Source: Albula goreensis
Lineage: Eukaryota; Chordata; Actinopteri; Albuliformes; Albulidae
Reading direction: 5' to 3'
Length of the DNA stretch: 64,000 nt
NCBI GenBank assembly: GCA_022829145.1
Contig: CM040758.1
Span: forward strand, 27,090,575-27,154,574
Shown here: piece by piece, positions 1 through 64,000 of the stretch
Numbering within the stretch: the stretch's first letter is position 1
Layout: every line of letters begins with the position of its first letter
Made by a program: the position numbers and the translations under genes
Notes under the pieces: generated by a model
What the model saw: only the letters and a program-made list of their open reading frames with translations
What the model was told of the DNA's origin: nothing
The model's database searches: none

Positions 1-1384
1 GTGTGAGAAAGGGGTTCTCCATCAGCTCTGTGTGAGAAAGGGGTTCTCCGTCAGCTCTGTGTGTGAGAAAGGGGTTCTCCGTCAGCTCTGTGTGTGAGAA
101 AGGGGTTCTCCGTCAGCTCAGTGTGTGAGAAAGGGGTTCTCCATCAGCTCTGTGTGTGAGAAAGGGTTCTACATCAGATCTGTGTGTGAGAAAGGGGTTC
201 CCATCAGCTCTGTGTGTGAGAAAGGGGTTCTCCGTCAGCTCTGTGTGTGAGAAAGGGGTTCTCCATCAGCTCAGTGTGTGAGAAAGGGGTTCTCCATTAG
301 CTCAGTGTGTGAGAAGGGGGTTCTCCATCAGCTCAGTGTGTGAGAAAGGGGTTCTCCGTCAGCTCTGTGTGTGAGAAAGGGGTTCTCCATCAGCTCTGTG
401 TGAGAGAAAGGGGTTCCCCATAAGCTCTGTGTGTGAGAAAGGGGTTCTACATCAGCTCTGTGTGTGAGAAAGGAGTTCTCCATCAGCTCTGTGTGAGAAA
501 GGGGTTCTCCATCAGCTCTGTGTGTGAGAAAGGGGTTCTCCATCAGCTCTGTGTGAGAAAGGGGTTCTCCGTCAGCTCTGTGTGTGAGAAAGGGGTTCTC
601 CATCAGCTCAGTGTGTGAGAAAGGGGTTCTCCATCAGCTCTGTGTGTGAGAAAGGGGTTCTCCATCAGCTCTGTGTGTGAGAAAGGGGTTCTCCATCAGC
701 TCTGTGTGAGAAAGGGGTTCTCCATCAGCTCAGTGTGTGAGAAAGGGGTTCTCCATCAGCTCAGTGTGTGAGAAAGGGGTTCTACATCAGCTCTGTGTGA
801 GAAAGGGGTTCTCCATCAGCTCTGTGTGAGAAAGGGGTTCTCCATCAGCTCAGTGTGTGAGAAAGGGGTTCTCCGTCAGCTCTGTGTGTGAGAAAGGGGT
901 TCTCCATCAGCTCAGTGTGTGAGAAAGGGGTTCTCCGTCAGCTCTGTGTGTGAGAAAGGGGTTCTCCGTCAGCTCTGTGTGAGAGAAAGGGGTTCTCCAT
1001 CAGCTCAGTGTGTGAGAAAGGGGTTCTCCATCAGCTCAGTGTGTGAGAAAGGGGTTCTCCGTCAGCTCTGTGTGTGAGAAAGGGTTCTCCATCAGCTCTG
1101 TGTGAGAGAAAGGGGTTCTCCATCAGCTCAGTGTGTGAGAAAGGGGTTCTCCATCAGCTCTGTGTGAGAAAGGGGTTCTCCATCAGCTCAGTGTGTGAGA
1201 AAGGGGTTCTCCGTCAGCTCTGTGTGTGAGAAAGGGGTTCTCCATCAGCTCTGTGTGAGAAAGGGGTTCTCCATCAGCTCAGTGTGTGAGAAAGGGGTTC
1301 TCCATCAGCTCTGTGTGAGAGAAAGGGGTTCTCCATCAGCTCTGTGTGTGAGAAAGGGGTTCTCCATCAGCTCAGTGTGTGAAG
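1..1384. repeat. Minisatellite, 29-31 bp unit, about 46 copies
   Basis: Tandem units contain the core GAGAAAGGGGTTCTCCATCA, joined by CTCTGTGTGT or CTCAGTGTGT linkers. Unit length varies by 2 bp with the number of GT steps. The array is cut by the window edge, so its true length is unknown. Short open frames occur on both strands only because the unit lacks stops; they are not genes. Confidence 0.97.
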
Positions 1385-1550
1385 ATTGGGGTACCCCCTC
1401 TTCCCATTCCCAGCACATGCTGATAACCTTAAGGGTAAATGCAGGAGTCAGTCACAGCACAGCTCAGTCAGGAGGGAATAAGACTCCCCCCCCACACCTC
1501 TGCTACACCAAGTGGGTGAAGGTGGGGGTACCCCCTCAAAGAGCCCAGGT

Positions 1551-3865
1551 GCATTCTGTGTGTCAGTGTCTCTCTCTGTCAGTGCTGAGCTATGTGCTAA
1601 ATGCATTCTGTGTGTCAGTGTCTCTCTCTGTCAGTGCTGAGCCATGTGCTAAATGCATTCTGTGTGTCAGTGTCTCTCTCTGCTCGTGCTGAGCTATGTG
1701 CTAAATGCATTCTGTGTGTCAATCTGTCTCTCTGTCAGTACTGAGCCATGTGCTAAATGCATTCTGTGTGTCAGTGTTTCTCTCTGTCAGTGCTGAGCTA
1801 TGTGCTAAATGCATTCTGTGTGTCAGTGTCTGTCTCTGTCAGTGCTGAGCCATGTGCTAAATGTATTCTGTGTGTCAGTGTCTCTCTCTGCTCGTGCTGA
1901 GCTATGTGCTAAATGCATTCTGTGTGTCAATCTGTCTCTCTGTCAGTACTGAGCCATGTGCTAAATGCATTCTGTGTGTCAGTGTCTCTCTCTGTCAGTG
2001 CTGAGCCATGTGCTAAATGCATTCTGTGTGTCAGTGTCTCTCTCTGTCAGTGCTGAGCTATGTGATAAATGCATTCTGTGTGTCAGTGTCTCTCTCTGTC
2101 AGTGCTGAGCCATGTGCTAAATGCATTCTGTTTGTCAGTGTCTCTCTGTCAGTGCTGAGCCATGTGCTAAATGCATTCTGTCTGTCAGTGTCTCTCTCTG
2201 TCAGTGCTGAGCTATGTGCTAAATGCATTCTGTGTGTCACTGTCTCTCTCTGTCAGTGCTGAGCCATGTGCTAAATGCATTCTGTGTGTCAATCTGTCTC
2301 TCTGTCAGTACTGAGCCATGTGCTAAATGCATTCTGTGTGTCAGTGTCTCTCTCTGTCAGTGCTGAGCCATGTGCTAAATGCATTCTGTGTGTCAGTGTC
2401 TCTCTCTGTCAGTGCTGAGCCATGTGATAAATGCATTCTGTGTGTCAGTGTCTCTCTCTGTCAGTGCTGAGCCATGTGCTAAATGCATTCTGTCTGTCAG
2501 TGTCTCTCTCTGTCAGTGCTGAGCCATGTGCTAAATGCATTCTGTCTGTCAGTGTCTCTCTCTGTCAGTGCTGAGCTATGTGCTAAATGCATTCTGTGTG
2601 TCAGTGTCTCTCTCTGTCAGTGCTGAGCCATGTGCTAAATGCATTCTGTGTGTCAGTGTCTCTCTCTGTCAGTGCTGAGCCATGTGCTAAATGCATTCTG
2701 TGTGTCAGTGTCTATGTCAGTGCTGAGCTATGTGCTAAGTGCGTTCTGTGTGTCAGTGTCTCTCTCTGTCAGTGCTGAGCTATGTGCTAAATGCATTCTG
2801 TGTGTCAGTGTCTCTCTCTGTCAGTGCTGAGCTATGTGCTAAATGCATTCTGTGTGTCAGTGTCTCTCTCTGTCAGTGCTGAGCTATGTGCTAAATGCAT
2901 TCTGTGTGTCAGTGTCTCTCTCTGTCAGTGCTGAGCCATGTGATAAATGCATTCTGTGTCAGTGTTTCTCTCTGTCAGTGCTGAGCTATGTGCTAAATGC
3001 ATTCTGTGTGTCAGTGTCTCTCTCTGTCAGTGCTGAGCCATGTGCTAAATGCATTCTGTGTGTCAGCGTCTCTCTCTGTCAGTGCTGAGCCATGTGCTAA
3101 ATGCATTCTGTGTGTCAGTCTCTATGTCAGTGCTGAGCTATGTGCTAAATGCGTTCTGTGTGTCAGTGTCTCTCTCTGTCAGTGCTGAGCTATGTGCTAA
3201 ATGCATTCTGTGTGTCAGTCTCTCTGTCAGTGCTTAGCCATGTGCTAAATGCATTCTGTGTGTCAGTGTCTCTCTCTGTCAGTGCTGAGCTGTGTGCTAA
3301 ATGCATTCTGTTTGTCAGTCTGTTTCACTGTCAGTGCTGAGCCATGTGCTAAATGCATTCTGTGTGTCAGTGTCTCTCTCTGTCAGTGCTGAGCCTTGTG
3401 CTAAATGCATTCTGTGTGTCATTCTCTATGTCAGTGCTGAGCTATGTGCTAAATGCGTTCTGTGTGTCGGTCTCTCACTCTGTCAGTGCTGAGCGATGCG
3501 CTAAATGCATTCTGTGTGTCAGTCTCTCTCTCTGTCAGTTCTGAGCCATGTGCTAAATGCATTCTGTGTGTCAGTCTCTCTGTCAGTGCTTAGCCATGTG
3601 TTAAATGCATTCTGTGTGTCAGTGTCTCTCTCTGTCAGTGCTGAGCTATGTGCTAAATGCATTCTGTGTGTCAGTGTCTCTCTCTGTCAGTGCTGAGCTA
3701 TGTGCTAAATGCATTCTGTGTGTCAGCGTCTCTCTCTGTCAGTGCTGAGCTATGTGCTAAATGCATTCTGTGTGTCAGTGTCTCTCTCTGTCAGTGCTGA
3801 GCTATGTGCTAAATGCATTCTGTGTGTCAGTGTCTCTGTCTGTCAGTGCTGAGCTTTGTGCTAAA
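1551..3865. repeat. Minisatellite, 52 bp unit, about 44 copies
   Basis: Units begin GCATTCTGTGTGTCAGTGTC, continue with a CT-rich stretch and end GAGCTATGTGCTAAAT. Variants alternate GAGCTATG and GAGCCATG and differ by loss of CT dinucleotides. Several blocks of units recur in the same order, so parts of the array were copied as larger segments. The cysteine-rich open frames inside are artefacts of the repeat. Confidence 0.97.
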
Positions 3866-5331
3866 CACATGCAATCACAACTCTGTGTTCAGCCCTAAGA
3901 GCACTTGATGTCATTGGTTATTTTATTTGTGAATATCTGACATACTCACTCAGTGTGTTGTGTGTTTGCACATGTGTGTGTGATATACAATATAATATTC
4001 TCTGATAATATTCCCTATTGACAGCCTGTCTCTGTCAGCAGAGGTCTTTAACATTGATGGAATTAATGGGCTTAATGCTGCTAGCTTCTAGATAACACTA
4101 TTAAAACACAATATTCTTATTGTTCTGAATATTGAGCTTGGCAGCACATGTGTCTTTCACTAGACATCTCCATGGTAACTGGATAGATTGATTTTGTGCC
4201 TATTCAGTATCTCCTGAAGGGCCAAAACTAACCATTTTTCTGACTGTGTGCCAGATCCAGTTTCGTGCCCATATGTGATGCTTCCACTTGCTCCCCTGGA
4301 CACAGGCGCACAAAAATATGTGCGCATGCTAGCATAAAATAGCTGCACATCATTCAGAACAATAAGAATATTGTGTTTTAATAGATCATACTTATGTATT
4401 TGGCCCATCCCACACTCCATACAGTGATCTGCTGGGTAGCTTGGCTACTGTTGCCATGTCTTCCATAATCTGCACCAGTGAGTCACCATTACATTTATAA
4501 TATTTATTCTTCAACACACTTGCATTTATAAAAGATTGGATGTAAATTGCCTATGTATGGAGATGAATTCGCCAGTTAAATCATCTATAATGTCAGGCCA
4601 GCTTTAGCATGTACAGATTCCCTCTTTGTGTTGTGCTGGTAAACATCACATACAATGAACAGTCTAAATACAGTAAATACATTATTTACTCAACTTCATT
4701 TGTGGACCCATCCTCACATCTCTGATATATATATACACATACCTGTTACATGTTGCCTCCTAACACAATTTCTCACTTTCCAGTATCTGAATCTAGCGCT
4801 GTATTGAAATATTTCTTGAGCAGTGATTCCCAAACCCCCAGAAGCCCATATATGCCTCATATCTTCATACGTTTAGCCTGTAATAACACATAAAATGTTT
4901 AATTGTACAGTGATTTTATGTTAGGTTTTTGAGTTTGTGTGCGTTGTGTTTTTACTGATACCTGTTCTCTCTCTAATTATAATCTCTCTGTTTCTATGTG
5001 CTTGGAAATACTTTGACTCCTGTGTCCCGAAGGCACCAGTAAGTTACAGAGGATTTTTTGTTTGTCTGTCATCAACAATGATAACACTGTAAGAGCAGCC
5101 TGTCAGAAATGTCAAATTTTCAGTGTGATCTCACTCAACAAAGTCTGGCTGCAGTATATACAGTATTAAATATATTAGTATATAAAGCATGTGCAGTACT
5201 GTATAAGTACAGTATAGGCTGATCTCAGAACAGAGCAGGATAATGGCCATTTAAAATGTATTCTGTTATAAACACAGACCCATGTATAAATGTAATAAAA
5301 ACATTGACTGATGCTTTTCCATGTGTTTCAG
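3866..5331. other. Non-coding stretch upstream of the first V exon
   Basis: No convincing exon was found. The signal-peptide exon expected upstream of the V exon was not recognised here or elsewhere on the plus strand of this window. The stretch holds a 33-bp perfect inverted repeat (4098-4130 and 4352-4384). From 4444 on it is nearly identical to the sequence after the assembly gap (6893-7415). Confidence 0.6.
4098..4384. repeat. Perfect 33-bp inverted repeat around a 221-bp spacer
   Basis: The left arm (4098-4130) contains AAAACACAATATTCTTATTG and the right arm (4352-4384) is its exact reverse complement. A 287-bp unit with such arms resembles a small foldback or MITE-type element. No clear target-site duplication is visible at the outer ends, so the transposon origin is only a guess. 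Confidence 0.7.
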
Positions 5332-5619
5332 ATATGCATTCCCAGATATCTGTGGTGAATGGCACCGAGGGAGGTACTCTTAATTTCACTACTGAAGTGA
5401 AAAAAGGGAATTTGAAATACGAAACTGAAACAATAGCGGAAGTCAAAAACAACACGAAAACATGCAATGATCAAAGATTCAGTGGCAGACTGCAGTGGGA
5501 CAGCAGCACTGGATTCTTCTCCATCACTAAGCTGAAGATGGAGGATTCTGGGGTTTACACAGTGCAGAATGATGATGAAAAACAGCAACCAGATTACATT
5601 TATCATCTTTTTGTAAAAG
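5332..5619 (+). CDS. Receptor gene 1, V-like Ig domain exon (copy before the gap)
   Basis: This 288-bp phase 1-1 exon encodes an N-terminal V-like domain of a CD2/SLAM-family receptor, a type I membrane protein used in leukocyte contact. The acceptor is TGTTTCAG and the donor is GTAAGAAC. The product starts DMHSQISVVNGTEGG and ends IYHLFVK. The strands E-F signature FFSITKLKMEDSGVYTV is present. N-glycosylation sequons NGT, NFT and NNT are visible. The paired B and F strand cysteines of ordinary V domains are missing, as is usual for CD2, CD48 and SLAM V domains. The exon is fully open. A near-copy with several 1-bp losses lies at 9544-9825. The family is confident; a specific orthologue cannot be named. 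Confidence 0.87.
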
Positions 5620-6091
5620 GTAAGAACACCGTACTCCTCTGTACCGTGTGTGTGGAGTACTTTTAATACAGGTGTTTGAGTCTGTGTGTGTGTGCATGTG
5701 TGTGTTATATTTGGATGTGTGTTATATAATAAATTTAGCGTTTTGTGTTTGTCTAATATATGTGAATGTGTGTTACATTACAAATGCAGCAGCGTTTTGT
5801 GTGTGTGTGTGTGTGTCAGTGTATACTGCATGACTAATGTAAATTGGTGTTATTAATAATAATCTGGTTATATTAAAATTATAGTTATTTATTAAAAAAA
5901 TTGCTTATCCATTTGAACTTAATAGTCGACTGCTCAGGCAACTGCACAGTCGAAAGATAATTTTTTTTTTCTTTCTCCATGCTCATATAATCTTAAAATG
6001 ATTATAAAATGTGTTTCCCTCATTATCAGAGGGAGGGAATTGTGAACCAACATGTGATAAATACATTGTCTGATGATGCTTTTCCAGATAT

Positions 6092-6215
6092 GTATTCCCA
6101 GATATCTGTGGTTGATTCGTATTTTATAATGATGGCCGGGTGTGAAAGAGGCAGCGCTTTGGTCCGGCACAGCCATTTTGCAGAATGCAGGACAATACAC
6201 CTGCAGTCTCATTAG
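6092..6215 (+). pseudogene. Relic Ig-domain exon (first copy)
   Basis: After TTTTCCAG the sequence repeats the start of the V exon (residues MYSQISVV). It then loses similarity and resumes with an Ig F-strand signature that reads QNAGQYTCS in another frame. This looks like a V exon that lost its middle. An extra T in the run at about 6176 separates the two parts in this copy. Confidence 0.6.
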
Positions 6216-6392
6216 AATAATCTGCAGTTTGTGTTTTTTTGTTTTGGTCCTGCTTTTTATCACAGAGAGCTGCATTATTCAGACACAAGTCTGATATATG
6301 ATGATATCACAACAATCCGGTTAAAGAGATGAATTCTGGATTCACCTTCTCCATTATGTCTCTTTACAGTTCCTGTGTCAAAGCCCAGTGTT

Positions 6393-6892
6393 NNNNNNNN
6401 NNNNNNNNNNNNNNNNNNNNNNNNNNNNNNNNNNNNNNNNNNNNNNNNNNNNNNNNNNNNNNNNNNNNNNNNNNNNNNNNNNNNNNNNNNNNNNNNNNNN
6501 NNNNNNNNNNNNNNNNNNNNNNNNNNNNNNNNNNNNNNNNNNNNNNNNNNNNNNNNNNNNNNNNNNNNNNNNNNNNNNNNNNNNNNNNNNNNNNNNNNNN
6601 NNNNNNNNNNNNNNNNNNNNNNNNNNNNNNNNNNNNNNNNNNNNNNNNNNNNNNNNNNNNNNNNNNNNNNNNNNNNNNNNNNNNNNNNNNNNNNNNNNNN
6701 NNNNNNNNNNNNNNNNNNNNNNNNNNNNNNNNNNNNNNNNNNNNNNNNNNNNNNNNNNNNNNNNNNNNNNNNNNNNNNNNNNNNNNNNNNNNNNNNNNNN
6801 NNNNNNNNNNNNNNNNNNNNNNNNNNNNNNNNNNNNNNNNNNNNNNNNNNNNNNNNNNNNNNNNNNNNNNNNNNNNNNNNNNNNNNNNNNNN
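6393..6892. other. Assembly gap of exactly 500 N
   Basis: The gap begins 24 bases into a C2 exon (TTCCTGTGTCAAAGCCCAG). Sequence resumes at a point matching position 4444. The round length suggests a placeholder gap of unknown size, and the flanks overlap (see findings). Confidence 0.99.
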
Positions 6893-7136
6893 TGTTGCCA
6901 TGTCTTCCATAATCTGCACCAGTGAGTCACCATTACATTTATAATATTTATTCTTCAACACACTTGCATTTTTATAAAAGATTGATGTAAATTGCCTATG
7001 TATGGAGATGAATTCCGCCAGTTAAATCATCTATAATGTCAGGCCAGCTTTAGCATGTACAGATTCTCTTTGTGTTGTGCTGGCAACATCACATACAATG
7101 AATAGTCTAAAAATACAGTAAATACATTATTTACTC

Positions 7137-7778
7137 AACTTCATTTGTGGACCCATCCTCACATCTCTGATATATATATACACATACCTGTTATGTTGCC
7201 TAACACAATTTTCTCACTTTCAGTATCTGAATCTAGCGCTGTATTGAAATATTTCTTGAGCAGTGATTCCCAAACCCCCAGAAGCCCATATGCCTCATAT
7301 CTTCATACGTTTAGCCTGTAATAACACATAAAATGTTTAATTGTACAGTGATTTTATGTTAGGTTTTGAGTTTGTCCAATGCGTTGTGTTTTTACTGATA
7401 CCTGTTCTCTCTCTAACCTGTTGTATCCCCAAACCCCTAAAATCCTGTGTGTGTGTGTTCATGGGTCTGACATACATCCTCATATCTTCATAAGTTTACA
7501 CAGTACAGGCCTGGCTGGAGGCTCAAACTACAGAGAACCTCTGAGCCAACAATGCTAAAGGCGTCAGACTCTATGCATGTCCGATCACATAGGATAAATA
7601 TATTATAAAAACAATGGTAACATCAAAAAAGAAAGATCTACATTGTGTGAAGGCACATTGTGATTGAGACTCTGCTTGAGAACAATTCTGACCCCTGCTC
7701 CGTCTGTCTGGGTGCAGGTGAGGGGACAGGTGGGAGATTGGCTGTCAGAGGTGTGAGGATGGGTCCACTAATGAAGTT
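7137..7778. repeat. Imperfect inverted repeat pair, 34 bp arms
   Basis: The arm 7137-7170 includes GTGGACCCATCCTCACATCT. Its reverse complement occurs at 7745-7778 with two mismatches, about 575 bp away. The right arm lies in the segment that is absent from the copy before the gap. Confidence 0.7.
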
Positions 7779-9186
7779 TAGAACAAGTGCAGATATGGAG
7801 AAGTGAAGGGGTATAAAGGTTATGGAGTTTATCCTGTTACCTTCAGGCCAGCAAGGCCACTGCTGGTGTACTATAGGGAGAGTGACTTCAGGTGAAGTGC
7901 TTCTGTCAAAACACAGCTATGGAGCTATAGAAAATAAAGTGTAAAGATGCAAGTTTAATAATAACTTCTGCTGAGTTTATAAAACATAACGACTGCCCTG
8001 CTTGTTAATGTCAAACAGGGCTACGCACAGGTGCACCCACACACACTTGACTCATTTTAATCTGCACTACTGTGCATGGTTACCACAATGTAGCAAGGAC
8101 TCAACTTCCCAAAACAAACTTTCCTTGGCTTAAGTCCCCATTCTGTTTGAAAATGGTGTCTTTTCTACGTGATGAAGAAAAAAGTTCCAGTAATTATACT
8201 GTGAGTAAGCTGGAACAAACCTCCGTTCACTTTTAATTCACAGCCTACAGTTATTATTTTCGTTATTGGTATTAATTTCTGATTTTGAGTAATTTAGCAT
8301 TTCTGAATACATGGACGTTTTTCTAAAAAAGCCATGACCATTGCATTCACCGCGAGAGAATTGAATATAAAAAGCCAGGAACAAGGGTTTAGATTAGGTG
8401 TGGGTACATCTAAGATTGTTGATTGTAGTGATAATAGTATGTAGGCCTAATGGGATAATACATGGAGGGAATGTTAGCCTATTAAATGGAAATCGTTACT
8501 CACTGTGGGCTGCAGTTGTGCTTCACGCTGTTCGATATTACGTAAAAAGTAAAATGACTCGATCGATGATAACAGTAGTGAACGTGTGCTACCCACAGCA
8601 GCGCAACACGGTCAGCAATAAACATTCGCTGTTATTATGTTCAGAACGCCATTCCAGGCCAACTTCAGTAAATGTTATGTTCGAGAGGAGTTTAGTTATC
8701 ATAATGTCAGTATCATAGAGAGTATTCTAACATATTGCTATATCACGGTGCGGTCTGTTAGAAGTTCAGACCAGGTGAACTTTCTAACAATGGAATAGTT
8801 TTTGCGCACTGTAGTGCGTTAATTTCATCAAACTCCATTGTTGCCACTGAAAAACACATCGTTCAGATGCGTTTTACACGCATCCGGAATCTCTGTGTGT
8901 ACGCGTCGCGGTATTTGGAAAATGCACTCTCCTTTGTTCCAGTATCACCGTCTCTTCACTCCAATGTCCCAATGGAGAGACAGCAGGGAAAGTCTGGGGT
9001 CGCTGGCCGAGTATTTAATGGCCCTACAGACTGAGGCTGCGCAGTCAGTGAGTTCGTGGTTGTGATGAGCTTGTCCTGCTTCCGGACAATTATCTGGAAA
9101 TCGACTGCTGATTATGAAAAATTGATATCCCTTTAGAAATGGCTGCGCCAGCGTCTCTGCCAGTAGGTGTATGGTATTAACAGGTT
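7416..9186. other. 1.77 kb segment present only in the second copy of the duplicated region
   Basis: The flanks on either side match continuous sequence around 4972-4982, so this is an insertion here or a deletion there. No transposase or known gene is visible. The first 60 bases resemble 7261-7320, which suggests part of it is an old local duplication. The second half is richer in CG dinucleotides (around 8840-8920) than its neighbours. Two short open frames (8398-8718, 8838-9065) show no recognisable domain. Confidence 0.6.
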
Positions 9187-9543
9187 TAATTATAATCTCT
9201 CTGTTTCTATGTGCTTGGAAATACTTTGACTCCTGTGTCCCGAAGGCACCAGTAAGTTACAGAGGATTTTTGTTTGTCTGTCATCAACAATGATAACACT
9301 GTAAGAGCAGCCTGTCAGAAATGTCAAATTTTCAGTGTGATCTCACTCAACAAAGTCTGGCTGCAGTATATACAGTATTAAATATATTAGTATATAAAGC
9401 ATGTGCAGTACTGTATAAGTACAGTATAGGCTGATCTCAGAACAGAGCAGGATAATGGCCATTTAAAATGTATTCTGTTATAAACACAGACCCATGTATA
9501 AATGTAATAAAAACATTGACTGATGCTTTTCCATGTGTTTCAG

Positions 9544-9825
9544 ATATGCATTCCCAGATATCTGTGGTGAATGGCACCGAGGAGGTACTCTTAATTTCAC
9601 TACTGAAGTGAAAAAAGGAATTTGAAATACGAAACTGAAACAATAGCGGAAGTCAAAACAACACGAAAACATGCAATGATCAAAGATTCAGTGGCAGACT
9701 GCAGTGGGACAGCAGCACTGGATTCTTCTCCATCACTAAGCTGAAGATGGAGGATTCTGGGGTTTACACAGTGCAGAATGATGATGAAAACAGCAACCAG
9801 ATTACATTTATCATCTTTTGTAAAG
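9544..9825 (+). pseudogene. Receptor gene 1, V-like Ig exon, frameshifted second copy
   Basis: This copy matches 5332-5619 almost base for base but is 6 bp shorter. The losses are single bases in homopolymer runs, for example GAGG for GAGGG, AAAAAAGG for AAAAAAGGG and GATGAAAAC for GATGAAAAAC. Read as written, the domain is out of frame. The splice sites are kept. The pattern fits uncorrected long-read errors at a contig end better than a true pseudogene, so the biological gene probably has one intact V exon here. Confidence 0.75.
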
Positions 9826-10288
9826 GTAAGAACACCGTACTCTCTGTACCGTGTGTGTGGAGTACTTTTAATACAGGTGTTTGAGTCTGTGTGTGTGTGC
9901 ATGTGTGTGTTATATTTGGATGTGTGTTATATAATAAATTTAGCGTTTTGTGTTTGTCTAATATATGTGAATGTGTGTTACATTACAAATGCAGCAGCGT
10001 TTTTGTGTGTGTGTGTGTGTGTCAGTGTATACTGCATGACTAATGTAAATTGGTGTTATTAATAATAATCTGGTTATATTAAAATTATAGTTATTTATTA
10101 AAAAATTGCTTATCCATTTGAACTTAATAGTCGACTGCTCAGGCAACTGCACAGTCGAAAGATAATTTTTTTTTCTTTCTCCATGCTCATATAATCTTAA
10201 ATGATTATAAAATGTGTTTCCCTCATTATCAGGGGAGGGAATTGTGAACCAACATGTGATAAATACATTGTCTGATGATGCTTTTCCA

Positions 10289-10413
10289 GATATGTATTCC
10301 CAGATATCTGTGGTTGATTCGTATTTTATAATGATGGCCGGGTGTGAAAGAGGCAGCGCTTTGGTCCGGCACAGCCATTTGCAGAATGCAGGACAATACA
10401 CCTGCAGTCTCAT
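10289..10413 (+). pseudogene. Relic Ig-domain exon (second copy)
   Basis: This is the counterpart of 6092-6215. Here one frame runs from the V-exon-like start (MYSQISVVDS) through to LQNAGQYTCSL, an F-strand motif, so the two halves are joined in frame. It lacks the core of the domain. A donor site was not found at the expected place, so it is probably not used. Confidence 0.55.
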
Positions 10414-10568
10414 TAGAATAATCTGCAGTTTGTGTTTTTGTTTTGGTCCTGCTTTTTATCACAGAGAGCTGCATTATTCAGACACAAGTCTGATATATGA
10501 TGATATCACAACAATCCGGTTAAAGAGATGAATTCTGGATTCACCTTCTCCATTATGTCTCTTTACAG

Positions 10569-10823
10569 TTCCTGTGTCAAAGCCCAGTGTTACCTACAAT
10601 AAGGACTCCTGCACCATACAATGCACTGTGGACAGAGGGACAGAAGTGACCCTGTCCTGGTACAGGGAGGGGGAGAAGGAGATCTTAGGAACCTCAGGCC
10701 CTCTTAGCACTCCACACCAGAAACTGTCTCAGACTGTGGACAGGAGCGGCACCTACACCTGTGAGGCTGTAAACTCCGTCAGCAGAGAGAGGAGCTCAGT
10801 CATTGTTGGGGAAGAATGTGCAG
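10569..10823 (+). CDS. Receptor gene 1, C2-type Ig domain exon
   Basis: This 255-bp phase 1-1 exon has acceptor TCTTTACAG and donor GTGAGCTT. It encodes the membrane-proximal C2 domain. The product begins VPVSKPSVTYNKDSC and contains the C-strand tryptophan (TLSWYREGE) and the F-strand motif SGTYTCEAVNSVS. Four cysteines (DSC, IQC, YTC, EEC) match the two-disulfide C2 domain of the CD2/SLAM family. It follows the V exon and precedes a 21-bp stalk exon, in the order typical of the family. The first 24 bases occur again just before the assembly gap. Confidence 0.9.
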
Positions 10824-11181
10824 GTGAGCTTCATTTAAAAACTAGTTTAATTATACATGAATGCAGAACTTAATGCACTGCACTGCAGAAATGCAAAAGA
10901 CCAAAAAGCAGGCAAAACTCTTCAGCACCTTTAAAGACATGTGGTGATGACAGGAAGTCCTTTAATTTATCATTTGTGTTTCTGTTTCCAACTTTTTCCT
11001 TTCTACAGTGTTTACTGGTCATATTCTCACTTATAGATCTCTCTCTGAAGACCTCTTTGAATGTCATTGAAACTGTCCCATGTTTCTGTCACCTCTCCAT
11101 ACCACAGTTACTATTCTGATGTTACGCTCACAGTGTTACTGATCATTAATGTCTTTTGTTTGTCTTACCATGTCACCCTAG

Positions 11182-11202
11182 ACCTGCCCCCAGTGACCCC
11201 AG
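11182..11202 (+). CDS. Receptor gene 1, 21-bp stalk micro-exon
   Basis: The acceptor is CACCCTAG and the donor GTAAGAAC. The seven codons read roughly DLPPVTP and link the C2 domain to the membrane exon. Phase is 1-1, matching both neighbours. A diverged copy with a broken acceptor lies at 22472. Confidence 0.75.
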
Positions 11203-11354
11203 GTAAGAACATTATCCCCCTCTGCTCATAACCTCACACTAAACCCGTAACTGTTCACACACACCCAAATGATGTGTTTAATCCATAACAAATGCAAGCT
11301 ATTCCAGGCCATTTATCAGTGTCTCTAACGTCTCTGTGTCTCTGCCCTGCTCAG

Positions 11355-11459
11355 GTGCCAGTGAGGGGTCCAGTCCTTGGCATGCTTTTGGCTTTCTGGT
11401 TTTAGGCTTTGCTCTTGGTGCTGCTTGTACTGTTGTTGTCATCGCCTGTCTGTATGACA
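11355..11459 (+). CDS. Receptor gene 1, transmembrane exon 1
   Basis: This 105-bp phase 1-1 exon follows CCTGCTCAG and ends at a GTAAGTAT donor. It encodes a short extracellular stretch (GASEGSSPWH) and one hydrophobic helix, FGFLVLGFALGAACTVVVIA, then CLYD. There is no charged residue in the helix, so no obvious adaptor-pairing residue. The intron that follows is made entirely of a 75-79 bp minisatellite whose unit repeats the last bases of this exon plus the donor. Confidence 0.85.
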
Positions 11460-14400
11460 GTAAGTATCACTCCTGTTCCTAATCACACACAGAGTCCCTC
11501 TCTGTCAGTAACAGAAGGGTCTGAGTGTCTGTATTACAGTAAGTATCACTCCTGTTCCTAATCACACAGAGTCCCTCTCTGTCAGTAACAGAAGAGTCTG
11601 AGTGTCTGTATTACAGTAAGTATCACTCCTGTTCCTAATCACACACAGAGTCCCTCTCTGTCAGTAACAGAAGGGTCTGAGTGTCTGTATTACAGTATCA
11701 CTCCTGTTCCTAATCACACACAGAGTCCCTCTCTGTCAGTAACAGAAGGGTCTGAGTGTCTGTATTACAGTATCACTCCTGTTCCTAATCACACACAGAG
11801 TCCCTCTCTGTCAGTAACAGAAGGGTCTGAGTGTCTGTATTACAGTATCACTCCTGTTCCTAATCACACACAGAGTCCCTCTCTGTCAGTAACAGAAGGG
11901 TCTGAGTGTCTGTATTACAGTAAGTATCACTCCTGTTCCTAATCACACACAGAGTCCCTCTCTGTCAGTAACAGAAGGGTCTGAGTGTCTGTATTACAGT
12001 ATCACTCCTGTTCCTAATCACACACAGAGTCCTCTCTGTCAGTAACAGAAGGGTCTGAGTGTCTGTATTACAGTATCACTCCTGTTCCTAATCACACACA
12101 GAGTCCTCTCTGTCAGTAACAGAAGGGTCTGAGTGTCTGTATTACAGTAAGTATCACTCCTGTTCCTAATCACACACAGAGTCCCTCTCTGTCAGTAACA
12201 GAAGGGTCTGAGTGTCTGTATTACAGTATCACTCCTGTTCCTAATCACACACAGAGTCCCTCTCTGTCAGTAACAGAAGGGTCTGAGTGTCTGTATTACA
12301 GTATCATCACTCCTGTTCCTAATCACACACAGAGTCCTCTCTGTCAGTAACAGAAGGGTCTGAGTGTCTGTATTACAGTAAGTATCACTCCTGTTCCTAA
12401 TCACACACAGAGTCCCTCTCTGTCAGTAACAGAAGGGTCTGAGTGTCTGTATTACAGTAAGTATCACTCCTGTTCCTAATCACACACAGAGTCCTCTCTG
12501 TCAGTAACAGAAGGGTCTGAGTGTCTGTATTACAGTAAGTATCACTCCTGTTCCTAATCACACACAGAGTCCTCTCTGTCAGTAACAGAAGGGTCTGAGT
12601 GTCTGTATTACAGTATCACTCCTGTTCCTAATCACACACAGAGTCCTCTGTCAGTAACAGAAGGGTCTGAGTGTCTGTATTACCGTACAGTATCACTCCT
12701 GTTCCTAATCACACACAGAGTCCCTCTCTGTCAGTAACAGAAGGGTCTGAGTGTCTGTATTACAGTAAGTATCACTCCTGTTCCTAATCACACACAGAGT
12801 CCCTCTCTGTCAGTAACAGAAGGGTCTGAGTGTCTGTATTACAGTAAGTATCACTCCTGTTCCTAATCACACACAGAGTCCTCTCTGTCAGTAACAGAAG
12901 GGTCTGAGTGTCTGTATTACAGTAAGTATCACTCCTGTTCCTAATCACACACAGAGTCCCTCTCTGTCAGTAACAGAAGGGTCTGAGTGTCTGTATTACA
13001 GTATCACTCCTGTTCCTAATCACACACAGAGTCCCTCTCTGTCAGTAACAGAAGGGTCTGAGTGTCTGTATTACAGTATCACTCCTGTTCCTAATCACAC
13101 ACAGAGTCCCTCTCTGTCAGTAACAGAAGGGTCTGAGTGTCTGTATTACAGTAAGTATCACTCCTGTTCCTAATCACACACAGAGTCCCTCTCTGTCAGT
13201 AACAGAAGAGTCTGAGTGTCTGTATTACAGTAAGTATCACTCCTGTTCCTAATCACACACAGAGTCCTCTCTGTCAGTAACAGAAGGGTCTGAGTGTCTG
13301 TATTACAGTAAGTATCACTCCTGTTCCTAATCACACACAGAGTCCTCTCTGTCAGTAACAGAAGGGTCTGAGTGTCTGTATTACAGTAAGTATCACTCCT
13401 GTTCTTAATCACACACAGAGTCCCTCTCTGTCAGTAACAGAAGGGTCTGAGTGTCTGTATTACAGTAAGTATCACTCCTGTTCCTAATCACACACAGAGT
13501 CCCTCTCTGTCAGTAACAGAAGGGTCTGAGTGTCTGTATTACAGTAAGTATCACTCCTGTTCCTAATCACACACAGAGTCCTCTCTGTCAGTAACAGAAG
13601 GGTCTGAGTGTCTGTATTACAGTAAGTATCACTCCTGTTCCTAATCACACACAGAGTCCCTCTCTGTCAGTAACAGAAGGGTCTGAGTGTCTGTATTACA
13701 GTAAGTATCACTCCTGTTCCTAATCACACACAGAGTCCTCTCTGTCAGTAACAGAAGGGTCTGAGTGTCTGTATTACAGTAAGTATCACTCCTGTTCCTA
13801 ATCACACACAGAGTCCCTCTCTGTCAGTAACAGAAGGGTCTGAGTGTCTGTATTACAGTAAGTATCACTCCTGTTCCTAATCACACACAGAGTCCTCTCT
13901 GTCAGTAACAGAAGGGTCTGAGTGTCTGTATTACAGTATCACTCCTGTTCCTAATCACACACAGAGTCCCTCTCTGTCAGTAACAGAAGGGTCTGAGTGT
14001 CTGTATTACAGTATCACTCCTGTTCCTAATCACACACAGAGTCCTCTCTGTCAGTAACAGAAGGGTCTGAGTGTCTGTATTACAGTAAGTATCACTCCTG
14101 TTCCTAATCACACACAGAGTCCCTCTCTGTCAGTAACAGAAGGGTCTGAGTGTCTGTATTACAGTAAGTATCACTCCTGTTCCTAATCACACACAGAGTC
14201 CCTCTCTGTCAGTAACAGAAGGGTCTGAGTGTCTGTATTACAGTAAGTATCACTCCTGTTCCTAATCACACACAGAGTCCCTCTCTGTCAGTAACAGAAG
14301 GGTCTGAGTGTCTGTATTACAGTAAGTATCACTCCTGTTCCTAATCACACACAGAGTCCCTCTCTGTCAGTAACAGAAGGGTCTGAGTGTCTGTATTACA

Positions 14401-17400
14401 GTAAGTATCACTCCTGTTCCTAATCACACACAGAGTCCTCTCTGTCAGTAACAGAAGGGTCTGAGTGTCTGTATTACAGTAAGTATCACTCCTGTTCCTA
14501 ATCACACACAGAGTCCCTCTCTGTCAGTAACAGAAGGGTCTGAGTGTCTGTATTACAGTAAGTATCACTCCTGTTCCTAATCACACACAGAGTCCCTCTC
14601 TGTCAGTAACAGAAGGGTCTGAGTGTCTGTATTACAGTAAGTATCACTCCTGTTCCTAATCACACACAGAGTCCCTCTCTGTCAGTAACAGAAGGGTCTG
14701 AGTGTCTGTATTACAGTATCACTCCTGTTCCTAATCACACACAGAGTCCCTCTCTGTCAGTAACAGAAGGGTCTGAGTGTCTGTATTACAGTAAGTATCA
14801 CTCCTGTTCCTAATCACACACAGAGTCCCTCTCTGTCAGTAACAGAAGGGTCTGAGTGTCTGTATTACAGTAAGTATCACTCCTGTTCCTAATCACACAC
14901 AGAGTCCCTCTCTGTCAGTAACAGAAGGGTCTGAGTGTCTGTATTACAGTAAGTATCACTCCTGTTCCTAATCACACACAGAGTCCCTCTCTGTCAGTAA
15001 CAGAAGGGTCTGAGTGTCTGTATGACAGTAAGTATCACTCCTGTTCCTAATCACACACAGAGTCCTCTCTGTCAGTAACAGAAGGGTCTGAGTGTCTGTA
15101 TTACAGTAAGTATCACTCCTGTTCCTAATCACACACAGAGTCCCTCCTCTCTGTCAGTAACAGAAGGGTCTGAGTGTCTGTATTACAGTATCACTCCTGT
15201 TCCTAATCACACACAGAGTCCCTCTCTGTCAGTAACAGAAGGGTCTGAGTGTCTGTATTACAGTAAGTATCACTCCTGTTCCTAATCACACACAGAGTCC
15301 CTCTCTGTCAGAAACAGAAGGGTCTGAGTGTCTGTATTACAGTAAGTATCACTCCTGTTCCTAATCACACACAGAGTCCCTCTCTGTCAGTAACAGAAGG
15401 GTCTGAGTGTCTGTATTACAGTAAGTATCACTCCTGTTCCTAATCACACACAGAGTCCCTCTCTGTCAGTAACAGAAGGGTCTGAGTGTCTGTATTACAG
15501 TATCACTCCTGTTCCTAATCACACACAGAGTCCCTCTCTGTCAGTAACAGAAGGGTCTGAGTGTCTGTATTACAGTAAGTATCACTCCTGTTCCTAATCA
15601 CACACAGAGTCCTCTCTGTCAGTAACAGAAGGGTCTGAGTGTCTGTATTACAGTAAGTATCACTCCTGTTCCTAATCACACACAGAGTCCTCTCTGTCAG
15701 TAACAGAAGGGTCTGAGTGTCTGTATTACAGTAAGTATCACTCCTGTTCCTAATCACACACAGAGTCCCTCTCTGTCAGTAACAGAAGGGTCTGAGTGTC
15801 TGTATTACAGTAAGTATCACTCCTGTTCCTAATCACACACAGAGTCCTCTCTGTCAGTAACAGAAGGGTCTGAGTGTCTGTATTACAGTAAGTATCACTC
15901 CTGTTCCTAATCACACACAGAGTCCCTCTCTGTCAGTAACAGAAGGGTCTGAGTGTCTGTATTACAGTAAGTATCACTCCTGTTCCTAATCACACACAGA
16001 GTCCTCTCTGTCAGTAACAGAAGGGTCTGAGTGTCTGTATTACAGTATCACTCCTGTTCCTAATCACACACAGAGTCCCTCTCTGTCAGTAACAGAAGGG
16101 TCTGAGTGTCTGTATTACAGTAAGTATCACTCCTGTTCCTAATCACACACAGAGTCCCTCTCTGTCAGTAACAGAAGGGTCTGAGTGTCTGTATTACAGT
16201 AAGTATCACTCCTGTTCCTAATCACACACAGAGTCCCTCTCTGTCAGTAACAGAAGGGTCTGAGTGTCTGTATTACAGTAAGTATCACTCCTGTTCCTAA
16301 TCACACACAGAGTCCCTCTCTGTCAGTAACAGAAGGGTCTGAGTGTCTGTATTACAGTAAGTATCACTCCTGTTCCTAATCACACACAGAGTCCCTCTCT
16401 GTCAGTAACAGAAGGGTCTGAGTGTCTGTATGACAGTAAGTATCACTCCTGTTCCTAATCACACACAGAGTCCCTCTCTGTCAGTAACAGAAGGGTCTGA
16501 GTGTCTGTATTACAGTATCACTCCTGTTCCTAATCACACACAGAGTCCCTCTCTGTCAGTAACAGAAGGGTCTGAGTGTCTGTATTACAGTAAGTATCAC
16601 TCCTGTTCCTAATCACACACAGAGTCCCTCTCTGTCAGTAACAGAAGGGTCTGAGTGTCTGTATTACAGTAAGTATCACTCCTGTTCCTAATCACACACA
16701 GAGTCCCTCTCTGTCAGTAACAGAAGGGTCTGAGTGTCTGTATTACAGTAAGTATCACTCCTGTTCCTAATCACACACAGAGTCCCTCTCTGTCAGTAAC
16801 AGAAGGGTCTGAGTGTCTGTATTACAGTAAGTATCACTCCTGTTCCTAATCACACACAGAGTCCCTCTCTGTCAGTAACAGAAGGGTCTGAGTGTCTGTA
16901 TTACAGTAAGTATCACTCCTGTTCCTAATCACACACAGAGTCCTCTCTGTCAGTAACAGAAGGGTCTGAGTGTCTGTATTACAGTAAGTATCACTCCTGT
17001 TCCTAATCACACACAGAGTCCCTCTCTGTCAGTAACAGAAGGGTCTGAGTGTCTGTATTACAGTAAGTATCACTCCTGTTCCTAATCACACACAGAGTCC
17101 CTCTCTGTCAGTAACAGAAGGGTCTGAGTGTCTGTATTACAGTAAGTATCACTCCTGTTCCTAATCACACACAGAGTCCTCTCTCTGTCAGTAACAGAAG
17201 GGTCTGAGTGTCTGTATTACAGTAAGTATCACTCCTGTTCCTAATCACACACAGAGTCCCTCTCTGTCAGTAACAGAAGGGTCTGAGTGTCTGTATTACA
17301 GTAAGTATCACTCCTGTTCCTAATCACACACAGAGTCCCTCTCTGTCAGTAACAGAAGGGTCTGAGTGTCTGTATTACAGTAAGTATCACTCCTGTTCCT

Positions 17401-20400
17401 AATCACACACAGAGTCCCTCTCTGTCAGTAACAGAAGGGTCTGAGTGTCTGTATTACAGTAAGTATCACTCCTGTTCCTAATCACACACAGAGTCCCTCT
17501 CTGTCAGTAACAGAAGGGTCTGAGTGTCTGTATTACAGTAAGTATCACTCCTGTTCCTAATCACACACAGAGTCCCTCTCTGTCAGTAACAGAAGGGTCT
17601 GAGTGTCTGTATTACAGTAAGTATCACTCCTGTTCCTAATCACACACAGAGTCCTCTCTGTCAGTAACAGAAGGGTCTGAGTGTCTGTATTACAGTATCA
17701 CTCCTGTTCCTAATCACACACAGAGTCCCTCTCTGTCAGTAACAGAAGGGTCTGAGTGTCTGTATTACAGTATCACTCCTGTTCCTAATCACAGAGTCCC
17801 TCTCTGTCAGTAACAGAAGGGTCTGAGTGTCTGTATTAGTATCACTCCTGTTCCTAATCACACAGAGTCCCTCTCTGTCAGTAACAGAAGGGTCTGAGTG
17901 TCTGTATTACATTACAGTATCACTCCTGTTCCTAATCACACACAGAGTCCCTCTCTGTCAGTAACAGAAGGGTCTGAGTGTCTGTATTACAGTAAGTATC
18001 ACTCCTGTTCCTAATCACACACAGAGTCCCTCTCTGTCAGTAACAGAAGGGTCTGAGTGTCTGTATTACAGTAAGTATCACTCCTGTTCCTAATCACACA
18101 CAGAGTCCTCTCTGTCAGTAACAGAAGGGTCTGAGTGTCTGTATTACAGTAAGTATCACTCCTGTTCCTAATCACACACAGAGTCCCTCTCTGTCAGTAA
18201 CAGAAGGGTCTGAGTGTCTGTATTACAGTAAGTATCACTCCTGTTCCTAATCACACACAGAGTCCCTCTCTGTCAGTAACAGAAGGGTCTGAGTGTCTGT
18301 ATTACAGTAAGTATCACTCCTGTTCCTAATCACACACAGAGTCCCTCTCTGTCAGTAACAGAAGGGTCTGAGTGTCTGTATTACAGTAAGTATCACTCCT
18401 GTTCCTAATCACACACAGAGTCCCTCTCTGTCAGTAACAGAAGGGTCTGAGTGTCTGTATTACAGTAAGTATCACTCCTGTTCCTAATCACACACAGAGT
18501 CCCTCTCTGTCAGTAACAGAAGGGTCTGAGTGTCTGTATTACAGTATCACTCCTGTTCCTAATCACACACAGAGTCCCTCTGTCAGTAACAGAAGGGTCT
18601 GAGTGTCTGTATTACAGTAAGTATCACTCCTGTTCCTAATCACACACAGAGTCCCTCTCTGTCAGTAACAGAAGGGTCTGAGTGTCTGTATTACAGTAAG
18701 TATCACTCCTGTTCCTAATCACACACAGAGTCCCTCTCTGTCAGTAACAGAAGGGTCTGAGTGTCTGTATTACAGTAAGTATCACTCCTGTTCCTAATCA
18801 CACACAGAGTCCCTCTCTGTCAGTAACAGAAGGGTCTGAGTGTCTGTATTACAGTAAGTATCACTCCTGTTCCTAATCACACACAGAGTCCCTCTCTGTC
18901 AGTAACAGAAGGGTCTGAGTGTCTGTATACAGTAAGTATCACTCCTGTTCCTAATCACACACAGAGTCCTCTCTGTCAGTAACAGAAGGGTCTGAGTGTC
19001 TGTATTACAGTATCACTCCTGTTCCTAATCACACACAGAGTCCCTCTCTGTCAGTAACAGAAGGGTCTGAGTGTCTGTATTACAGTAAGTATCACTCCTG
19101 TTCCTAATCACACACAGAGTCCCTCTCTGTCAGTAACAGAAGGGTCTGAGTGTCTGTATTACAGTAGTATCACTCCTGTTCCTAATCACACACAGAGTCC
19201 TCTCTGTCAGTAACAGAAGAAGGGTCTGAGTGTCTGTATTACTAAGTATCACTCCTGTTCCTAATCACACACAGAGTCCCTCTCTGTCAGTAACAGAAGG
19301 GTCTGAGTGTCTGTATTACAGTATCACTCCTGTTCCTAATCACACACAGAGTCCCTCTCTGTCAGTAACAGAAGGGTCTGAGTGTCTGTATTACAGTAAG
19401 TATCACTCCTGTTCCTAATCACACACAGAGTCCCTCTCTGTCAGTAACAGAAGGGTCTGAGTGTCTGTATTACAGTAAGTATCACTCCTGTTCCTAATCA
19501 CACACAGAGTCCCTCTCTGTCAGTAACAGAAGGGTCTGAGTGTCTGTATCACTCCTGTTCCTAATCACACACAGAGTCCCTCTCTGTCAGTAACAGAAGG
19601 GTCTATCACAGTAAGTATCACTCCTGTTCCTAATCACACACAGAGTCCCTCTCTGTCAGTAACAGAAGGGTCTGAGTGTCTGTATTACAGTAAGTATCAC
19701 TCCTGTTCCTAATCACACACAGAGTCCCTCTCTGTCAGTAACAGAAGGGTCTGAGTGTCTGTATTACAGTATCACTCCTGTTCCTAATCACACACAGAGT
19801 CCCTCTCTGTCAGTAACAGAAGGGTCTGAGTGTCTTTATTACAGTATCACTCCTGTTCCTAATCACACACAGAGTCCCTCTCTGTCAGTAACAGAAGGGT
19901 CTGAGTGTCTGTATTACAGTATCACTCCTGTTCCTAATCACACACAGAGTCCCTCTCTGTCAGTAACAGAAGGGTCTGAGTGTCTGTATTACAGTAAGTA
20001 TCACTCCTGTTCCTAATCACACACAGAGTCCCTCTCTGTCAGTAACAGAAGGGTCTGAGTGTCTGTATTACAGTAAGTATCACTCCTGTTCCTAATCACA
20101 CACAGAGTCCTCTCTGTTAGTAACAGAAGGGTCTGAGTGTCTGTATTACAGTAAGTATCACTCCTGTTCCTAATCACACACAGAGTCCCTCTCTGTCAGT
20201 AACAGAAGGGTCTGAGTGTCTGTATTACAGTAAGTATCACTCCTGTTCCTAATCACACACAGAGTCCCTCTCTGTCAGTAACAGAAGGGTCTGAGTGTCT
20301 GTATTACAGTAAGTATCACTCCTGTTCCTAATCACACACAGAGCCCCTCTCTGTCAGTAACAGAAGGGTCTGAGTGTCTGTATTACAGTAAGTATCACTC

Positions 20401-20463
20401 CTGTTCCTAATCACACACAGAGTCCCTCTCTGTCAGTAACAGAAGGGTCTGAGTGTCTGTATA
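11460..20463. repeat. Intronic minisatellite, 75-79 bp unit, about 115 copies, with splice-site-like motifs in each unit
   Basis: The array starts at the first base of the intron after TM exon 1. A full 79-bp unit runs from GTAAGTATCACTCC, through TTCCTAATCACACAC and CCCTCTCTGTCAG, to GTGTCTGTATTACA. Length classes differ by loss of four bases at the AGTAAGTA donor motif (75 bp) and by CCCTCT versus CCTCT. Two units (near 15025 and 16433) carry TATGACA before the donor, exactly as in TM exon 1. Copies are highly uniform, which points to recent expansion. The unit count is estimated from span divided by unit length. Confidence 0.97.
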
Positions 20464-21405
20464 ACAATAAGTGAGTCATGACTGCAAGTCTGTATTTCAG
20501 CTAGGGTTACATTTCATTTTAAGATATCCATAATTATTCTTTTAATAATGCCTAAGGTATGAATTACAAATTGTAGGCTATATCACATGGCAATTTTCCA
20601 GCAACAAGTTTTGAAATAATTATCCAGCAGGGAGAGACAATGCTTCTGCTTCTTAATGCTCATTCGCAAGTGATAACACTGAATTTTACAGACGAAAAAC
20701 CGTATATGCACATATTATCCATTTTGTGTTCTGTTCATTAAATGTTTCTCTTGTTTAGACTGTATATCACAATAGTATACTAAACTGATATATAGATTGA
20801 CAAAAAATATGCTCAAAATCTATCAGTGATTGAGTAATCAGTGCTGAAAAACAGCTATAGATTTCATTGCCTAGAAAGGGCCAAAGTGAGGGTAAACTCC
20901 TCATGGGTTTAGAGTTACTCAACACAAAAGATACTTCAGCTAGGAACCTAAAATTAGGATTTTGCTCAACACACTCATAGTTTTACCCGTACACCAAAAA
21001 ATCGTGAAAATCTGAGGGTGTCAGACAGGGAAACTAGAAGATTTCTAATGGAATACTCCATGTGTAGCCCTGACAATGAAAATGCACACCAGCAATTCAT
21101 AACCGATGTCATGACTGTTGAAAATGAAACTGAAAATGTGCTCATTTTTATTGTGGTGTGGATATGGCCCCATCTTTATAGCATTTTTGAAATTTGATGT
21201 AGTCATTTCAAAATGGATTCATTTTTCAATTTTGAAGTTCCGTCATTTGGTCTACCCCCTGTAGAACTGGATTTAATGCATTTGAAAAGGTTTGAGATGA
21301 CTTGCATTATTTCTTCACACTGATGATAAAAATGGTTTTCACAGTCCTCAATCAATAAGGGTGCCAGTGCTGTTAATTTTAAAATTTCAAATGCAGTATA
21401 TCTGT
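20464..21405. other. Unique intronic sequence between arrays
   Basis: AT-rich sequence with no open frame, RNA gene or transposon that I recognise. Confidence 0.5.
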
Positions 21406-21780
21406 GTAGAGCAGTGCTACACTGTGCAGTTTAACTATGTTTAGAGCAGTGTTACGCTGTGCAGTGTAACTCTGTAGAGCAGTGTTACGCTGTGCAGTGT
21501 AACTCTGTAGAGCAGTGTTACACTGTGCAGTGTAACTCTGTAGAGCAGTGTTACGCTGTGCAGTGTAACTCTGTAGGGCAGTGTTACGCTGTGCAGTGTA
21601 ACTCTGTAGAGCAGTGTTACGCTGTGCAGTGTAATTCTGTAGAGCAGTGTTACGCTGTGCAGTGTAACTCTGTAGAGCAGTGTTACGCTGTGCAGTGTAG
21701 CTCTGTAGAGCAGTGTTACGCTGTGCAGTGTAATTCTGTAGAGCAGTGTTACGCTGTGCAGTTTAACTCTGTGGAGAGCA
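21406..21780. repeat. Minisatellite, 33 bp unit, about 11 copies
   Basis: The unit contains GAGCAGTGTTACGCTGTGCA followed by GTGTAACTCTGTA. As 33 is a multiple of three, one frame stays open and reads as an 11-residue repeat (QCYAVQCNSVE). I see no start context or splice sites supporting translation. Confidence 0.95.
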
Positions 21781-22471
21781 GTGTAAGTCTGTGTAGTGTA
21801 ACTATGTTTAGAGCAGTGTAACTACAGTGTATCTCTGTGTAGGTCAGAGCAACATTGTGTAGTGTGAATCTTTCTATATAGAGAAGTGTACTTCTGTGGA
21901 CTGTAACCCTGTGCAAATCAGCTTTATTCAGCTATAGTGTAACTGTAACAAACACTAGCACTCCAACAGTAAAGTAAAATAATAAACATAGTCCATTACC
22001 AACACAGAGTGATAACTGAGTAAAAATACAATGTTACACTTTGGCCTCATGGTGTTTCCATGCCATTTGTTTAGCATCAGGTTGAAATGTTTGGATTTTC
22101 AGGGACCAGTGGACCAGTGTTAGGGAAAAAAGCTCAGTTGCACAGCAATCCCCTCCAATGGTTTAAATTATGAAAAAATAAAGTGAAAGTACACAAGTGA
22201 GTGTTTTTGAAAAGGGGAACACAAATTGAAATGATACATTTTCATCAATATCAACACAAACAATAATTAATATGGATCAGTAAGTAAAGTGAGTGAAAAG
22301 GTACTGTAGGGAGCACAGCAGGTATTAGGGCTGTTTTCTTCTTGGGTGTATAATACGTCACTGTAACTGTACCATGTTTCTGTGACCTCTCCATACCACA
22401 GTCTTTATTCTGATGTTACCCTCACAGTGTTACTGATCATTCATTTCTTGTGTTTTATCATGTGACCCTGG
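21781..22471. other. Non-coding intronic stretch
   Basis: The first part is decayed 33-bp repeat. From about 22360 the sequence is a diverged copy of 11085-11181 (shared ACCTCTCCATACCACAGT and CTCACAGTGTTACTGATCAT), the intron preceding the stalk exon. Confidence 0.65.
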
Positions 22472-22493
22472 ACCTGCTCCTGTGGACTCCTGG
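22472..22493 (+). pseudogene. Second stalk exon copy, acceptor lost
   Basis: This is the counterpart of 11182-11202. The acceptor AG has become GG (GACCCTGG for CACCCTAG) and the segment is 22 instead of 21 bp. The donor GTAAGAAC is kept. It is unlikely to be spliced in. Confidence 0.7.
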
Positions 22494-22625
22494 GTAAGAA
22501 CTCCATTAATCTTCCACGTCTCCACAAAAAACATAAAGAATTGAAAGGGCTGGAATACTTTAGCTCATAACACATTTGCAGAGAATATTCAGCCCTTTGA
22601 CCACTGTTTTCTTTCCCCTTCTAAG

Positions 22626-22703
22626 GTGGCAATACAGGATGCAATTCATGCTTCATCAAAATCTGTGTACCTATTTCTGTCTTCATCGCCTGTCTGTGTT
22701 GCC
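22626..22703 (+). CDS. Receptor gene 1, second transmembrane exon copy
   Basis: This 78-bp exon has acceptor CCCTTCTAAG and donor GTAAGTAT and is phase 1-1 like TM exon 1. It encodes GGNTGCNSC and then FIKICVPISVFIACLCC. It shares the end (ATCGCCTGTCTGT) and the flanking introns with TM exon 1 but is 27 bp shorter. The hydrophobic run is short and includes one lysine, so it may be a weak membrane anchor. Both splice sites look good, so it could be an alternative or additional exon; it could also be a relic, since its stalk exon has lost the acceptor. Confidence 0.6.
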
Positions 22704-25700
22704 GTAAGTATCACTCCTGTTCCTAATCACACACAGAGTCCCTCTCTGTCAGTAACAGAAGGGTCTGAGTGTCTGTATTACAGTAAGTATCACTCCTGTT
22801 CCTAATCACACACAGAGTCCCTCTCTGTCAGTAACAGAAGGGTCTGAGTGTCTGTATTACAGTATCACTCCTGTTCCTAATCACACACAGAGTCCCTCTC
22901 TGTCAGTAACAGAAGGGTCTGAGTGTCTGTATTACAGTATCACTCCTGTTCCTAATCACACACAGAGTCCCTCTCTGTCAGTAACAGAAGGGTCTGAGTG
23001 TCTGTATTTCAGTATCATTCCTGTTCCTAATCACACACAGAGTCCCTCTCTGTCAGTAACAGAAGGGTCTGAGTGTCTGTATTACAGTAAGTATCACTCC
23101 TGTTCCTAATCACACACAGAGACCCTCTCTGTCAGTAACTGAAGGGTCTGAGTGTCTGTATTACAGTATCACTCCTGTTCTTAATCACACACAGAGTCCC
23201 TCTCTGTCAGTAACAGAAGGGTCTGAGTGTCTGTATTACAGTAAGTATCACTCCTGTTCCTAATCACACACAGAGTCCTCTCTGTCAGTAACAGAAGGGT
23301 CTGAGTGTCTGTATTACAGTATCACTCCTGTTCTTAATCACACACAGAGTCCTCTCTGTCAGTAACAGAAGGGTCTGAGTGTCTGTATTACAGTAAGTAT
23401 CACTCCTGTTCCTAATCACACACAGAGTCCCTCTCTGTCAGTAACAGAAGGGTCTGAGTGTCTGTATTACAGTAAGTATCACTCCTGTTCCTAATCACAC
23501 ACAGAGTCCCTCTCTGTCAGTAACAGAAGGGTCTGAGTGTCTGTATTACAGAAAGTATCACTCCTGTTCCTAATCACACACAGAGTCCCTCTCTGTCAGT
23601 AACAGAAGGGTCTGAGTGTCTGTATTACAGTATCACTCCTGTTCCTAATCACACACAGAGTCCCTCTCTGTCAGTAACAGAAGGGTCTGAGTGTCTGTAT
23701 TACAGTAAGTATCACTCCTGTTCCTAATCACACACAGAGTCTCTCTCTGCCAGTAACAGAAGGGTCTGAGTGTCTGTATTACAGTAAGTATCACTCCTGT
23801 TCCTAATCACACACAGAGTCCCTCTCTGTCAGTAACAGAAGGGTCTGAGTGTCTGTATTACAGTAAGTATCACTCCTGTTCCTAATCACACACAGAGTCC
23901 CTCTCTGTCAGTAACAGAAGGGTCTGAGTGTCTGTATTACAGTATCACTCCTGCTCCTTATCACACACAGAGTCCCTGTCTGTCAGTAACAGAAGGGTCT
24001 GAGTGTCTGTATTACAGTAAGTATCACTCCTGTTCCTAATCACACACAGAGTCCCTCTCTGTCAGTAACAGAAGGGTCTGAGTGTCTGTATTACAGAAAG
24101 TATCACTCCTGTTCCTAATCACACACAGAGTCCCTCTCTGTCAGTAACAGAAGGGTCTGAGTGTCTGTATTACAGTATCACTCCTGTTCCTAATCACACA
24201 CAGAGTCCCTCTCTGTCAGTAACAGAAGGATCTGAGTGTCTGTATTACAGTAAGTATCACTCCTGTTCCTAATCACACACAGAGTCCTCTCTGTCAGTAA
24301 CAGAAGGGTCTGAGTGTCTGTATTACAGTATCACTCCTGTTCCTAATCACACACAGAGTCCCTCTCTGTCAGTAACAGAAGGGTCTGAGTGTCTGTATTA
24401 CAGTATCACTCCTGTTCCTAATCACACACAGAGTCCTCTCTGTCAGTAACAGAAGGGTCTGAGTGTCTGTATTGCAGTAAGTATCACTCCTGTTCCTAAT
24501 CACACACAGAGTCCCTCTCTGTCAGTAACAGAAGGGTCTGAGTGTCTGTATTACAGTAAGTATCACTCCTGTTCCTAATCACACACAGAGTCCCTCTCTG
24601 TCAGTAACAGAAGGGTCTGAGTGTCTGTATTACAGTAAGTATCACTCCTGTTCCTAATCACACACAGAGTCCCTCTCTGTCAGTAACAGAAGGGTCTGAG
24701 TGTCTGTATTGCCGTAAGTATCACTCCTGTTCCTAATCACACACAGAGTCCCTCTCTGTCAGTAACAGAAGGGTCTGAGTGTCTGTATTACAGTAAGTAT
24801 CACTCCTGTTCCTAATCACACACAGAGTCCCTCTCTGTCAGTAACAGAAGGGTCTGAGTGTCTGTATTACAGTATCACTCCTGTTCCTAATCACACACAG
24901 AGTCCCTCTCTGTCAGTAACAGAAGGGTCTGAGTGTCTGTATTTCAGTATCATTCCTGTTCCTAATCACACACAGAGTCCCTCTCTGTCAGTAACAGAAG
25001 GGTCTGAGTGTCTGTATTACAGTAAGTATCACTCCTGTTCCTCATCACACACAGAGACCCTCTCTGTCAGTAACAGAAGGGTCTGAGTGTCTGTATTACA
25101 GTAAGTATCACTCCTGTTCCTAATCACACACAGAGGCCCTCTCTGTCAGTAACAGAAGGGTCTGAGTGTCTGTATTGCCGTAAGTATCACTCCTGTTCCT
25201 AATCACACACAGAGTCCCTCTCTGTCAGTAACAGAAGGGTCTGAGTGTCTGTATTACAGTAAGTATCACTCCTGTTCCTAATCACACACAGAGTCCTCTC
25301 TGTCAGTAACAGAAGGGTCTGAGTGTCTGTATTGCCGTAATTATCACTCCTGTTCCTAATCACACACAGAGTCCCTCTCTGTCAGTAACAGAAGGGTCTG
25401 AGTGTATGTATTACAGTAAGTATCACTCCTGTTCCTAATCACACACAGAGTCCCTCTCTGTCAGTAACAGAAGGGTCTGAGTGTCTGTATTGCCGTAAGT
25501 ATCACTCCTGTTCCTAATCACACACAGAGTCCCTCTCTGTCAGTAACAGAAGGGTCTGAGTGTCTGTATTACAGTAAGTATCACTCCTGTTCCTAATCAC
25601 ACAGAGTCCCTCTCTGTCAGTAACAGAAGGGTCTGAGTGTCTGTATTTCAGTATCATTCCTGTTCCTAATCACACACAGAGTCCCTCTCTGTCAGTAACA

Positions 25701-27742
25701 GAAGGGTCTGAGTGTCTGTATTACAGTAAGTATCACTCCTGTTCCTCATCACACACAGAGACCCTCTCTGTCAGTAACAGAAGGGTCTGAGTGTCTGTAT
25801 TACAGAAGGGTATCACTCCTGTTCTTAATCACACACAGAGTCCCTCTCTGTCAGTAACAGAAGGGTCTGAGTGTCTGTATTACAGTAAGTATCACTCCTG
25901 TTCCTAATCACACACAGAGTCCCTCTCTGTCAGTAACAGAAGGGTCTGAGTGTCTGTATTACAGTATCACTCCTGTTCTTAATCACACACAGAGTCCCTC
26001 TCTGTCAGTAACAGAAGGGTCTGAGTGTCTGTATTACAGTAAGTATCACTCCTGTTCCTAATCACACACAGAGTCCCTCTCTGTCAGTAACAGAAGGGTC
26101 TGAGTGTCTGTATTACAGTATCACTCCTGTTCCTAATCACACACAGAGTCCCTCTGTCAGTAACAGAAGGGTCTGAGTGTCTGTATTACAGTATCACTCC
26201 TGTTCCTAATGACACACAGAGTCCCTCTCTGTCAGTAACAGAAGGGTCTGAGTGTCTGTATTACAGTAAGTATCACTCCTGTTCCTAATCACACACAGAG
26301 TCCTCTCTGTCAGTAACAGAAGGGTCTGAGTGTCTGTATTACAGTAAGTATCACTCCTGTTCCTAATCACACACAGAGTCCCTCTCTGTCAGTAACAGAA
26401 GGGTCTGAGTGTCTGTATTACAGTAAGTATCACTCCTGTTCCTAATCACACACAGAGTCCCTCTCTGTCAGTAACAGAAGGGTCTGAGTGTCTGTGTTAC
26501 AGTAAGTATCACTCCTGTTCCTAATCACACACAGAGTCCTCTCTGTCAGTAACAGAAGGGTCTGAGTGTCTGTATTACAGTAAGTATCACTCCTGTTCCT
26601 CATCACACACAGAGTCCCTCTCTGTCAGTAACAGAAGGGTCTGAGTGTCTGTATTACAGTAAGTATCACTCCTGTTCCTAATCACACACAGAGTCCCTCT
26701 CTGTCAGTAACAGAAGGGTCTGAGTGTCTGTATTACAGTAAGTATCACTCCTGTTCCTAATCACACACAGAGTCCTCTCTGTCAGTAACAGAAGGGTCTG
26801 AGTGTCTGTATTACAGTATCACTCCTGTTCCTAATCACACACAGAGTCCCTCTCTGTCAGTAACAGAAGGGTCTGAGTGTCTGTATTACAGTAAGTATCA
26901 CTCCTGTTCCTAATCACACACAGAGTCCTCTCTGTCAGTAACAGAAGGGTCTGAGTGTCTGTATTACAGTAAGTATCACTCCTGTTCCTAATCACACACA
27001 GAGTCCCTCTCTGTTAGTAACAGAAGGGTCTGAGTGTCTGTATTACAGTATCACTCCTGTTCCTAATCACACACAGAGTCCCTCTCTGTCAGTAACAGAA
27101 GGGTCTGAGTGTCTGTATTACAGTAAGTATCACTCCTGTTCCTAATCACACACAGAGTCCTCTCTGTCAGTAACAGAAGGGTCTGAGTGTCTGTATTACA
27201 GTAAGTATCACTCCTGTTCCTAATCACACACAGAGTCCTCTCTGTCAGTAACAGAAGGGTCTGAGTGTCTGTATTACAGTATCACTCCTGTTCCTAATCA
27301 CACACAGAGTCCCTCTCTGTCAGTAACAGAAGGGTCTGAGTGTCTGTATTACAGTAAGTATCACTCCTGTTCCTAATCACACACAGAGTCCTCTCTGTCA
27401 GTAACAGAAGGGTCTGAGTGTCTCTTATTACAGTATCACTCCTGTTCCTAATCACACACAGAGTCCCTCTCTGTCAGTAACAGAAGGGTCTGAGTGTCTG
27501 TATTACAGTATCACTCCTGTTCCTAATCACACACAGAGTCCCTCTCTGTCAGTAACAGAAGGGTCTGAGTGTCTGTATTACAGTAAGTATCACTCCTGTT
27601 CCTAATCACACACAGAGTCCCTCTCTGTCAGTAACAGAAGGGTCTGAGTGTCTGTATTACAGTATCACTCCTGTTCCTAATCACACACAGAGTCCCTCTC
27701 TGTCAGTAACAGAAGGGTCTGAGTGTCTGTATTACAGTAAGT
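22704..27742. repeat. Second intronic minisatellite of the same 75-79 bp unit, about 65 copies
   Basis: The array starts at the donor of TM exon 2. Units match those of 11460-20463. Several units end TATTGCC before the donor (near 24711, 25176, 25334, 25488), like the end of TM exon 2. Others have donor changes (GAAAGTAT near 23552 and 24097). A marked variant, TATTTCAGTATCATTCC, recurs near 23005, 24945 and 25645, so blocks of several units were copied together. Confidence 0.97.
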
Positions 27743-27851
27743 AACTTCATCTTAAATACCTGGTCACATGATCCCATTTCGACTGTGAATGTCTACAGTG
27801 AAGCTTTATCACCTGCATACTGAACTAACTTGGTTGTATTTCTGATTGTAG

Positions 27852-27875
27852 GGAAGAAGAAGCCGATAAATGAAG
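27852..27875 (+). CDS. Receptor gene 1, cytoplasmic exon 1 (24 bp)
   Basis: The acceptor is TGATTGTAG and the donor GTACGTGT, phase 1-1. With the base carried from a TM exon it encodes RKKKPINE, a basic stop-transfer segment expected just inside the membrane. Its upstream flank is similar to that of the exon at 29759, so the two arose by duplication. Confidence 0.75.
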
Positions 27876-28026
27876 GTACGTGTTATTACCATGTGTGTTT
27901 AGCTTTTTGATACAGATGGAACACATTCTCTGAGATGTTCCAGAATGTTCCATAGCTGCTGACCTGGGCTCAGATCTGCTGCCTGAGGCTCTGACGGAGA
28001 GGCTGAATGCTGTAGGATCTGTCACA

Positions 28027-29560
28027 TCAGCACAGAGAGGTTGTGTTAGAGCAGCAGGCTGTGTAGTGTGTGTGGTCATGCTAACGCTTAGAGAAGCACA
28101 GCACAGAGAGGTTGTGTTAGAGCAGTAGGCTGTGTAGCGTGTGTGGTCATGCTAACGCTTAGAGAAGCACAGCACAGAGAGGTTGTGTTAGAGCAGCAGG
28201 CTGTGTAGTGTGTGTGGCCATGCTAACGCTTAGAGAAGCACAGCACAGAGAGGTTGTGTTAGAGCAGCAGGCTGTGTAGTGTGTGTGGCCATGCTAACGC
28301 TTAGAGAAGCACAGCACAGAGAGGTTGTGTTAGAGCAGCAGGCTGTGTAGTGTGTGTGGTCATGCTAACGCTTAGTGAAGCACAGCACAGAGAGGTTGTG
28401 TTAGAGCAGTAGGCTGTGTACTCTGTGTGGTCATGCTAACGCTTAGAGCAGCACAGCACAGAGAGGTTGTGTTAGAGCAGCAGGCTGTGTAGTGTGTGTG
28501 GCCATGCTAACGCTTAGAGAAGCACAGCACAGAGAGGTTGTGTTAGAGCAGCAGGCTGTGTAGCGTGTGTGGTCATGCTAACGCTTAGAGAAGCACAGCA
28601 CAGAGAGGTTGTGTTAGAGCAGCAGGCTGTGTAGTGTGTGTGGTCATGCTAACGCTTAGAGAAGCACAGCACAGAGAGGTTGTGTTAGAGCAGCAGGCTG
28701 TGTAGTGTGTGTGGTCATGCTAACGCTTAGAGAAGCACAGCACAGAGAGGGTGTGTTAGAGCAGCAGGCTGTGTAGTGTGTGTAGTCATGCTAACGCTTA
28801 GCGAAGCACAGCACAGAGAGGTTGTGTTAGAGCAGCAGGCTGTGTAGTGTGTGTGGTCATGCTAACGCTTAGAGAAACACAGCACAGAGAGGTTGTGTTA
28901 GAGCAGCAGGCTGTGTAGTGTGTGTGGTCATGCTAACGCTTAGAGAAACACAGCACAGAGAGGTTGTGTTGGAGCAGCAGGCTGTGTAGCGTGTGTGGTC
29001 ATGCTAACGCTTAGAGAAGCACAGCACAGAGAGGTTTTGTTAGAGCAGCAGGCTGTGTAGTGTGTGTGGTCATGCTAACGCTTAGAGACGCACAGCACAG
29101 AGAGTTTTTGTTAGAGCAGCAGGCTGTGTAGTGTGTGTGGTCTTGCTAACGCTTAGCGAAGCACAGCACAGAGAGGTTGTGTTAGAGCAGCAGGCTGTGT
29201 AGTGTGTGTGGTCATGCTAACGCTTAGAGAAGCACAGCACAGAGAGGTTGTGTTAGAGCAGCAGGCTGTGGTGCGTGTGTGGTCATGCTAACGCTTAGAG
29301 AAGCACAGCACAGAGAGGTTGTGTTAGAGCAGCAGGCTGTGTAGTGTGTGTGGTCATGCTAACACTTAGAGAAGCACAGCACAGAGAGGTTGTGTTAGAG
29401 CAGCAGGCTGTGTCGTGTGTGTGGTCATGTAAACACTTAGAGAAGCACAGCATAGAGAGGTTGTGTTAGAGCAGCAGGCTGTGTAGCGTGTGTGGTCATG
29501 CTAATGCTTAGAGAAGCACAGCAGAGAGAGGTTGTGTTAGAGCTGCAGGCTGTGTAGTGA
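28027..29560. repeat. Intronic minisatellite, 71 bp unit, about 21 copies
   Basis: The unit contains CACAGAGAGGTTGTGTTAGA, GCAGCAGGCTGTGTAGTGTG and CATGCTAACGCTTAG. It fills the intron between cytoplasmic exons 1 and 2. Copies are nearly the same length, with point changes only. Confidence 0.96.
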
Positions 29561-29758
29561 GACTCAAGCTAGTTATTGTGTCATATGTGAGACTCAATCT
29601 TATTACCCTCCAAATGAAACAACGTAAAAAGAGAAAGGAGCTTCAGCTATTCAGTCTCATGTTAGGGGACTGGTCCCACAATCTCATTTTACTCAGATCT
29701 CTTATAGTGAAGCCGTATCACCTGCATGTAGAACTAACTGCTGTATTTCTCATTTTAG

Positions 29759-29788
29759 GGGACACAGAATTTCAGAGAGTCAGCACTG
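29759..29788 (+). CDS. Receptor gene 1, cytoplasmic exon 2 (30 bp)
   Basis: The acceptor is CTCATTTTAG and the donor GTAAGTTG, phase 1-1. It encodes GDTEFQRVST. No tyrosine motif is present. A longer open frame around it (29557-29940) is chance read-through into the introns. Confidence 0.72.
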
Positions 29789-29943
29789 GTAAGTTGTCAT
29801 TGTGTTTGTGTGTATTTTGTGTATTTCTGTGCATGTGTGTATTTGCACATGTGTCCGTGTATGCTTTCAATAACTCTTTCGGTAGATATGCAAGCATGTC
29901 TGTGAATATGTGTGTTTGCGTGCTTTGCACGTGCATGTAGTTA

Positions 29944-30210
29944 CAGTGTCTCTATAACGTTTGGGACAAAGACATGTACAAAAACATGCAACAAAGCACT
30001 AAATATGACTAATTGAGGGAGCATGAATATGGTGTCCTGAAAAGTGGAGAGTATGTGTGCAATGTGTGATGGGTAAATCTGTAAATGTTTTAAAATTCCA
30101 TGACAATCTTCTCTTTACCCACTTGTGAATTGTTGGACTATAAATAACAAGTACAGAGCCAAATGAAGATAAAAATGTGTCTTTGTCCCAAAACGGTATG
30201 GAGTACACTG
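29944..30210. mobile_element. Mariner-like MITE with inverted ends
   Basis: The left end reads CAGTGTCTCTATAACGTTTG then GGACAAAGACATGT. The right end, reverse-complemented, reads CAGTGTACTCCATACCGTTT then TGGGACAAAGACACAT. A TA precedes the left end; the right side has TG, a likely decayed TA target site. About 267 bp long with no coding capacity, it lies in the intron before cytoplasmic exon 3. Confidence 0.75.
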
Positions 30211-30760
30211 TGTGTCTCTGAGTATGTGTGCGTGACTTCACTCTTCACCGTAGAGTGAAGCCCCATCTGCTAAAACTGCATATGGGCTAAAAAACTAAGA
30301 CTGAATTACACATGCTTACCTGTGCTACATTATATGTTCTGTTTCAGGCATTGTCCTTATGCAACATCATCATTTTGTTTCATACCTTGATTTAAATTGA
30401 GTCAGTTTCCAGCTCTTTATGATATCCATTAACAGATGTAATGTTATGGAGCTTACATGACCAATTCACAATAACCTGTGAAATTGATGGAAGACAATTG
30501 ATTTTATTTAATGTGTTTATCTGTTGAACCTCTGAGCTGACCACTCAGTGAGTGTAATATTGGTAAGTTAAAGTTTGATATTGATAAGTTATAACTGAAT
30601 GCTTCTTATGGGTTGATACTGAGAGAGCTGGGTAAAAATGGCTTATAACTCTGTGTTTGTATCTATGAGGTTCTGCTGTATGTGCTGTTCTTTTTATTAA
30701 GCAACAAGGTTAATCTTCATTCCTAAATTTACTGAATGTTTTTTTTTATTTTACCTTAAG

Positions 30761-30819
30761 GAGAAGTGAATTGCGATGAGCCGAAAGTGACTGTAGGAGG
30801 AGACTCAAACAGCGCAGAG
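30761..30819 (+). CDS. Receptor gene 1, cytoplasmic exon 3 (59 bp)
   Basis: The acceptor is TTTTACCTTAAG and the donor GTGAGTGT; it enters in phase 1 and leaves in phase 0. It encodes GEVNCDEPKVTVGGDSNSAE. There is no tyrosine and therefore no ITIM or ITSM motif, unlike signalling SLAM members. Confidence 0.72.
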
Positions 30820-30918
30820 GTGAGTGTAGCATTTGTCTGCTGCTCCTCTTCCTCTCCTCTGTCTGTCGGCCAAGTTTACAAACTTTACCTTTATTCATTC
30901 ACTCTTTTCCTCACACAG

Positions 30919-30939
30919 AACAACTGTGACAGGCTTTAA
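30919..30939 (+). CDS. Receptor gene 1, probable terminal coding exon
   Basis: After a 99-bp intron, a strong acceptor (CTCTTTTCCTCACACAG) leads to NNCDRL and a TAA stop at 30937. An alternative acceptor at 31461-31463 (TTTTAATTTCAG) would meet a TAA as the first codon, ending the protein after NSAE. Both give a short tail. Confidence 0.5.
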   Translation, partial: NNCDRL

Positions 30940-30947
30940 CACAACTG

Positions 30948-31243
30948 TAAGACCTCCGAATGTGACCCCTCACACCTACAACCCAGCACAAAGGCCTCCA
31001 AATTTGACCCTGACAACCTGTAACCCAGCAGGAAGATCTTTGAATGTGACCCCCTCCCAACTACAACCCAACACAAAGGTCTCCAAATTTGACCCTGACC
31101 ACCTGTAACCCAGCAGGAAGATCTCCAGAGGTGACCCCTTGCATCTGTAACCCAACAGGAAGATCTTTAAATGTGACCCCCCTCTCAGCTACAACCCAAC
31201 ACAAAGGTCTTCAAATTTGAACCGTCCTGTTTATAACCCAGAA
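30948..31243. repeat. Short tandem repeat, about 80 bp unit, three copies
   Basis: Repeated blocks carry AACCCAGCACAAAGG, CTCCAAATTTGACCCTGA and AACCCAGCAGGAAGATCT. It probably lies in the 3' untranslated region of gene 1. Confidence 0.8.
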
Positions 31244-31784
31244 TGCAAAAATGTGCGAAATTAATCATACAAATATTCAACATTATAAGGTAAAATTATT
31301 ACATTGTTCATGTTTTTTACTTGCCAAATAATGTAATAATTGCCAGATAATAATAATTATTATCAGTAACCTTTTCTTATGTTATTTAGTAGAAAATGTT
31401 GTTACATTACCCAGCAATGTACTGTGTTATCTGTAGGGTTTCATTTGGTTGTTTTAATTTCAGTAACTCTGTTAAAACTCCAGAGATGATGAAGAAATAC
31501 AGAGAAAGTGAAGCTCTTTTTTCTGTGAAAGTGATGTATTATGTGTTATTGTAAGAGATGAGCAGGTCAGTATCAGTCAGTAGTTACATGTGACAGAGTG
31601 AGACTGTGTGTGTGTGAGAGAATGGAACTGTAAGTGTGTCTCTCTGTGTGTGAAATGTTCTGCTAGATTTTACTCTGTTCTTTTTTAATCTTTTTTATTT
31701 GAAAACCCACTGTGTTTTTTTGCTGGAATTATATGAACATTTTACCACCTTTTAGCCAAATTTGAGAATTGTAGTCTGAGTTGG

Positions 31785-32207
31785 TGTAGCTGATTGGTAA
31801 TGAGCTGAGAGTGAAGGTGCAGCTAATTGATAATGAGCTGAGAGTGAAAGTGCAGCTGATTGGTTAATGAGCTCAGAGTGAAGGTGTAGCTGATTGGTTA
31901 ATGAGCTCAGAGTGAAGGTGTAGCTAATTGGTAATGAGCTGAGAGTGAAAGTGCAGCTGATTGGTAAATGAGCTCAGAGTGAAGGTGTAGCTGATTGGTA
32001 ATGAGCTCAGAGTGAAGGTGTAGCTGATTGGTAATGAGCTGAGAGTGAAAGTGCAGCTGATTGGACAATGAGCTCAGAGTGAAGTTGCATCTTATTGGTT
32101 AATGAGCTCAGAGTGAGGGTGTAGCTGATTGGTTAATGAGTTGGGAGTGAAGGTGTAGCTGATTGGTTAATGAGTTCAGAGTGAAGGTGTAGCTGATTGG
32201 TAAATGG
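31785..32207. repeat. Minisatellite, about 33 bp unit, 12-13 copies, with inverted CCAAT motif
   Basis: The unit contains AGCTGATTGGTTAATGAGCT and CAGAGTGAAGGTGT. The reverse complement of the first part contains AACCAATCAGC, which fits the CCAAT-box (NF-Y) consensus. Confidence 0.93.
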
Positions 32208-32261
32208 GGACTTTGCTGTTCCCTTTAATCCAGAGGCTGAAATAATGTGATTATTATTTCA

Positions 32262-34305
32262 CTTATTACACTGGCAGTGACCCACAGCGTCCAGCAGTGC
32301 CTTTGTTAATAACATTATTACACTGGCAGTGACCCACAGCTCCCAGCAGTGCCTTTGTTAATAACATTATTACACTGGCAGTGACCCACAGCTCCCAGCA
32401 GTGTCTTTGTTAATAACATTATTACACTGGCAGTGACCCACAGCTCCCAGCAGTGCCTTTGTTAATAACATTATTACACTGGCAGTGACCCACAGCTCCC
32501 AGCAGTGCCTTTGACCCACAGCTCCCAGCAGTGTTAATAACATTATTACACTGGCAGTGACCCACAGTGTCCAGCAGTGTCTTTGTTAATAACATTATTA
32601 CACTGGCAGTGACCCACAGCTCCCAGCAGTGCCTTTGTTAATAACATTATTACACTGGCAGTGACCCACAGTGTCCAGCAGTGTCTTTGTTAATAACATT
32701 ATTACACTGGCAGTGACCCACAGCTCCCAGCAGTGCCTTTGTTAATAACATTATTACACTGGCAGTGACCCACAGCGTCCAGCAGTGTCTTTGTTAATAA
32801 CATTATTACACTGGCAGTGACCCACAGCTCCCAGCAGTGCCTTTGTTAATAACATTATTACACTGGCAGTGACCCACAGCTCCCAGCAGTGCCTTTGTTA
32901 ATAACATTATTACACTGGCAGTCACCCACAGTGTCCAGCAGTGTCTTTGTTAATAACATTATTACACTGGCAGTGACCCACAGCTCCCAGCAGTGTCTTT
33001 GTTAATAACATTATTACACTGGCAGTGACCCACAGCTTCCAGCAGTGTCTTTGTTAATAACATTATTACACTGGCAGTGACCCACAGCTCCCAGCAGTGC
33101 CTTTGTTAATAACATTATTACACTGGCAGTGACCCACAGTGTCCAGCAGTGTCTTTGTTAATAACATTATTACACTGGCAGTGACCCACAGCTCCCAGCA
33201 GTGTCTTTGTTAATAACATTATTACACTGGCAGTGACCCACAGTGTCCAGCAGTGTCTTTGTTAATAACATTATTACACTGGCAGTGACCCACAGCGTCC
33301 AGCAGTGCCTTTGTTAATAACATTATTACACTGGCAGTCACCCACAGTGTCCAGCAGTGTCTTTGTTAATAACATTATTACACTGGCAGTGACCCACAGT
33401 GTCCAGCAGTGTCTTTGTTAATAACATTATTACACTGGCAGTGACCCACAGCTCCCAGCAGTGCCTTTGTTAATAACATTATTACACTGGCAGTGACCCA
33501 CAGTGTCCAGCAGTGTCTTTGTTAATAACATTATTACACTGGCAGTGACCCACAGCTCCCAGCAGTGCCTTTGTTAATAACATTATTACACTGGCAGTGA
33601 CCCACAGCGTCCAGCAGTGCCTTTGTTAATAACATTATTACACTGGCAGTGACCCACAGCTCCCAGCAGTGTCTTTGTTAATAACATTATTACACTGGCA
33701 GTGACCCACAGCGTCCAGCAGTGCCTTTGTTAATAACATTATTACACTGGCAGTCACCCACAGTGTCCAGCAGTGCCTTTGTTAATAACATTATTACACT
33801 GGCAGTGACCCACAGCTCCCAGCAGTGCCTTTGTTAATAACATTATTACACTGGCAGTGACCCACAGCTTCCAGCAGTGTCTTTGTTAATAACATTATTA
33901 CACTGGCAGTGACCCACAGTGTCCAGCAGTGTCTTTGTTAATAACATTATTACACTGGCAGTGACCCACAGGTCCCAGCAGTGCCTTTGTTAATAACATT
34001 ATTACACTGGCAGTCACCCACAGTGTCCAGCAGTGTCTTTGTTAATAACATTATTACACTGGCAGTGACCCACAGGTCCCAGCAGTGCCTTTGTTAATAA
34101 CATTATTACACTGGCAGTCACCCACAGTGTCCAGCAGTGTCTTTGTTAATAACATTATTACACTGGCAGTCACCCACAGTGTCCAGCAGTGTCTTTGTTA
34201 ATAACATTATTACACTGGCAGTCACCCACAGTGTCCAGCAGTGTCTTTGTTAATAACATTATTACACTGGCAGTCACCCACAGTTCCAGCAGTGTCTTTG
34301 TTATT
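32262..34305. repeat. Minisatellite, 51-52 bp unit, about 39 copies
   Basis: The unit contains ACATTATTACACTGGCAGTG, ACCCACAGCTCCCAGCAGTG and CCTTTGTTAATA. Two main variants alternate (GCTCCCAGCAG and GTGTCCAGCAG). One partial unit with an internal duplication lies near 32513. Confidence 0.97.
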
Positions 34306-37300
34306 GTAATGGATTTCCTAAGGAGTCACTGATATATCCTTGTTATTTTCTGAGTGTTTTTGCTTGTTTTTATTAAAATGTCAGTCTAAGTTGAGAGCTA
34401 AGACTATAAAGCTTGTTTGGATTAGGATGATGAATCTCTTTCCTTCCAAAGAATACATATGCACTGTTTCACTGATTATCCATGATGCTGTGAAAATGCT
34501 TTTTACTGCCATTTTTCCTTCTGCTCAATGCACTATTTTTAAAATGTTTGAAAGTTTTATTTAGTTAATGTGTGTGCAGTGTGATTTATGGTTGTATTTG
34601 TGTGTATTTGTATGTGTATATGCACTCACTGCTGCTGCCTTCAGTACTGAATCACTTGAAGCAGAATAATGAGAGTGAACATGCAGCACAGGGGCTGATG
34701 GGTAAAATATCACTCATTAAAATCATTCTGCTCATCATACGCTGCACTGATACCTGTGAGTGTTACCTGTGCACAGGTGTAAGTTTGTCACCGGATTGAC
34801 TCTTACCTGTCTTTTTCGGTGTATATCATTCTATCTCTCAGGTGTTTTATATGCAGAATCAGTGATAAGGGGATTCTCTTATGTTACAGACTGTTTTAAA
34901 AGGAAAATGTTAAAACAGCAAGAATGTGCCTGTATTTTATATATCCTGCTTTTGCTCTTGTATTCCAGTAATTAAGTTTTGTTCTCATGTATCTAACCAG
35001 CTGATGCTGTAATAAAAATATATTAACATACATTTGTAGTGTTTGAGAGTGTGAATCATTAGTTTTGGATGTTTTTTTGTAAAAACTGTTTCTCCACTGA
35101 AATCTCAATGCTGTATCAAAGAGTGAGTGTTCCCAGTACAGTGCCCAGAGAAACAGCAAGGCTGAGTCTGAAAACGTTTTATATTCCAATGATAAATATT
35201 ATAAATAAATATTGCTCCCAATAAAATGAGTGTTATGTCTTTAAGCAGCACAAATGGAAGTATTTTTAATTTTATGACTGTTGTATGGTTCACAGCTGTC
35301 TTTAAATGTGCAGCTAAATGGCAGGGCTGTGTTTTCCTGTGAGGGGAGCTCTCTCTCACTCCTCGCTGAACTCACAAAGCACAATGGCCAGAGTGAGCCC
35401 AATATTACAAATGTGTCCCCCTCTCCTCCACTACCTCCTGGTGTCCCCCTCCCCCTTCAGGAGGGGTGCCAGTATCAGAGGGGGACAGGAGGACACATTT
35501 TTCCAGTATTGGGACTCGCCCACAGAATTCCCAGGAATCCATTTCCTCAGATAACATTCACAGCAGAGTGCTGACAGCACAGTCAGTGAGCAGATAGACA
35601 AATACACTAGGAATGTGTTTTTAAAAGACTTGCTTTTACACTCTGGGCAGCATTTCAAAATATGTTATGTAATTATAGTATGTAGGGGTTAACTTGCAGG
35701 TATTGCAGCTGCATGTCTAAACCACACCATTTCTAGAATAACAGTTAAAGCATTACAATAAAATCAGGGTCTAAAATGTTAAAATAAAATATGGTGTGTA
35801 ATTAAATATTCAGATAAACATACTTGTGTACCATCAAATACTACTGCAGCATTACATATGAAAATACAGAATATTTTCATACATAATCTCAATGAACCAT
35901 CCATTCTCTCTGCAGAACTGTGCTATCCACAGGTTTGAAATGTCTCAGCTGGAACTTCCCAGTCTTTACTGTGATGTCATGCTTGCCTCCTGTTGAGGCC
36001 ACACCCACCATCTGTGACAGGAAATGGAGCCTGTTCCTCCACAGGGTCAGCAAGGGTGGTGATGTAACTGTAAAGATGAACCAAGAAACACAATGACCAT
36101 GTTTGGACAAACACCCCTAATATGATATTAATATTTTAAAAATGGGAACATTGGGTTTTCCAAAAAATAAAATAATAACCTTCAGTTTTAGAGTTCAGAA
36201 ACAGCCACTACAGGGTCAATATAAACTTCCTGTCTTTTGAGGTTCTCACCAGTTCATCTGAGGACAGGGACATCCTGTCACATGACTGCCAGTTTCAGTG
36301 CCACTCCACCCTACTCTCTTTGTGCAAAGCAGTTATATGTACATTCTAAAGCACACTTTCTCCTTGCTGTTCCCCTTTTGCCAAAACCCCTGCTGTACTC
36401 CAGAAACTCAAACTGAACTCAGCTCATGGCTACATGTTTAGGTTAAACATGAAGCCACATGTAAAAAATTAAACATAAAAATGAGAACTGTTTAAGGTGC
36501 AGAATAAATGTGGAGCTGCAGATAAATAATGTGGTGCTGGAAATAACGATTGGATCAGGGCAGGTACTATTACCTATGTTATCAACTTTAAGTTCATCTA
36601 TGACCAGCTGAACACATTTTTTCTCTCTTTTTTAGTATCCAAACATAAAAATTTCCAGCAGAGGCTAAACGGAAAGCTGGGCCTTCTAATCTGTGAAGCT
36701 GCAGTGTCTTTAGTTTGCTGTCAGGAAAGATCAGAGTGTGCCCTTAGCGCACAGAAGCTGTTTGCTGACAAAGACCATGCAGGCACTGCTTCACTTTGTT
36801 TCCACAACAATATGAAAACATTTTCTCAGTCAAATATAGAATTCTTTATGCATGTATGAAGTTTCCTGTTTGTTGCTCAGTAACTTCCCCTTTAATGTTT
36901 TATCAGCTCCAGTCTCAGGGTTGTGAAGGGCGTGTCTGCGTAACGATTTCTGCACAGCCATTTTGCAGAGCAGCAAAATTTCTACCATTTTCTACATGAT
37001 CTCACAATTCACATCACACCCTTGAGCTCCTTTGTACCTCAACACTGCCATCTGCAGGGAATTATGAGGAGTGCGTGTATAAATGAGCAAACAGAGAAAA
37101 ACTTCTTTACAAATCAAAATGAATTCAGCCCATTCTCTGGAACATGTTTATTTTAGAAAAATACACAGAAACAGTATTTCAGAGGAAAACAAATTACATG
37201 TAATTTTAAAAATAGTGAATTGGCAGGAAATACACACATAAATATTACCAAAGCATATAGAAACACGATAAAACATGAAACATAGTAGACAGTGCACAGT

Positions 37301-37469
37301 GATGTTCTGCATCTCGGGGATGTTGCTAGGAGACACATCAGATGCCAAAATCAGGAGGATTCAGCATGATTTTCCCTCCCCATCACATGATTTTCCCTCC
37401 CCATCACATCTGTAACTTGCCTGGTCTGGGAGTGTAGTCAAACCTCTGCCATAATTCCTTATTTATTTG
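34306..37469. other. Stretch without recognised genes
   Basis: Several open frames of 60-97 codons exist here, but none has a recognisable domain, good start context or splice signals. The stretch includes one arm of a 52-bp inverted repeat (36249-36300) and a short direct duplication of GATTTTCCCTCCCCATCACA near 37370-37410. Confidence 0.5.
36249..36300 (+). repeat. 52-bp inverted repeat, left arm
   Basis: It contains CCAGTTCATCTGAGGACAGG and CATGACTGCCAG. The reverse complement occurs at 38945-38996 with about five mismatches and no indel. The pair brackets the 31-bp array. Confidence 0.75.
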
Positions 37470-38922
37470 CTCTGTACCCCAAAGCCCTGCCCCTTATTTA
37501 CTCTGTACCCCAAAGCCCTGCCCCTTATTTACTCTGTACCCCAAACCTCTGCCCCTTATTTACTCTGTACCCCAAAGCCCTGCCCCTTATTCACACTGTA
37601 CCCCAAAGCCCTGCCCCTTATTTACTCTGTACCCCAAAGCCCTGCCCCTTATTTACTCTGTACCCCAAAGCCCTGCCCCTTATTTACTCTGTACCCCAAA
37701 GCCCTGCCCCTTATTTACTCTGTACCCCAAAGCCCTGCCCCTTATTTACTCTGTACCCCAAAGCCCTGCCCCTTATTTACTCTGTACCCCAAAGCCCTGC
37801 CCCTTATTCACACTGTACCCCAAAGCCCTGCCCCTTATTTACTCTGTACCCCAAAGCCCTGCCCCTTATTTACTCTGTACCCCAAAGCCCCGCCCCTTAT
37901 TCACACTGTACCCCAAAGCCCTGCGCCTTATTTACTCTGTACCCCAAAGCCCTGCCCCTTATTTACTCTGTACCCCAAAGCCCTGCCCCTTATTTACTCT
38001 GTACCCCAAAGCCCTGCCCCTTATTCACTCTGTACCCCAAAGCCCTGCCCCTTATTCACACTGTACCCCAAAGCCCCGCCCCCCTTATTTACTCTGTACC
38101 CCAAAGCCCTACCCCTTATTCAAACTGTACCCCAAAGCCCTACCCCTTATTTACTCTGTACCCCAAAGCCCGGCCCCTTATTCACACTGTACCCCAAAGC
38201 CCTGCACCTTATTTACTCTGTACCCCAAAGCCCTGCCCCTTATTTACTCTGTACCCCAAAGCCCTGCTCCTTATTTACTCTGTACCCCAAAGCCCTGCCC
38301 CTTATTTACTCTGTACCCCAAAGCCCTGCCCCTTATTTACTCTGTACCCCAAAGCCCTGCCCCTTATTTACTCTGTACCCCAAAGCCCTGCCCCTTATTC
38401 ACACTGTACCCCAAAGCCCTGCCCCTTATTTACTCTGTACCCCAAAGCCCTGCCCCTTATTTACTCTGTACCCCAAAGCCCTGCCCCTTATTCACACTGT
38501 ACCCCAAAGCCCTGCGCCTTATTTACTCTGTACCCCAAAGCCCTGCCCCTTATTTACTCTGTACCCCAAAGCCCTGCCCCTTATTTACTCTGTACCCCAA
38601 AGCCCCACCCCTTATTCACACTGTACCCCAAAGCCCTGCCCCTTATTTACTCTGTACCCCAAAGCCCTGCCCCTTATTCACACTGTACCCCAAAGCCCTG
38701 CCCCTTATTTACTCTGTACCCCAAAGCCCTGCCCCTTATTCACACTGTACCCCAAAGCCCTGCGCCTTATTTACTCTGTACCCCAAAGCCCTGCCCCTTA
38801 TTTACTCTGTACCCCAAAGCCCTGCCCCTTATTTACTCTGTACCCCAAAGCCCTGCCCCTTATTCACACTGTACCCCAAAGCCCTGCCCCTTATTCACAC
38901 TGTACCCCAAAGCCCTGCGCCT
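37470..38922. repeat. Minisatellite, 31 bp unit, about 47 copies
   Basis: The unit contains CCCCTTATTTACTCTGTACC and CCAAAGCCCTG. A subset has TTCACACTG instead of TTTACTCTG, and these recur in patterns. The unit has no stop in any plus-strand frame, which produces a spurious 490-codon open frame (37467-38939). Confidence 0.97.
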
Positions 38923-38944
38923 GTGTACTAAGTGAGTAGAGGGG

Positions 38945-38996
38945 CACTGAACCTGGCAGTCATGTGACAGGATATCTATGTCCTCAGATGAACTGG
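38945..38996 (-). repeat. 52-bp inverted repeat, right arm
   Basis: Partner of 36249-36300; contains TGGCAGTCATGTGACAGGAT and CCTCAGATGAACTGG. Confidence 0.75.
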
Positions 38997-39469
38997 AGGG
39001 AAACTCAGGAACCTGCACTGACCTCTGCTGCTTGAGAAAACTGAGGATTGGGCAACAGGCCTCTCCCTGTTAGATTATTAATTATATATCACTGGTACAT
39101 TTGTCCAGATGAGTTGAAATATGTTTCTGACCTGATCAAACACACTTACACTGGGAGTTAATCAAGTAATGTTCTGTAAAGGAATATGCAATTCAATCAA
39201 AAATAAACTTTTAGTCTTTTTAAGGGCATATGCTAATTTATTTTGGTTTAAAAGAACGTGTGTCCTTATCTTAAGTAAAATAGAAAATATTCAACCTTTA
39301 TTCTTGTATAAAGCTCTTAAAGCGATGAATTTTCTGTTACATTGTTAGAAAATGACTACAGAAATAAATCATTTTTAGAGAACCATGAAGATGGGACCTT
39401 TCACTGTATGAATGAGTGAACAGACTGAAGATAAACAGGATAAAGTGTTGTCTGGACTGTGATGCCAGG

Positions 39470-39607
39470 AGCGAAGGAGGGAGGGGCAAGATCCTCAGCT
39501 CCTCCCACTGTACTGCTGGCAGTCTCCTGGTTCCCTCCCTCAGCCTGGAGAAGTAACTGGAGCTGCAACAGCAGAGGCCTCACTAACAGGCAGCCTCACC
39601 TGCGAGT
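39470..39607 (+). repeat. Dispersed repeat, copy 1
   Basis: The segment including CAGTCTCCTGGTTCCCTCCC and GCAGAGGCCTCACTAACAGG matches the reverse complement of 50135-50272 over about 138 bp. Two copies in opposite orientation suggest an unidentified transposable element. Confidence 0.75.
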
Positions 39608-39814
39608 GTCTTTGTGTGTGTGTGTGTGTGTGTGTGTTGTGCTGTTTTGGGTTAACCCTTTTCCTTGTATTTTCTTTGTTTTGGGAGTCCCCAATGCCTT
39701 TATGCCTTTTGAGAGAAATGCCCCCCCCCAAGGGAAGCCCAGGGGAAGCAGATTTGGGGCTCAAGGCAAGGATCCATAGACATGAAGTGTTTCCAATGAC
39801 ATGAAACACAGCAT

Positions 39815-39990
39815 TCTGAGCAGTGTTTACTCTTCAGCAGCTCCAGCAGAGGTGTGTGAGATTGTGAGGACTGATAAAGGGAGCAGCAGCATTAGCATAC
39901 AGGGTGCTGTGTGAAGCTGAGATGGGCGCTCCTCTCATCACCCTGACTCTGTGACTGAGGAACTAGATGGTGTGAAATAAATGACCATTG
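39815..39990. repeat. Direct duplication, copy 1 (about 180 bp)
   Basis: It shares GCAGTGTTTACTCTTCAGCA, GAGATTGTGAGGACTGATAA and CTGTGACTGAGGAACTAGA with 40409-40590. The copies differ by small indels and substitutions. Confidence 0.8.
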
Positions 39991-40408
39991 CCTCTTGACA
40001 TGTTGAGAAAAGAAACAGATTGCATGCTTAGACTGCTGCATGCTCCTTTAATGTGTTCACAGTATGTAAAAATGTAGTTCAAATGTAAGTTTAATTTGGT
40101 AACTTCAGGTAACTAACCCTTGAACGATATTCTTGGGGAAAATTGGAGGACCTCATAACTTGGTATCATAGATACATACCCACACTGAACCTGCCATGTC
40201 CATCAGCAGTAATGGCTGCATTATATCACACTTTTCCAGTGTGTGCTCGCTCTGTGGATTCATTCTGAGACACTCTAAGGGCCAGTTTGTCACTGAGAAT
40301 GACATTACATTTGTCACAGGACAGAAGCATAAACATGACACTCAAAATGGCTGCATGTGAACAGACCGTTGGGCCTCAGTGAAGAGACGCACATGAGTGA
40401 CTGTGGTC

Positions 40409-40590
40409 ACTTTGAACAGTGTTTACTCTTCAGCAGCTCCAGCAGAGGTGTGTGAGATTGTGAGGACTGATAAAGGGGGCAGCAGCATTAGCATAGAGGG
40501 TGCTGTGTGAAACCCAGACGGGCGCTCCTCCTCACCCTGACTCTGTGACTGAGGAACTAGAAGGTGTTAAATGTATGACCATTTGCCTCT
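40409..40590. repeat. Direct duplication, copy 2 (about 180 bp)
   Basis: Counterpart of 39815-39990, about 595 bp downstream. Confidence 0.8.
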
Positions 40591-41026
40591 GAACTTTAAA
40601 ATGTTGAGAAAGTAAACACACTAAAACATTTTTTGGGGTAGGCTGTGTTTTTCATGTCTTTTTAAGGCGAACACAATGCACTGAGAAGGAGCTCCAATTC
40701 AATGTGTGCCCCATGCACTCTTAAACACACAGACCCAACAAACAACACAGGACATGGTTTTCATATGTTGCACACTTGAAAAATGCGAGCGTGAGAACAG
40801 AGCTGTGAAAGTTCTCTTCCATGTGGTACAGCAGGCGCCTTTTCTACAGTTCAAACCTCAGCAACGCATGGCAAATGGAAGTAACAATCTCAACAACAAC
40901 AATAAAAAAAAAAAAAAAATAGTGTCGTGTCATTTTTTATTTTTAAACATAGAAGGAAGTACACGTCACAACTCATCTGTAGCCTGCTCAGGCCCTTCTC
41001 ACCTGCTGGCTCACAAAGCTAATGGT

Positions 41027-41470
41027 GGCACAGAGATCCCTGCTCTAAGCTAATGGGGCACAGAGCTGGGGGCCCTGCTCTAAGCTAATGGGGGCACAGA
41101 AGCTAATGGGGCAAAGAGCTCCCTGCTCTAAGCTAATGGGGCACAGAGCTCCCTGCTCTATGCTAATGGGGGCACAGAGCTCCCTGCTCTAAGCTAATGG
41201 GGCACAGAGCTAATGGGGGCCCTGCTCTAAGCAATAATGGGGCACAGAGCTGGGGCACAGAGCCCTGCTCTAAGCTAATGGGGCACAGAGCCCCTGCTCT
41301 AAGCTAATGGGGCACAGAGCCCTGCTCTATGCTAATAGGGCACAGAGCTGGCGCACAGAGCCCTGCTCTTAAGCTAATTAATGGGGCACAGAGCCCTGCT
41401 CTAAGCTAATGGGGCACAGAGCTCCCCGCTCTAAGCTAATAGGGCACAGCGCTCCCTGCTAAAGCTCCTC
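41027..41470. repeat. Minisatellite, 30-31 bp unit (first block)
   Basis: The unit contains GGCACAGAGCTCCCTGCTCT and AAGCTAATGG. This block is the most degraded of three, with many small deletions. The same unit forms 42609-43432 and 47785-49245. Confidence 0.93.
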
Positions 41471-41727
41471 AGATCTGGGGAATCTCATCTGAAGCTCTGA
41501 GAAACACCACTACCCTAAAACACCTTAGAGGTCATCTCACAAAACAGATCTCTGTCATACACAGCACATCAATATATACAGTAGCACCTCTGCATGGAGG
41601 CTTTGTTACCCTTTGATATTATATAATTAAATATGTTTTAAAAAAATATACCCGCCTGTGATTGTTAGTATTGTATATACTGGCCTGTCTGCATGTGCTT
41701 GTCATTACTGTCTCCTAATTTTGCTGC

Positions 41728-41819
41728 TTATCTAACCTGTGTAACTCTAGGAGCAGCAGCCTTCGGCTTCTTGGGGGGACAGTAAGTGCTGTTGGCGTAA
41801 ATGTCTTCATCAGCGGCTT
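41728..41819 (-). CDS. Receptor gene 3, Tyr-x-Asn tail exon, copy A (intact)
   Basis: Read on the minus strand, the exon follows TGTGTTTCAG and, entering in phase 1, encodes EAADEDIYANSTYCPPKKP, then KAAAPRVTQVR and a TAA stop. YANS fits the Y-x-N consensus bound by Grb2-type SH2 domains, and PPKKPK is a basic proline stretch. This looks like the last exon of a signalling tail. The tail exon at 49405 ends in phase 0, so a direct junction would be out of frame: an unrecognised intermediate exon, or a different acceptor, would be needed. Copies B and C lie at 43709 and 47091. Confidence 0.55.
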
Positions 41820-41847
41820 CTGAAACACAAACACACAGAGGAGAGAG

Positions 41848-42115
41848 TGAGAGAGAGACCTGGGGTAGAGGGAGGGAGAGAGGGAGAGACCTGGGTAGAG
41901 GGAGGGAGAGAGGGAGAGACCTGGGTAGAGGGAGGGAGAGACCTGGGTAGAGGGGAGGGAGGGAAACCTGGGCAGAGAGAGAGGGAGAGAGAGAGGGAGA
42001 GACCTGGGTAGAGAGGGGAGGGAGAGAGGGAGAGACCTTGGGTAGAAGGAGGGAGGGAGAGAGGGAGAGACCTGGGGTAGAGGGAGGGAAGGAGGGAGGA
42101 AAGAGAGAGGGAGTG
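41848..42115. repeat. GA-rich minisatellite next to tail exon A, about 30 bp unit
   Basis: Units carry GAGACCTGGGTAGAGGGAGG. On the minus strand it is a CT-rich tract directly upstream of the tail exon acceptor. Shorter equivalents are at 43848-43975 and 47217-47330. Confidence 0.9.
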
Positions 42116-42489
42116 AAAGGTTAGAAACCACTGCAGCCATTTAGTAAAGGGCTGATTCATTGAAATGTGGAACAAAGGGATTTCCCCCAATGTACAAAAA
42201 TGGAGACAAACATGATCCTGAATCACTTCCAGGACATCTTAGAGAGGTAATGAAACTCGGTTGTGAATATACAGCGCCCTTGATACTGTTTATGACATGT
42301 GTACAGGTAATGGATCCCTGACTGTTTATCTCCTACACCTTGCACTAAAATCTTAATCCAGGTCATGACATTGCAGGAATGCATGAGGTTGGTTTGTGTA
42401 TGATGTACTTTGGGCAATATTTAAACACCCAGTAGTGACAGAGACAGATATGCAGCCTTACCAGTTTGTTCCAACTGCTGAATCTGAGT

Positions 42490-42607
<118 letters not shown>

Positions 42608-42608
42608 C

Positions 42609-43432
42609 TCTAGAGAATGGGGACAGAGCTCCCTAACAGAGGCACAGAGCTCCCTGCTCTAAGCTAATGGGGCACAGAGCTCCCTGCTCTAAGCTAATGG
42701 GGGCACAGAGCTCCCTGCTCTAAGCTAATGGGGCACAGAGCTCCCTGCTCTAAGCTAATGGGGCACAGAGCTCCCTGCTCTAAGCTAATGGGGCACAGAG
42801 CTCCCTGCTCTAAGCTAATGGGGCACAGAGCTCCCTGCTCTAAGCTAATGGGGCACAGAGCCTGCTCTAAGCTAATGGGGCACAGAGCTCCCGCTCTAAG
42901 CTAATGGGGCACAGAGCTCCCTGCTCTAAGCTAATGGGGCACAGAGCTCCCTGCTCTAAGCTAATGGGGCACAGAGCTCCCTGCTCTAAGCTAATGGGGC
43001 ACAGAGCTCCCTGCTCTAAGCTAATGGGGGCACAGAGCTCCCTGCTCTAAGCTAATGGGGGCACAGAGCTCCCTGGTAATTGGGCACAGAGAGCTCCCTG
43101 TTCTAAGCTAATGGGGGCACAGAACTCCCTGCTCTAAGCTACTGGGGCACAGAGCTCCCCGCTCTAAGCTAATGGGGCACAGAGCTCCCTTCTCTAAGCT
43201 AATGGGGCACAGAGCTCCCCGCTCTAAGGTAATGGGGCACAGAGCTCCCTGCTCTAAGCTAATGGGGCACAGAGCTCCCTGCTCTAAGCTAATGGGGCAC
43301 AGAGCTCCCTGCTCTAAGCTAATGGGGCAGAGAGCTCCCTGCTCTAAGCTAATGGGGCACAGAGCTCCCTGCTCTGCTAATGGGGCACAGAGCTCCCTGC
43401 TCTATGCTAATGGGGCACAGAGCTCCCTGCTA
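42609..43432. repeat. Minisatellite, 30-31 bp unit (second block), about 27 copies
   Basis: Same unit as 41027-41470. Copies are more uniform here. It separates tail-exon units A and B. Confidence 0.95.
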
Positions 43433-43708
43433 AAGCTCCTCAAATCTGGGGAATCTCGTCTGAAGCTCTGAGAAACACCACTACCCTAAAACATCTTAGA
43501 GGTCATCTCACAAAACAGATATCTGTCATACACAGCACATCAATATATACAGTAGCACCTCTGCATGGAGGCTTTGTTACCCTTTGATATTACAATATTC
43601 ATTTACTTAAAATTATGTTTTAAAAACTATACCTTCCCATGATTGTCTGTTTTGTATATCCTGGCCTGTCTACATGTGCATGTCATTACTGTCTCCTAAT
43701 TTTGCTGC

Positions 43709-43799
43709 TTATCTAACCTGTGTAACTCTAGGAGCAGCAGCCTTCGGCTTCTTGGGGGACTGTAAGTGCTGTTGGCGTAAATGTCTTCATCAGTGGCTT
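43709..43799 (-). pseudogene. Receptor gene 3, tail exon copy B (frameshifted)
   Basis: This is the counterpart of copies A and C, beginning EATDEDIYANSTYS. A run of six C (minus strand) in A and C is five here, so the reading frame is lost after the tyrosine motif. A single homopolymer base could also be a sequencing error. Confidence 0.6.
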
Positions 43800-43847
43800 C
43801 TGAAACACAAACACACAGAGGAGAGAGTGAGAGAGAGACCTGGGGTA

Positions 43848-43975
43848 GAGGGAGGGAGAGAGGGAGAGACCTGGGGTAGAGGGGGAGAGAGGGAGAGACC
43901 TGGGTGAGGGAGGGAGAGAGGGAGAGACCTGGGTAGAGGGAGGGAGAGAGGGAAAAGAGAGAGGGAGTGACAGAG
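43848..43975. repeat. GA-rich minisatellite next to tail exon B
   Basis: Short version of the array at 41848-42115. Confidence 0.85.
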
Positions 43976-44344
43976 TTAGAAACCACTGCAGCCATTTAGT
44001 AAAGGGCTGATTCATTGAAATGTGGAACAAAGGGATTTCCCCCAATGTACAAAAATGGAGACAAACATGATCCTGAATCACTTCCAGGACATCTTAGAGA
44101 GGTAATGAAACTCGGTTGTGAATATACAGCGCCCTTGATACTGTTTATGACATATGTACAGGTAATGGATCCCTGACTGTTTATCTCCTACACCTTGCAC
44201 TAAAATCTTAATCCAGGTCATGACATTGCAGGAATGCATGAGGTTGGTTTGTGTATGATGTACTTTGGGCAATATTTAAACACCCAGTAGTGACAGAGAC
44301 AGATATGCAGCCTTACCAGTTTGTTCCAACTGCTGAATCTGAGT

Positions 44345-44345
<1 letters not shown>

Positions 44346-44378
<33 letters not shown>
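44346..44378. repeat. (GA)n microsatellite abutting the LINE
   Basis: About 33 bp of GA. The LINE 3' end (minus strand) begins directly after it, at GGCTTAAACAG. Confidence 0.9.
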
Positions 44379-44379
<1 letters not shown>

Positions 44380-44382
<3 letters not shown>

Positions 44383-46890
44383 CTTAAACAGTACTTCATT
44401 GAGCCATTTACATCAATGGACACCAAATATAAAAATCCAATTAGCAAAACTCATTTATGTTCTGTTCAAACAATAAATAAATGCATGAATACATTACAAT
44501 TCAACCTCAACAACACAGTGTTGCAAAACATCAGCTAAGTTTTACATCTAAGAGAATTTAAAATCCAATACCCCATCATCTCCTACTTCACACAACAGTC
44601 TGCCTTCCGACCATATTTCAGAAAACCCCATGAGGTCATTGACCAGTTTGAAATAAGCATACTCAGTCTTGATTCGCACAATCACCATCCCTTTAGAAAC
44701 ACCCTCTGCATCCGTTGAACCAGTACCTGATCTTATTTTTATGAGTTTTCCAAATGGCAATCTTGGCTGTAACCAAAAGAAAATTTAATAAACAAATTTT
44801 CCTCCTCTTATTGAAGTTGTACTGGGGACCACTGATAAAACTCTGAAGAAAAAACTACACCAAAACCTTCAAAACAATTCAGTCTTTCAAAGAATTAAAA
44901 AGCCTCTCAACCTCAAACAGTTAATAAACAAATGGTCTACTGTCTCATTAGCCGCACAGAGAGGAAACTCCCTCTCCACTGCTGGATTCAGGTGTGCCAC
45001 GTGTCTGTATGTTGCTGTAGGCCCGAGAATCTGCCTCCACTCTAAATCGGCTGTACGCTCCTCAACAGGAGGTTTGTACAGGAACCTCCAGCATCCTCTA
45101 AGCGAGAAGTCTGGTCCAAACACTTCTGACCACCTCCAGGCTCACATTCTTCTTAGAACTGACTCTGTGGGCATTAAAAGTCATCTGCCACACTCTTAAA
45201 AGGGACCGATAAAATGGAGTCAAATTGCTCAAGTCCATGTCCTTCAGCTTCAGTAAAAAAAGCTGTCTATCATAGCCAAGCCCCGATACTTTTCCTTAAA
45301 AGAACACATGCCACACTGACCCAACCAAGGTCTTTTAACTTTTCAGCCTGCAATTGAAAAGTGTTAACTCGGCTCCTCACGTCCCCCAGGCTCTGCCCAC
45401 CCTCTTCCACAGGTAGGTACAACATGGGCGCTGGAATCCAGTGCTGCCCTGACCAAAAAAAAAGTTCACAAATGTCCTCTGCAGCTCCTTTATCAGATTG
45501 TCTGGAGGCTCCAGTACATTAAGCTTGTGCCATAGCATAGAGGTGGTTATTAACAACCAAGACTCTACCCCTGTAGGATGGCTCGGGTAATAGCCAGCGC
45601 CATTTAGACAACCTAGCAGACACTTTCCCCAGCACTCCCTCTCAATTTTTATGTTGATATGCTTCCGTACCTGGAAAAACACTGAACTTTAAGACCCTCC
45701 CTTCTCCACTGTTAACCCCCTAGAAGCTGAGGGGTTCCCATTATTCCATGGACCCACAAAAACCCCTCACTCTTAGCCTAATTAACTTTGGAAGATGAGG
45801 TCCTCTCATATATGTTTGAACTCTTTCCATGGGCTAAAATGTCCACATGCCCCGTGATAAAAACAGTAACATCATCCGCATACGCTGATCCCAAACAAAC
45901 TGCCTCCCTAAGATCCCCGGTACAAGAAACCCTTTTTGATTACTCCTTAATCTACATAATAGAGGCTCGATTGCCAGGATATACAACTGTCCAGAAAGAG
46001 GACAACCTTGTCGAATCCCTCTCTTCATAGGTACTGAGCAACACAAGCCACCCACCATTTTGAGCATGACCGAAGCCCCTGCATTCAACAATCTTAACCA
46101 AGACATAAAATTCTTTCGAAACCCAAAAGCCTTCAAAACATTTAAGTGGCACAGCCAGGGGAAAGCTACTGAACAGCATCTGAGAGCTCATCTAAACCGA
46201 TCAACTTTTCCAAAGCACTGTTGTCCTCCGGATCCAGCTTGGGGAGGCCTTGCAACAGCTGAGCTGTACACTCAGGGTCACAGTCCGTTTCGCCATTTAG
46301 CTCTGAATAAAAATCAGCTGCCATCCTCCTCATTTCCACAAGGTCAGTAGTTACTGTCCCATCATCCTGGCGAAGATGAAGAATATGTTTCTGTTCTGCT
46401 ACCTTGTGTTCCAGATTAAAAAGAATAAGCGGTAGGAGCATATATATCTTTAATTTAGGACATTCTGGCTCTAATCAATGCCATGCTCCCGCAAAAAAAA
46501 TCCTTAGCTTCAGTTTTTTCCCCACTGAAGTCACAACACTCCCCTTAGTAACACTCATATCTTTTTCCATATCAATGATTTCTTTCTCTAACTTTTCAAT
46601 ATTTTGTTTCAGAACAGCTGTCGAGCCATATGCAAAATGCTGACAAAAAACTCTTATCTGCGTTTTTCCAACCTCCCACCATTGAGTCAGATTTTCAAAA
46701 GTTGTCTTATTCATCCTCCATATTTCCCAAAATAGGTATCCCATGTGGTAATCAGAAAAACATTTTCCACTGGTAAAACTACATGCATTTGCAATCCAGT
46801 TATTATAATAATTACTCAAATAAATCCTATCCAACCTAGCACCAATGACTTTAGAATCAATTATCTTTATCCATGTGTCCATGTGTATTG
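44380..46890 (-). mobile_element. Degenerate Tx1/L1-like LINE (non-LTR retrotransposon), 5' truncated
   Basis: Minus-strand reading fragments follow the order of a LINE ORF2. The end of the endonuclease domain (ARLDRIYLSNYYNNW) is near 46800. The connector is at 46441-46166. Reverse transcriptase is near 45900-46136, with GIRQGCPLSGQLYILAIEPL. A catalytic YADD (AYADDVTVF) lies at 45871-45882 but in another frame. A C-terminal Cys-His motif (LCAANETVDHLFINC) lies near 44950. Frameshifts and stops break it throughout, so it is inactive. The wording of the RT motifs is typical of the Tx1 group of L1-like elements. The 3' end sits against a (TC)n tract on the element's own strand. Confidence 0.88.
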
Positions 46891-47090
46891 GTTGACTGAC
46901 TTATTATACTGACTTATACTTAATATAATTTTTTTATAAATATGTTTTAAAAAAGTATACCTGCCCATGATTAAAATATTCATTTACTTAAAAGTTATGT
47001 TTTAAAAACTATACCTTCCCATGATTGTCTGTATTGTATATCCTGGCCTGTCTGCATGTGCTTGTCATTACTGTCTCCTAATTTTGCTGT

Positions 47091-47182
47091 TTATCTAACC
47101 TGTGTAACTCTAGGAGCGGCAGCCTTCGGCTTCTTGGGGGGACTGTAAGTGCTGTTGGCGTAAATGTCTTCATCAGTGGCTT
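47091..47182 (-). CDS. Receptor gene 3, Tyr-x-Asn tail exon, copy C (intact)
   Basis: It encodes EATDEDIYANSTYSPPKKP, then KAAAPRVTQVR and TAA. It differs from copy A by a few substitutions (A to T, C to S). It is the copy nearest to the rest of gene 3 on the minus strand and so the most likely to be used. The phase problem noted for copy A applies here too. Confidence 0.58.
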
Positions 47183-47216
47183 CTGAAACACAAGCACACA
47201 GAGGAGAGAGTGAGAG

Positions 47217-47330
47217 AGAGACCTGGGGTAGAGGGAGGGAGAGAGGGAGAGACCTGGGTAGAGGGAGGGAGAGAGGGAGAGACCTGGGGTAGAGGGAGGG
47301 AGAGAGGGAAGAGAGAGGGAGAGACAGAGT
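47217..47330. repeat. GA-rich minisatellite next to tail exon C
   Basis: Same unit as 41848-42115, about four copies. Confidence 0.85.
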
Positions 47331-47699
47331 TAGAAACCACTGCAGCCATTTAGTAAAGGGCTGATTCATTGAAATCTGGAACAAAGGGATTTCCCCCAAT
47401 GTACAAAAATGGAGACAAACATGATCCTGAATCACTTCCAGGACATCTTAGAGAGGTAATGAAACTCGGTTGTGAATATACAGCGCCCTTGATACTGTTT
47501 ATGACATGTGTACAGGTAATGGATCCCTGACTGTTTATCTCCTACACCTTGCACTAAAATCTTAATCCAGGTCATGACATTGCATGAATGCATGAGGTTG
47601 GTTTGTGTATGATGTACTTTGGGCAATATTTAAACACCCAGTAGTGACAGAGACAGATATGCAGCCTTACCAGTTTGTTCCAACTGCTGAATCTGAGTC

Positions 47700-47733
47700 T
47701 GAGAGAGAGAGAGAGAGAGACAGAGAGAGGGAG

Positions 47734-47781
<48 letters not shown>
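47700..47781. repeat. (GA)n microsatellite, interrupted
   Basis: GA repeat with CAGA and GGGA interruptions, in the same relative position as 42492-42606. Confidence 0.95.
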
Positions 47782-47782
<1 letters not shown>

Positions 47783-47784
47783 AC

Positions 47785-49245
47785 AGAGGCACAGAGCTCC
47801 CTGCTCTAAGCTAATGGCGCTCAGAGCTCCCTGCTCTAAGTTAATGGGGCACAGAGCTCCCTGCTCTACGCTAATGGGGGCACAGAGATCCCTGCTCTAA
47901 GCTAATGCCGCACAGAGCTCCCTGCTCTAAGCTAATGGGGGCAAAGAGCTCAATGCTCTAAGATAATGGGGCACAGAGCTCCCTGCTCTAAGCTAATGGC
48001 GAGAGCTCCCCTGCTCTAAGTTAATGGGGGCAAAGAGCTCCCTGCTCTAAGATAATGGGGGCAAAAAGAGCTCCCTGCTCTAAGATAATGGGGGCACAGA
48101 GCTCCTGCTCTGCTAATGGCGCACAGAGCTCCCCTGCTCTAAGCTAATGGGGCACAGAGCTCCCTGCTCTAAGTTAATGGGGCACAGAGCTCCCTGCTCT
48201 AAGCTAATGGGGGCACAGAGCTCCCTGCTCTAAGCTAATGGGGCACAGAGCTCCCTTCTCTAAGCTAATGGGCACAGAGCTCCCTGCTCTAAGCTAATGG
48301 CGCACAGAGCTCCCTGCTCTAAACTAATGGGGGCACAGAGCTCCCTGCTCTAAGCTAATGGCGCACAGAGCTCCCTGCTCTAAGCTAATGGCGCACAGAG
48401 CTCCCTGCTCTAAGCTAATGGGGGCACAGAGCTCCCTGCTCTAAGCTAATGGGGCACAGAGCTCCCTGCTCTAAGTTAATGGGGCACAGAGCTCCTGCTC
48501 TAAGCTAATGGGGGCACAGAGCTCCCTGCTCTAAGCTAATGGGGGCACAGAGCTCCCTGCTCTAAGCTAATGGGGCACAGAGCTCCCTGCTCTAAGCTAA
48601 TGGGGGCACAGAGCTCCCTGCTCTAAGCTAATGGGGCACAGAGCTCCCTGCTCTAAGCTAATGGCGCACAGAGCTCCCTGCTCTAAGCTAATGGGGGCAC
48701 AGAGCTCCCTTCTCTAAGCTAATGGGGCACAGAGCTCCCTGCTCTAAGTTAATGGGGCACAGAGCTCCCTGCTCTAAGCTAATGGGGGCACAGAACTCCC
48801 TGCTCTAAGCTAATGGGGCACAGAACTCCCTGCTCTAAGCTAATGGGGCACAGAACTCCCTGCTCTAAGGTAATGGGGCACAGAACTCCTGCTCTAAGGT
48901 AATGGGGCACAGAGCTCTCTGCTCTAAGTTAATGGGGCACAGAGCTCCCTGCTCTAAGTTAATGGGGCACAGAGCTCCCTGCTCTAAGTTAATGGGGCAC
49001 AGAGCTCCCCGCTCTAAGCTAATGGGGCACAGAGCTCCCTGCTCTAAGCTAATGGCACACAGAGCTCCCGCTCTAAGCTAATGGGGCACAGAGCTCCCCA
49101 CTCTAAGCTAATGGGGGCAAAGAGCTCCCTGCTCTAAGCTAATGGGGCACAGAGCTCCCTGCTCTAAGCTAATGGGGCACAGAGCTCCCTGCTCTAAGCT
49201 AATGGGGCACAGAACTCCCTGCTCTAAGCTAATGGGGGCACAGAT
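47785..49245. repeat. Minisatellite, 30-31 bp unit (third block), about 48 copies
   Basis: Same unit as 41027-41470. Variants GGGGGCACAGAG, GGCGCACAGAG and AAGTTAATGG recur in ordered groups, indicating block copying. Confidence 0.96.
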
Positions 49246-49404
49246 AGTGTGATAGATGACCACCAAAGCTGCTGCAGATATCTGCTCCTGTGCTAAACTC
49301 CTCTGAGCGTCTGAATCATTGTATGTCGTCAGTGTTCTTTTTCACTCCCTCCCCCCATCCTAAAACATCATTAATGACCCTGTTTAACCTGTTCCTGCAC
49401 CTAC

Positions 49405-49466
49405 CTCTTTCTGTGTCGTACAGTCTCCGTGGTTACTATCAGCAGATGAAACGTCAGCTGTGAGAT
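49405..49466 (-). CDS. Receptor gene 3, cytoplasmic exon 1
   Basis: The minus-strand exon of 62 bp has acceptor TTGTTTTAG and donor GTAGGTGC. It enters in phase 1 from the TM exon and leaves in phase 0. It encodes DLTADVSSADSNHGDCTTQK followed by E. The tail resembles the end of gene 1 exon 3 (GGDSNSAE) in composition only. No tyrosine is present. Confidence 0.65.
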
Positions 49467-50134
49467 CTAAAACAAACACACACCAGAGGACGTGACCACA
49501 CTGTCCATTAGCACAATGAAAGCTGGAGATCTACAGAAGGTGAGCAGCAGCGGTCAGCTCCATGGAACCAAAATACCAGCTGGGGACATGGTGGAATATG
49601 CACACACACATATGAAGTGAATCCACACACATATTCACAGACATACATTTTTTGTCACAATGCAGCAACAAAGTTTATTAAAATACACAACCATCAGAAT
49701 ACACAGGGAGACCAGATAGATCAGTCCACTGAGCAGCAGTCTTATCCACGTGTAAATCTCTGGGAGAGTGGAGTTCAAGTCCTGGCCCTTCAATCTATAA
49801 CCTCACCCCCTTCTCTGTAACCCCCCCAGCCTTCCTACTGTCTGAATAAAGAAAACATACGTAAGGGTAGTGGCAGGTGTGGTCACTGAGCCAGGTGGTG
49901 AGGTGAAGTAAAACTCAACAAAATATAAACAAAATGTGGCCAAAGGCCTTTATTTACCCATTTTGGGTATTATTCAAAACACAAAACAGGGTCAAAACTC
50001 AGAACCAGCACAGCCTTAAGGAACCAACAAAAACCAAAAGCCCAAAACCCAAGACGTCTGTTCAGCCTCTCAGGCTGTGCTTAAATAGAAGGCCTAATTG
50101 AGGCAAGTGCTCACACCTGAGTTGATGAGAAATC

Positions 50135-50272
50135 ACTTGCAGGTGAGGCTGCCTGTTAGTGAGGCCTCTGCTGTTGCAGCTCTGGTTACTTCTCCAGGCT
50201 GAGGGAGGGAACCAGGAGACTGACAGCAGTACAATGGGAGCAGCCGAGGAGCTTGCTCCTCCCTCCACCTCT
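50135..50272 (-). repeat. Dispersed repeat, copy 2 (inverted)
   Basis: Reverse-complement partner of 39470-39607, with a few substitutions. It lies in the intron between the TM exon and tail exon 1 of receptor gene 3. Confidence 0.75.
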
Positions 50273-50552
50273 CCAAGCACCACAGTGGGTAGCTGAATTA
50301 CAGTCCCCTTTGAAAAACACCAGTTCCAGCACAAACACCAAACCCATGCACATCCACACATACAATATTACAGGGAGACTGCCCCATGTACTATGCAATG
50401 TCCATGGGATCATATCAATCACTGATAATACACTTGCTGTAAGCTCCAATAAAGTGATAATCCTGTTTCCCTGCCCTTTGTCTCACTGCTACACAACCTC
50501 AGTCTCCCTTCATTTGCTCAGCCAGTCACAACAGAAACCACACCTCTCTTAC

Positions 50553-50666
50553 CTTCAGTCTTAGATATTCCTCTCCTTTTCCTCAGGTAGATGAATATCC
50601 CCAGCAGAATAAATAAAACTCCAATCCCAGCACCAACCCCAGGACCAATCACAGCCATGGGATTCC
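50553..50666 (-). CDS. Receptor gene 3, transmembrane exon
   Basis: The minus-strand exon of 114 bp has acceptor TCTGTTTAAAG and donor GTAAGAGA, phase 1-1. It encodes NPMAVIGPGVGAGIGVLFIL, then LGIFIYLRKRRGISKTE. The glycine-rich helix ends in a basic RKRR stop-transfer signal, as expected for a type I receptor. It is closely related to the TM exon of gene 2 (56379-56481), which instead stops just after the helix. A 43-bp-unit array lies immediately upstream in the same intron. Confidence 0.85.
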
Positions 50667-50683
50667 CTTTAAACAGAGACAAT

Positions 50684-51398
50684 ACAGATGGGTGAGCAGC
50701 AGCAGCAGTGTGCTGTAGTAGGACACAGTACAGATGGGTGAGCAGCAGCAGTGTGCTATAGTAGGACACAGTACAGATGGGTGAGCAGCAGCAGTGTGCT
50801 GTAGTAGGACACAGTACAGATGGGTGAGCAGCAGCAGTGTGCTGTAGTAGGACACAGTACAGATGGGTGAGCAGCAGCAGTGTGCTGTAGTAGGACACAG
50901 TACAGATGGGTGAGCAGCAGCAGCAGTGTGCTGTAGTAGGACACAGTACAGATGGGTGAGCAGCAGCAGTGTGCTGTAGTAGGACACAGTACAGATGGGT
51001 GAGCAGCAGCAGTGTGCTGTTGTAGGACACAGTACAGATGGGTGAGCAGCAGCAGTGTGCTGTAGTAGGACACAGTACAGATGGGTGAGCAGCAGCAGTG
51101 TGCTGTAGTAGGACACAGTACAGATGGGTGAGCAGCAGCAGTGTGCTGTAGTAGGACACAGTACTGATGGGTGAGCAGCAGCAGTGTGCTGTAGTAGGAC
51201 ACAGTACAGATGGGTGAGCAGCAGCAGCGTGCTGTAGTAGGACACAGTACAGATGGGTGAGCAGCAGCAGTGTGCTGTAGTAGGACACAGTACAGATGGG
51301 TGAGCAGCAGCAGTGTGCTGTAGTAGGACACAGTACAGATGGGTGAGCAGCAGCAGTGTGCTGTAGTAGGACACAGTACAGATGGGTGAGCAGCAGTT
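50684..51398. repeat. Intronic minisatellite, 43 bp unit, about 17 copies
   Basis: The unit contains ACAGATGGGTGAGCAGCAGC and AGTGTGCTGTAGTAGGACAC. Two units carry one extra AGC. The unit is stop-free in all three minus-strand frames, so a 320-codon open frame runs through it into the TM exon. Confidence 0.97.
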
Positions 51399-51592
51399 GT
51401 ATTAAAGCTGAAAGTGGAAAGCTCAAATTTGTAATCATTGTTTTTAAAAATGTTTTAAAAAAGTGAAGAGTAGTGTGCATATTTTGATGTCAAAATGCAT
51501 ACTTGGTATGAAAAATGGAAAAAAAGAAGGCAGGTATGAAATTGTAAGACAAGCCTGAGTTTGTGACAGTGTGGCAGAGACATGTCCCTCAC

Positions 51593-51691
51593 AGTAGAGA
51601 TCTTCAGGTTTACCTGTGAATGTGCTGTTGCTGGTTGGGTTTGCAGCCAAACAGCTGGAGGTAAAGTTGAACTCTTCTGTTTTGGTCTGAT
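51593..51691 (-). CDS. Receptor gene 3, truncated C2 domain exon (99 bp)
   Basis: The minus-strand exon has acceptor CTCTGCACAG and donor GTGAGGGA. It is 99 bp, against 264 bp for the intact paralogue at 57160-57423. It keeps the first codon and then jumps to the C-terminal part, TEEFNFTSSCLAANPTSNST, ending KPEDLY. The missing 165 bp is a multiple of three, so phase 1-1 is kept. The loss removes strands A to about E, including two or more cysteines and the core tryptophan, so it cannot fold as a normal C2 domain. It could be a glycosylated stalk (NFT and NST sequons) or decay. Confidence 0.65.
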
Positions 51692-51959
51692 CTGTGCAGA
51701 GACACAAAAGCAAGGAGAGCCTTCAGCACTGGTCAGTACGCACTGAGCCCTGACTCCACCCTGTGTGTGACAGAGCAGGGTGGCTCTTCATAGTTAGCTC
51801 ACATATACAGCTAACACCACATGCTTTACACCTCATTTACACTCCACTTAAACACAAACACACACACACAGTGAACATCTCTCTCCAGTGAATACAGAAA
51901 GATTGAATATCTGTCATTAATACAGCACAAAGCACAGTGAACACAGTGGTGATACTTAC

Positions 51960-52249
51960 TGTACACAGTCAGCTGGTAGACACTGTATGATTTCTCCTCA
52001 TCCTGATTCTGCACTTTATATTGTCCTTTATCCTCCATCTTCAGACGAGTGATGGAGAAGAGTCCAGTTCTGCTGTCCCACTGCACTCTGTCACTGCCTG
52101 TGAAAGCTTTTTTTTTCACTTTGGCAATCTGATTTAAACCTTGTACCCTTGTAAGAAATCCTTGTTTTTCACTGCAGCTGGGAAAATGACCTTTCCTCCC
52201 ATAATGCATTTCAGCACCTTCTCAGGTTCAGCAGAGGACCCATACACAT
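51960..52249 (-). pseudogene. Receptor gene 3, V-like Ig domain exon with one frameshift
   Basis: The minus-strand exon has a CT-rich acceptor tract ending CTCTAG and donor GTAAGTAT. It begins DVYGSSAEPEKVLKCIMGG and runs in frame to about KNKDF. It then needs a 1-bp shift to continue as QIAKVKKKAF, then TGSDRVQWDSRTGLFSITRL, KMEDKGQYKVQNQDEE and VYQLTVY. The length is 290 bp, one short of a multiple of three, while paralogues are 288 and 309. The break lies in a run of A/G bases (near 52155-52165), so it may be a base-calling error. The domain type is the same as in genes 1 and 2. Confidence 0.75.
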
Positions 52250-54121
52250 CTAGAGAGAGAGAGAGAGAGGTGGAGGAGACTATTGGATCTCTTTTATTAT
52301 ATGTACTGACCAAAAATCACTAAAAACACACATAAAAATACAATTAGCAGAATGAAATCCATCAAAGGAAAAGAAGCCAGAGAACACAGACACATGTGCA
52401 TTACAAAAAACAACATGAGGACCGCTGTGAGAGAAAATAAAGTCTATCAGGTGACTCAGTGACGATACTGGCTCTCCCTTTAGCCACACAAACACATTCA
52501 CACACTCTCCACAGCCCCTTAAAATCCCTCAACATTCTTTATTTTATCACAGAGACTTCCCCAATCCTGTAAGACATGTGCATCCTCATATAAGAATCTG
52601 AAGATTCTCCAAAGATCCTGATTTAGATTTTTTCTGAAGACAAATTCATGTGCATAATAATAAGAATAATAATAATAATCATAATCATAATCATAAATAA
52701 TCATCACCCTTTTTAGGGTGTATTGCCATAAGGAATGGAGATATGTTTCTTATGACCAGTAAAATGGCTGACAGTGAAGGATGTGAGACTCTGTTGTAAG
52801 ATATGTTGCAGTGTTCACATGGCTTGGCATTTACACTTACGCTCATATTCATGGACATTCTCATAATTTTCACAGAATTAAATCAATTATTCATGACTTA
52901 TTTCACTGATATAGTAAGTCTTTTAAACCACTAAGTAAAGTCACTAAAATGACTTAGTAAGTGTTTGGGGTGACTGAGTAAGTCGTGTAAAACCATTCAA
53001 ATGACTTAATAACTGTTTTTAATAAAATCTTAGCAATTATCTCTGAGACAGGAAATGCCATACCTTTGAGCATAAACCACCTGTACAGTCCCATAATAAT
53101 TTAAATTACCTTGAGGAAACACACACCAAACTGTGACAGCAAACTGTTCTAATAACATTCTTGGAAAATACTTCTCAGAATTAGTCAGGAAAGTAATCCT
53201 AAAATAAACTGCCATTTATTTTATAAATGTATTTATAAATATAATTTCCACAGAGAAACTACAAGTAGCCAAATGAAAGTATTTTTGAAATACATTTTCT
53301 TCCTGTTTCTACAGAACAGTTCATAATACAATATCTTAATAGAATAATGTTAAGAAAATTATTTTGCCACCAACTGTCATTTCTATGACGATTAGTGGCA
53401 AAATAACACATTGTGACAGCTGAAACCTTCAGAGATAAAACAGTTACAGATACACTGGGGTCCAAAAGTCTGAGACCACTCGTGGAAGAGCTTCTGTATT
53501 GCATTCCTTTATAAATTTATTAAACATTTTTAAATGACAAATTATATTAACAGTTTGAGTGAAAGGTTGTATCTTTGAAAAATGAACATGAATTTCAGAA
53601 TGTTTTAGTTTTCAGTATGTCCCCTTTTGCTTTAATGACAGGGTTCACTGGAGCTGGCATGGGCTCCATAGTTATGTCCAAAACCTGATGATCCATGTTA
53701 TCCCATGGTCTTTAAGTGCTGAAAACGTTTAAATGATCCCATAAGTTAAACTTTAAGTGACCCCATAAATGTTCGATGGGGTCTGACCTTTTCTTAAAAG
53801 GAATTGACAGGGTCACTGTCACTAATTTGTTTACATTTAACCTAGAAATAGTACGGAATCTTAAACATTTCTTCTTCATTTTAAATGTCAGAACTTTTCT
53901 TCGTTTAAAAGGTTTCAAAATCCTAAAACTTTTGGATTATTTCTAGGTTAACTTGGAAAAAAGTTTGAAAAAAAATGTTCCAGACCTTTGTACCACACTG
54001 TATGTATAATTGTCTGTATGAATTCATATTCCAAAATAATGATATAATAACAGCTTACAGGTATTTTGACAGTTATAAATATTATTTGTCAATTTGCCTA
54101 AAAGAAGAAAAGAAGTCTTAC
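52250..54121. other. Intron 1 of receptor gene 3
   Basis: Apart from a (GA)n tract at the acceptor and a mariner-like element (53453-54000), no feature is recognised. The AT-rich ATAATAATCATAATC tract near 52660-52700 is simple sequence. Confidence 0.6.
53453..54000. mobile_element. Non-autonomous Tc1/mariner-like element, degenerate
   Basis: The left end is CACTGGGGTCCAAAAGTCTG followed by AGACCACT. The right end, reverse-complemented, is CAGTGTGGTACAAAGGTCTG. Both ends are flanked by TA (53451-53452 and 54001-54002), the Tc1/mariner target. A 13-bp inner inverted repeat (53838-53850 and 53938-53950, TAACCTAGAAATA) is also present. There is no transposase frame. Confidence 0.6.
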
Positions 54122-54164
54122 CAGAAAGCCAGAGAAGACCCAGAAGAACAGTCATGTGTCTCAT
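54122..54164 (-). CDS. Receptor gene 3, signal peptide exon
   Basis: The minus-strand exon of 43 bp from ATG to a GTAAGACT donor encodes MRHMTVLLGLLWLS, a hydrophobic secretion leader ending in phase 1. The gene 2 exon at 61309 has the same length and a similar sequence (M-x-H-x-x-V-x-L). This fixes the start of gene 3. Confidence 0.82.
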
Positions 54165-54784
54165 CGCTGCAACTGTCGATGAAGTATCTCAGTTTGAAAG
54201 AGCCAGGCTGTTTGGACGTTTCTGCTTCATACTTTATCGGGTTTCACACATACAGACGCAAACCCCTCCTCCTTTTAATGAAAGTTTGTTTTGTAGCTTT
54301 AAAGTAAGATTCAGTTCCTTCTCCTTAATCCTGATTTGCTTATGCCCTGCATTTCCATCACCCCAGCATAATATGAACTCCCTGCAATATTTTTCATATT
54401 CTCAGACTTGTTGTAATATACCATTTAACTTTAAAAGGAGCAACAGAAGTGTAATGTGTCCAGCAACTATTTCCTAATTCTTTTTCACAAAATAAATTTT
54501 CATTTATTTTCACATGTTAACCATGTGACATTTGACAATTTTGTTCATCAGAAATAATAAAACAGCATTTCTCTACACTGTTTATATGGTACATGAGTTC
54601 ATTAGTATGCTTGAACATGCCTCAGTTTGTTTCAGTTCAATTTAATTGTATTTAGTGCCTTTTTAATATGTAGTGTTTAAAAATAACAGCAGGTAACAGG
54701 CAGCACGACCTGATGAAAGCTGTGTGCTGCAGGAGGTCAGCAGTGAGCCCATAATTCACATGTCTGGAGTGTGTGAATGATGCA

Positions 54785-55333
54785 CTTCTAGCCACAAAGA
54801 GAGCATGCATGTAGGGTGTACCACAGAGCGTGCCTGCATGCAGGGTACACCACAGCGCGTGCATGCATGGAAGGCACCCCACAGACAGTGCATGCATGCA
54901 GGGCACGCCATAGAGAGTGCATGCATGCAGGGCACACCATAGAGAGTGCATGCATGTAGGACGTGTTACAGAGAGAGAATGCGTGCAGGGCATGCCACAG
55001 AGAGTGCATGAATGAAGGGCATGCCACAGAAAGTGCATGCATGTAGGGCGTGCCACAGAGAGTGCATGCATGCAGGGCACCCCACAGAGAGTGCATGCAT
55101 GCAGGGCACCCCACAGAGAGTGCATGCATGTAGGGCGTGCCACAGAGAGTGCATGCATGCAGGGCATGCCACAGAGAGTGCATGCATGTAGGACGTGCTA
55201 CAGAGAGAGAATGCATGCAAGGCATGCCACAGAGAGTGCATGCATGCAGGGCACCCCACAGAGAGTGCATGCATGTAGGGTGTGCCACAGAGAGTGAATG
55301 CATGCAAGGCATGCCACAGAGAGTGCATGCATA
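54785..55333. repeat. Minisatellite, 29 bp unit, about 19 copies
   Basis: The unit contains GTGCATGCATGCAGGGCACC and CCACAGAGA. The GCATGCATGC core is self-complementary. Frames are open on both strands through most of the array because the unit has few stops; these are not genes. It lies upstream of gene 3 and downstream of gene 2. Confidence 0.96.
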
Positions 55334-56378
55334 CTAGTCAGTTCTTAATACTGCTCTGCACCCATACCCCATCTACACTTCTGCAAACCCTGTTTTGTGC
55401 AAGAAAGGAAGGCTCAATCGTGTCTGTTTTAAGACATTAGGCCACAGATTCCTGTTATTCGAAACTGAAAACAGCTGCATATTTCCTTGGCAGAGAAAAC
55501 TTAAAATAAGTCTGTAAGAATAATATAAAAATATTGAAAATCAAAATAAAGCAAGGGATGTAAGTTCTGTCACCTTAGTTATACTTAGCGAAGCCCTCTT
55601 CCCCTTGTGTAAAGAATGTCATACATGCATGCTATATCTTACACTTTGTCTCCCTCTAGTGATCAAAAGAAAAGAAACCATCCCATTGACAACTTCTTTT
55701 AAATGTGAACTTTGGCCGCTCAAGTCTTGCTTAAAATACAACTCAACTATTTTATTAGATTACTCTTCATTTTATTTTAAAAGAACAATATTAATGTACA
55801 AGCCATATTTATGTTACAGGTACAACCACATCCATCGCAGTAACCGAGGAAAAGAAACATGTGAACATTTTATTCTGTATTGTTTTCAGTGTATCTGCGC
55901 TGCCGTCCTCCATGTTGTTTCCATAGCAGCGGCTCAGGGTGTGGGGCCTCCTGGGGCCCCCTGTCTCTCTGTGCAGTGGTGACCTGCAGCCTGCGGGCCC
56001 TGGGTTACAGAACAGGCTGAAGGAGAGGGAGGAAGCAATAGACAACCATCAGCCACAATTACACACAATTACAGCGCAAGCTGACTCACCCCGTGTAACA
56101 CATCCTGAGATTGTACATACTGCAGTTATACTGTCTAAGTTATTTTATAAGAATATAGGTACCATATAATCTAGCACAGTGGCCCTGAAGAGCCACAGCC
56201 TCTGCCAGGTATTGGTTTGACCCTGGATTCCACAAACAGTTCAAATTACACTCAAGGTTCTGTGTGGTAAGTATTGTATCATAAGTACCCTCATTTGGAC
56301 TGTCAATCACTAGAGAGTTCACACCTCTTTTTCTCTAATGTGGGCTGTCAGTCACTGCGGAAACCACACCTCTCTTAC
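55334..56378. other. Intergenic stretch between receptor genes 2 and 3
   Basis: No exon or RNA gene recognised. The region near 55890-56000 is GC-richer, but its open frames show no known domain. Confidence 0.5.
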
Positions 56379-56481
56379 CTTCATCTTGTCCTCAGGTAGA
56401 CATATGTCCCTGACAAAAGTATGAATATAACTCCAATCCCAGCTCCAATCCCAGCTACCAGGGGTGTGCGGATGTCTCTGT
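56379..56481 (-). CDS. Receptor gene 2, transmembrane exon with early stop
   Basis: The minus-strand exon has acceptor TCTGTAACAG and donor GTAAGAGA. It encodes DRDIRTPLVAGIGAGIGVIF, then ILLSGTYVYLRTR, and a TGA at 56381-56383. The helix matches that of gene 3. The protein would end five residues after the membrane, so it has no signalling tail. The donor after the stop is still intact, suggesting recent loss of the tail, or a sequence error near the stop. Confidence 0.75.
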
Positions 56482-56503
56482 CTGTTACAGAGAGACAGAG
56501 CAG

Positions 56504-56919
56504 ACTGGTGAGCAGCAGTGTTAGCTCCGCCCCCTGCACTGGTGAGCAGCAATGTTAGCTCCGTCCCCTGCATTGGTGAGCAGCAGTATTAGCTCCGCCC
56601 CATGCACTGGTGAGCAGCAGTGTTAGCTCCGCCCCCTGCACTGGTGAGCAGCAATGTTAGCTCCGCCCCCTGCATTGGTGAGCAGCAGTATTAGCTCCGC
56701 CCCATGCACTGGTGAGCAGCAGTGTTAGCTACGCCCCCTGCATTGGTGAGCAGCAGTATTAGCTCCGCCCCCTGCACTGATGAGCAGCAGTATAAGCTCC
56801 GAACCATGCACTGGTGAGCAGCAGTGTTAGCTCCGCCCCCTGCACTGGTGAGCAGCAGTGTTAGCTCCGCCCCCTGCACTGGTGACCAGCGGTGTTAGCT
56901 CCGGCCCCTGCATTGGTGA
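56504..56919. repeat. Intronic minisatellite, 33-34 bp unit, about 12 copies
   Basis: The unit contains CTGGTGAGCAGCAGTGTTAG and CTCCGCCCCCTGCA. It occupies the intron directly before the TM exon of gene 2, the same place as the 43-bp array in gene 3, and shares GGTGAGCAGCAG with it. Confidence 0.95.
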
Positions 56920-57159
56920 TTGACATATGACACACCAGATCATAACAGAGTGATTGTAGCACAGGGCTGTAGTATACTGGTAGCCACAGACTGCATGTGT
57001 TAGCTCCTTTTCCTAAGGACATTATAAGGTTCAGTGTAGGGCTGATCTTTTGTCTTATGCTCACAAAACCCACCTCACACAATGCCTCTTCCTATCTGTT
57101 TGTACTTTTTCATATAGTGCACATTTCCTGTGCCCTGTTACACTGTCACAGAGTCTCAC

Positions 57160-57423
57160 CAAAGCAGAACTCTTCAGGGTTAACTGTGACCGTCTTGTTG
57201 CTGACTGGGTTTGCAGCCACACAGCTGTAGGGGGCGCTGTTCTCTTCTATCTCCAGAGGGAGAGACAGGGGGGTGTTGGGATCAGGGCTGCTGGTGGAGT
57301 CCAGTGACTCCCCCTCTCTCTGCCAGGACAGGGTGACCTCTCTCCCGTTCTCCACAGAGCACAGCACACTGCAGGTGGGTTTCATCTTGTTCCTGCTGGA
57401 CACTTGAGGTGTGGACACTGGAT
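57160..57423 (-). CDS. Receptor gene 2, C2-type Ig domain exon, intact copy
   Basis: The minus-strand exon of 264 bp has acceptor CTCTGCACAG and donor GTGAGACT, phase 1-1. It reads PVSTPQVSSRNKMKPTCSVL at the start, has the tryptophan motif EVTLSWQREGE, and the F-strand motif SAPYSCVAANPVSNK, ending EEFCF. Four cysteines fit the two-disulfide C2 domain of the CD2/SLAM family. A near-identical but frameshifted exon lies 2.5 kb upstream at 59879. Confidence 0.88.
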
Positions 57424-58552
57424 CTGTGCAGAGAAAAGTTGTCATACTTTGTAACATTAAAATATATCCACTTATTAATTAGTTTCTGTCTTGTGGTACG
57501 ATTATCAGAACAGTGTTCAGTCGGTAGTGACAAACCTGAGCACAAAACAGAGGAGCGAGTATGATAAACTATAATACAATGATGACAACATAATATTTAT
57601 AATGACTAGCTATACTATATTATCACCACCAATGACTGTAATTTTTATATATTTGCAGGCATTGTATGATTTTTTTTTTTTTTTTAATCCCAAAAATTGT
57701 TTGCAGGTGGATCTCTGAAGTATCCATTAGTGCTGCACACTGGTGTAGCCATAGCAACTCTGGCATTGGTAGGGTCCATCTTAGAATCAAGATTCTGGCC
57801 AGTCCCATCAGCCTGGTTTTATAACCCCTTGCTTCTAAATACTTTGTTCTGAGTGTGCGGCCCTTGACTTGGCGACAGTGAAACTTGAACATAGTTTCTT
57901 GCACCTCATAAACACACATTGGAGTTCAACATCTGTAAAGGTTTGTCACATCCGACCATGTTTGTCTACCTTTGAACAAAGCATTGGACTCCCACCTGTT
58001 TGCTTTGTTTACTTTTCATTGGCAAACCAAACCTGCTAGCTTTTCCATGCTAGCATAATTACTGTTTAAGCAGTGTAATCTTTACTGGCTGGTGTAACTC
58101 TACAAAGAATAGGTCACTTCTTGGATTCTTATGTTTTCATATTTACACATTTTATTACATATCTAAGACAGATATATGGTTATTAGTCTGGATATCTTGC
58201 GACCTAAAAAAAGTTGGATATGTATGACTTGTGAAAAAATAGATGCAGTGCAATGACATATCCAGATCTCCTCATCTCCATCTCATACAAACTCAAGCAG
58301 CAGAAGTTAAGCTACAGAACTGATACAATGTTAAGTAACATTACTCAAATCTTTATGACTATTTTAGGTCATTACAAACCATTTATGAGCATCATATATT
58401 TTTTGTAACCTGAGAAAAAGAATCTAATTTTATGACTTTATCCTCTTTGGTGCTGACATGTTGCTTGGTTGGCTCACACTAAAAGCTCTCTGGTTACTGT
58501 GCGGCTCTGGGATGGTCCATAGGTCTTTATGCTTCACAGAGCTTGTGATCAA
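57424..58552. other. Intronic sequence between C2 copies
   Basis: AT-rich, no recognised feature apart from a 14-T run near 57671. Confidence 0.5.
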
Positions 58553-59582
58553 GAGCTAGCTGGCCCTATGTGAAGCTAGCTAACACTATCTGAAGCTAGC
58601 TGGCCCTATGTGAAGCTAGCTAACCCTATCTGAAGCTAGCTGACCCTATCTAAAGCTAGCTAACCCTATTTGAAGCTAGCTGGCCCTGTTTGAAGCTAGC
58701 TGACCCTATTTGAAGCTAGCTGACCCTATGTGAAGCTAGCTAACCCTATCTGAAGCTAGCTGACCCTATCTAAAGCTAGCTAACCCTATTTGAAGCTAGC
58801 TGGCCCTGTTTGAAGCTAGCTGACCCTATTTGAAGCTAGCTGGCCCTATCTGAAGCTAGCTAACCCTATTTGAAGCTAGCTGGCCCTGTTTGAAGCTAGC
58901 TGACCCTATTTGAAGCTAGCTGGCCCTATCTAAAGCTAGCTAACCCTATTTGAAGCTAGCTGACCCTGTTTGAAGCTAGTTAACCCGATTTGAAGCTAGC
59001 TGACCCCATGTGAAGCTAGCTAACCCTATCTAAAGCTAGCTGGCCCTATGTGAAGGTAGCTGACCCTATTTGAAGCCAGCTGGCCCTATGTGAAGCTAGC
59101 TGACCCTATGTGAAGCTAGCTGACCCTATCTGAAGCTAGCTGACCCTGTTTGAAGCTAGCTAACCCGATTTGAAGCTAGCTGACCCCATGTGAAGCTAGC
59201 TAACCCTATCTAAAGCTAGCTGGCCCTATGTGAAGGTAGCTGACCCTATCTGAAGCTAGCTGACCCTTTTTGAAGGTAGCTAACCCTATTTGAAGCTAGC
59301 TGGCCCTATCTGAAGCTAGCTAACCCTATTTGAAGCTAGCTGGCCCTATCTGAAGCTAGCTGACCCTGTTTGAAGCTAGCTAACCCTGTTTGAAGCTAGC
59401 TGACCCTATCTGAAGCTAGCTGACCCTGTTTGAAGCTAGCTGACCCTATTTGAAGCTAGCTGACCCTATGTGACGCTAGCTGGCCCTATCTGAAGCTAGC
59501 TAACCCTATTTGAAGCTAGCTGGCCCTGTTTGAAGCTAGCTAACCCTATTTGAAGCTAGCTGGCCCTATTTGAAGCTAGCTG
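58553..59582. repeat. Minisatellite, strict 20 bp unit, about 51 copies
   Basis: The unit is TGAAGCTAGCTGACCCTATT with variants TAACCC, TGGCCC, CTGTT and CTATG. Period 20 is kept with no indel over about 1 kb. Larger periods are visible: 58621-58720 repeats exactly as 58741-58840 (120 bp), and the group with TAACCCGATT and TGACCCCATG recurs at 180 bp (58961 and 59141). Each unit holds the palindrome GCTAGC. It lies between the two C2 exons of gene 2. Confidence 0.97.
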
Positions 59583-59878
59583 CTCCATGCCAGTTTCTTC
59601 CTGGTTTACAGGATGATTTTGCGATGTAATAGAAACGCTGAAGAGAACGTTTAGATATCTGTTAGTGCAAAAATGTCATATTTTGTAAATCTGGAAAGGA
59701 CAGAGAAATTTTGTTTAATTGTTTATGTGTTTACTTCCATTCATATCCTACATCATTTTCCCAGTGTTAAAACTGCTTTTCTTTATATCTGGCTGTAATA
59801 TTAATCTGATTATTACATACTCTGACAAGAATTCATTTTGTGCCTTTGTGCTGTTTTAGAGGCCTTACAGTGTCTCAC

Positions 59879-60141
59879 CAAAGCAGTACTCTTCAGGTTT
59901 GACTGTGACTGTCTTGTTGATGGCTGGGTTTGCAGCCACACAGCTGTAGGGGGCGCTGTTCTCTTCTATCTCCAGAGGGAGAGACAGGGGGGTGTTGAGA
60001 TCAGGGCTGCTGGTGTTTGACAGTGTCTCCCCTCTCTCTGCCAGGACAGGGTGACCTCTCTCCCGTTCTCCACAGAGCACAGCACACTGCAGGTGAGTTT
60101 CATCTTCTTCCTGCTGGACACTTGAGGTGTGGACACTGGAT
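59879..60141 (-). pseudogene. Receptor gene 2, C2-type Ig domain exon, frameshifted copy
   Basis: The minus-strand exon is 263 bp, one base shorter than its twin at 57160-57423. It starts PVSTPQVSSRKKMKLTCSVL and stays in frame to LSWQREG. A G run, equal to four C on the plus strand near 60030 against five at 57310, then shifts the frame. Past that point the twin's sequence continues in another frame (NTSSPDLNTPLSLPLEIEEN, YSCVAANPAINK). Splice sites are intact. Either this exon is skipped in favour of the twin or the missing base is an assembly error, in which case gene 2 would have two C2 domains. Confidence 0.75.
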
Positions 60142-60394
60142 CTGTGCAGAGACACAAAAGCAAGGAGAGCCTTCAGCACTGGTCAGTACACACTGAGCCC
60201 TGTCTCCACCCTGTGTGTGACAGAGCAGGGTGGATCTTCATAGTTAGCTCACATATGCAGCTAACACCACATGTTTTACACCTTGTTTACACTCCACTTA
60301 AACACATACACATGGTGAGTATCTCTATAGGATACGGAAGCAGTGAATATCTCATTGATGCACTAAGGAGAGTGATCACAGTGCAGATACTTAC

Positions 60395-60703
60395 TGTAAA
60401 CACTCAGCTGGTATATGTAGACTAATTCCTTATGCCTCTCCATATTCTCAACTCTGTACTCTCCAGAATCCTCCATCTTCAGCCCAGTGATGGAGAAGAA
60501 TCCAGTGCTGTTGTCCCACTGCAGTCTGCCACTGACAGTGTCAATATCAACGTAGGCAGTAGCTCTGATCACCCTGGCAGTCTGGCTGCCATTTATGAAG
60601 AGCAGTCCATTCCGTCTCACTACAGCTGGGAAAGTAACAGTCTCTCCCAGAATGCATTTCAGCTCCTTTATCTCAGCAAACTGGGCAAAGGACACACCCA
60701 CAA
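60395..60703 (-). CDS. Receptor gene 2, V-like Ig domain exon
   Basis: The minus-strand exon of 309 bp has acceptor CTATCTCCAG and donor GTAAGTAT, phase 1-1. It encodes VVGVSFAQFAEIKELKCILG, ETVTFPAVVRRNGLLFINGS, GRLQWDNSTGFFSITGLKME, DSGEYRVENMERHKE and YIYQLSVY. Sequons NGS and NST are present. Only one cysteine is seen, so the canonical V disulfide is absent, as in CD2/SLAM V domains. It is fully open and is the best-preserved V exon of the minus-strand genes. The intron that follows (60142-60394) is closely similar to the one after the gene 3 V exon (51692-51959). Confidence 0.9.
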
Positions 60704-61308
60704 CTGGAGATAGAGAAATGACATTGGTTCAGTTCGAGGTATAAACACCATGTCATACAGATAACTGATCCGCTCATTAGCAGGTATGTCAGAGGAATTA
60801 AGCACAGGTGTGGTCGGGTTATAGTGTGTTCTGGTAGTTGCTGTTCATATTGTTCCATTATAAAATGAGTACATATACAATTCTGCTCTAGGATAACTAA
60901 AATAGTATGTGCTAGATTAATTGTGCTGTGCTAGGGTAACTAAATACACACTGAATCTGTGCTTGACTAATTCAAAACACATGCCTTTTCTGTGGTAGGG
61001 TAACTACATACACACTATGAGCCTGCACCAGGATATCTAAATACACACCATCACTTGGTCAGCTCAGTGGCAGTTTTCTCTCACCAATTCTCACACCAGA
61101 ACTACATATCTGAGCAGATTTGTGTCAACAATAAAACCCTTGCAAGTTCATGTCTCGTCTTTGGAATTTAATAACTGAACAATCACAGTGCGACCATGTA
61201 CTATCCATATATCCATATTCTGCCCTAATAATATCTTTTCCCAAAACAGTATTGTTTTATTGTGTGTATATTTTGTGAATAAAACTCAAAAGAGAATAAA
61301 AGTCCTAC
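60704..61308. other. Intron 1 of receptor gene 2
   Basis: No feature recognised apart from an imperfect short repeat of the form GGGTAACTAAATACACAC near 60930-61050. Confidence 0.6.
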
Positions 61309-61351
61309 CACAAAACTCGAGAAGGACCAGAAAGACAGCAGTGTGTCCCAT
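61309..61351 (-). CDS. Receptor gene 2, signal peptide exon
   Basis: The minus-strand exon of 43 bp from ATG to a GTAGGACT donor encodes MGHTAVFLVLLEFC and ends in phase 1. The hydrophobic AVFLVLL core fits a secretion leader. Its length and phase equal those of the gene 3 signal exon. Confidence 0.83.
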
Positions 61352-63104
61352 CTTGCAGCTGTAGAGAGAAACATGAAACAGAGCTAACTTTGCAGATCTG
61401 TTTTTTACAATTTTCCACGCATGCAGACTGTAATGTTGTCACGGACGACCCCTGCGCTCAGAATGGCATTTCTGACATCCCCACGCACGTGATGAGAACT
61501 CAATGCTGCACGGCTTCCCTGTCAGAAAAAGGGGAAAGGGGTTTTTTTCTTCTTTTTTCCCTTTCTCATGTAATTAGTCTGCTTTCTCGTGGCAAAAAGC
61601 AAGTACTGTACTATACTCCTCTTTTATGCAGTCAGTTACAATGATTTTACATTTCATGAACAAGTTTATACTCAGTATGTTTTGAACTGTAATGAAATTA
61701 CTCAAGTCAATTGTTGTAGCTGTTGCATGAACAAAGCATTTGCCAATGAGAAGCCCAGCTTCCTTTGAGCTTCTCTCACTGTATCCCAGTGACTCGGACA
61801 GAATGAAAACCTGCCGCCACAGCAGGCATTAGCCAGAAATATCTCTGGCCTGGATTTACCTTTATGTTGGCTATCAAATACTGAGGGAAAAGTCAATATA
61901 CCTTTGAGGTGATCGTGGCTGTCATTCAGGCAGATGGACACTCAGAAACGCACAGTTCACCCTAGCATTGTCTGTGTGAGCGCTACGCAGCTGTGTGAGT
62001 CTTGGCAGACCAACAGTAGCAGGGGCTGGCCTCCGCTGTGCCACCACCGCACACAGACCTCCACAGTGCTTTGAAACAGCAACACCTACATGATCCTGCC
62101 CTCACAAACCCCTGTCAGCCGCTGCTGCACAGCTATCCAGTGTTATGCACATATTTACATTCAAGAACTTGAATGAGCTTTTGATGCTAACTTGGGTAGT
62201 TAGCCGGCTAACCGGATAAAATTAGCAAGCTGCAGACTGCTTAATGAAATACATGATTCTACAGCTGTCTACCCACCTCTGGCTGATCTGAGCTGCAGTT
62301 CTCATTGAGTTAAGTTTGATTGCTTTTACACGTTTGTAGCACCCCCACACCCCCCACCTGTGTGTGTTTACCTTTTCACTAATCTAGAGTTACTCCACAA
62401 ACACGACAACAACCACTATAGTGGACTTTATTTGTTGTGCACCTTTTTTTTACATTTGCATCCAAATTTGTTTAACAGAAAATTATAATTGACAACAAGA
62501 TGTTAAATAAAAACAATACAATAATTAAGTAAAAGAACATCGGGTCAAAACAAGAAATGAGAGCAACAAGCAGTAAAAACAAAAAAATAACATACAAATT
62601 AGATATAATTAAAACAACTTTCAATATTTAAGCAGGAAAATATAGAGTAATATAATAAAAGAATATGGAGTAATAAAAGCCATTGAAACCAGAAATTATT
62701 TACAAGCATCCTGAATTGCGCCTCCCCAGTTGTAGATCTGTACTCCTATCTGTGACAGCCAAACCCAGCCTCATCTGCAGTTCACCATGTTAAAGTCTTT
62801 TATTATTTTAAATTACACCCCAATTAATCTCCCCTCTGGGTTACAATTATCAAAGACTTCAGCATGTTCTAAAGGTTTTGTACAATTAATTAAAACTCAA
62901 GACCGAATCAATTAAGTGACATGAGCCCCATTCAGAAACCAGACACAAGAAATGTGTCCAAGAAATGTACTAGCTAGAAGGGTACACTGGACAGACTGTA
63001 AGTTTAATGTTTGTAAGGTATGGTTCCTGCAGTGATACCATGGAATCTGGGAAGGGATAAAGAGAAGGGAGCAGTAATCACGAATGAGCAGCTTCTGGCC
63101 ATCC
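61352..63104. other. Upstream of receptor gene 2, no gene recognised
   Basis: Presumably contains the gene 2 promoter near 61360-61650, but I see no decisive motif. Open frames at 61390-61644 and 61702-61941 have no recognisable domain. Confidence 0.5.
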
Positions 63105-63327
63105 AACTCAAACTGAACTGCTCATAGCCCTGTTACTCAAACTGAACTGCTCATAGCCCTGTTTCTCACTCAAACTGAGCTGCTCATAGCCCTGTCACTC
63201 ACTCAAACTGAGCTGCTCATAGCCCTGTCACTCACTCAAACTGAGCTGCTCATAGCCCTGTTACTCACTCAAACTGAGCTGCTCATGGCCCTGTTACTCA
63301 AACTGAGCTGCTCATAGCCCTGTCACT
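63105..63327. repeat. Minisatellite, about 33 bp unit, 6-7 copies
   Basis: The unit contains ACTCAAACTGAGCTGCTCAT and AGCCCTGTCACTC. Some units lack one ACTC step. Confidence 0.9.
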
Positions 63328-63405
63328 TAATACATGGATGGAATAATTATATTGCATCAAAAAGGATTAGAATTGATCCTGACATGTGTCGGTTATCCAT
63401 GAGAT

Positions 63406-63406
<1 letters not shown>

Positions 63407-63470
<64 letters not shown>
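63407..63470. repeat. (GT)n microsatellite
   Basis: About 32 uninterrupted GT dinucleotides. Cysteine/valine open frames through it are artefacts. Confidence 0.98.
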
Positions 63471-63473
<3 letters not shown>

Positions 63474-64000
63474 GGGGTGTGGTCCCATCTCTGTGCTTCT
63501 TTACAGGTCTGTATCTGTCTCCTCATGTCTCCCCCTCCTTTTCTCACTGCTGCAAACAGAAAGGAAAAACTCTTGTAAATCACAGTCAGAAAATGTTCTT
63601 CTGGTGTAAGAACAGTGATGCTGGTGATGTAAGAGTATTAAACAGATGTTTTAGACATGCATACATACACAGATGTTCTACATACACTCAAAGGATGTCA
63701 GCAAATTGTTGTGTAAAAAAAAAAAAAAAAACTTTTCCATTTTAACTTTCTTAAAACTTATCCAGCAATATGGTCTTGAAGCATATGTGTGTGATTGTCT
63801 TGGGTGAATAAATCATTGCATTTTGCAATGACTCAATCAGTAGTTCATAAAAATGTACACAAAACTGCCCCAGAGTCCCAAACTATGGTAATGTATGGCA
63901 GTTTGTTTCTCCATCAGAGTCTGAGAGAAGGAGAACATTATCTTTAAGAAATCCACCTCAGCAAGTAATGAGCAGGATTTTAGGAGAGTAGGATGACAAC
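63471..64000. other. Unassigned end of window
   Basis: No gene recognised; contains an A-run near 63715-63731. Confidence 0.5.

What the first reader, a model, noticed from the sequence alone, without database searches (positions are those of the whole stretch)
11460..20463. Intronic minisatellite in which every full unit looks like a complete 30-nt micro-exon with its own splice signals
Seen: each 79-bp unit has a donor GTAAGTAT, then TTCCTAATC (branch-point-like CTAAT), then CCCTCTCTGTCAG (pyrimidine tract plus AG), then 30 nt from TAACAGAAGGG to CTGTATTACA, then the next donor. Entered in phase 1, the phase left by TM exon 1, the 30 nt read ITEGSECLYY with no stop and leave in phase 1, the phase needed by the next real exon. 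The segment ends CLYY, like CLYD of the TM exon. Inference: some units may be spliced in, adding ten-residue, two-tyrosine blocks just inside the membrane, or the donors and acceptors may act as decoys that slow or redirect splicing. A 49-nt intron between adjacent units is probably too short, but skipping one unit gives about 128 nt. I know of no described receptor with over 100 such potential exons in one intron.
Basis: partly seen in the sequence, partly recalled or inferred. Interest (0 to 1): 0.86.

Follow-up and report, generated by a model that had tools for sequence, protein, structure and literature searches.

The report
Donor-spanning minisatellite in bonefish immune receptor
In a bonefish immune-receptor gene, the end of one exon and its splice signal appear to have been copied about 180 times into the neighbouring intron, so the repeat looks like a string of tiny exons mainly because it descends from an exon edge; similar human repeats disturb splicing, but whether these copies are ever spliced in is untested.

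Summary
The array is real but partly misdescribed. It lies in a putative SLAM/Ly-9-like Ig receptor of Albula goreensis. Two arrays (11447-20472, 22691-27743) share one 79-bp consensus, and each begins inside a transmembrane (TM) exon: the exon's last 13 nt and its donor are the first copy. So the donor, the CLYY/CLYD likeness and the exit phase come by descent. "Every full unit" is wrong: 118 of 179 units have acceptor, 30 nt and intact donor. Acceptor-like sites this weak are common, and a 30-nt-type in-frame reading arises in about 11-17% of simulated donor-spanning repeats. New here: 48 units lost AGTA, which destroys the donor but leaves a 75-bp open frame, giving 31 in-phase open acceptor-donor pairs of ordinary exon size (105-255 nt). 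Inclusion is therefore not excluded. Best reading: an ABCA7/IFI6-type donor-spanning VNTR, mostly removed as intron; use of a downstream donor would add SKYHSCS and a stop. A neighbouring gene has four tandem 33-36-nt candidate tail exons with strong splice sites. No transcript data were available, site scores rest on recalled tables, and the genome-wide search for the unit did not complete.

The parts
5332..5619 (+). V-like Ig exon (D1, copy A), open; in database protein P0001
10569..10823 (+). C2-like Ig exon (D2)
   Evidence: (Ig_3 E 1.4e-10)
11182..11202 (+). 21-nt stalk exon; P0001 runs from here into the intron and stops, so it has no TM segment
11355..11459 (+). TM exon 1, ends CLYD, phase 1; its last 13 nt (11447-11459) are the first copy of the repeat
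   Evidence: inferred exon, no transcript
11447..20472 (+). Array 1, 79-bp unit, 115 complete units: 84 end GTAAGTAT, 26 end CAGTAT, 81 have acceptor+30 nt+donor
11665..11919 (+). candidate 255-nt in-phase open exon made through donor-less 75-bp units; 205 nt after the TM exon 1 donor
   Evidence: prediction only
22626..22703 (+). TM-like exon 2 (GNTGCNSCFIKICVPISVFIACLCC), phase 1; last 13 nt begin array 2
   Evidence: upstream flank is 123/149 identical to that of the stalk exon, stalk copy's acceptor broken
22691..27743 (+). Array 2, same consensus, 64 complete units: 38 end GTAAGTAT, 22 end CAGTAT, 37 have acceptor+30 nt+donor
22832..23086 (+). candidate 255-nt in-phase open exon; 128 nt after the TM exon 2 donor
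   Evidence: prediction only
27632..27736 (+). candidate 105-nt in-phase open exon; 115 nt before the exon at 27852
   Evidence: prediction only
27852..27875 (+). putative 24-nt tail exon (RKKKPINEG with split codons), phase 1-1
   Evidence: acceptor 7.2, donor 9.2
29759..29788 (+). putative 30-nt tail exon (GDTEFQRVST), phase 1-1
   Evidence: read; acceptor 10.2, donor 10.7
30761..30819 (+). putative tail exon (GEVNCDEPKVTVGGDSNSAE)
30919..30939 (+). putative last coding exon, NNCDRL and stop

Best explanation
It is a donor-spanning minisatellite. A tandem duplication took in the last 13 nt of the TM exon, its donor and about 66 nt of intron; unequal exchange then amplified it, and the arrays behind the two TM exons were kept alike by exchange. 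The splice-like look is inherited on the donor side and ordinary sequence on the acceptor side. Most transcripts probably splice from the TM exon's own donor to the exon at 27852 and discard the array. Because 122 of 179 units keep GTAAGTAT, as the TM exon does, a minority of transcripts probably pick a downstream donor, which extends the exon by SKYHSCS and a stop and gives a tail-less or decayed product; array length would then tune receptor output, as VNTR length does in ABCA7. Shown: the anatomy, the shared exon tail, the reading frames, the chance-level frequency of splice-like sites in local repeats. Inferred: origin by duplication, exchange between arrays, and everything about splicing.
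For: TM exon 1 tail TGTCTGTATGACA and unit tail TGTCTGTATTACA differ at one of 13 positions (TM exon 2 tail at three), and TRF starts both arrays exactly there. Exon-end variants recur inside their own array: ATGACA in units 46 and 64 of array 1 and none of array 2, TTGCC in units 26, 32, 34, 36 of array 2 and none of array 1. Flanks of the two cassettes are 123/149 identical while the commonest 79-bp unit is the same. Outside 11400-27760 the unit has only partial matches, of at most 27 bp in 284 kb and 21 bp in 50 kb more. 31% (83,073 of 268,000 known bases) is minisatellite, 69 loci. Over 136 array-strands, strong donors in 14 against 16.1 in shuffles, acceptors in 47 against 48.5, both in 6 against 5.3. 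A paralogue's TM exon has a 69-bp array, repeating its pyrimidine tract, ending 11 nt before it. No excess constraint on the 30-nt segment. Read-through gives CLYDSKYHSCS*. ABCA7 precedent, IFI6 precedent.
Against: In-phase open pseudo-exons (20-300 nt) are 27 and 23 per kb in the arrays against 3 in 9,957 bp of five other intron stretches, and 31 nearest-donor pairs are of ordinary exon size, so inclusion cannot be dismissed. Only 2 of 136 array-strands show the full in-frame arrangement. Putative 24- and 30-nt phase 1-1 exons follow in the same tail. No single-copy ancestor was found to show the duplication. Units that resemble TM exon 2's end sit in mid-array, so exchange is inferred, not seen. 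Site scores use frequency tables recalled from memory. The whole-genome search for the unit did not complete.
Confidence: 0.68

Rival explanations
1. Array-derived exons are really spliced in: 30-nt units, or 105-255-nt exons where 75-bp units lost the donor, adding ITEGSECLYY and SITPVPNHTQSPSLSVTEGSECLYY blocks behind the membrane segment.
For: 118 in-phase open 30-nt pairs and 31 in-phase open 105-255-nt pairs ending at 23 donors; donor 9-mer of the consensus identical to that of TM exon 1; workable introns of 205, 128 and 115 nt next to putative real exons; a neighbouring gene has four tandem 33-36-nt candidate tail exons with introns of 128, 114 and 126 nt.
Against: Weak named acceptor; no constraint on the segment, though the neighbour's exons show none either (exon identity 0.72-0.94, intron 0.90-0.91); the 75-mer stays open in 62% of shuffles of its intron-like part; 25 other acceptors (16 and 9) lead to a stop before the next donor; no ITIM/ITSM motif by eye. 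No database protein holds the block, but the same kind of search also missed the neighbour's tail exons, so that absence says little.
Confidence: 0.12
2. The array is inert: the spliceosome ignores it and its length has no effect.
For: Splice-like sites in local minisatellites are at chance level; the TM exon's own donor comes first and has the same 9-mer.
Against: Human ABCA7, with a donor in each unit, shows unit retention and length-dependent exon skipping (passages); IFI6 uses repeat units as donors (a passage of PMC4526556).
Confidence: 0.15
3. Assembly fault: copy number, the second array or single-base variants are products of an uncertain assembly.
For: 4974-6392 and 9187-10591 differ by 0 mismatches but 16 gap positions over 1,420 columns, beside a 500-N gap; a second piece (4450-4976 against 6894-7416) has 3 mismatches and 22 gap positions over 536: the mark of a false duplication with indel errors.
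Against: Array 2 has its own variants in ordered blocks (units 4/29/38, 5/30/39, 7/9/41/43) and its own TM-like exon; the CCC run is shortened in 36 units while the GGG run shows no deletion, unlike random homopolymer error.
Confidence: 0.05

Closest known systems
ABCA7 intron 18 VNTR, human (PMC5954066; passages seen)
   Same: Minisatellite directly behind an exon, including its donor, so that units start with a donor; an allele of 9,711 bp is reported; use of the next unit's donor leads to a stop.
   Different: 25-bp unit that starts at the GT, not inside the exon; the passages I saw describe no in-phase exon inside the repeat; effects measured there, not here.
IFI6 (6-16, G1P3) minisatellite with multiple splice donor sites (Turri 1995; paper not held; seen as a title in reference lists, and as one sentence of PMC4526556)
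   Same: Repeat at an exon end whose units serve as alternative donors.
   Different: By recall a 12-bp unit giving small in-frame extensions; here a later donor means a stop.
CBS 31-bp VNTR (Lievers 2001; not held; title seen in a reference list)
   Same: By recall, spans an exon-intron boundary and repeats a donor.
   Different: By recall few copies; no open-frame exon claim known to me.
CeRep25B minisatellite of C. elegans (abstract of PMC4039745)
   Same: Intronic minisatellite linked to splicing choices.
   Different: Association of motifs, not copies of an exon edge.
Tandem candidate tail exons of a neighbouring gene (L018 about 7751-8256, minus strand)
   Same: Small phase 1-1 exons in tandem in the same gene cluster.
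   Different: Strong sites (consensus acceptor 10.4, donor 11.5), lengths 33, 36, 36, 33, introns 114-128 nt.

Membership tests
Minisatellite / VNTR | Head-to-tail units of roughly 10-100 bp in many copies | tested here: met
   79 bp, 116.2 and 65.3 copies, 96% and 95% matches
Minisatellite / VNTR | Copy number differs between individuals | not testable with these tools
   one genome only
Donor-spanning splicing VNTR (ABCA7/IFI6/CBS kind) | Array includes the donor of a real exon and repeats it | tested here: met
   both arrays start 13 nt inside an inferred exon; 122 of 179 units end GTAAGTAT
Donor-spanning splicing VNTR (ABCA7/IFI6/CBS kind) | Repeat donors are used, or length alters splicing | not testable with these tools
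   no transcripts, no length variants
Tandemly duplicated exon array | Acceptor, open frame of 3n, donor in each unit | tested here: inconclusive
   118 of 179 units for the 30-nt reading; named acceptor below nine putative real ones, its TAACAG alternative above one of them
Tandemly duplicated exon array | Exon part more conserved than intron part | tested here: not met
   22 substitutions over 30 sites against 31 over 49; low power, since the neighbour's tandem exons do not meet it either
Tandemly duplicated exon array | Exons present in mRNA | not testable with these tools
   no reads; the database protein stops before the TM exon
Recursive (ratchet) splice site | Acceptor AG directly followed by donor GT (recalled) | tested here: not met
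   sequence is ACAGTAAGT; AG and GT overlap by one base
ITIM/ITSM tail motif | [SIVL]xYxx[ILV] or TxYxx[VI] (recalled) | tested here: not met
   by eye on CLYYITEG and CLYYSITPV; residue -2 or +3 does not fit
SLAM/CD2-family receptor | V-like plus C2-like domain with sequence likeness to the family | tested here: met
   of 34 hits several are named Ly-9-like or SLAM-like; CD58, CD48/CD2 chimera and CD2 chains matched across both domains, but the best PDB score is FCRL5
SLAM/CD2-family receptor | ITSM-type signalling tail (recalled) | tested here: not met
   the inferred tail RKKKPINEGDTEFQRVSTGEVNCDEPKVTVGGDSNSAENNCDRL holds no tyrosine (by eye)

The most novel reading that the evidence does not exclude
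The two arrays are a latent, length-variable coding repeat: slippage at AGTAAGTA switches a unit between a micro-exon with donor (79 bp) and a read-through coding unit (75 bp, 25 codons, same phase), so that ordinary copy-number change rewrites how many tyrosine-bearing blocks can be spliced behind the membrane segment of an immune receptor, with at least several per cent of transcripts carrying such blocks.
Probability: 0.09. Interest if true: 0.8.

Novelty: new variant of a known kind. Interest (0 to 1): 0.42.

Why it matters
Donor-spanning VNTRs are known mainly from single human genes, where one (ABCA7) was found to affect splicing, expression and disease risk. Here a far larger repeat, in two arrays with about 180 units, sits at the same kind of place in an immune receptor, carries the TM exon's own donor in two thirds of its units, and is also frame-compatible. 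It would be a natural test of how a spliceosome deals with more than a hundred competing copies of one donor, and, if any unit is used, of how non-coding slippage turns into protein sequence. The cluster offers comparisons at both ends: an acceptor-side array in a paralogue, and four tandem small exons that look like genuine coding duplications.

Tried and rejected
Pattern search of the own genome: 0 matches, but I had typed three motifs as if contiguous, so the zero means nothing. Recursive splice site: AG and GT overlap instead of abutting; rejected. ITIM/ITSM in the repeated peptide: rejected by eye. RNA structure of two units: -44.1 kcal/mol, z -1.94, 8 of 200 shuffles as good; not strong enough to build on. 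Clustering of donor-less units: 9 adjacent pairs against 5.7 expected in array 1 (P 0.07), 6 against 7.2 in array 2 (P 0.83); no conclusion. Purifying selection on the frame: no signal, and the neighbour's exons show none either. Absence from protein databases: rejected as evidence after the parallel search with the neighbour's tail exons also found nothing. Homology of the unit to D1 donors of paralogues (short 14-21-bp matches at TACAGTAAGTATCA): noted, taken as consensus donor plus shared VY codons, not pursued. Donor score printed for D1 (-10.0) is a coordinate slip of one base in my script and was dropped; the joined tail was out of frame because the 30-nt exon was taken one base short, and I read the tail from the other frame and.
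Full report
WHERE IT IS. The window is G000:C18:27090575-27154574 of a 932-Mb genome. A protein joined from inferred exons matches AGOR_G00194870 of Albula goreensis at 100% over 71% of the query, and that record's contig length, 28,768,000, equals that of C18. The other of the 34 hits are mostly eel, tarpon and bonefish proteins, several named Ly-9-like or SLAM-like. PDB matches include FCRL5 (best), CEACAM1, CD58, CD48 and CD2. The database protein P0001 maps to two V-like exons upstream of the window, the V-like exon at 5332 and the C2-like exon at 10569, then runs out of the stalk exon into the intron and stops.

THE ARRAY. TRF gives 11447-20472 (79 bp, 116.2 copies) and 22691-27743 (79 bp, 65.3 copies). 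I cut them into 115 and 64 complete units. GTAAGTAT closes 84 and 38; CAGTAT closes 26 and 22; TCTGTCAG is in 114 and 62; acceptor + 30 nt + GTAAGTAT is in 81 and 37; exact consensus units are 56 and 15. Peptides of those 118: ITEGSECLYY 76 and 31, the rest single-residue variants.

DESCENT FROM THE EXON EDGE. Both arrays begin 13 nt inside a TM exon. TM exon 1 ends TGTCTGTATGACA, the unit TGTCTGTATTACA, TM exon 2 TGTCTGTGTTGCC. The variants of the exon ends recur inside the matching array. The donor 9-mer ACAGTAAGT of the unit is that of TM exon 1. So the donor, the CLYY/CLYD likeness and the exit phase are inherited. The second cassette is a diverged copy of the first: 123 of 149 aligned positions upstream of TM exon 2 agree, and the stalk copy has lost its acceptor, while the arrays keep one consensus. 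I infer exchange between them; blocks of at least 300 bp are identical between arrays and at least 600 bp within array 1, which units that are mostly consensus could also give.

IS THE MICRO-EXON MORE THAN CHANCE? With recalled human frequency tables the named acceptor scores 4.3; nine putative real acceptors of the gene score 5.0 to 11.5; the TAACAG alternative scores 6.2 and two further AGs of the unit 5.4 and 5.6. In 10,956 nt around the arrays, real sites included, 107 of 655 AGs reach 4.35 and 22 of 845 GTs reach 7.0. Simulated units that span a donor give an in-phase open micro-exon in 11.3% (random intron fill) and 16.6% (five other exon ends of this gene, 3.7 to 40.9% each) of cases; the two array-bearing exon ends themselves, over all unit sizes tried, give 51.5 and 49.5%. 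Over 68 minisatellites within 284 kb, both strands, strong donors, acceptors and their joint presence are at shuffle level: 14, 47, 6 against 16.1, 48.5, 5.3. Only 2 of the 136 strands have the full in-frame arrangement, this array and the neighbour's 162-bp array; that is 2 of the 14 with a strong donor.

Loss of one AGTA from CAGTAAGTATC removes the donor and shortens the unit to 75 bp, which is 25 codons and open in the same phase: SITPVPNHTQSPSLSVTEGSECLYY. From each acceptor to the next intact donor there are 118 in-phase open exons of 30 nt and 31 of 105, 180 or 255 nt (15 in array 1, 16 in array 2, ending at 23 donors); 25 other acceptors run into a stop, and two give lengths of 20 and 29 nt. 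Some lie well: 11665-11919 is 205 nt behind TM exon 1, 22832-23086 is 128 nt behind TM exon 2, 27632-27736 is 115 nt before 27852. This meets the main objection to 30-nt exons, that exons of 51 nt or less tend to be skipped (passages of PMC4317164). Openness itself is weak evidence: 62% of shuffles of the 45-nt part stay open. In-phase open pseudo-exons of 20-300 nt are 27 and 23 per kb in the arrays and 3 in 9,957 bp of five other intron stretches; copy number multiplies whatever one unit offers.

GEOMETRY. Between neighbouring units the intron would be 49 nt with 22 nt from donor to branch A and 26 nt from there to the acceptor. Human introns of 43 and 49 nt exist but depend on a G-rich enhancer (passages of PMC4463651). 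Skipping a unit gives 128 nt, like the 114-128-nt introns of the neighbour's tandem exons.

CONTROLS IN THE CLUSTER. (a) In a neighbouring gene on the minus strand, behind a TM-like segment, four units of about 160 bp hold exons of 33, 36, 36 and 33 nt (GNKGLSCQATG, GEQDPLSPSENG, GEQDPLSSPETG, GEQDPFSSEYG), phase 1-1, with acceptor 10.4 and donor 11.5 in the consensus. Their lengths are all multiples of three; but exon identity (0.72-0.94) is not above intron identity (0.90-0.91), and no database protein holds them. So they look coding by anatomy only, and 'no constraint' in our array is a weak argument. (b) The TM exon of AGOR_G00194850 has a 69-bp array that repeats its pyrimidine tract and ends 11 nt before the exon: arrays grow at splice edges on either side.

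MECHANISM. Shown: anatomy and frames. Inferred: the TM exon's donor is used most; downstream donors compete and, if used, add SKYHSCS and a stop; most of the array leaves as intron. The human ABCA7 VNTR is the model: it includes the exon 18 donor, retention of one 25-bp unit leads to a premature stop, exon 19 skipping rises with length, and expression falls with length; unit retention itself did not change with length (abstract and passages of PMC5954066). In IFI6 two repeat units act as donors (a sentence of PMC4526556). I rank this first at 0.68; inert array 0.15; real inclusion 0.12; assembly fault 0.05.

CAUTIONS. No transcripts. Score tables are recalled. The array count rests on one assembly in which 4974-6392 and 9187-10591 look like a false duplication (0 mismatches, 16 gap positions in 1,420 columns) beside the 500-N gap at 6393-6892. 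The whole-genome search for the unit did not complete, so 'nowhere else' holds for the 334 kb examined, outside 11400-27760.

LITERATURE. Searches; I saw listings, with passages of PMC2572611, PMC2915984, PMC2630376, PMC4463651, PMC4526556, PMC4317164, PMC5954066 and the abstract of PMC4039745. The lists were capped (20 of 58, 10 of 17, 6 of 32). None of the listed papers is about this locus; one search lists two papers naming Albula goreensis, which I did not open.

Noticed in passing
L018 about 7751-8256, minus strand (window-relative -161744 to -162249): Four tandem 33-36-nt candidate tail exons, phase 1-1, strong splice sites, introns 114-128 nt, behind a TM-like segment: a better case of tandem small exons than the finding itself.
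   Followed up: partly
L007 9225-10000 and L006 1-243, minus strand; TM exon L007 about 9103-9213: A 69-bp minisatellite repeating the pyrimidine tract (14 TGTTCTGCTGT, 10 CTGTATGTAG) ends 11 nt before the TM exon of AGOR_G00194850: an acceptor-side counterpart of the donor-side arrays.
   Followed up: partly
4450-6392 and 6894-10591, N gap 6393-6892: Near-identical copies of the V-exon region (0 mismatches, 16 gap positions over 1,420 columns in one piece; 3 mismatches, 22 gap positions over 536 in the other), the second with a shifted frame: probably a false duplication in the assembly.
   Followed up: partly
window and L001-L022: About 31% of 268 kb of known sequence is minisatellite (69 loci with period of 10 or more and span of 150 or more).
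   Followed up: yes
L004 about 8707-8861, minus strand: A 24-bp coding repeat (QNKSDSGG four times) inside the V-like exon of a paralogue, just before its donor.
   Followed up: no
1550-3865: A 52-bp array shares an 18-of-20 match (CAGTGTCTCTCTCTGTCAGT) with the pyrimidine tract of the 79-bp unit.
   Followed up: no
protein P0008 (Albula glossodonta JZ751_012926): A predicted bonefish Ig protein starts with a translated repeat (LHPVKALLQCVDGPH), either a minisatellite taken for coding sequence or a real coding repeat.
   Followed up: no
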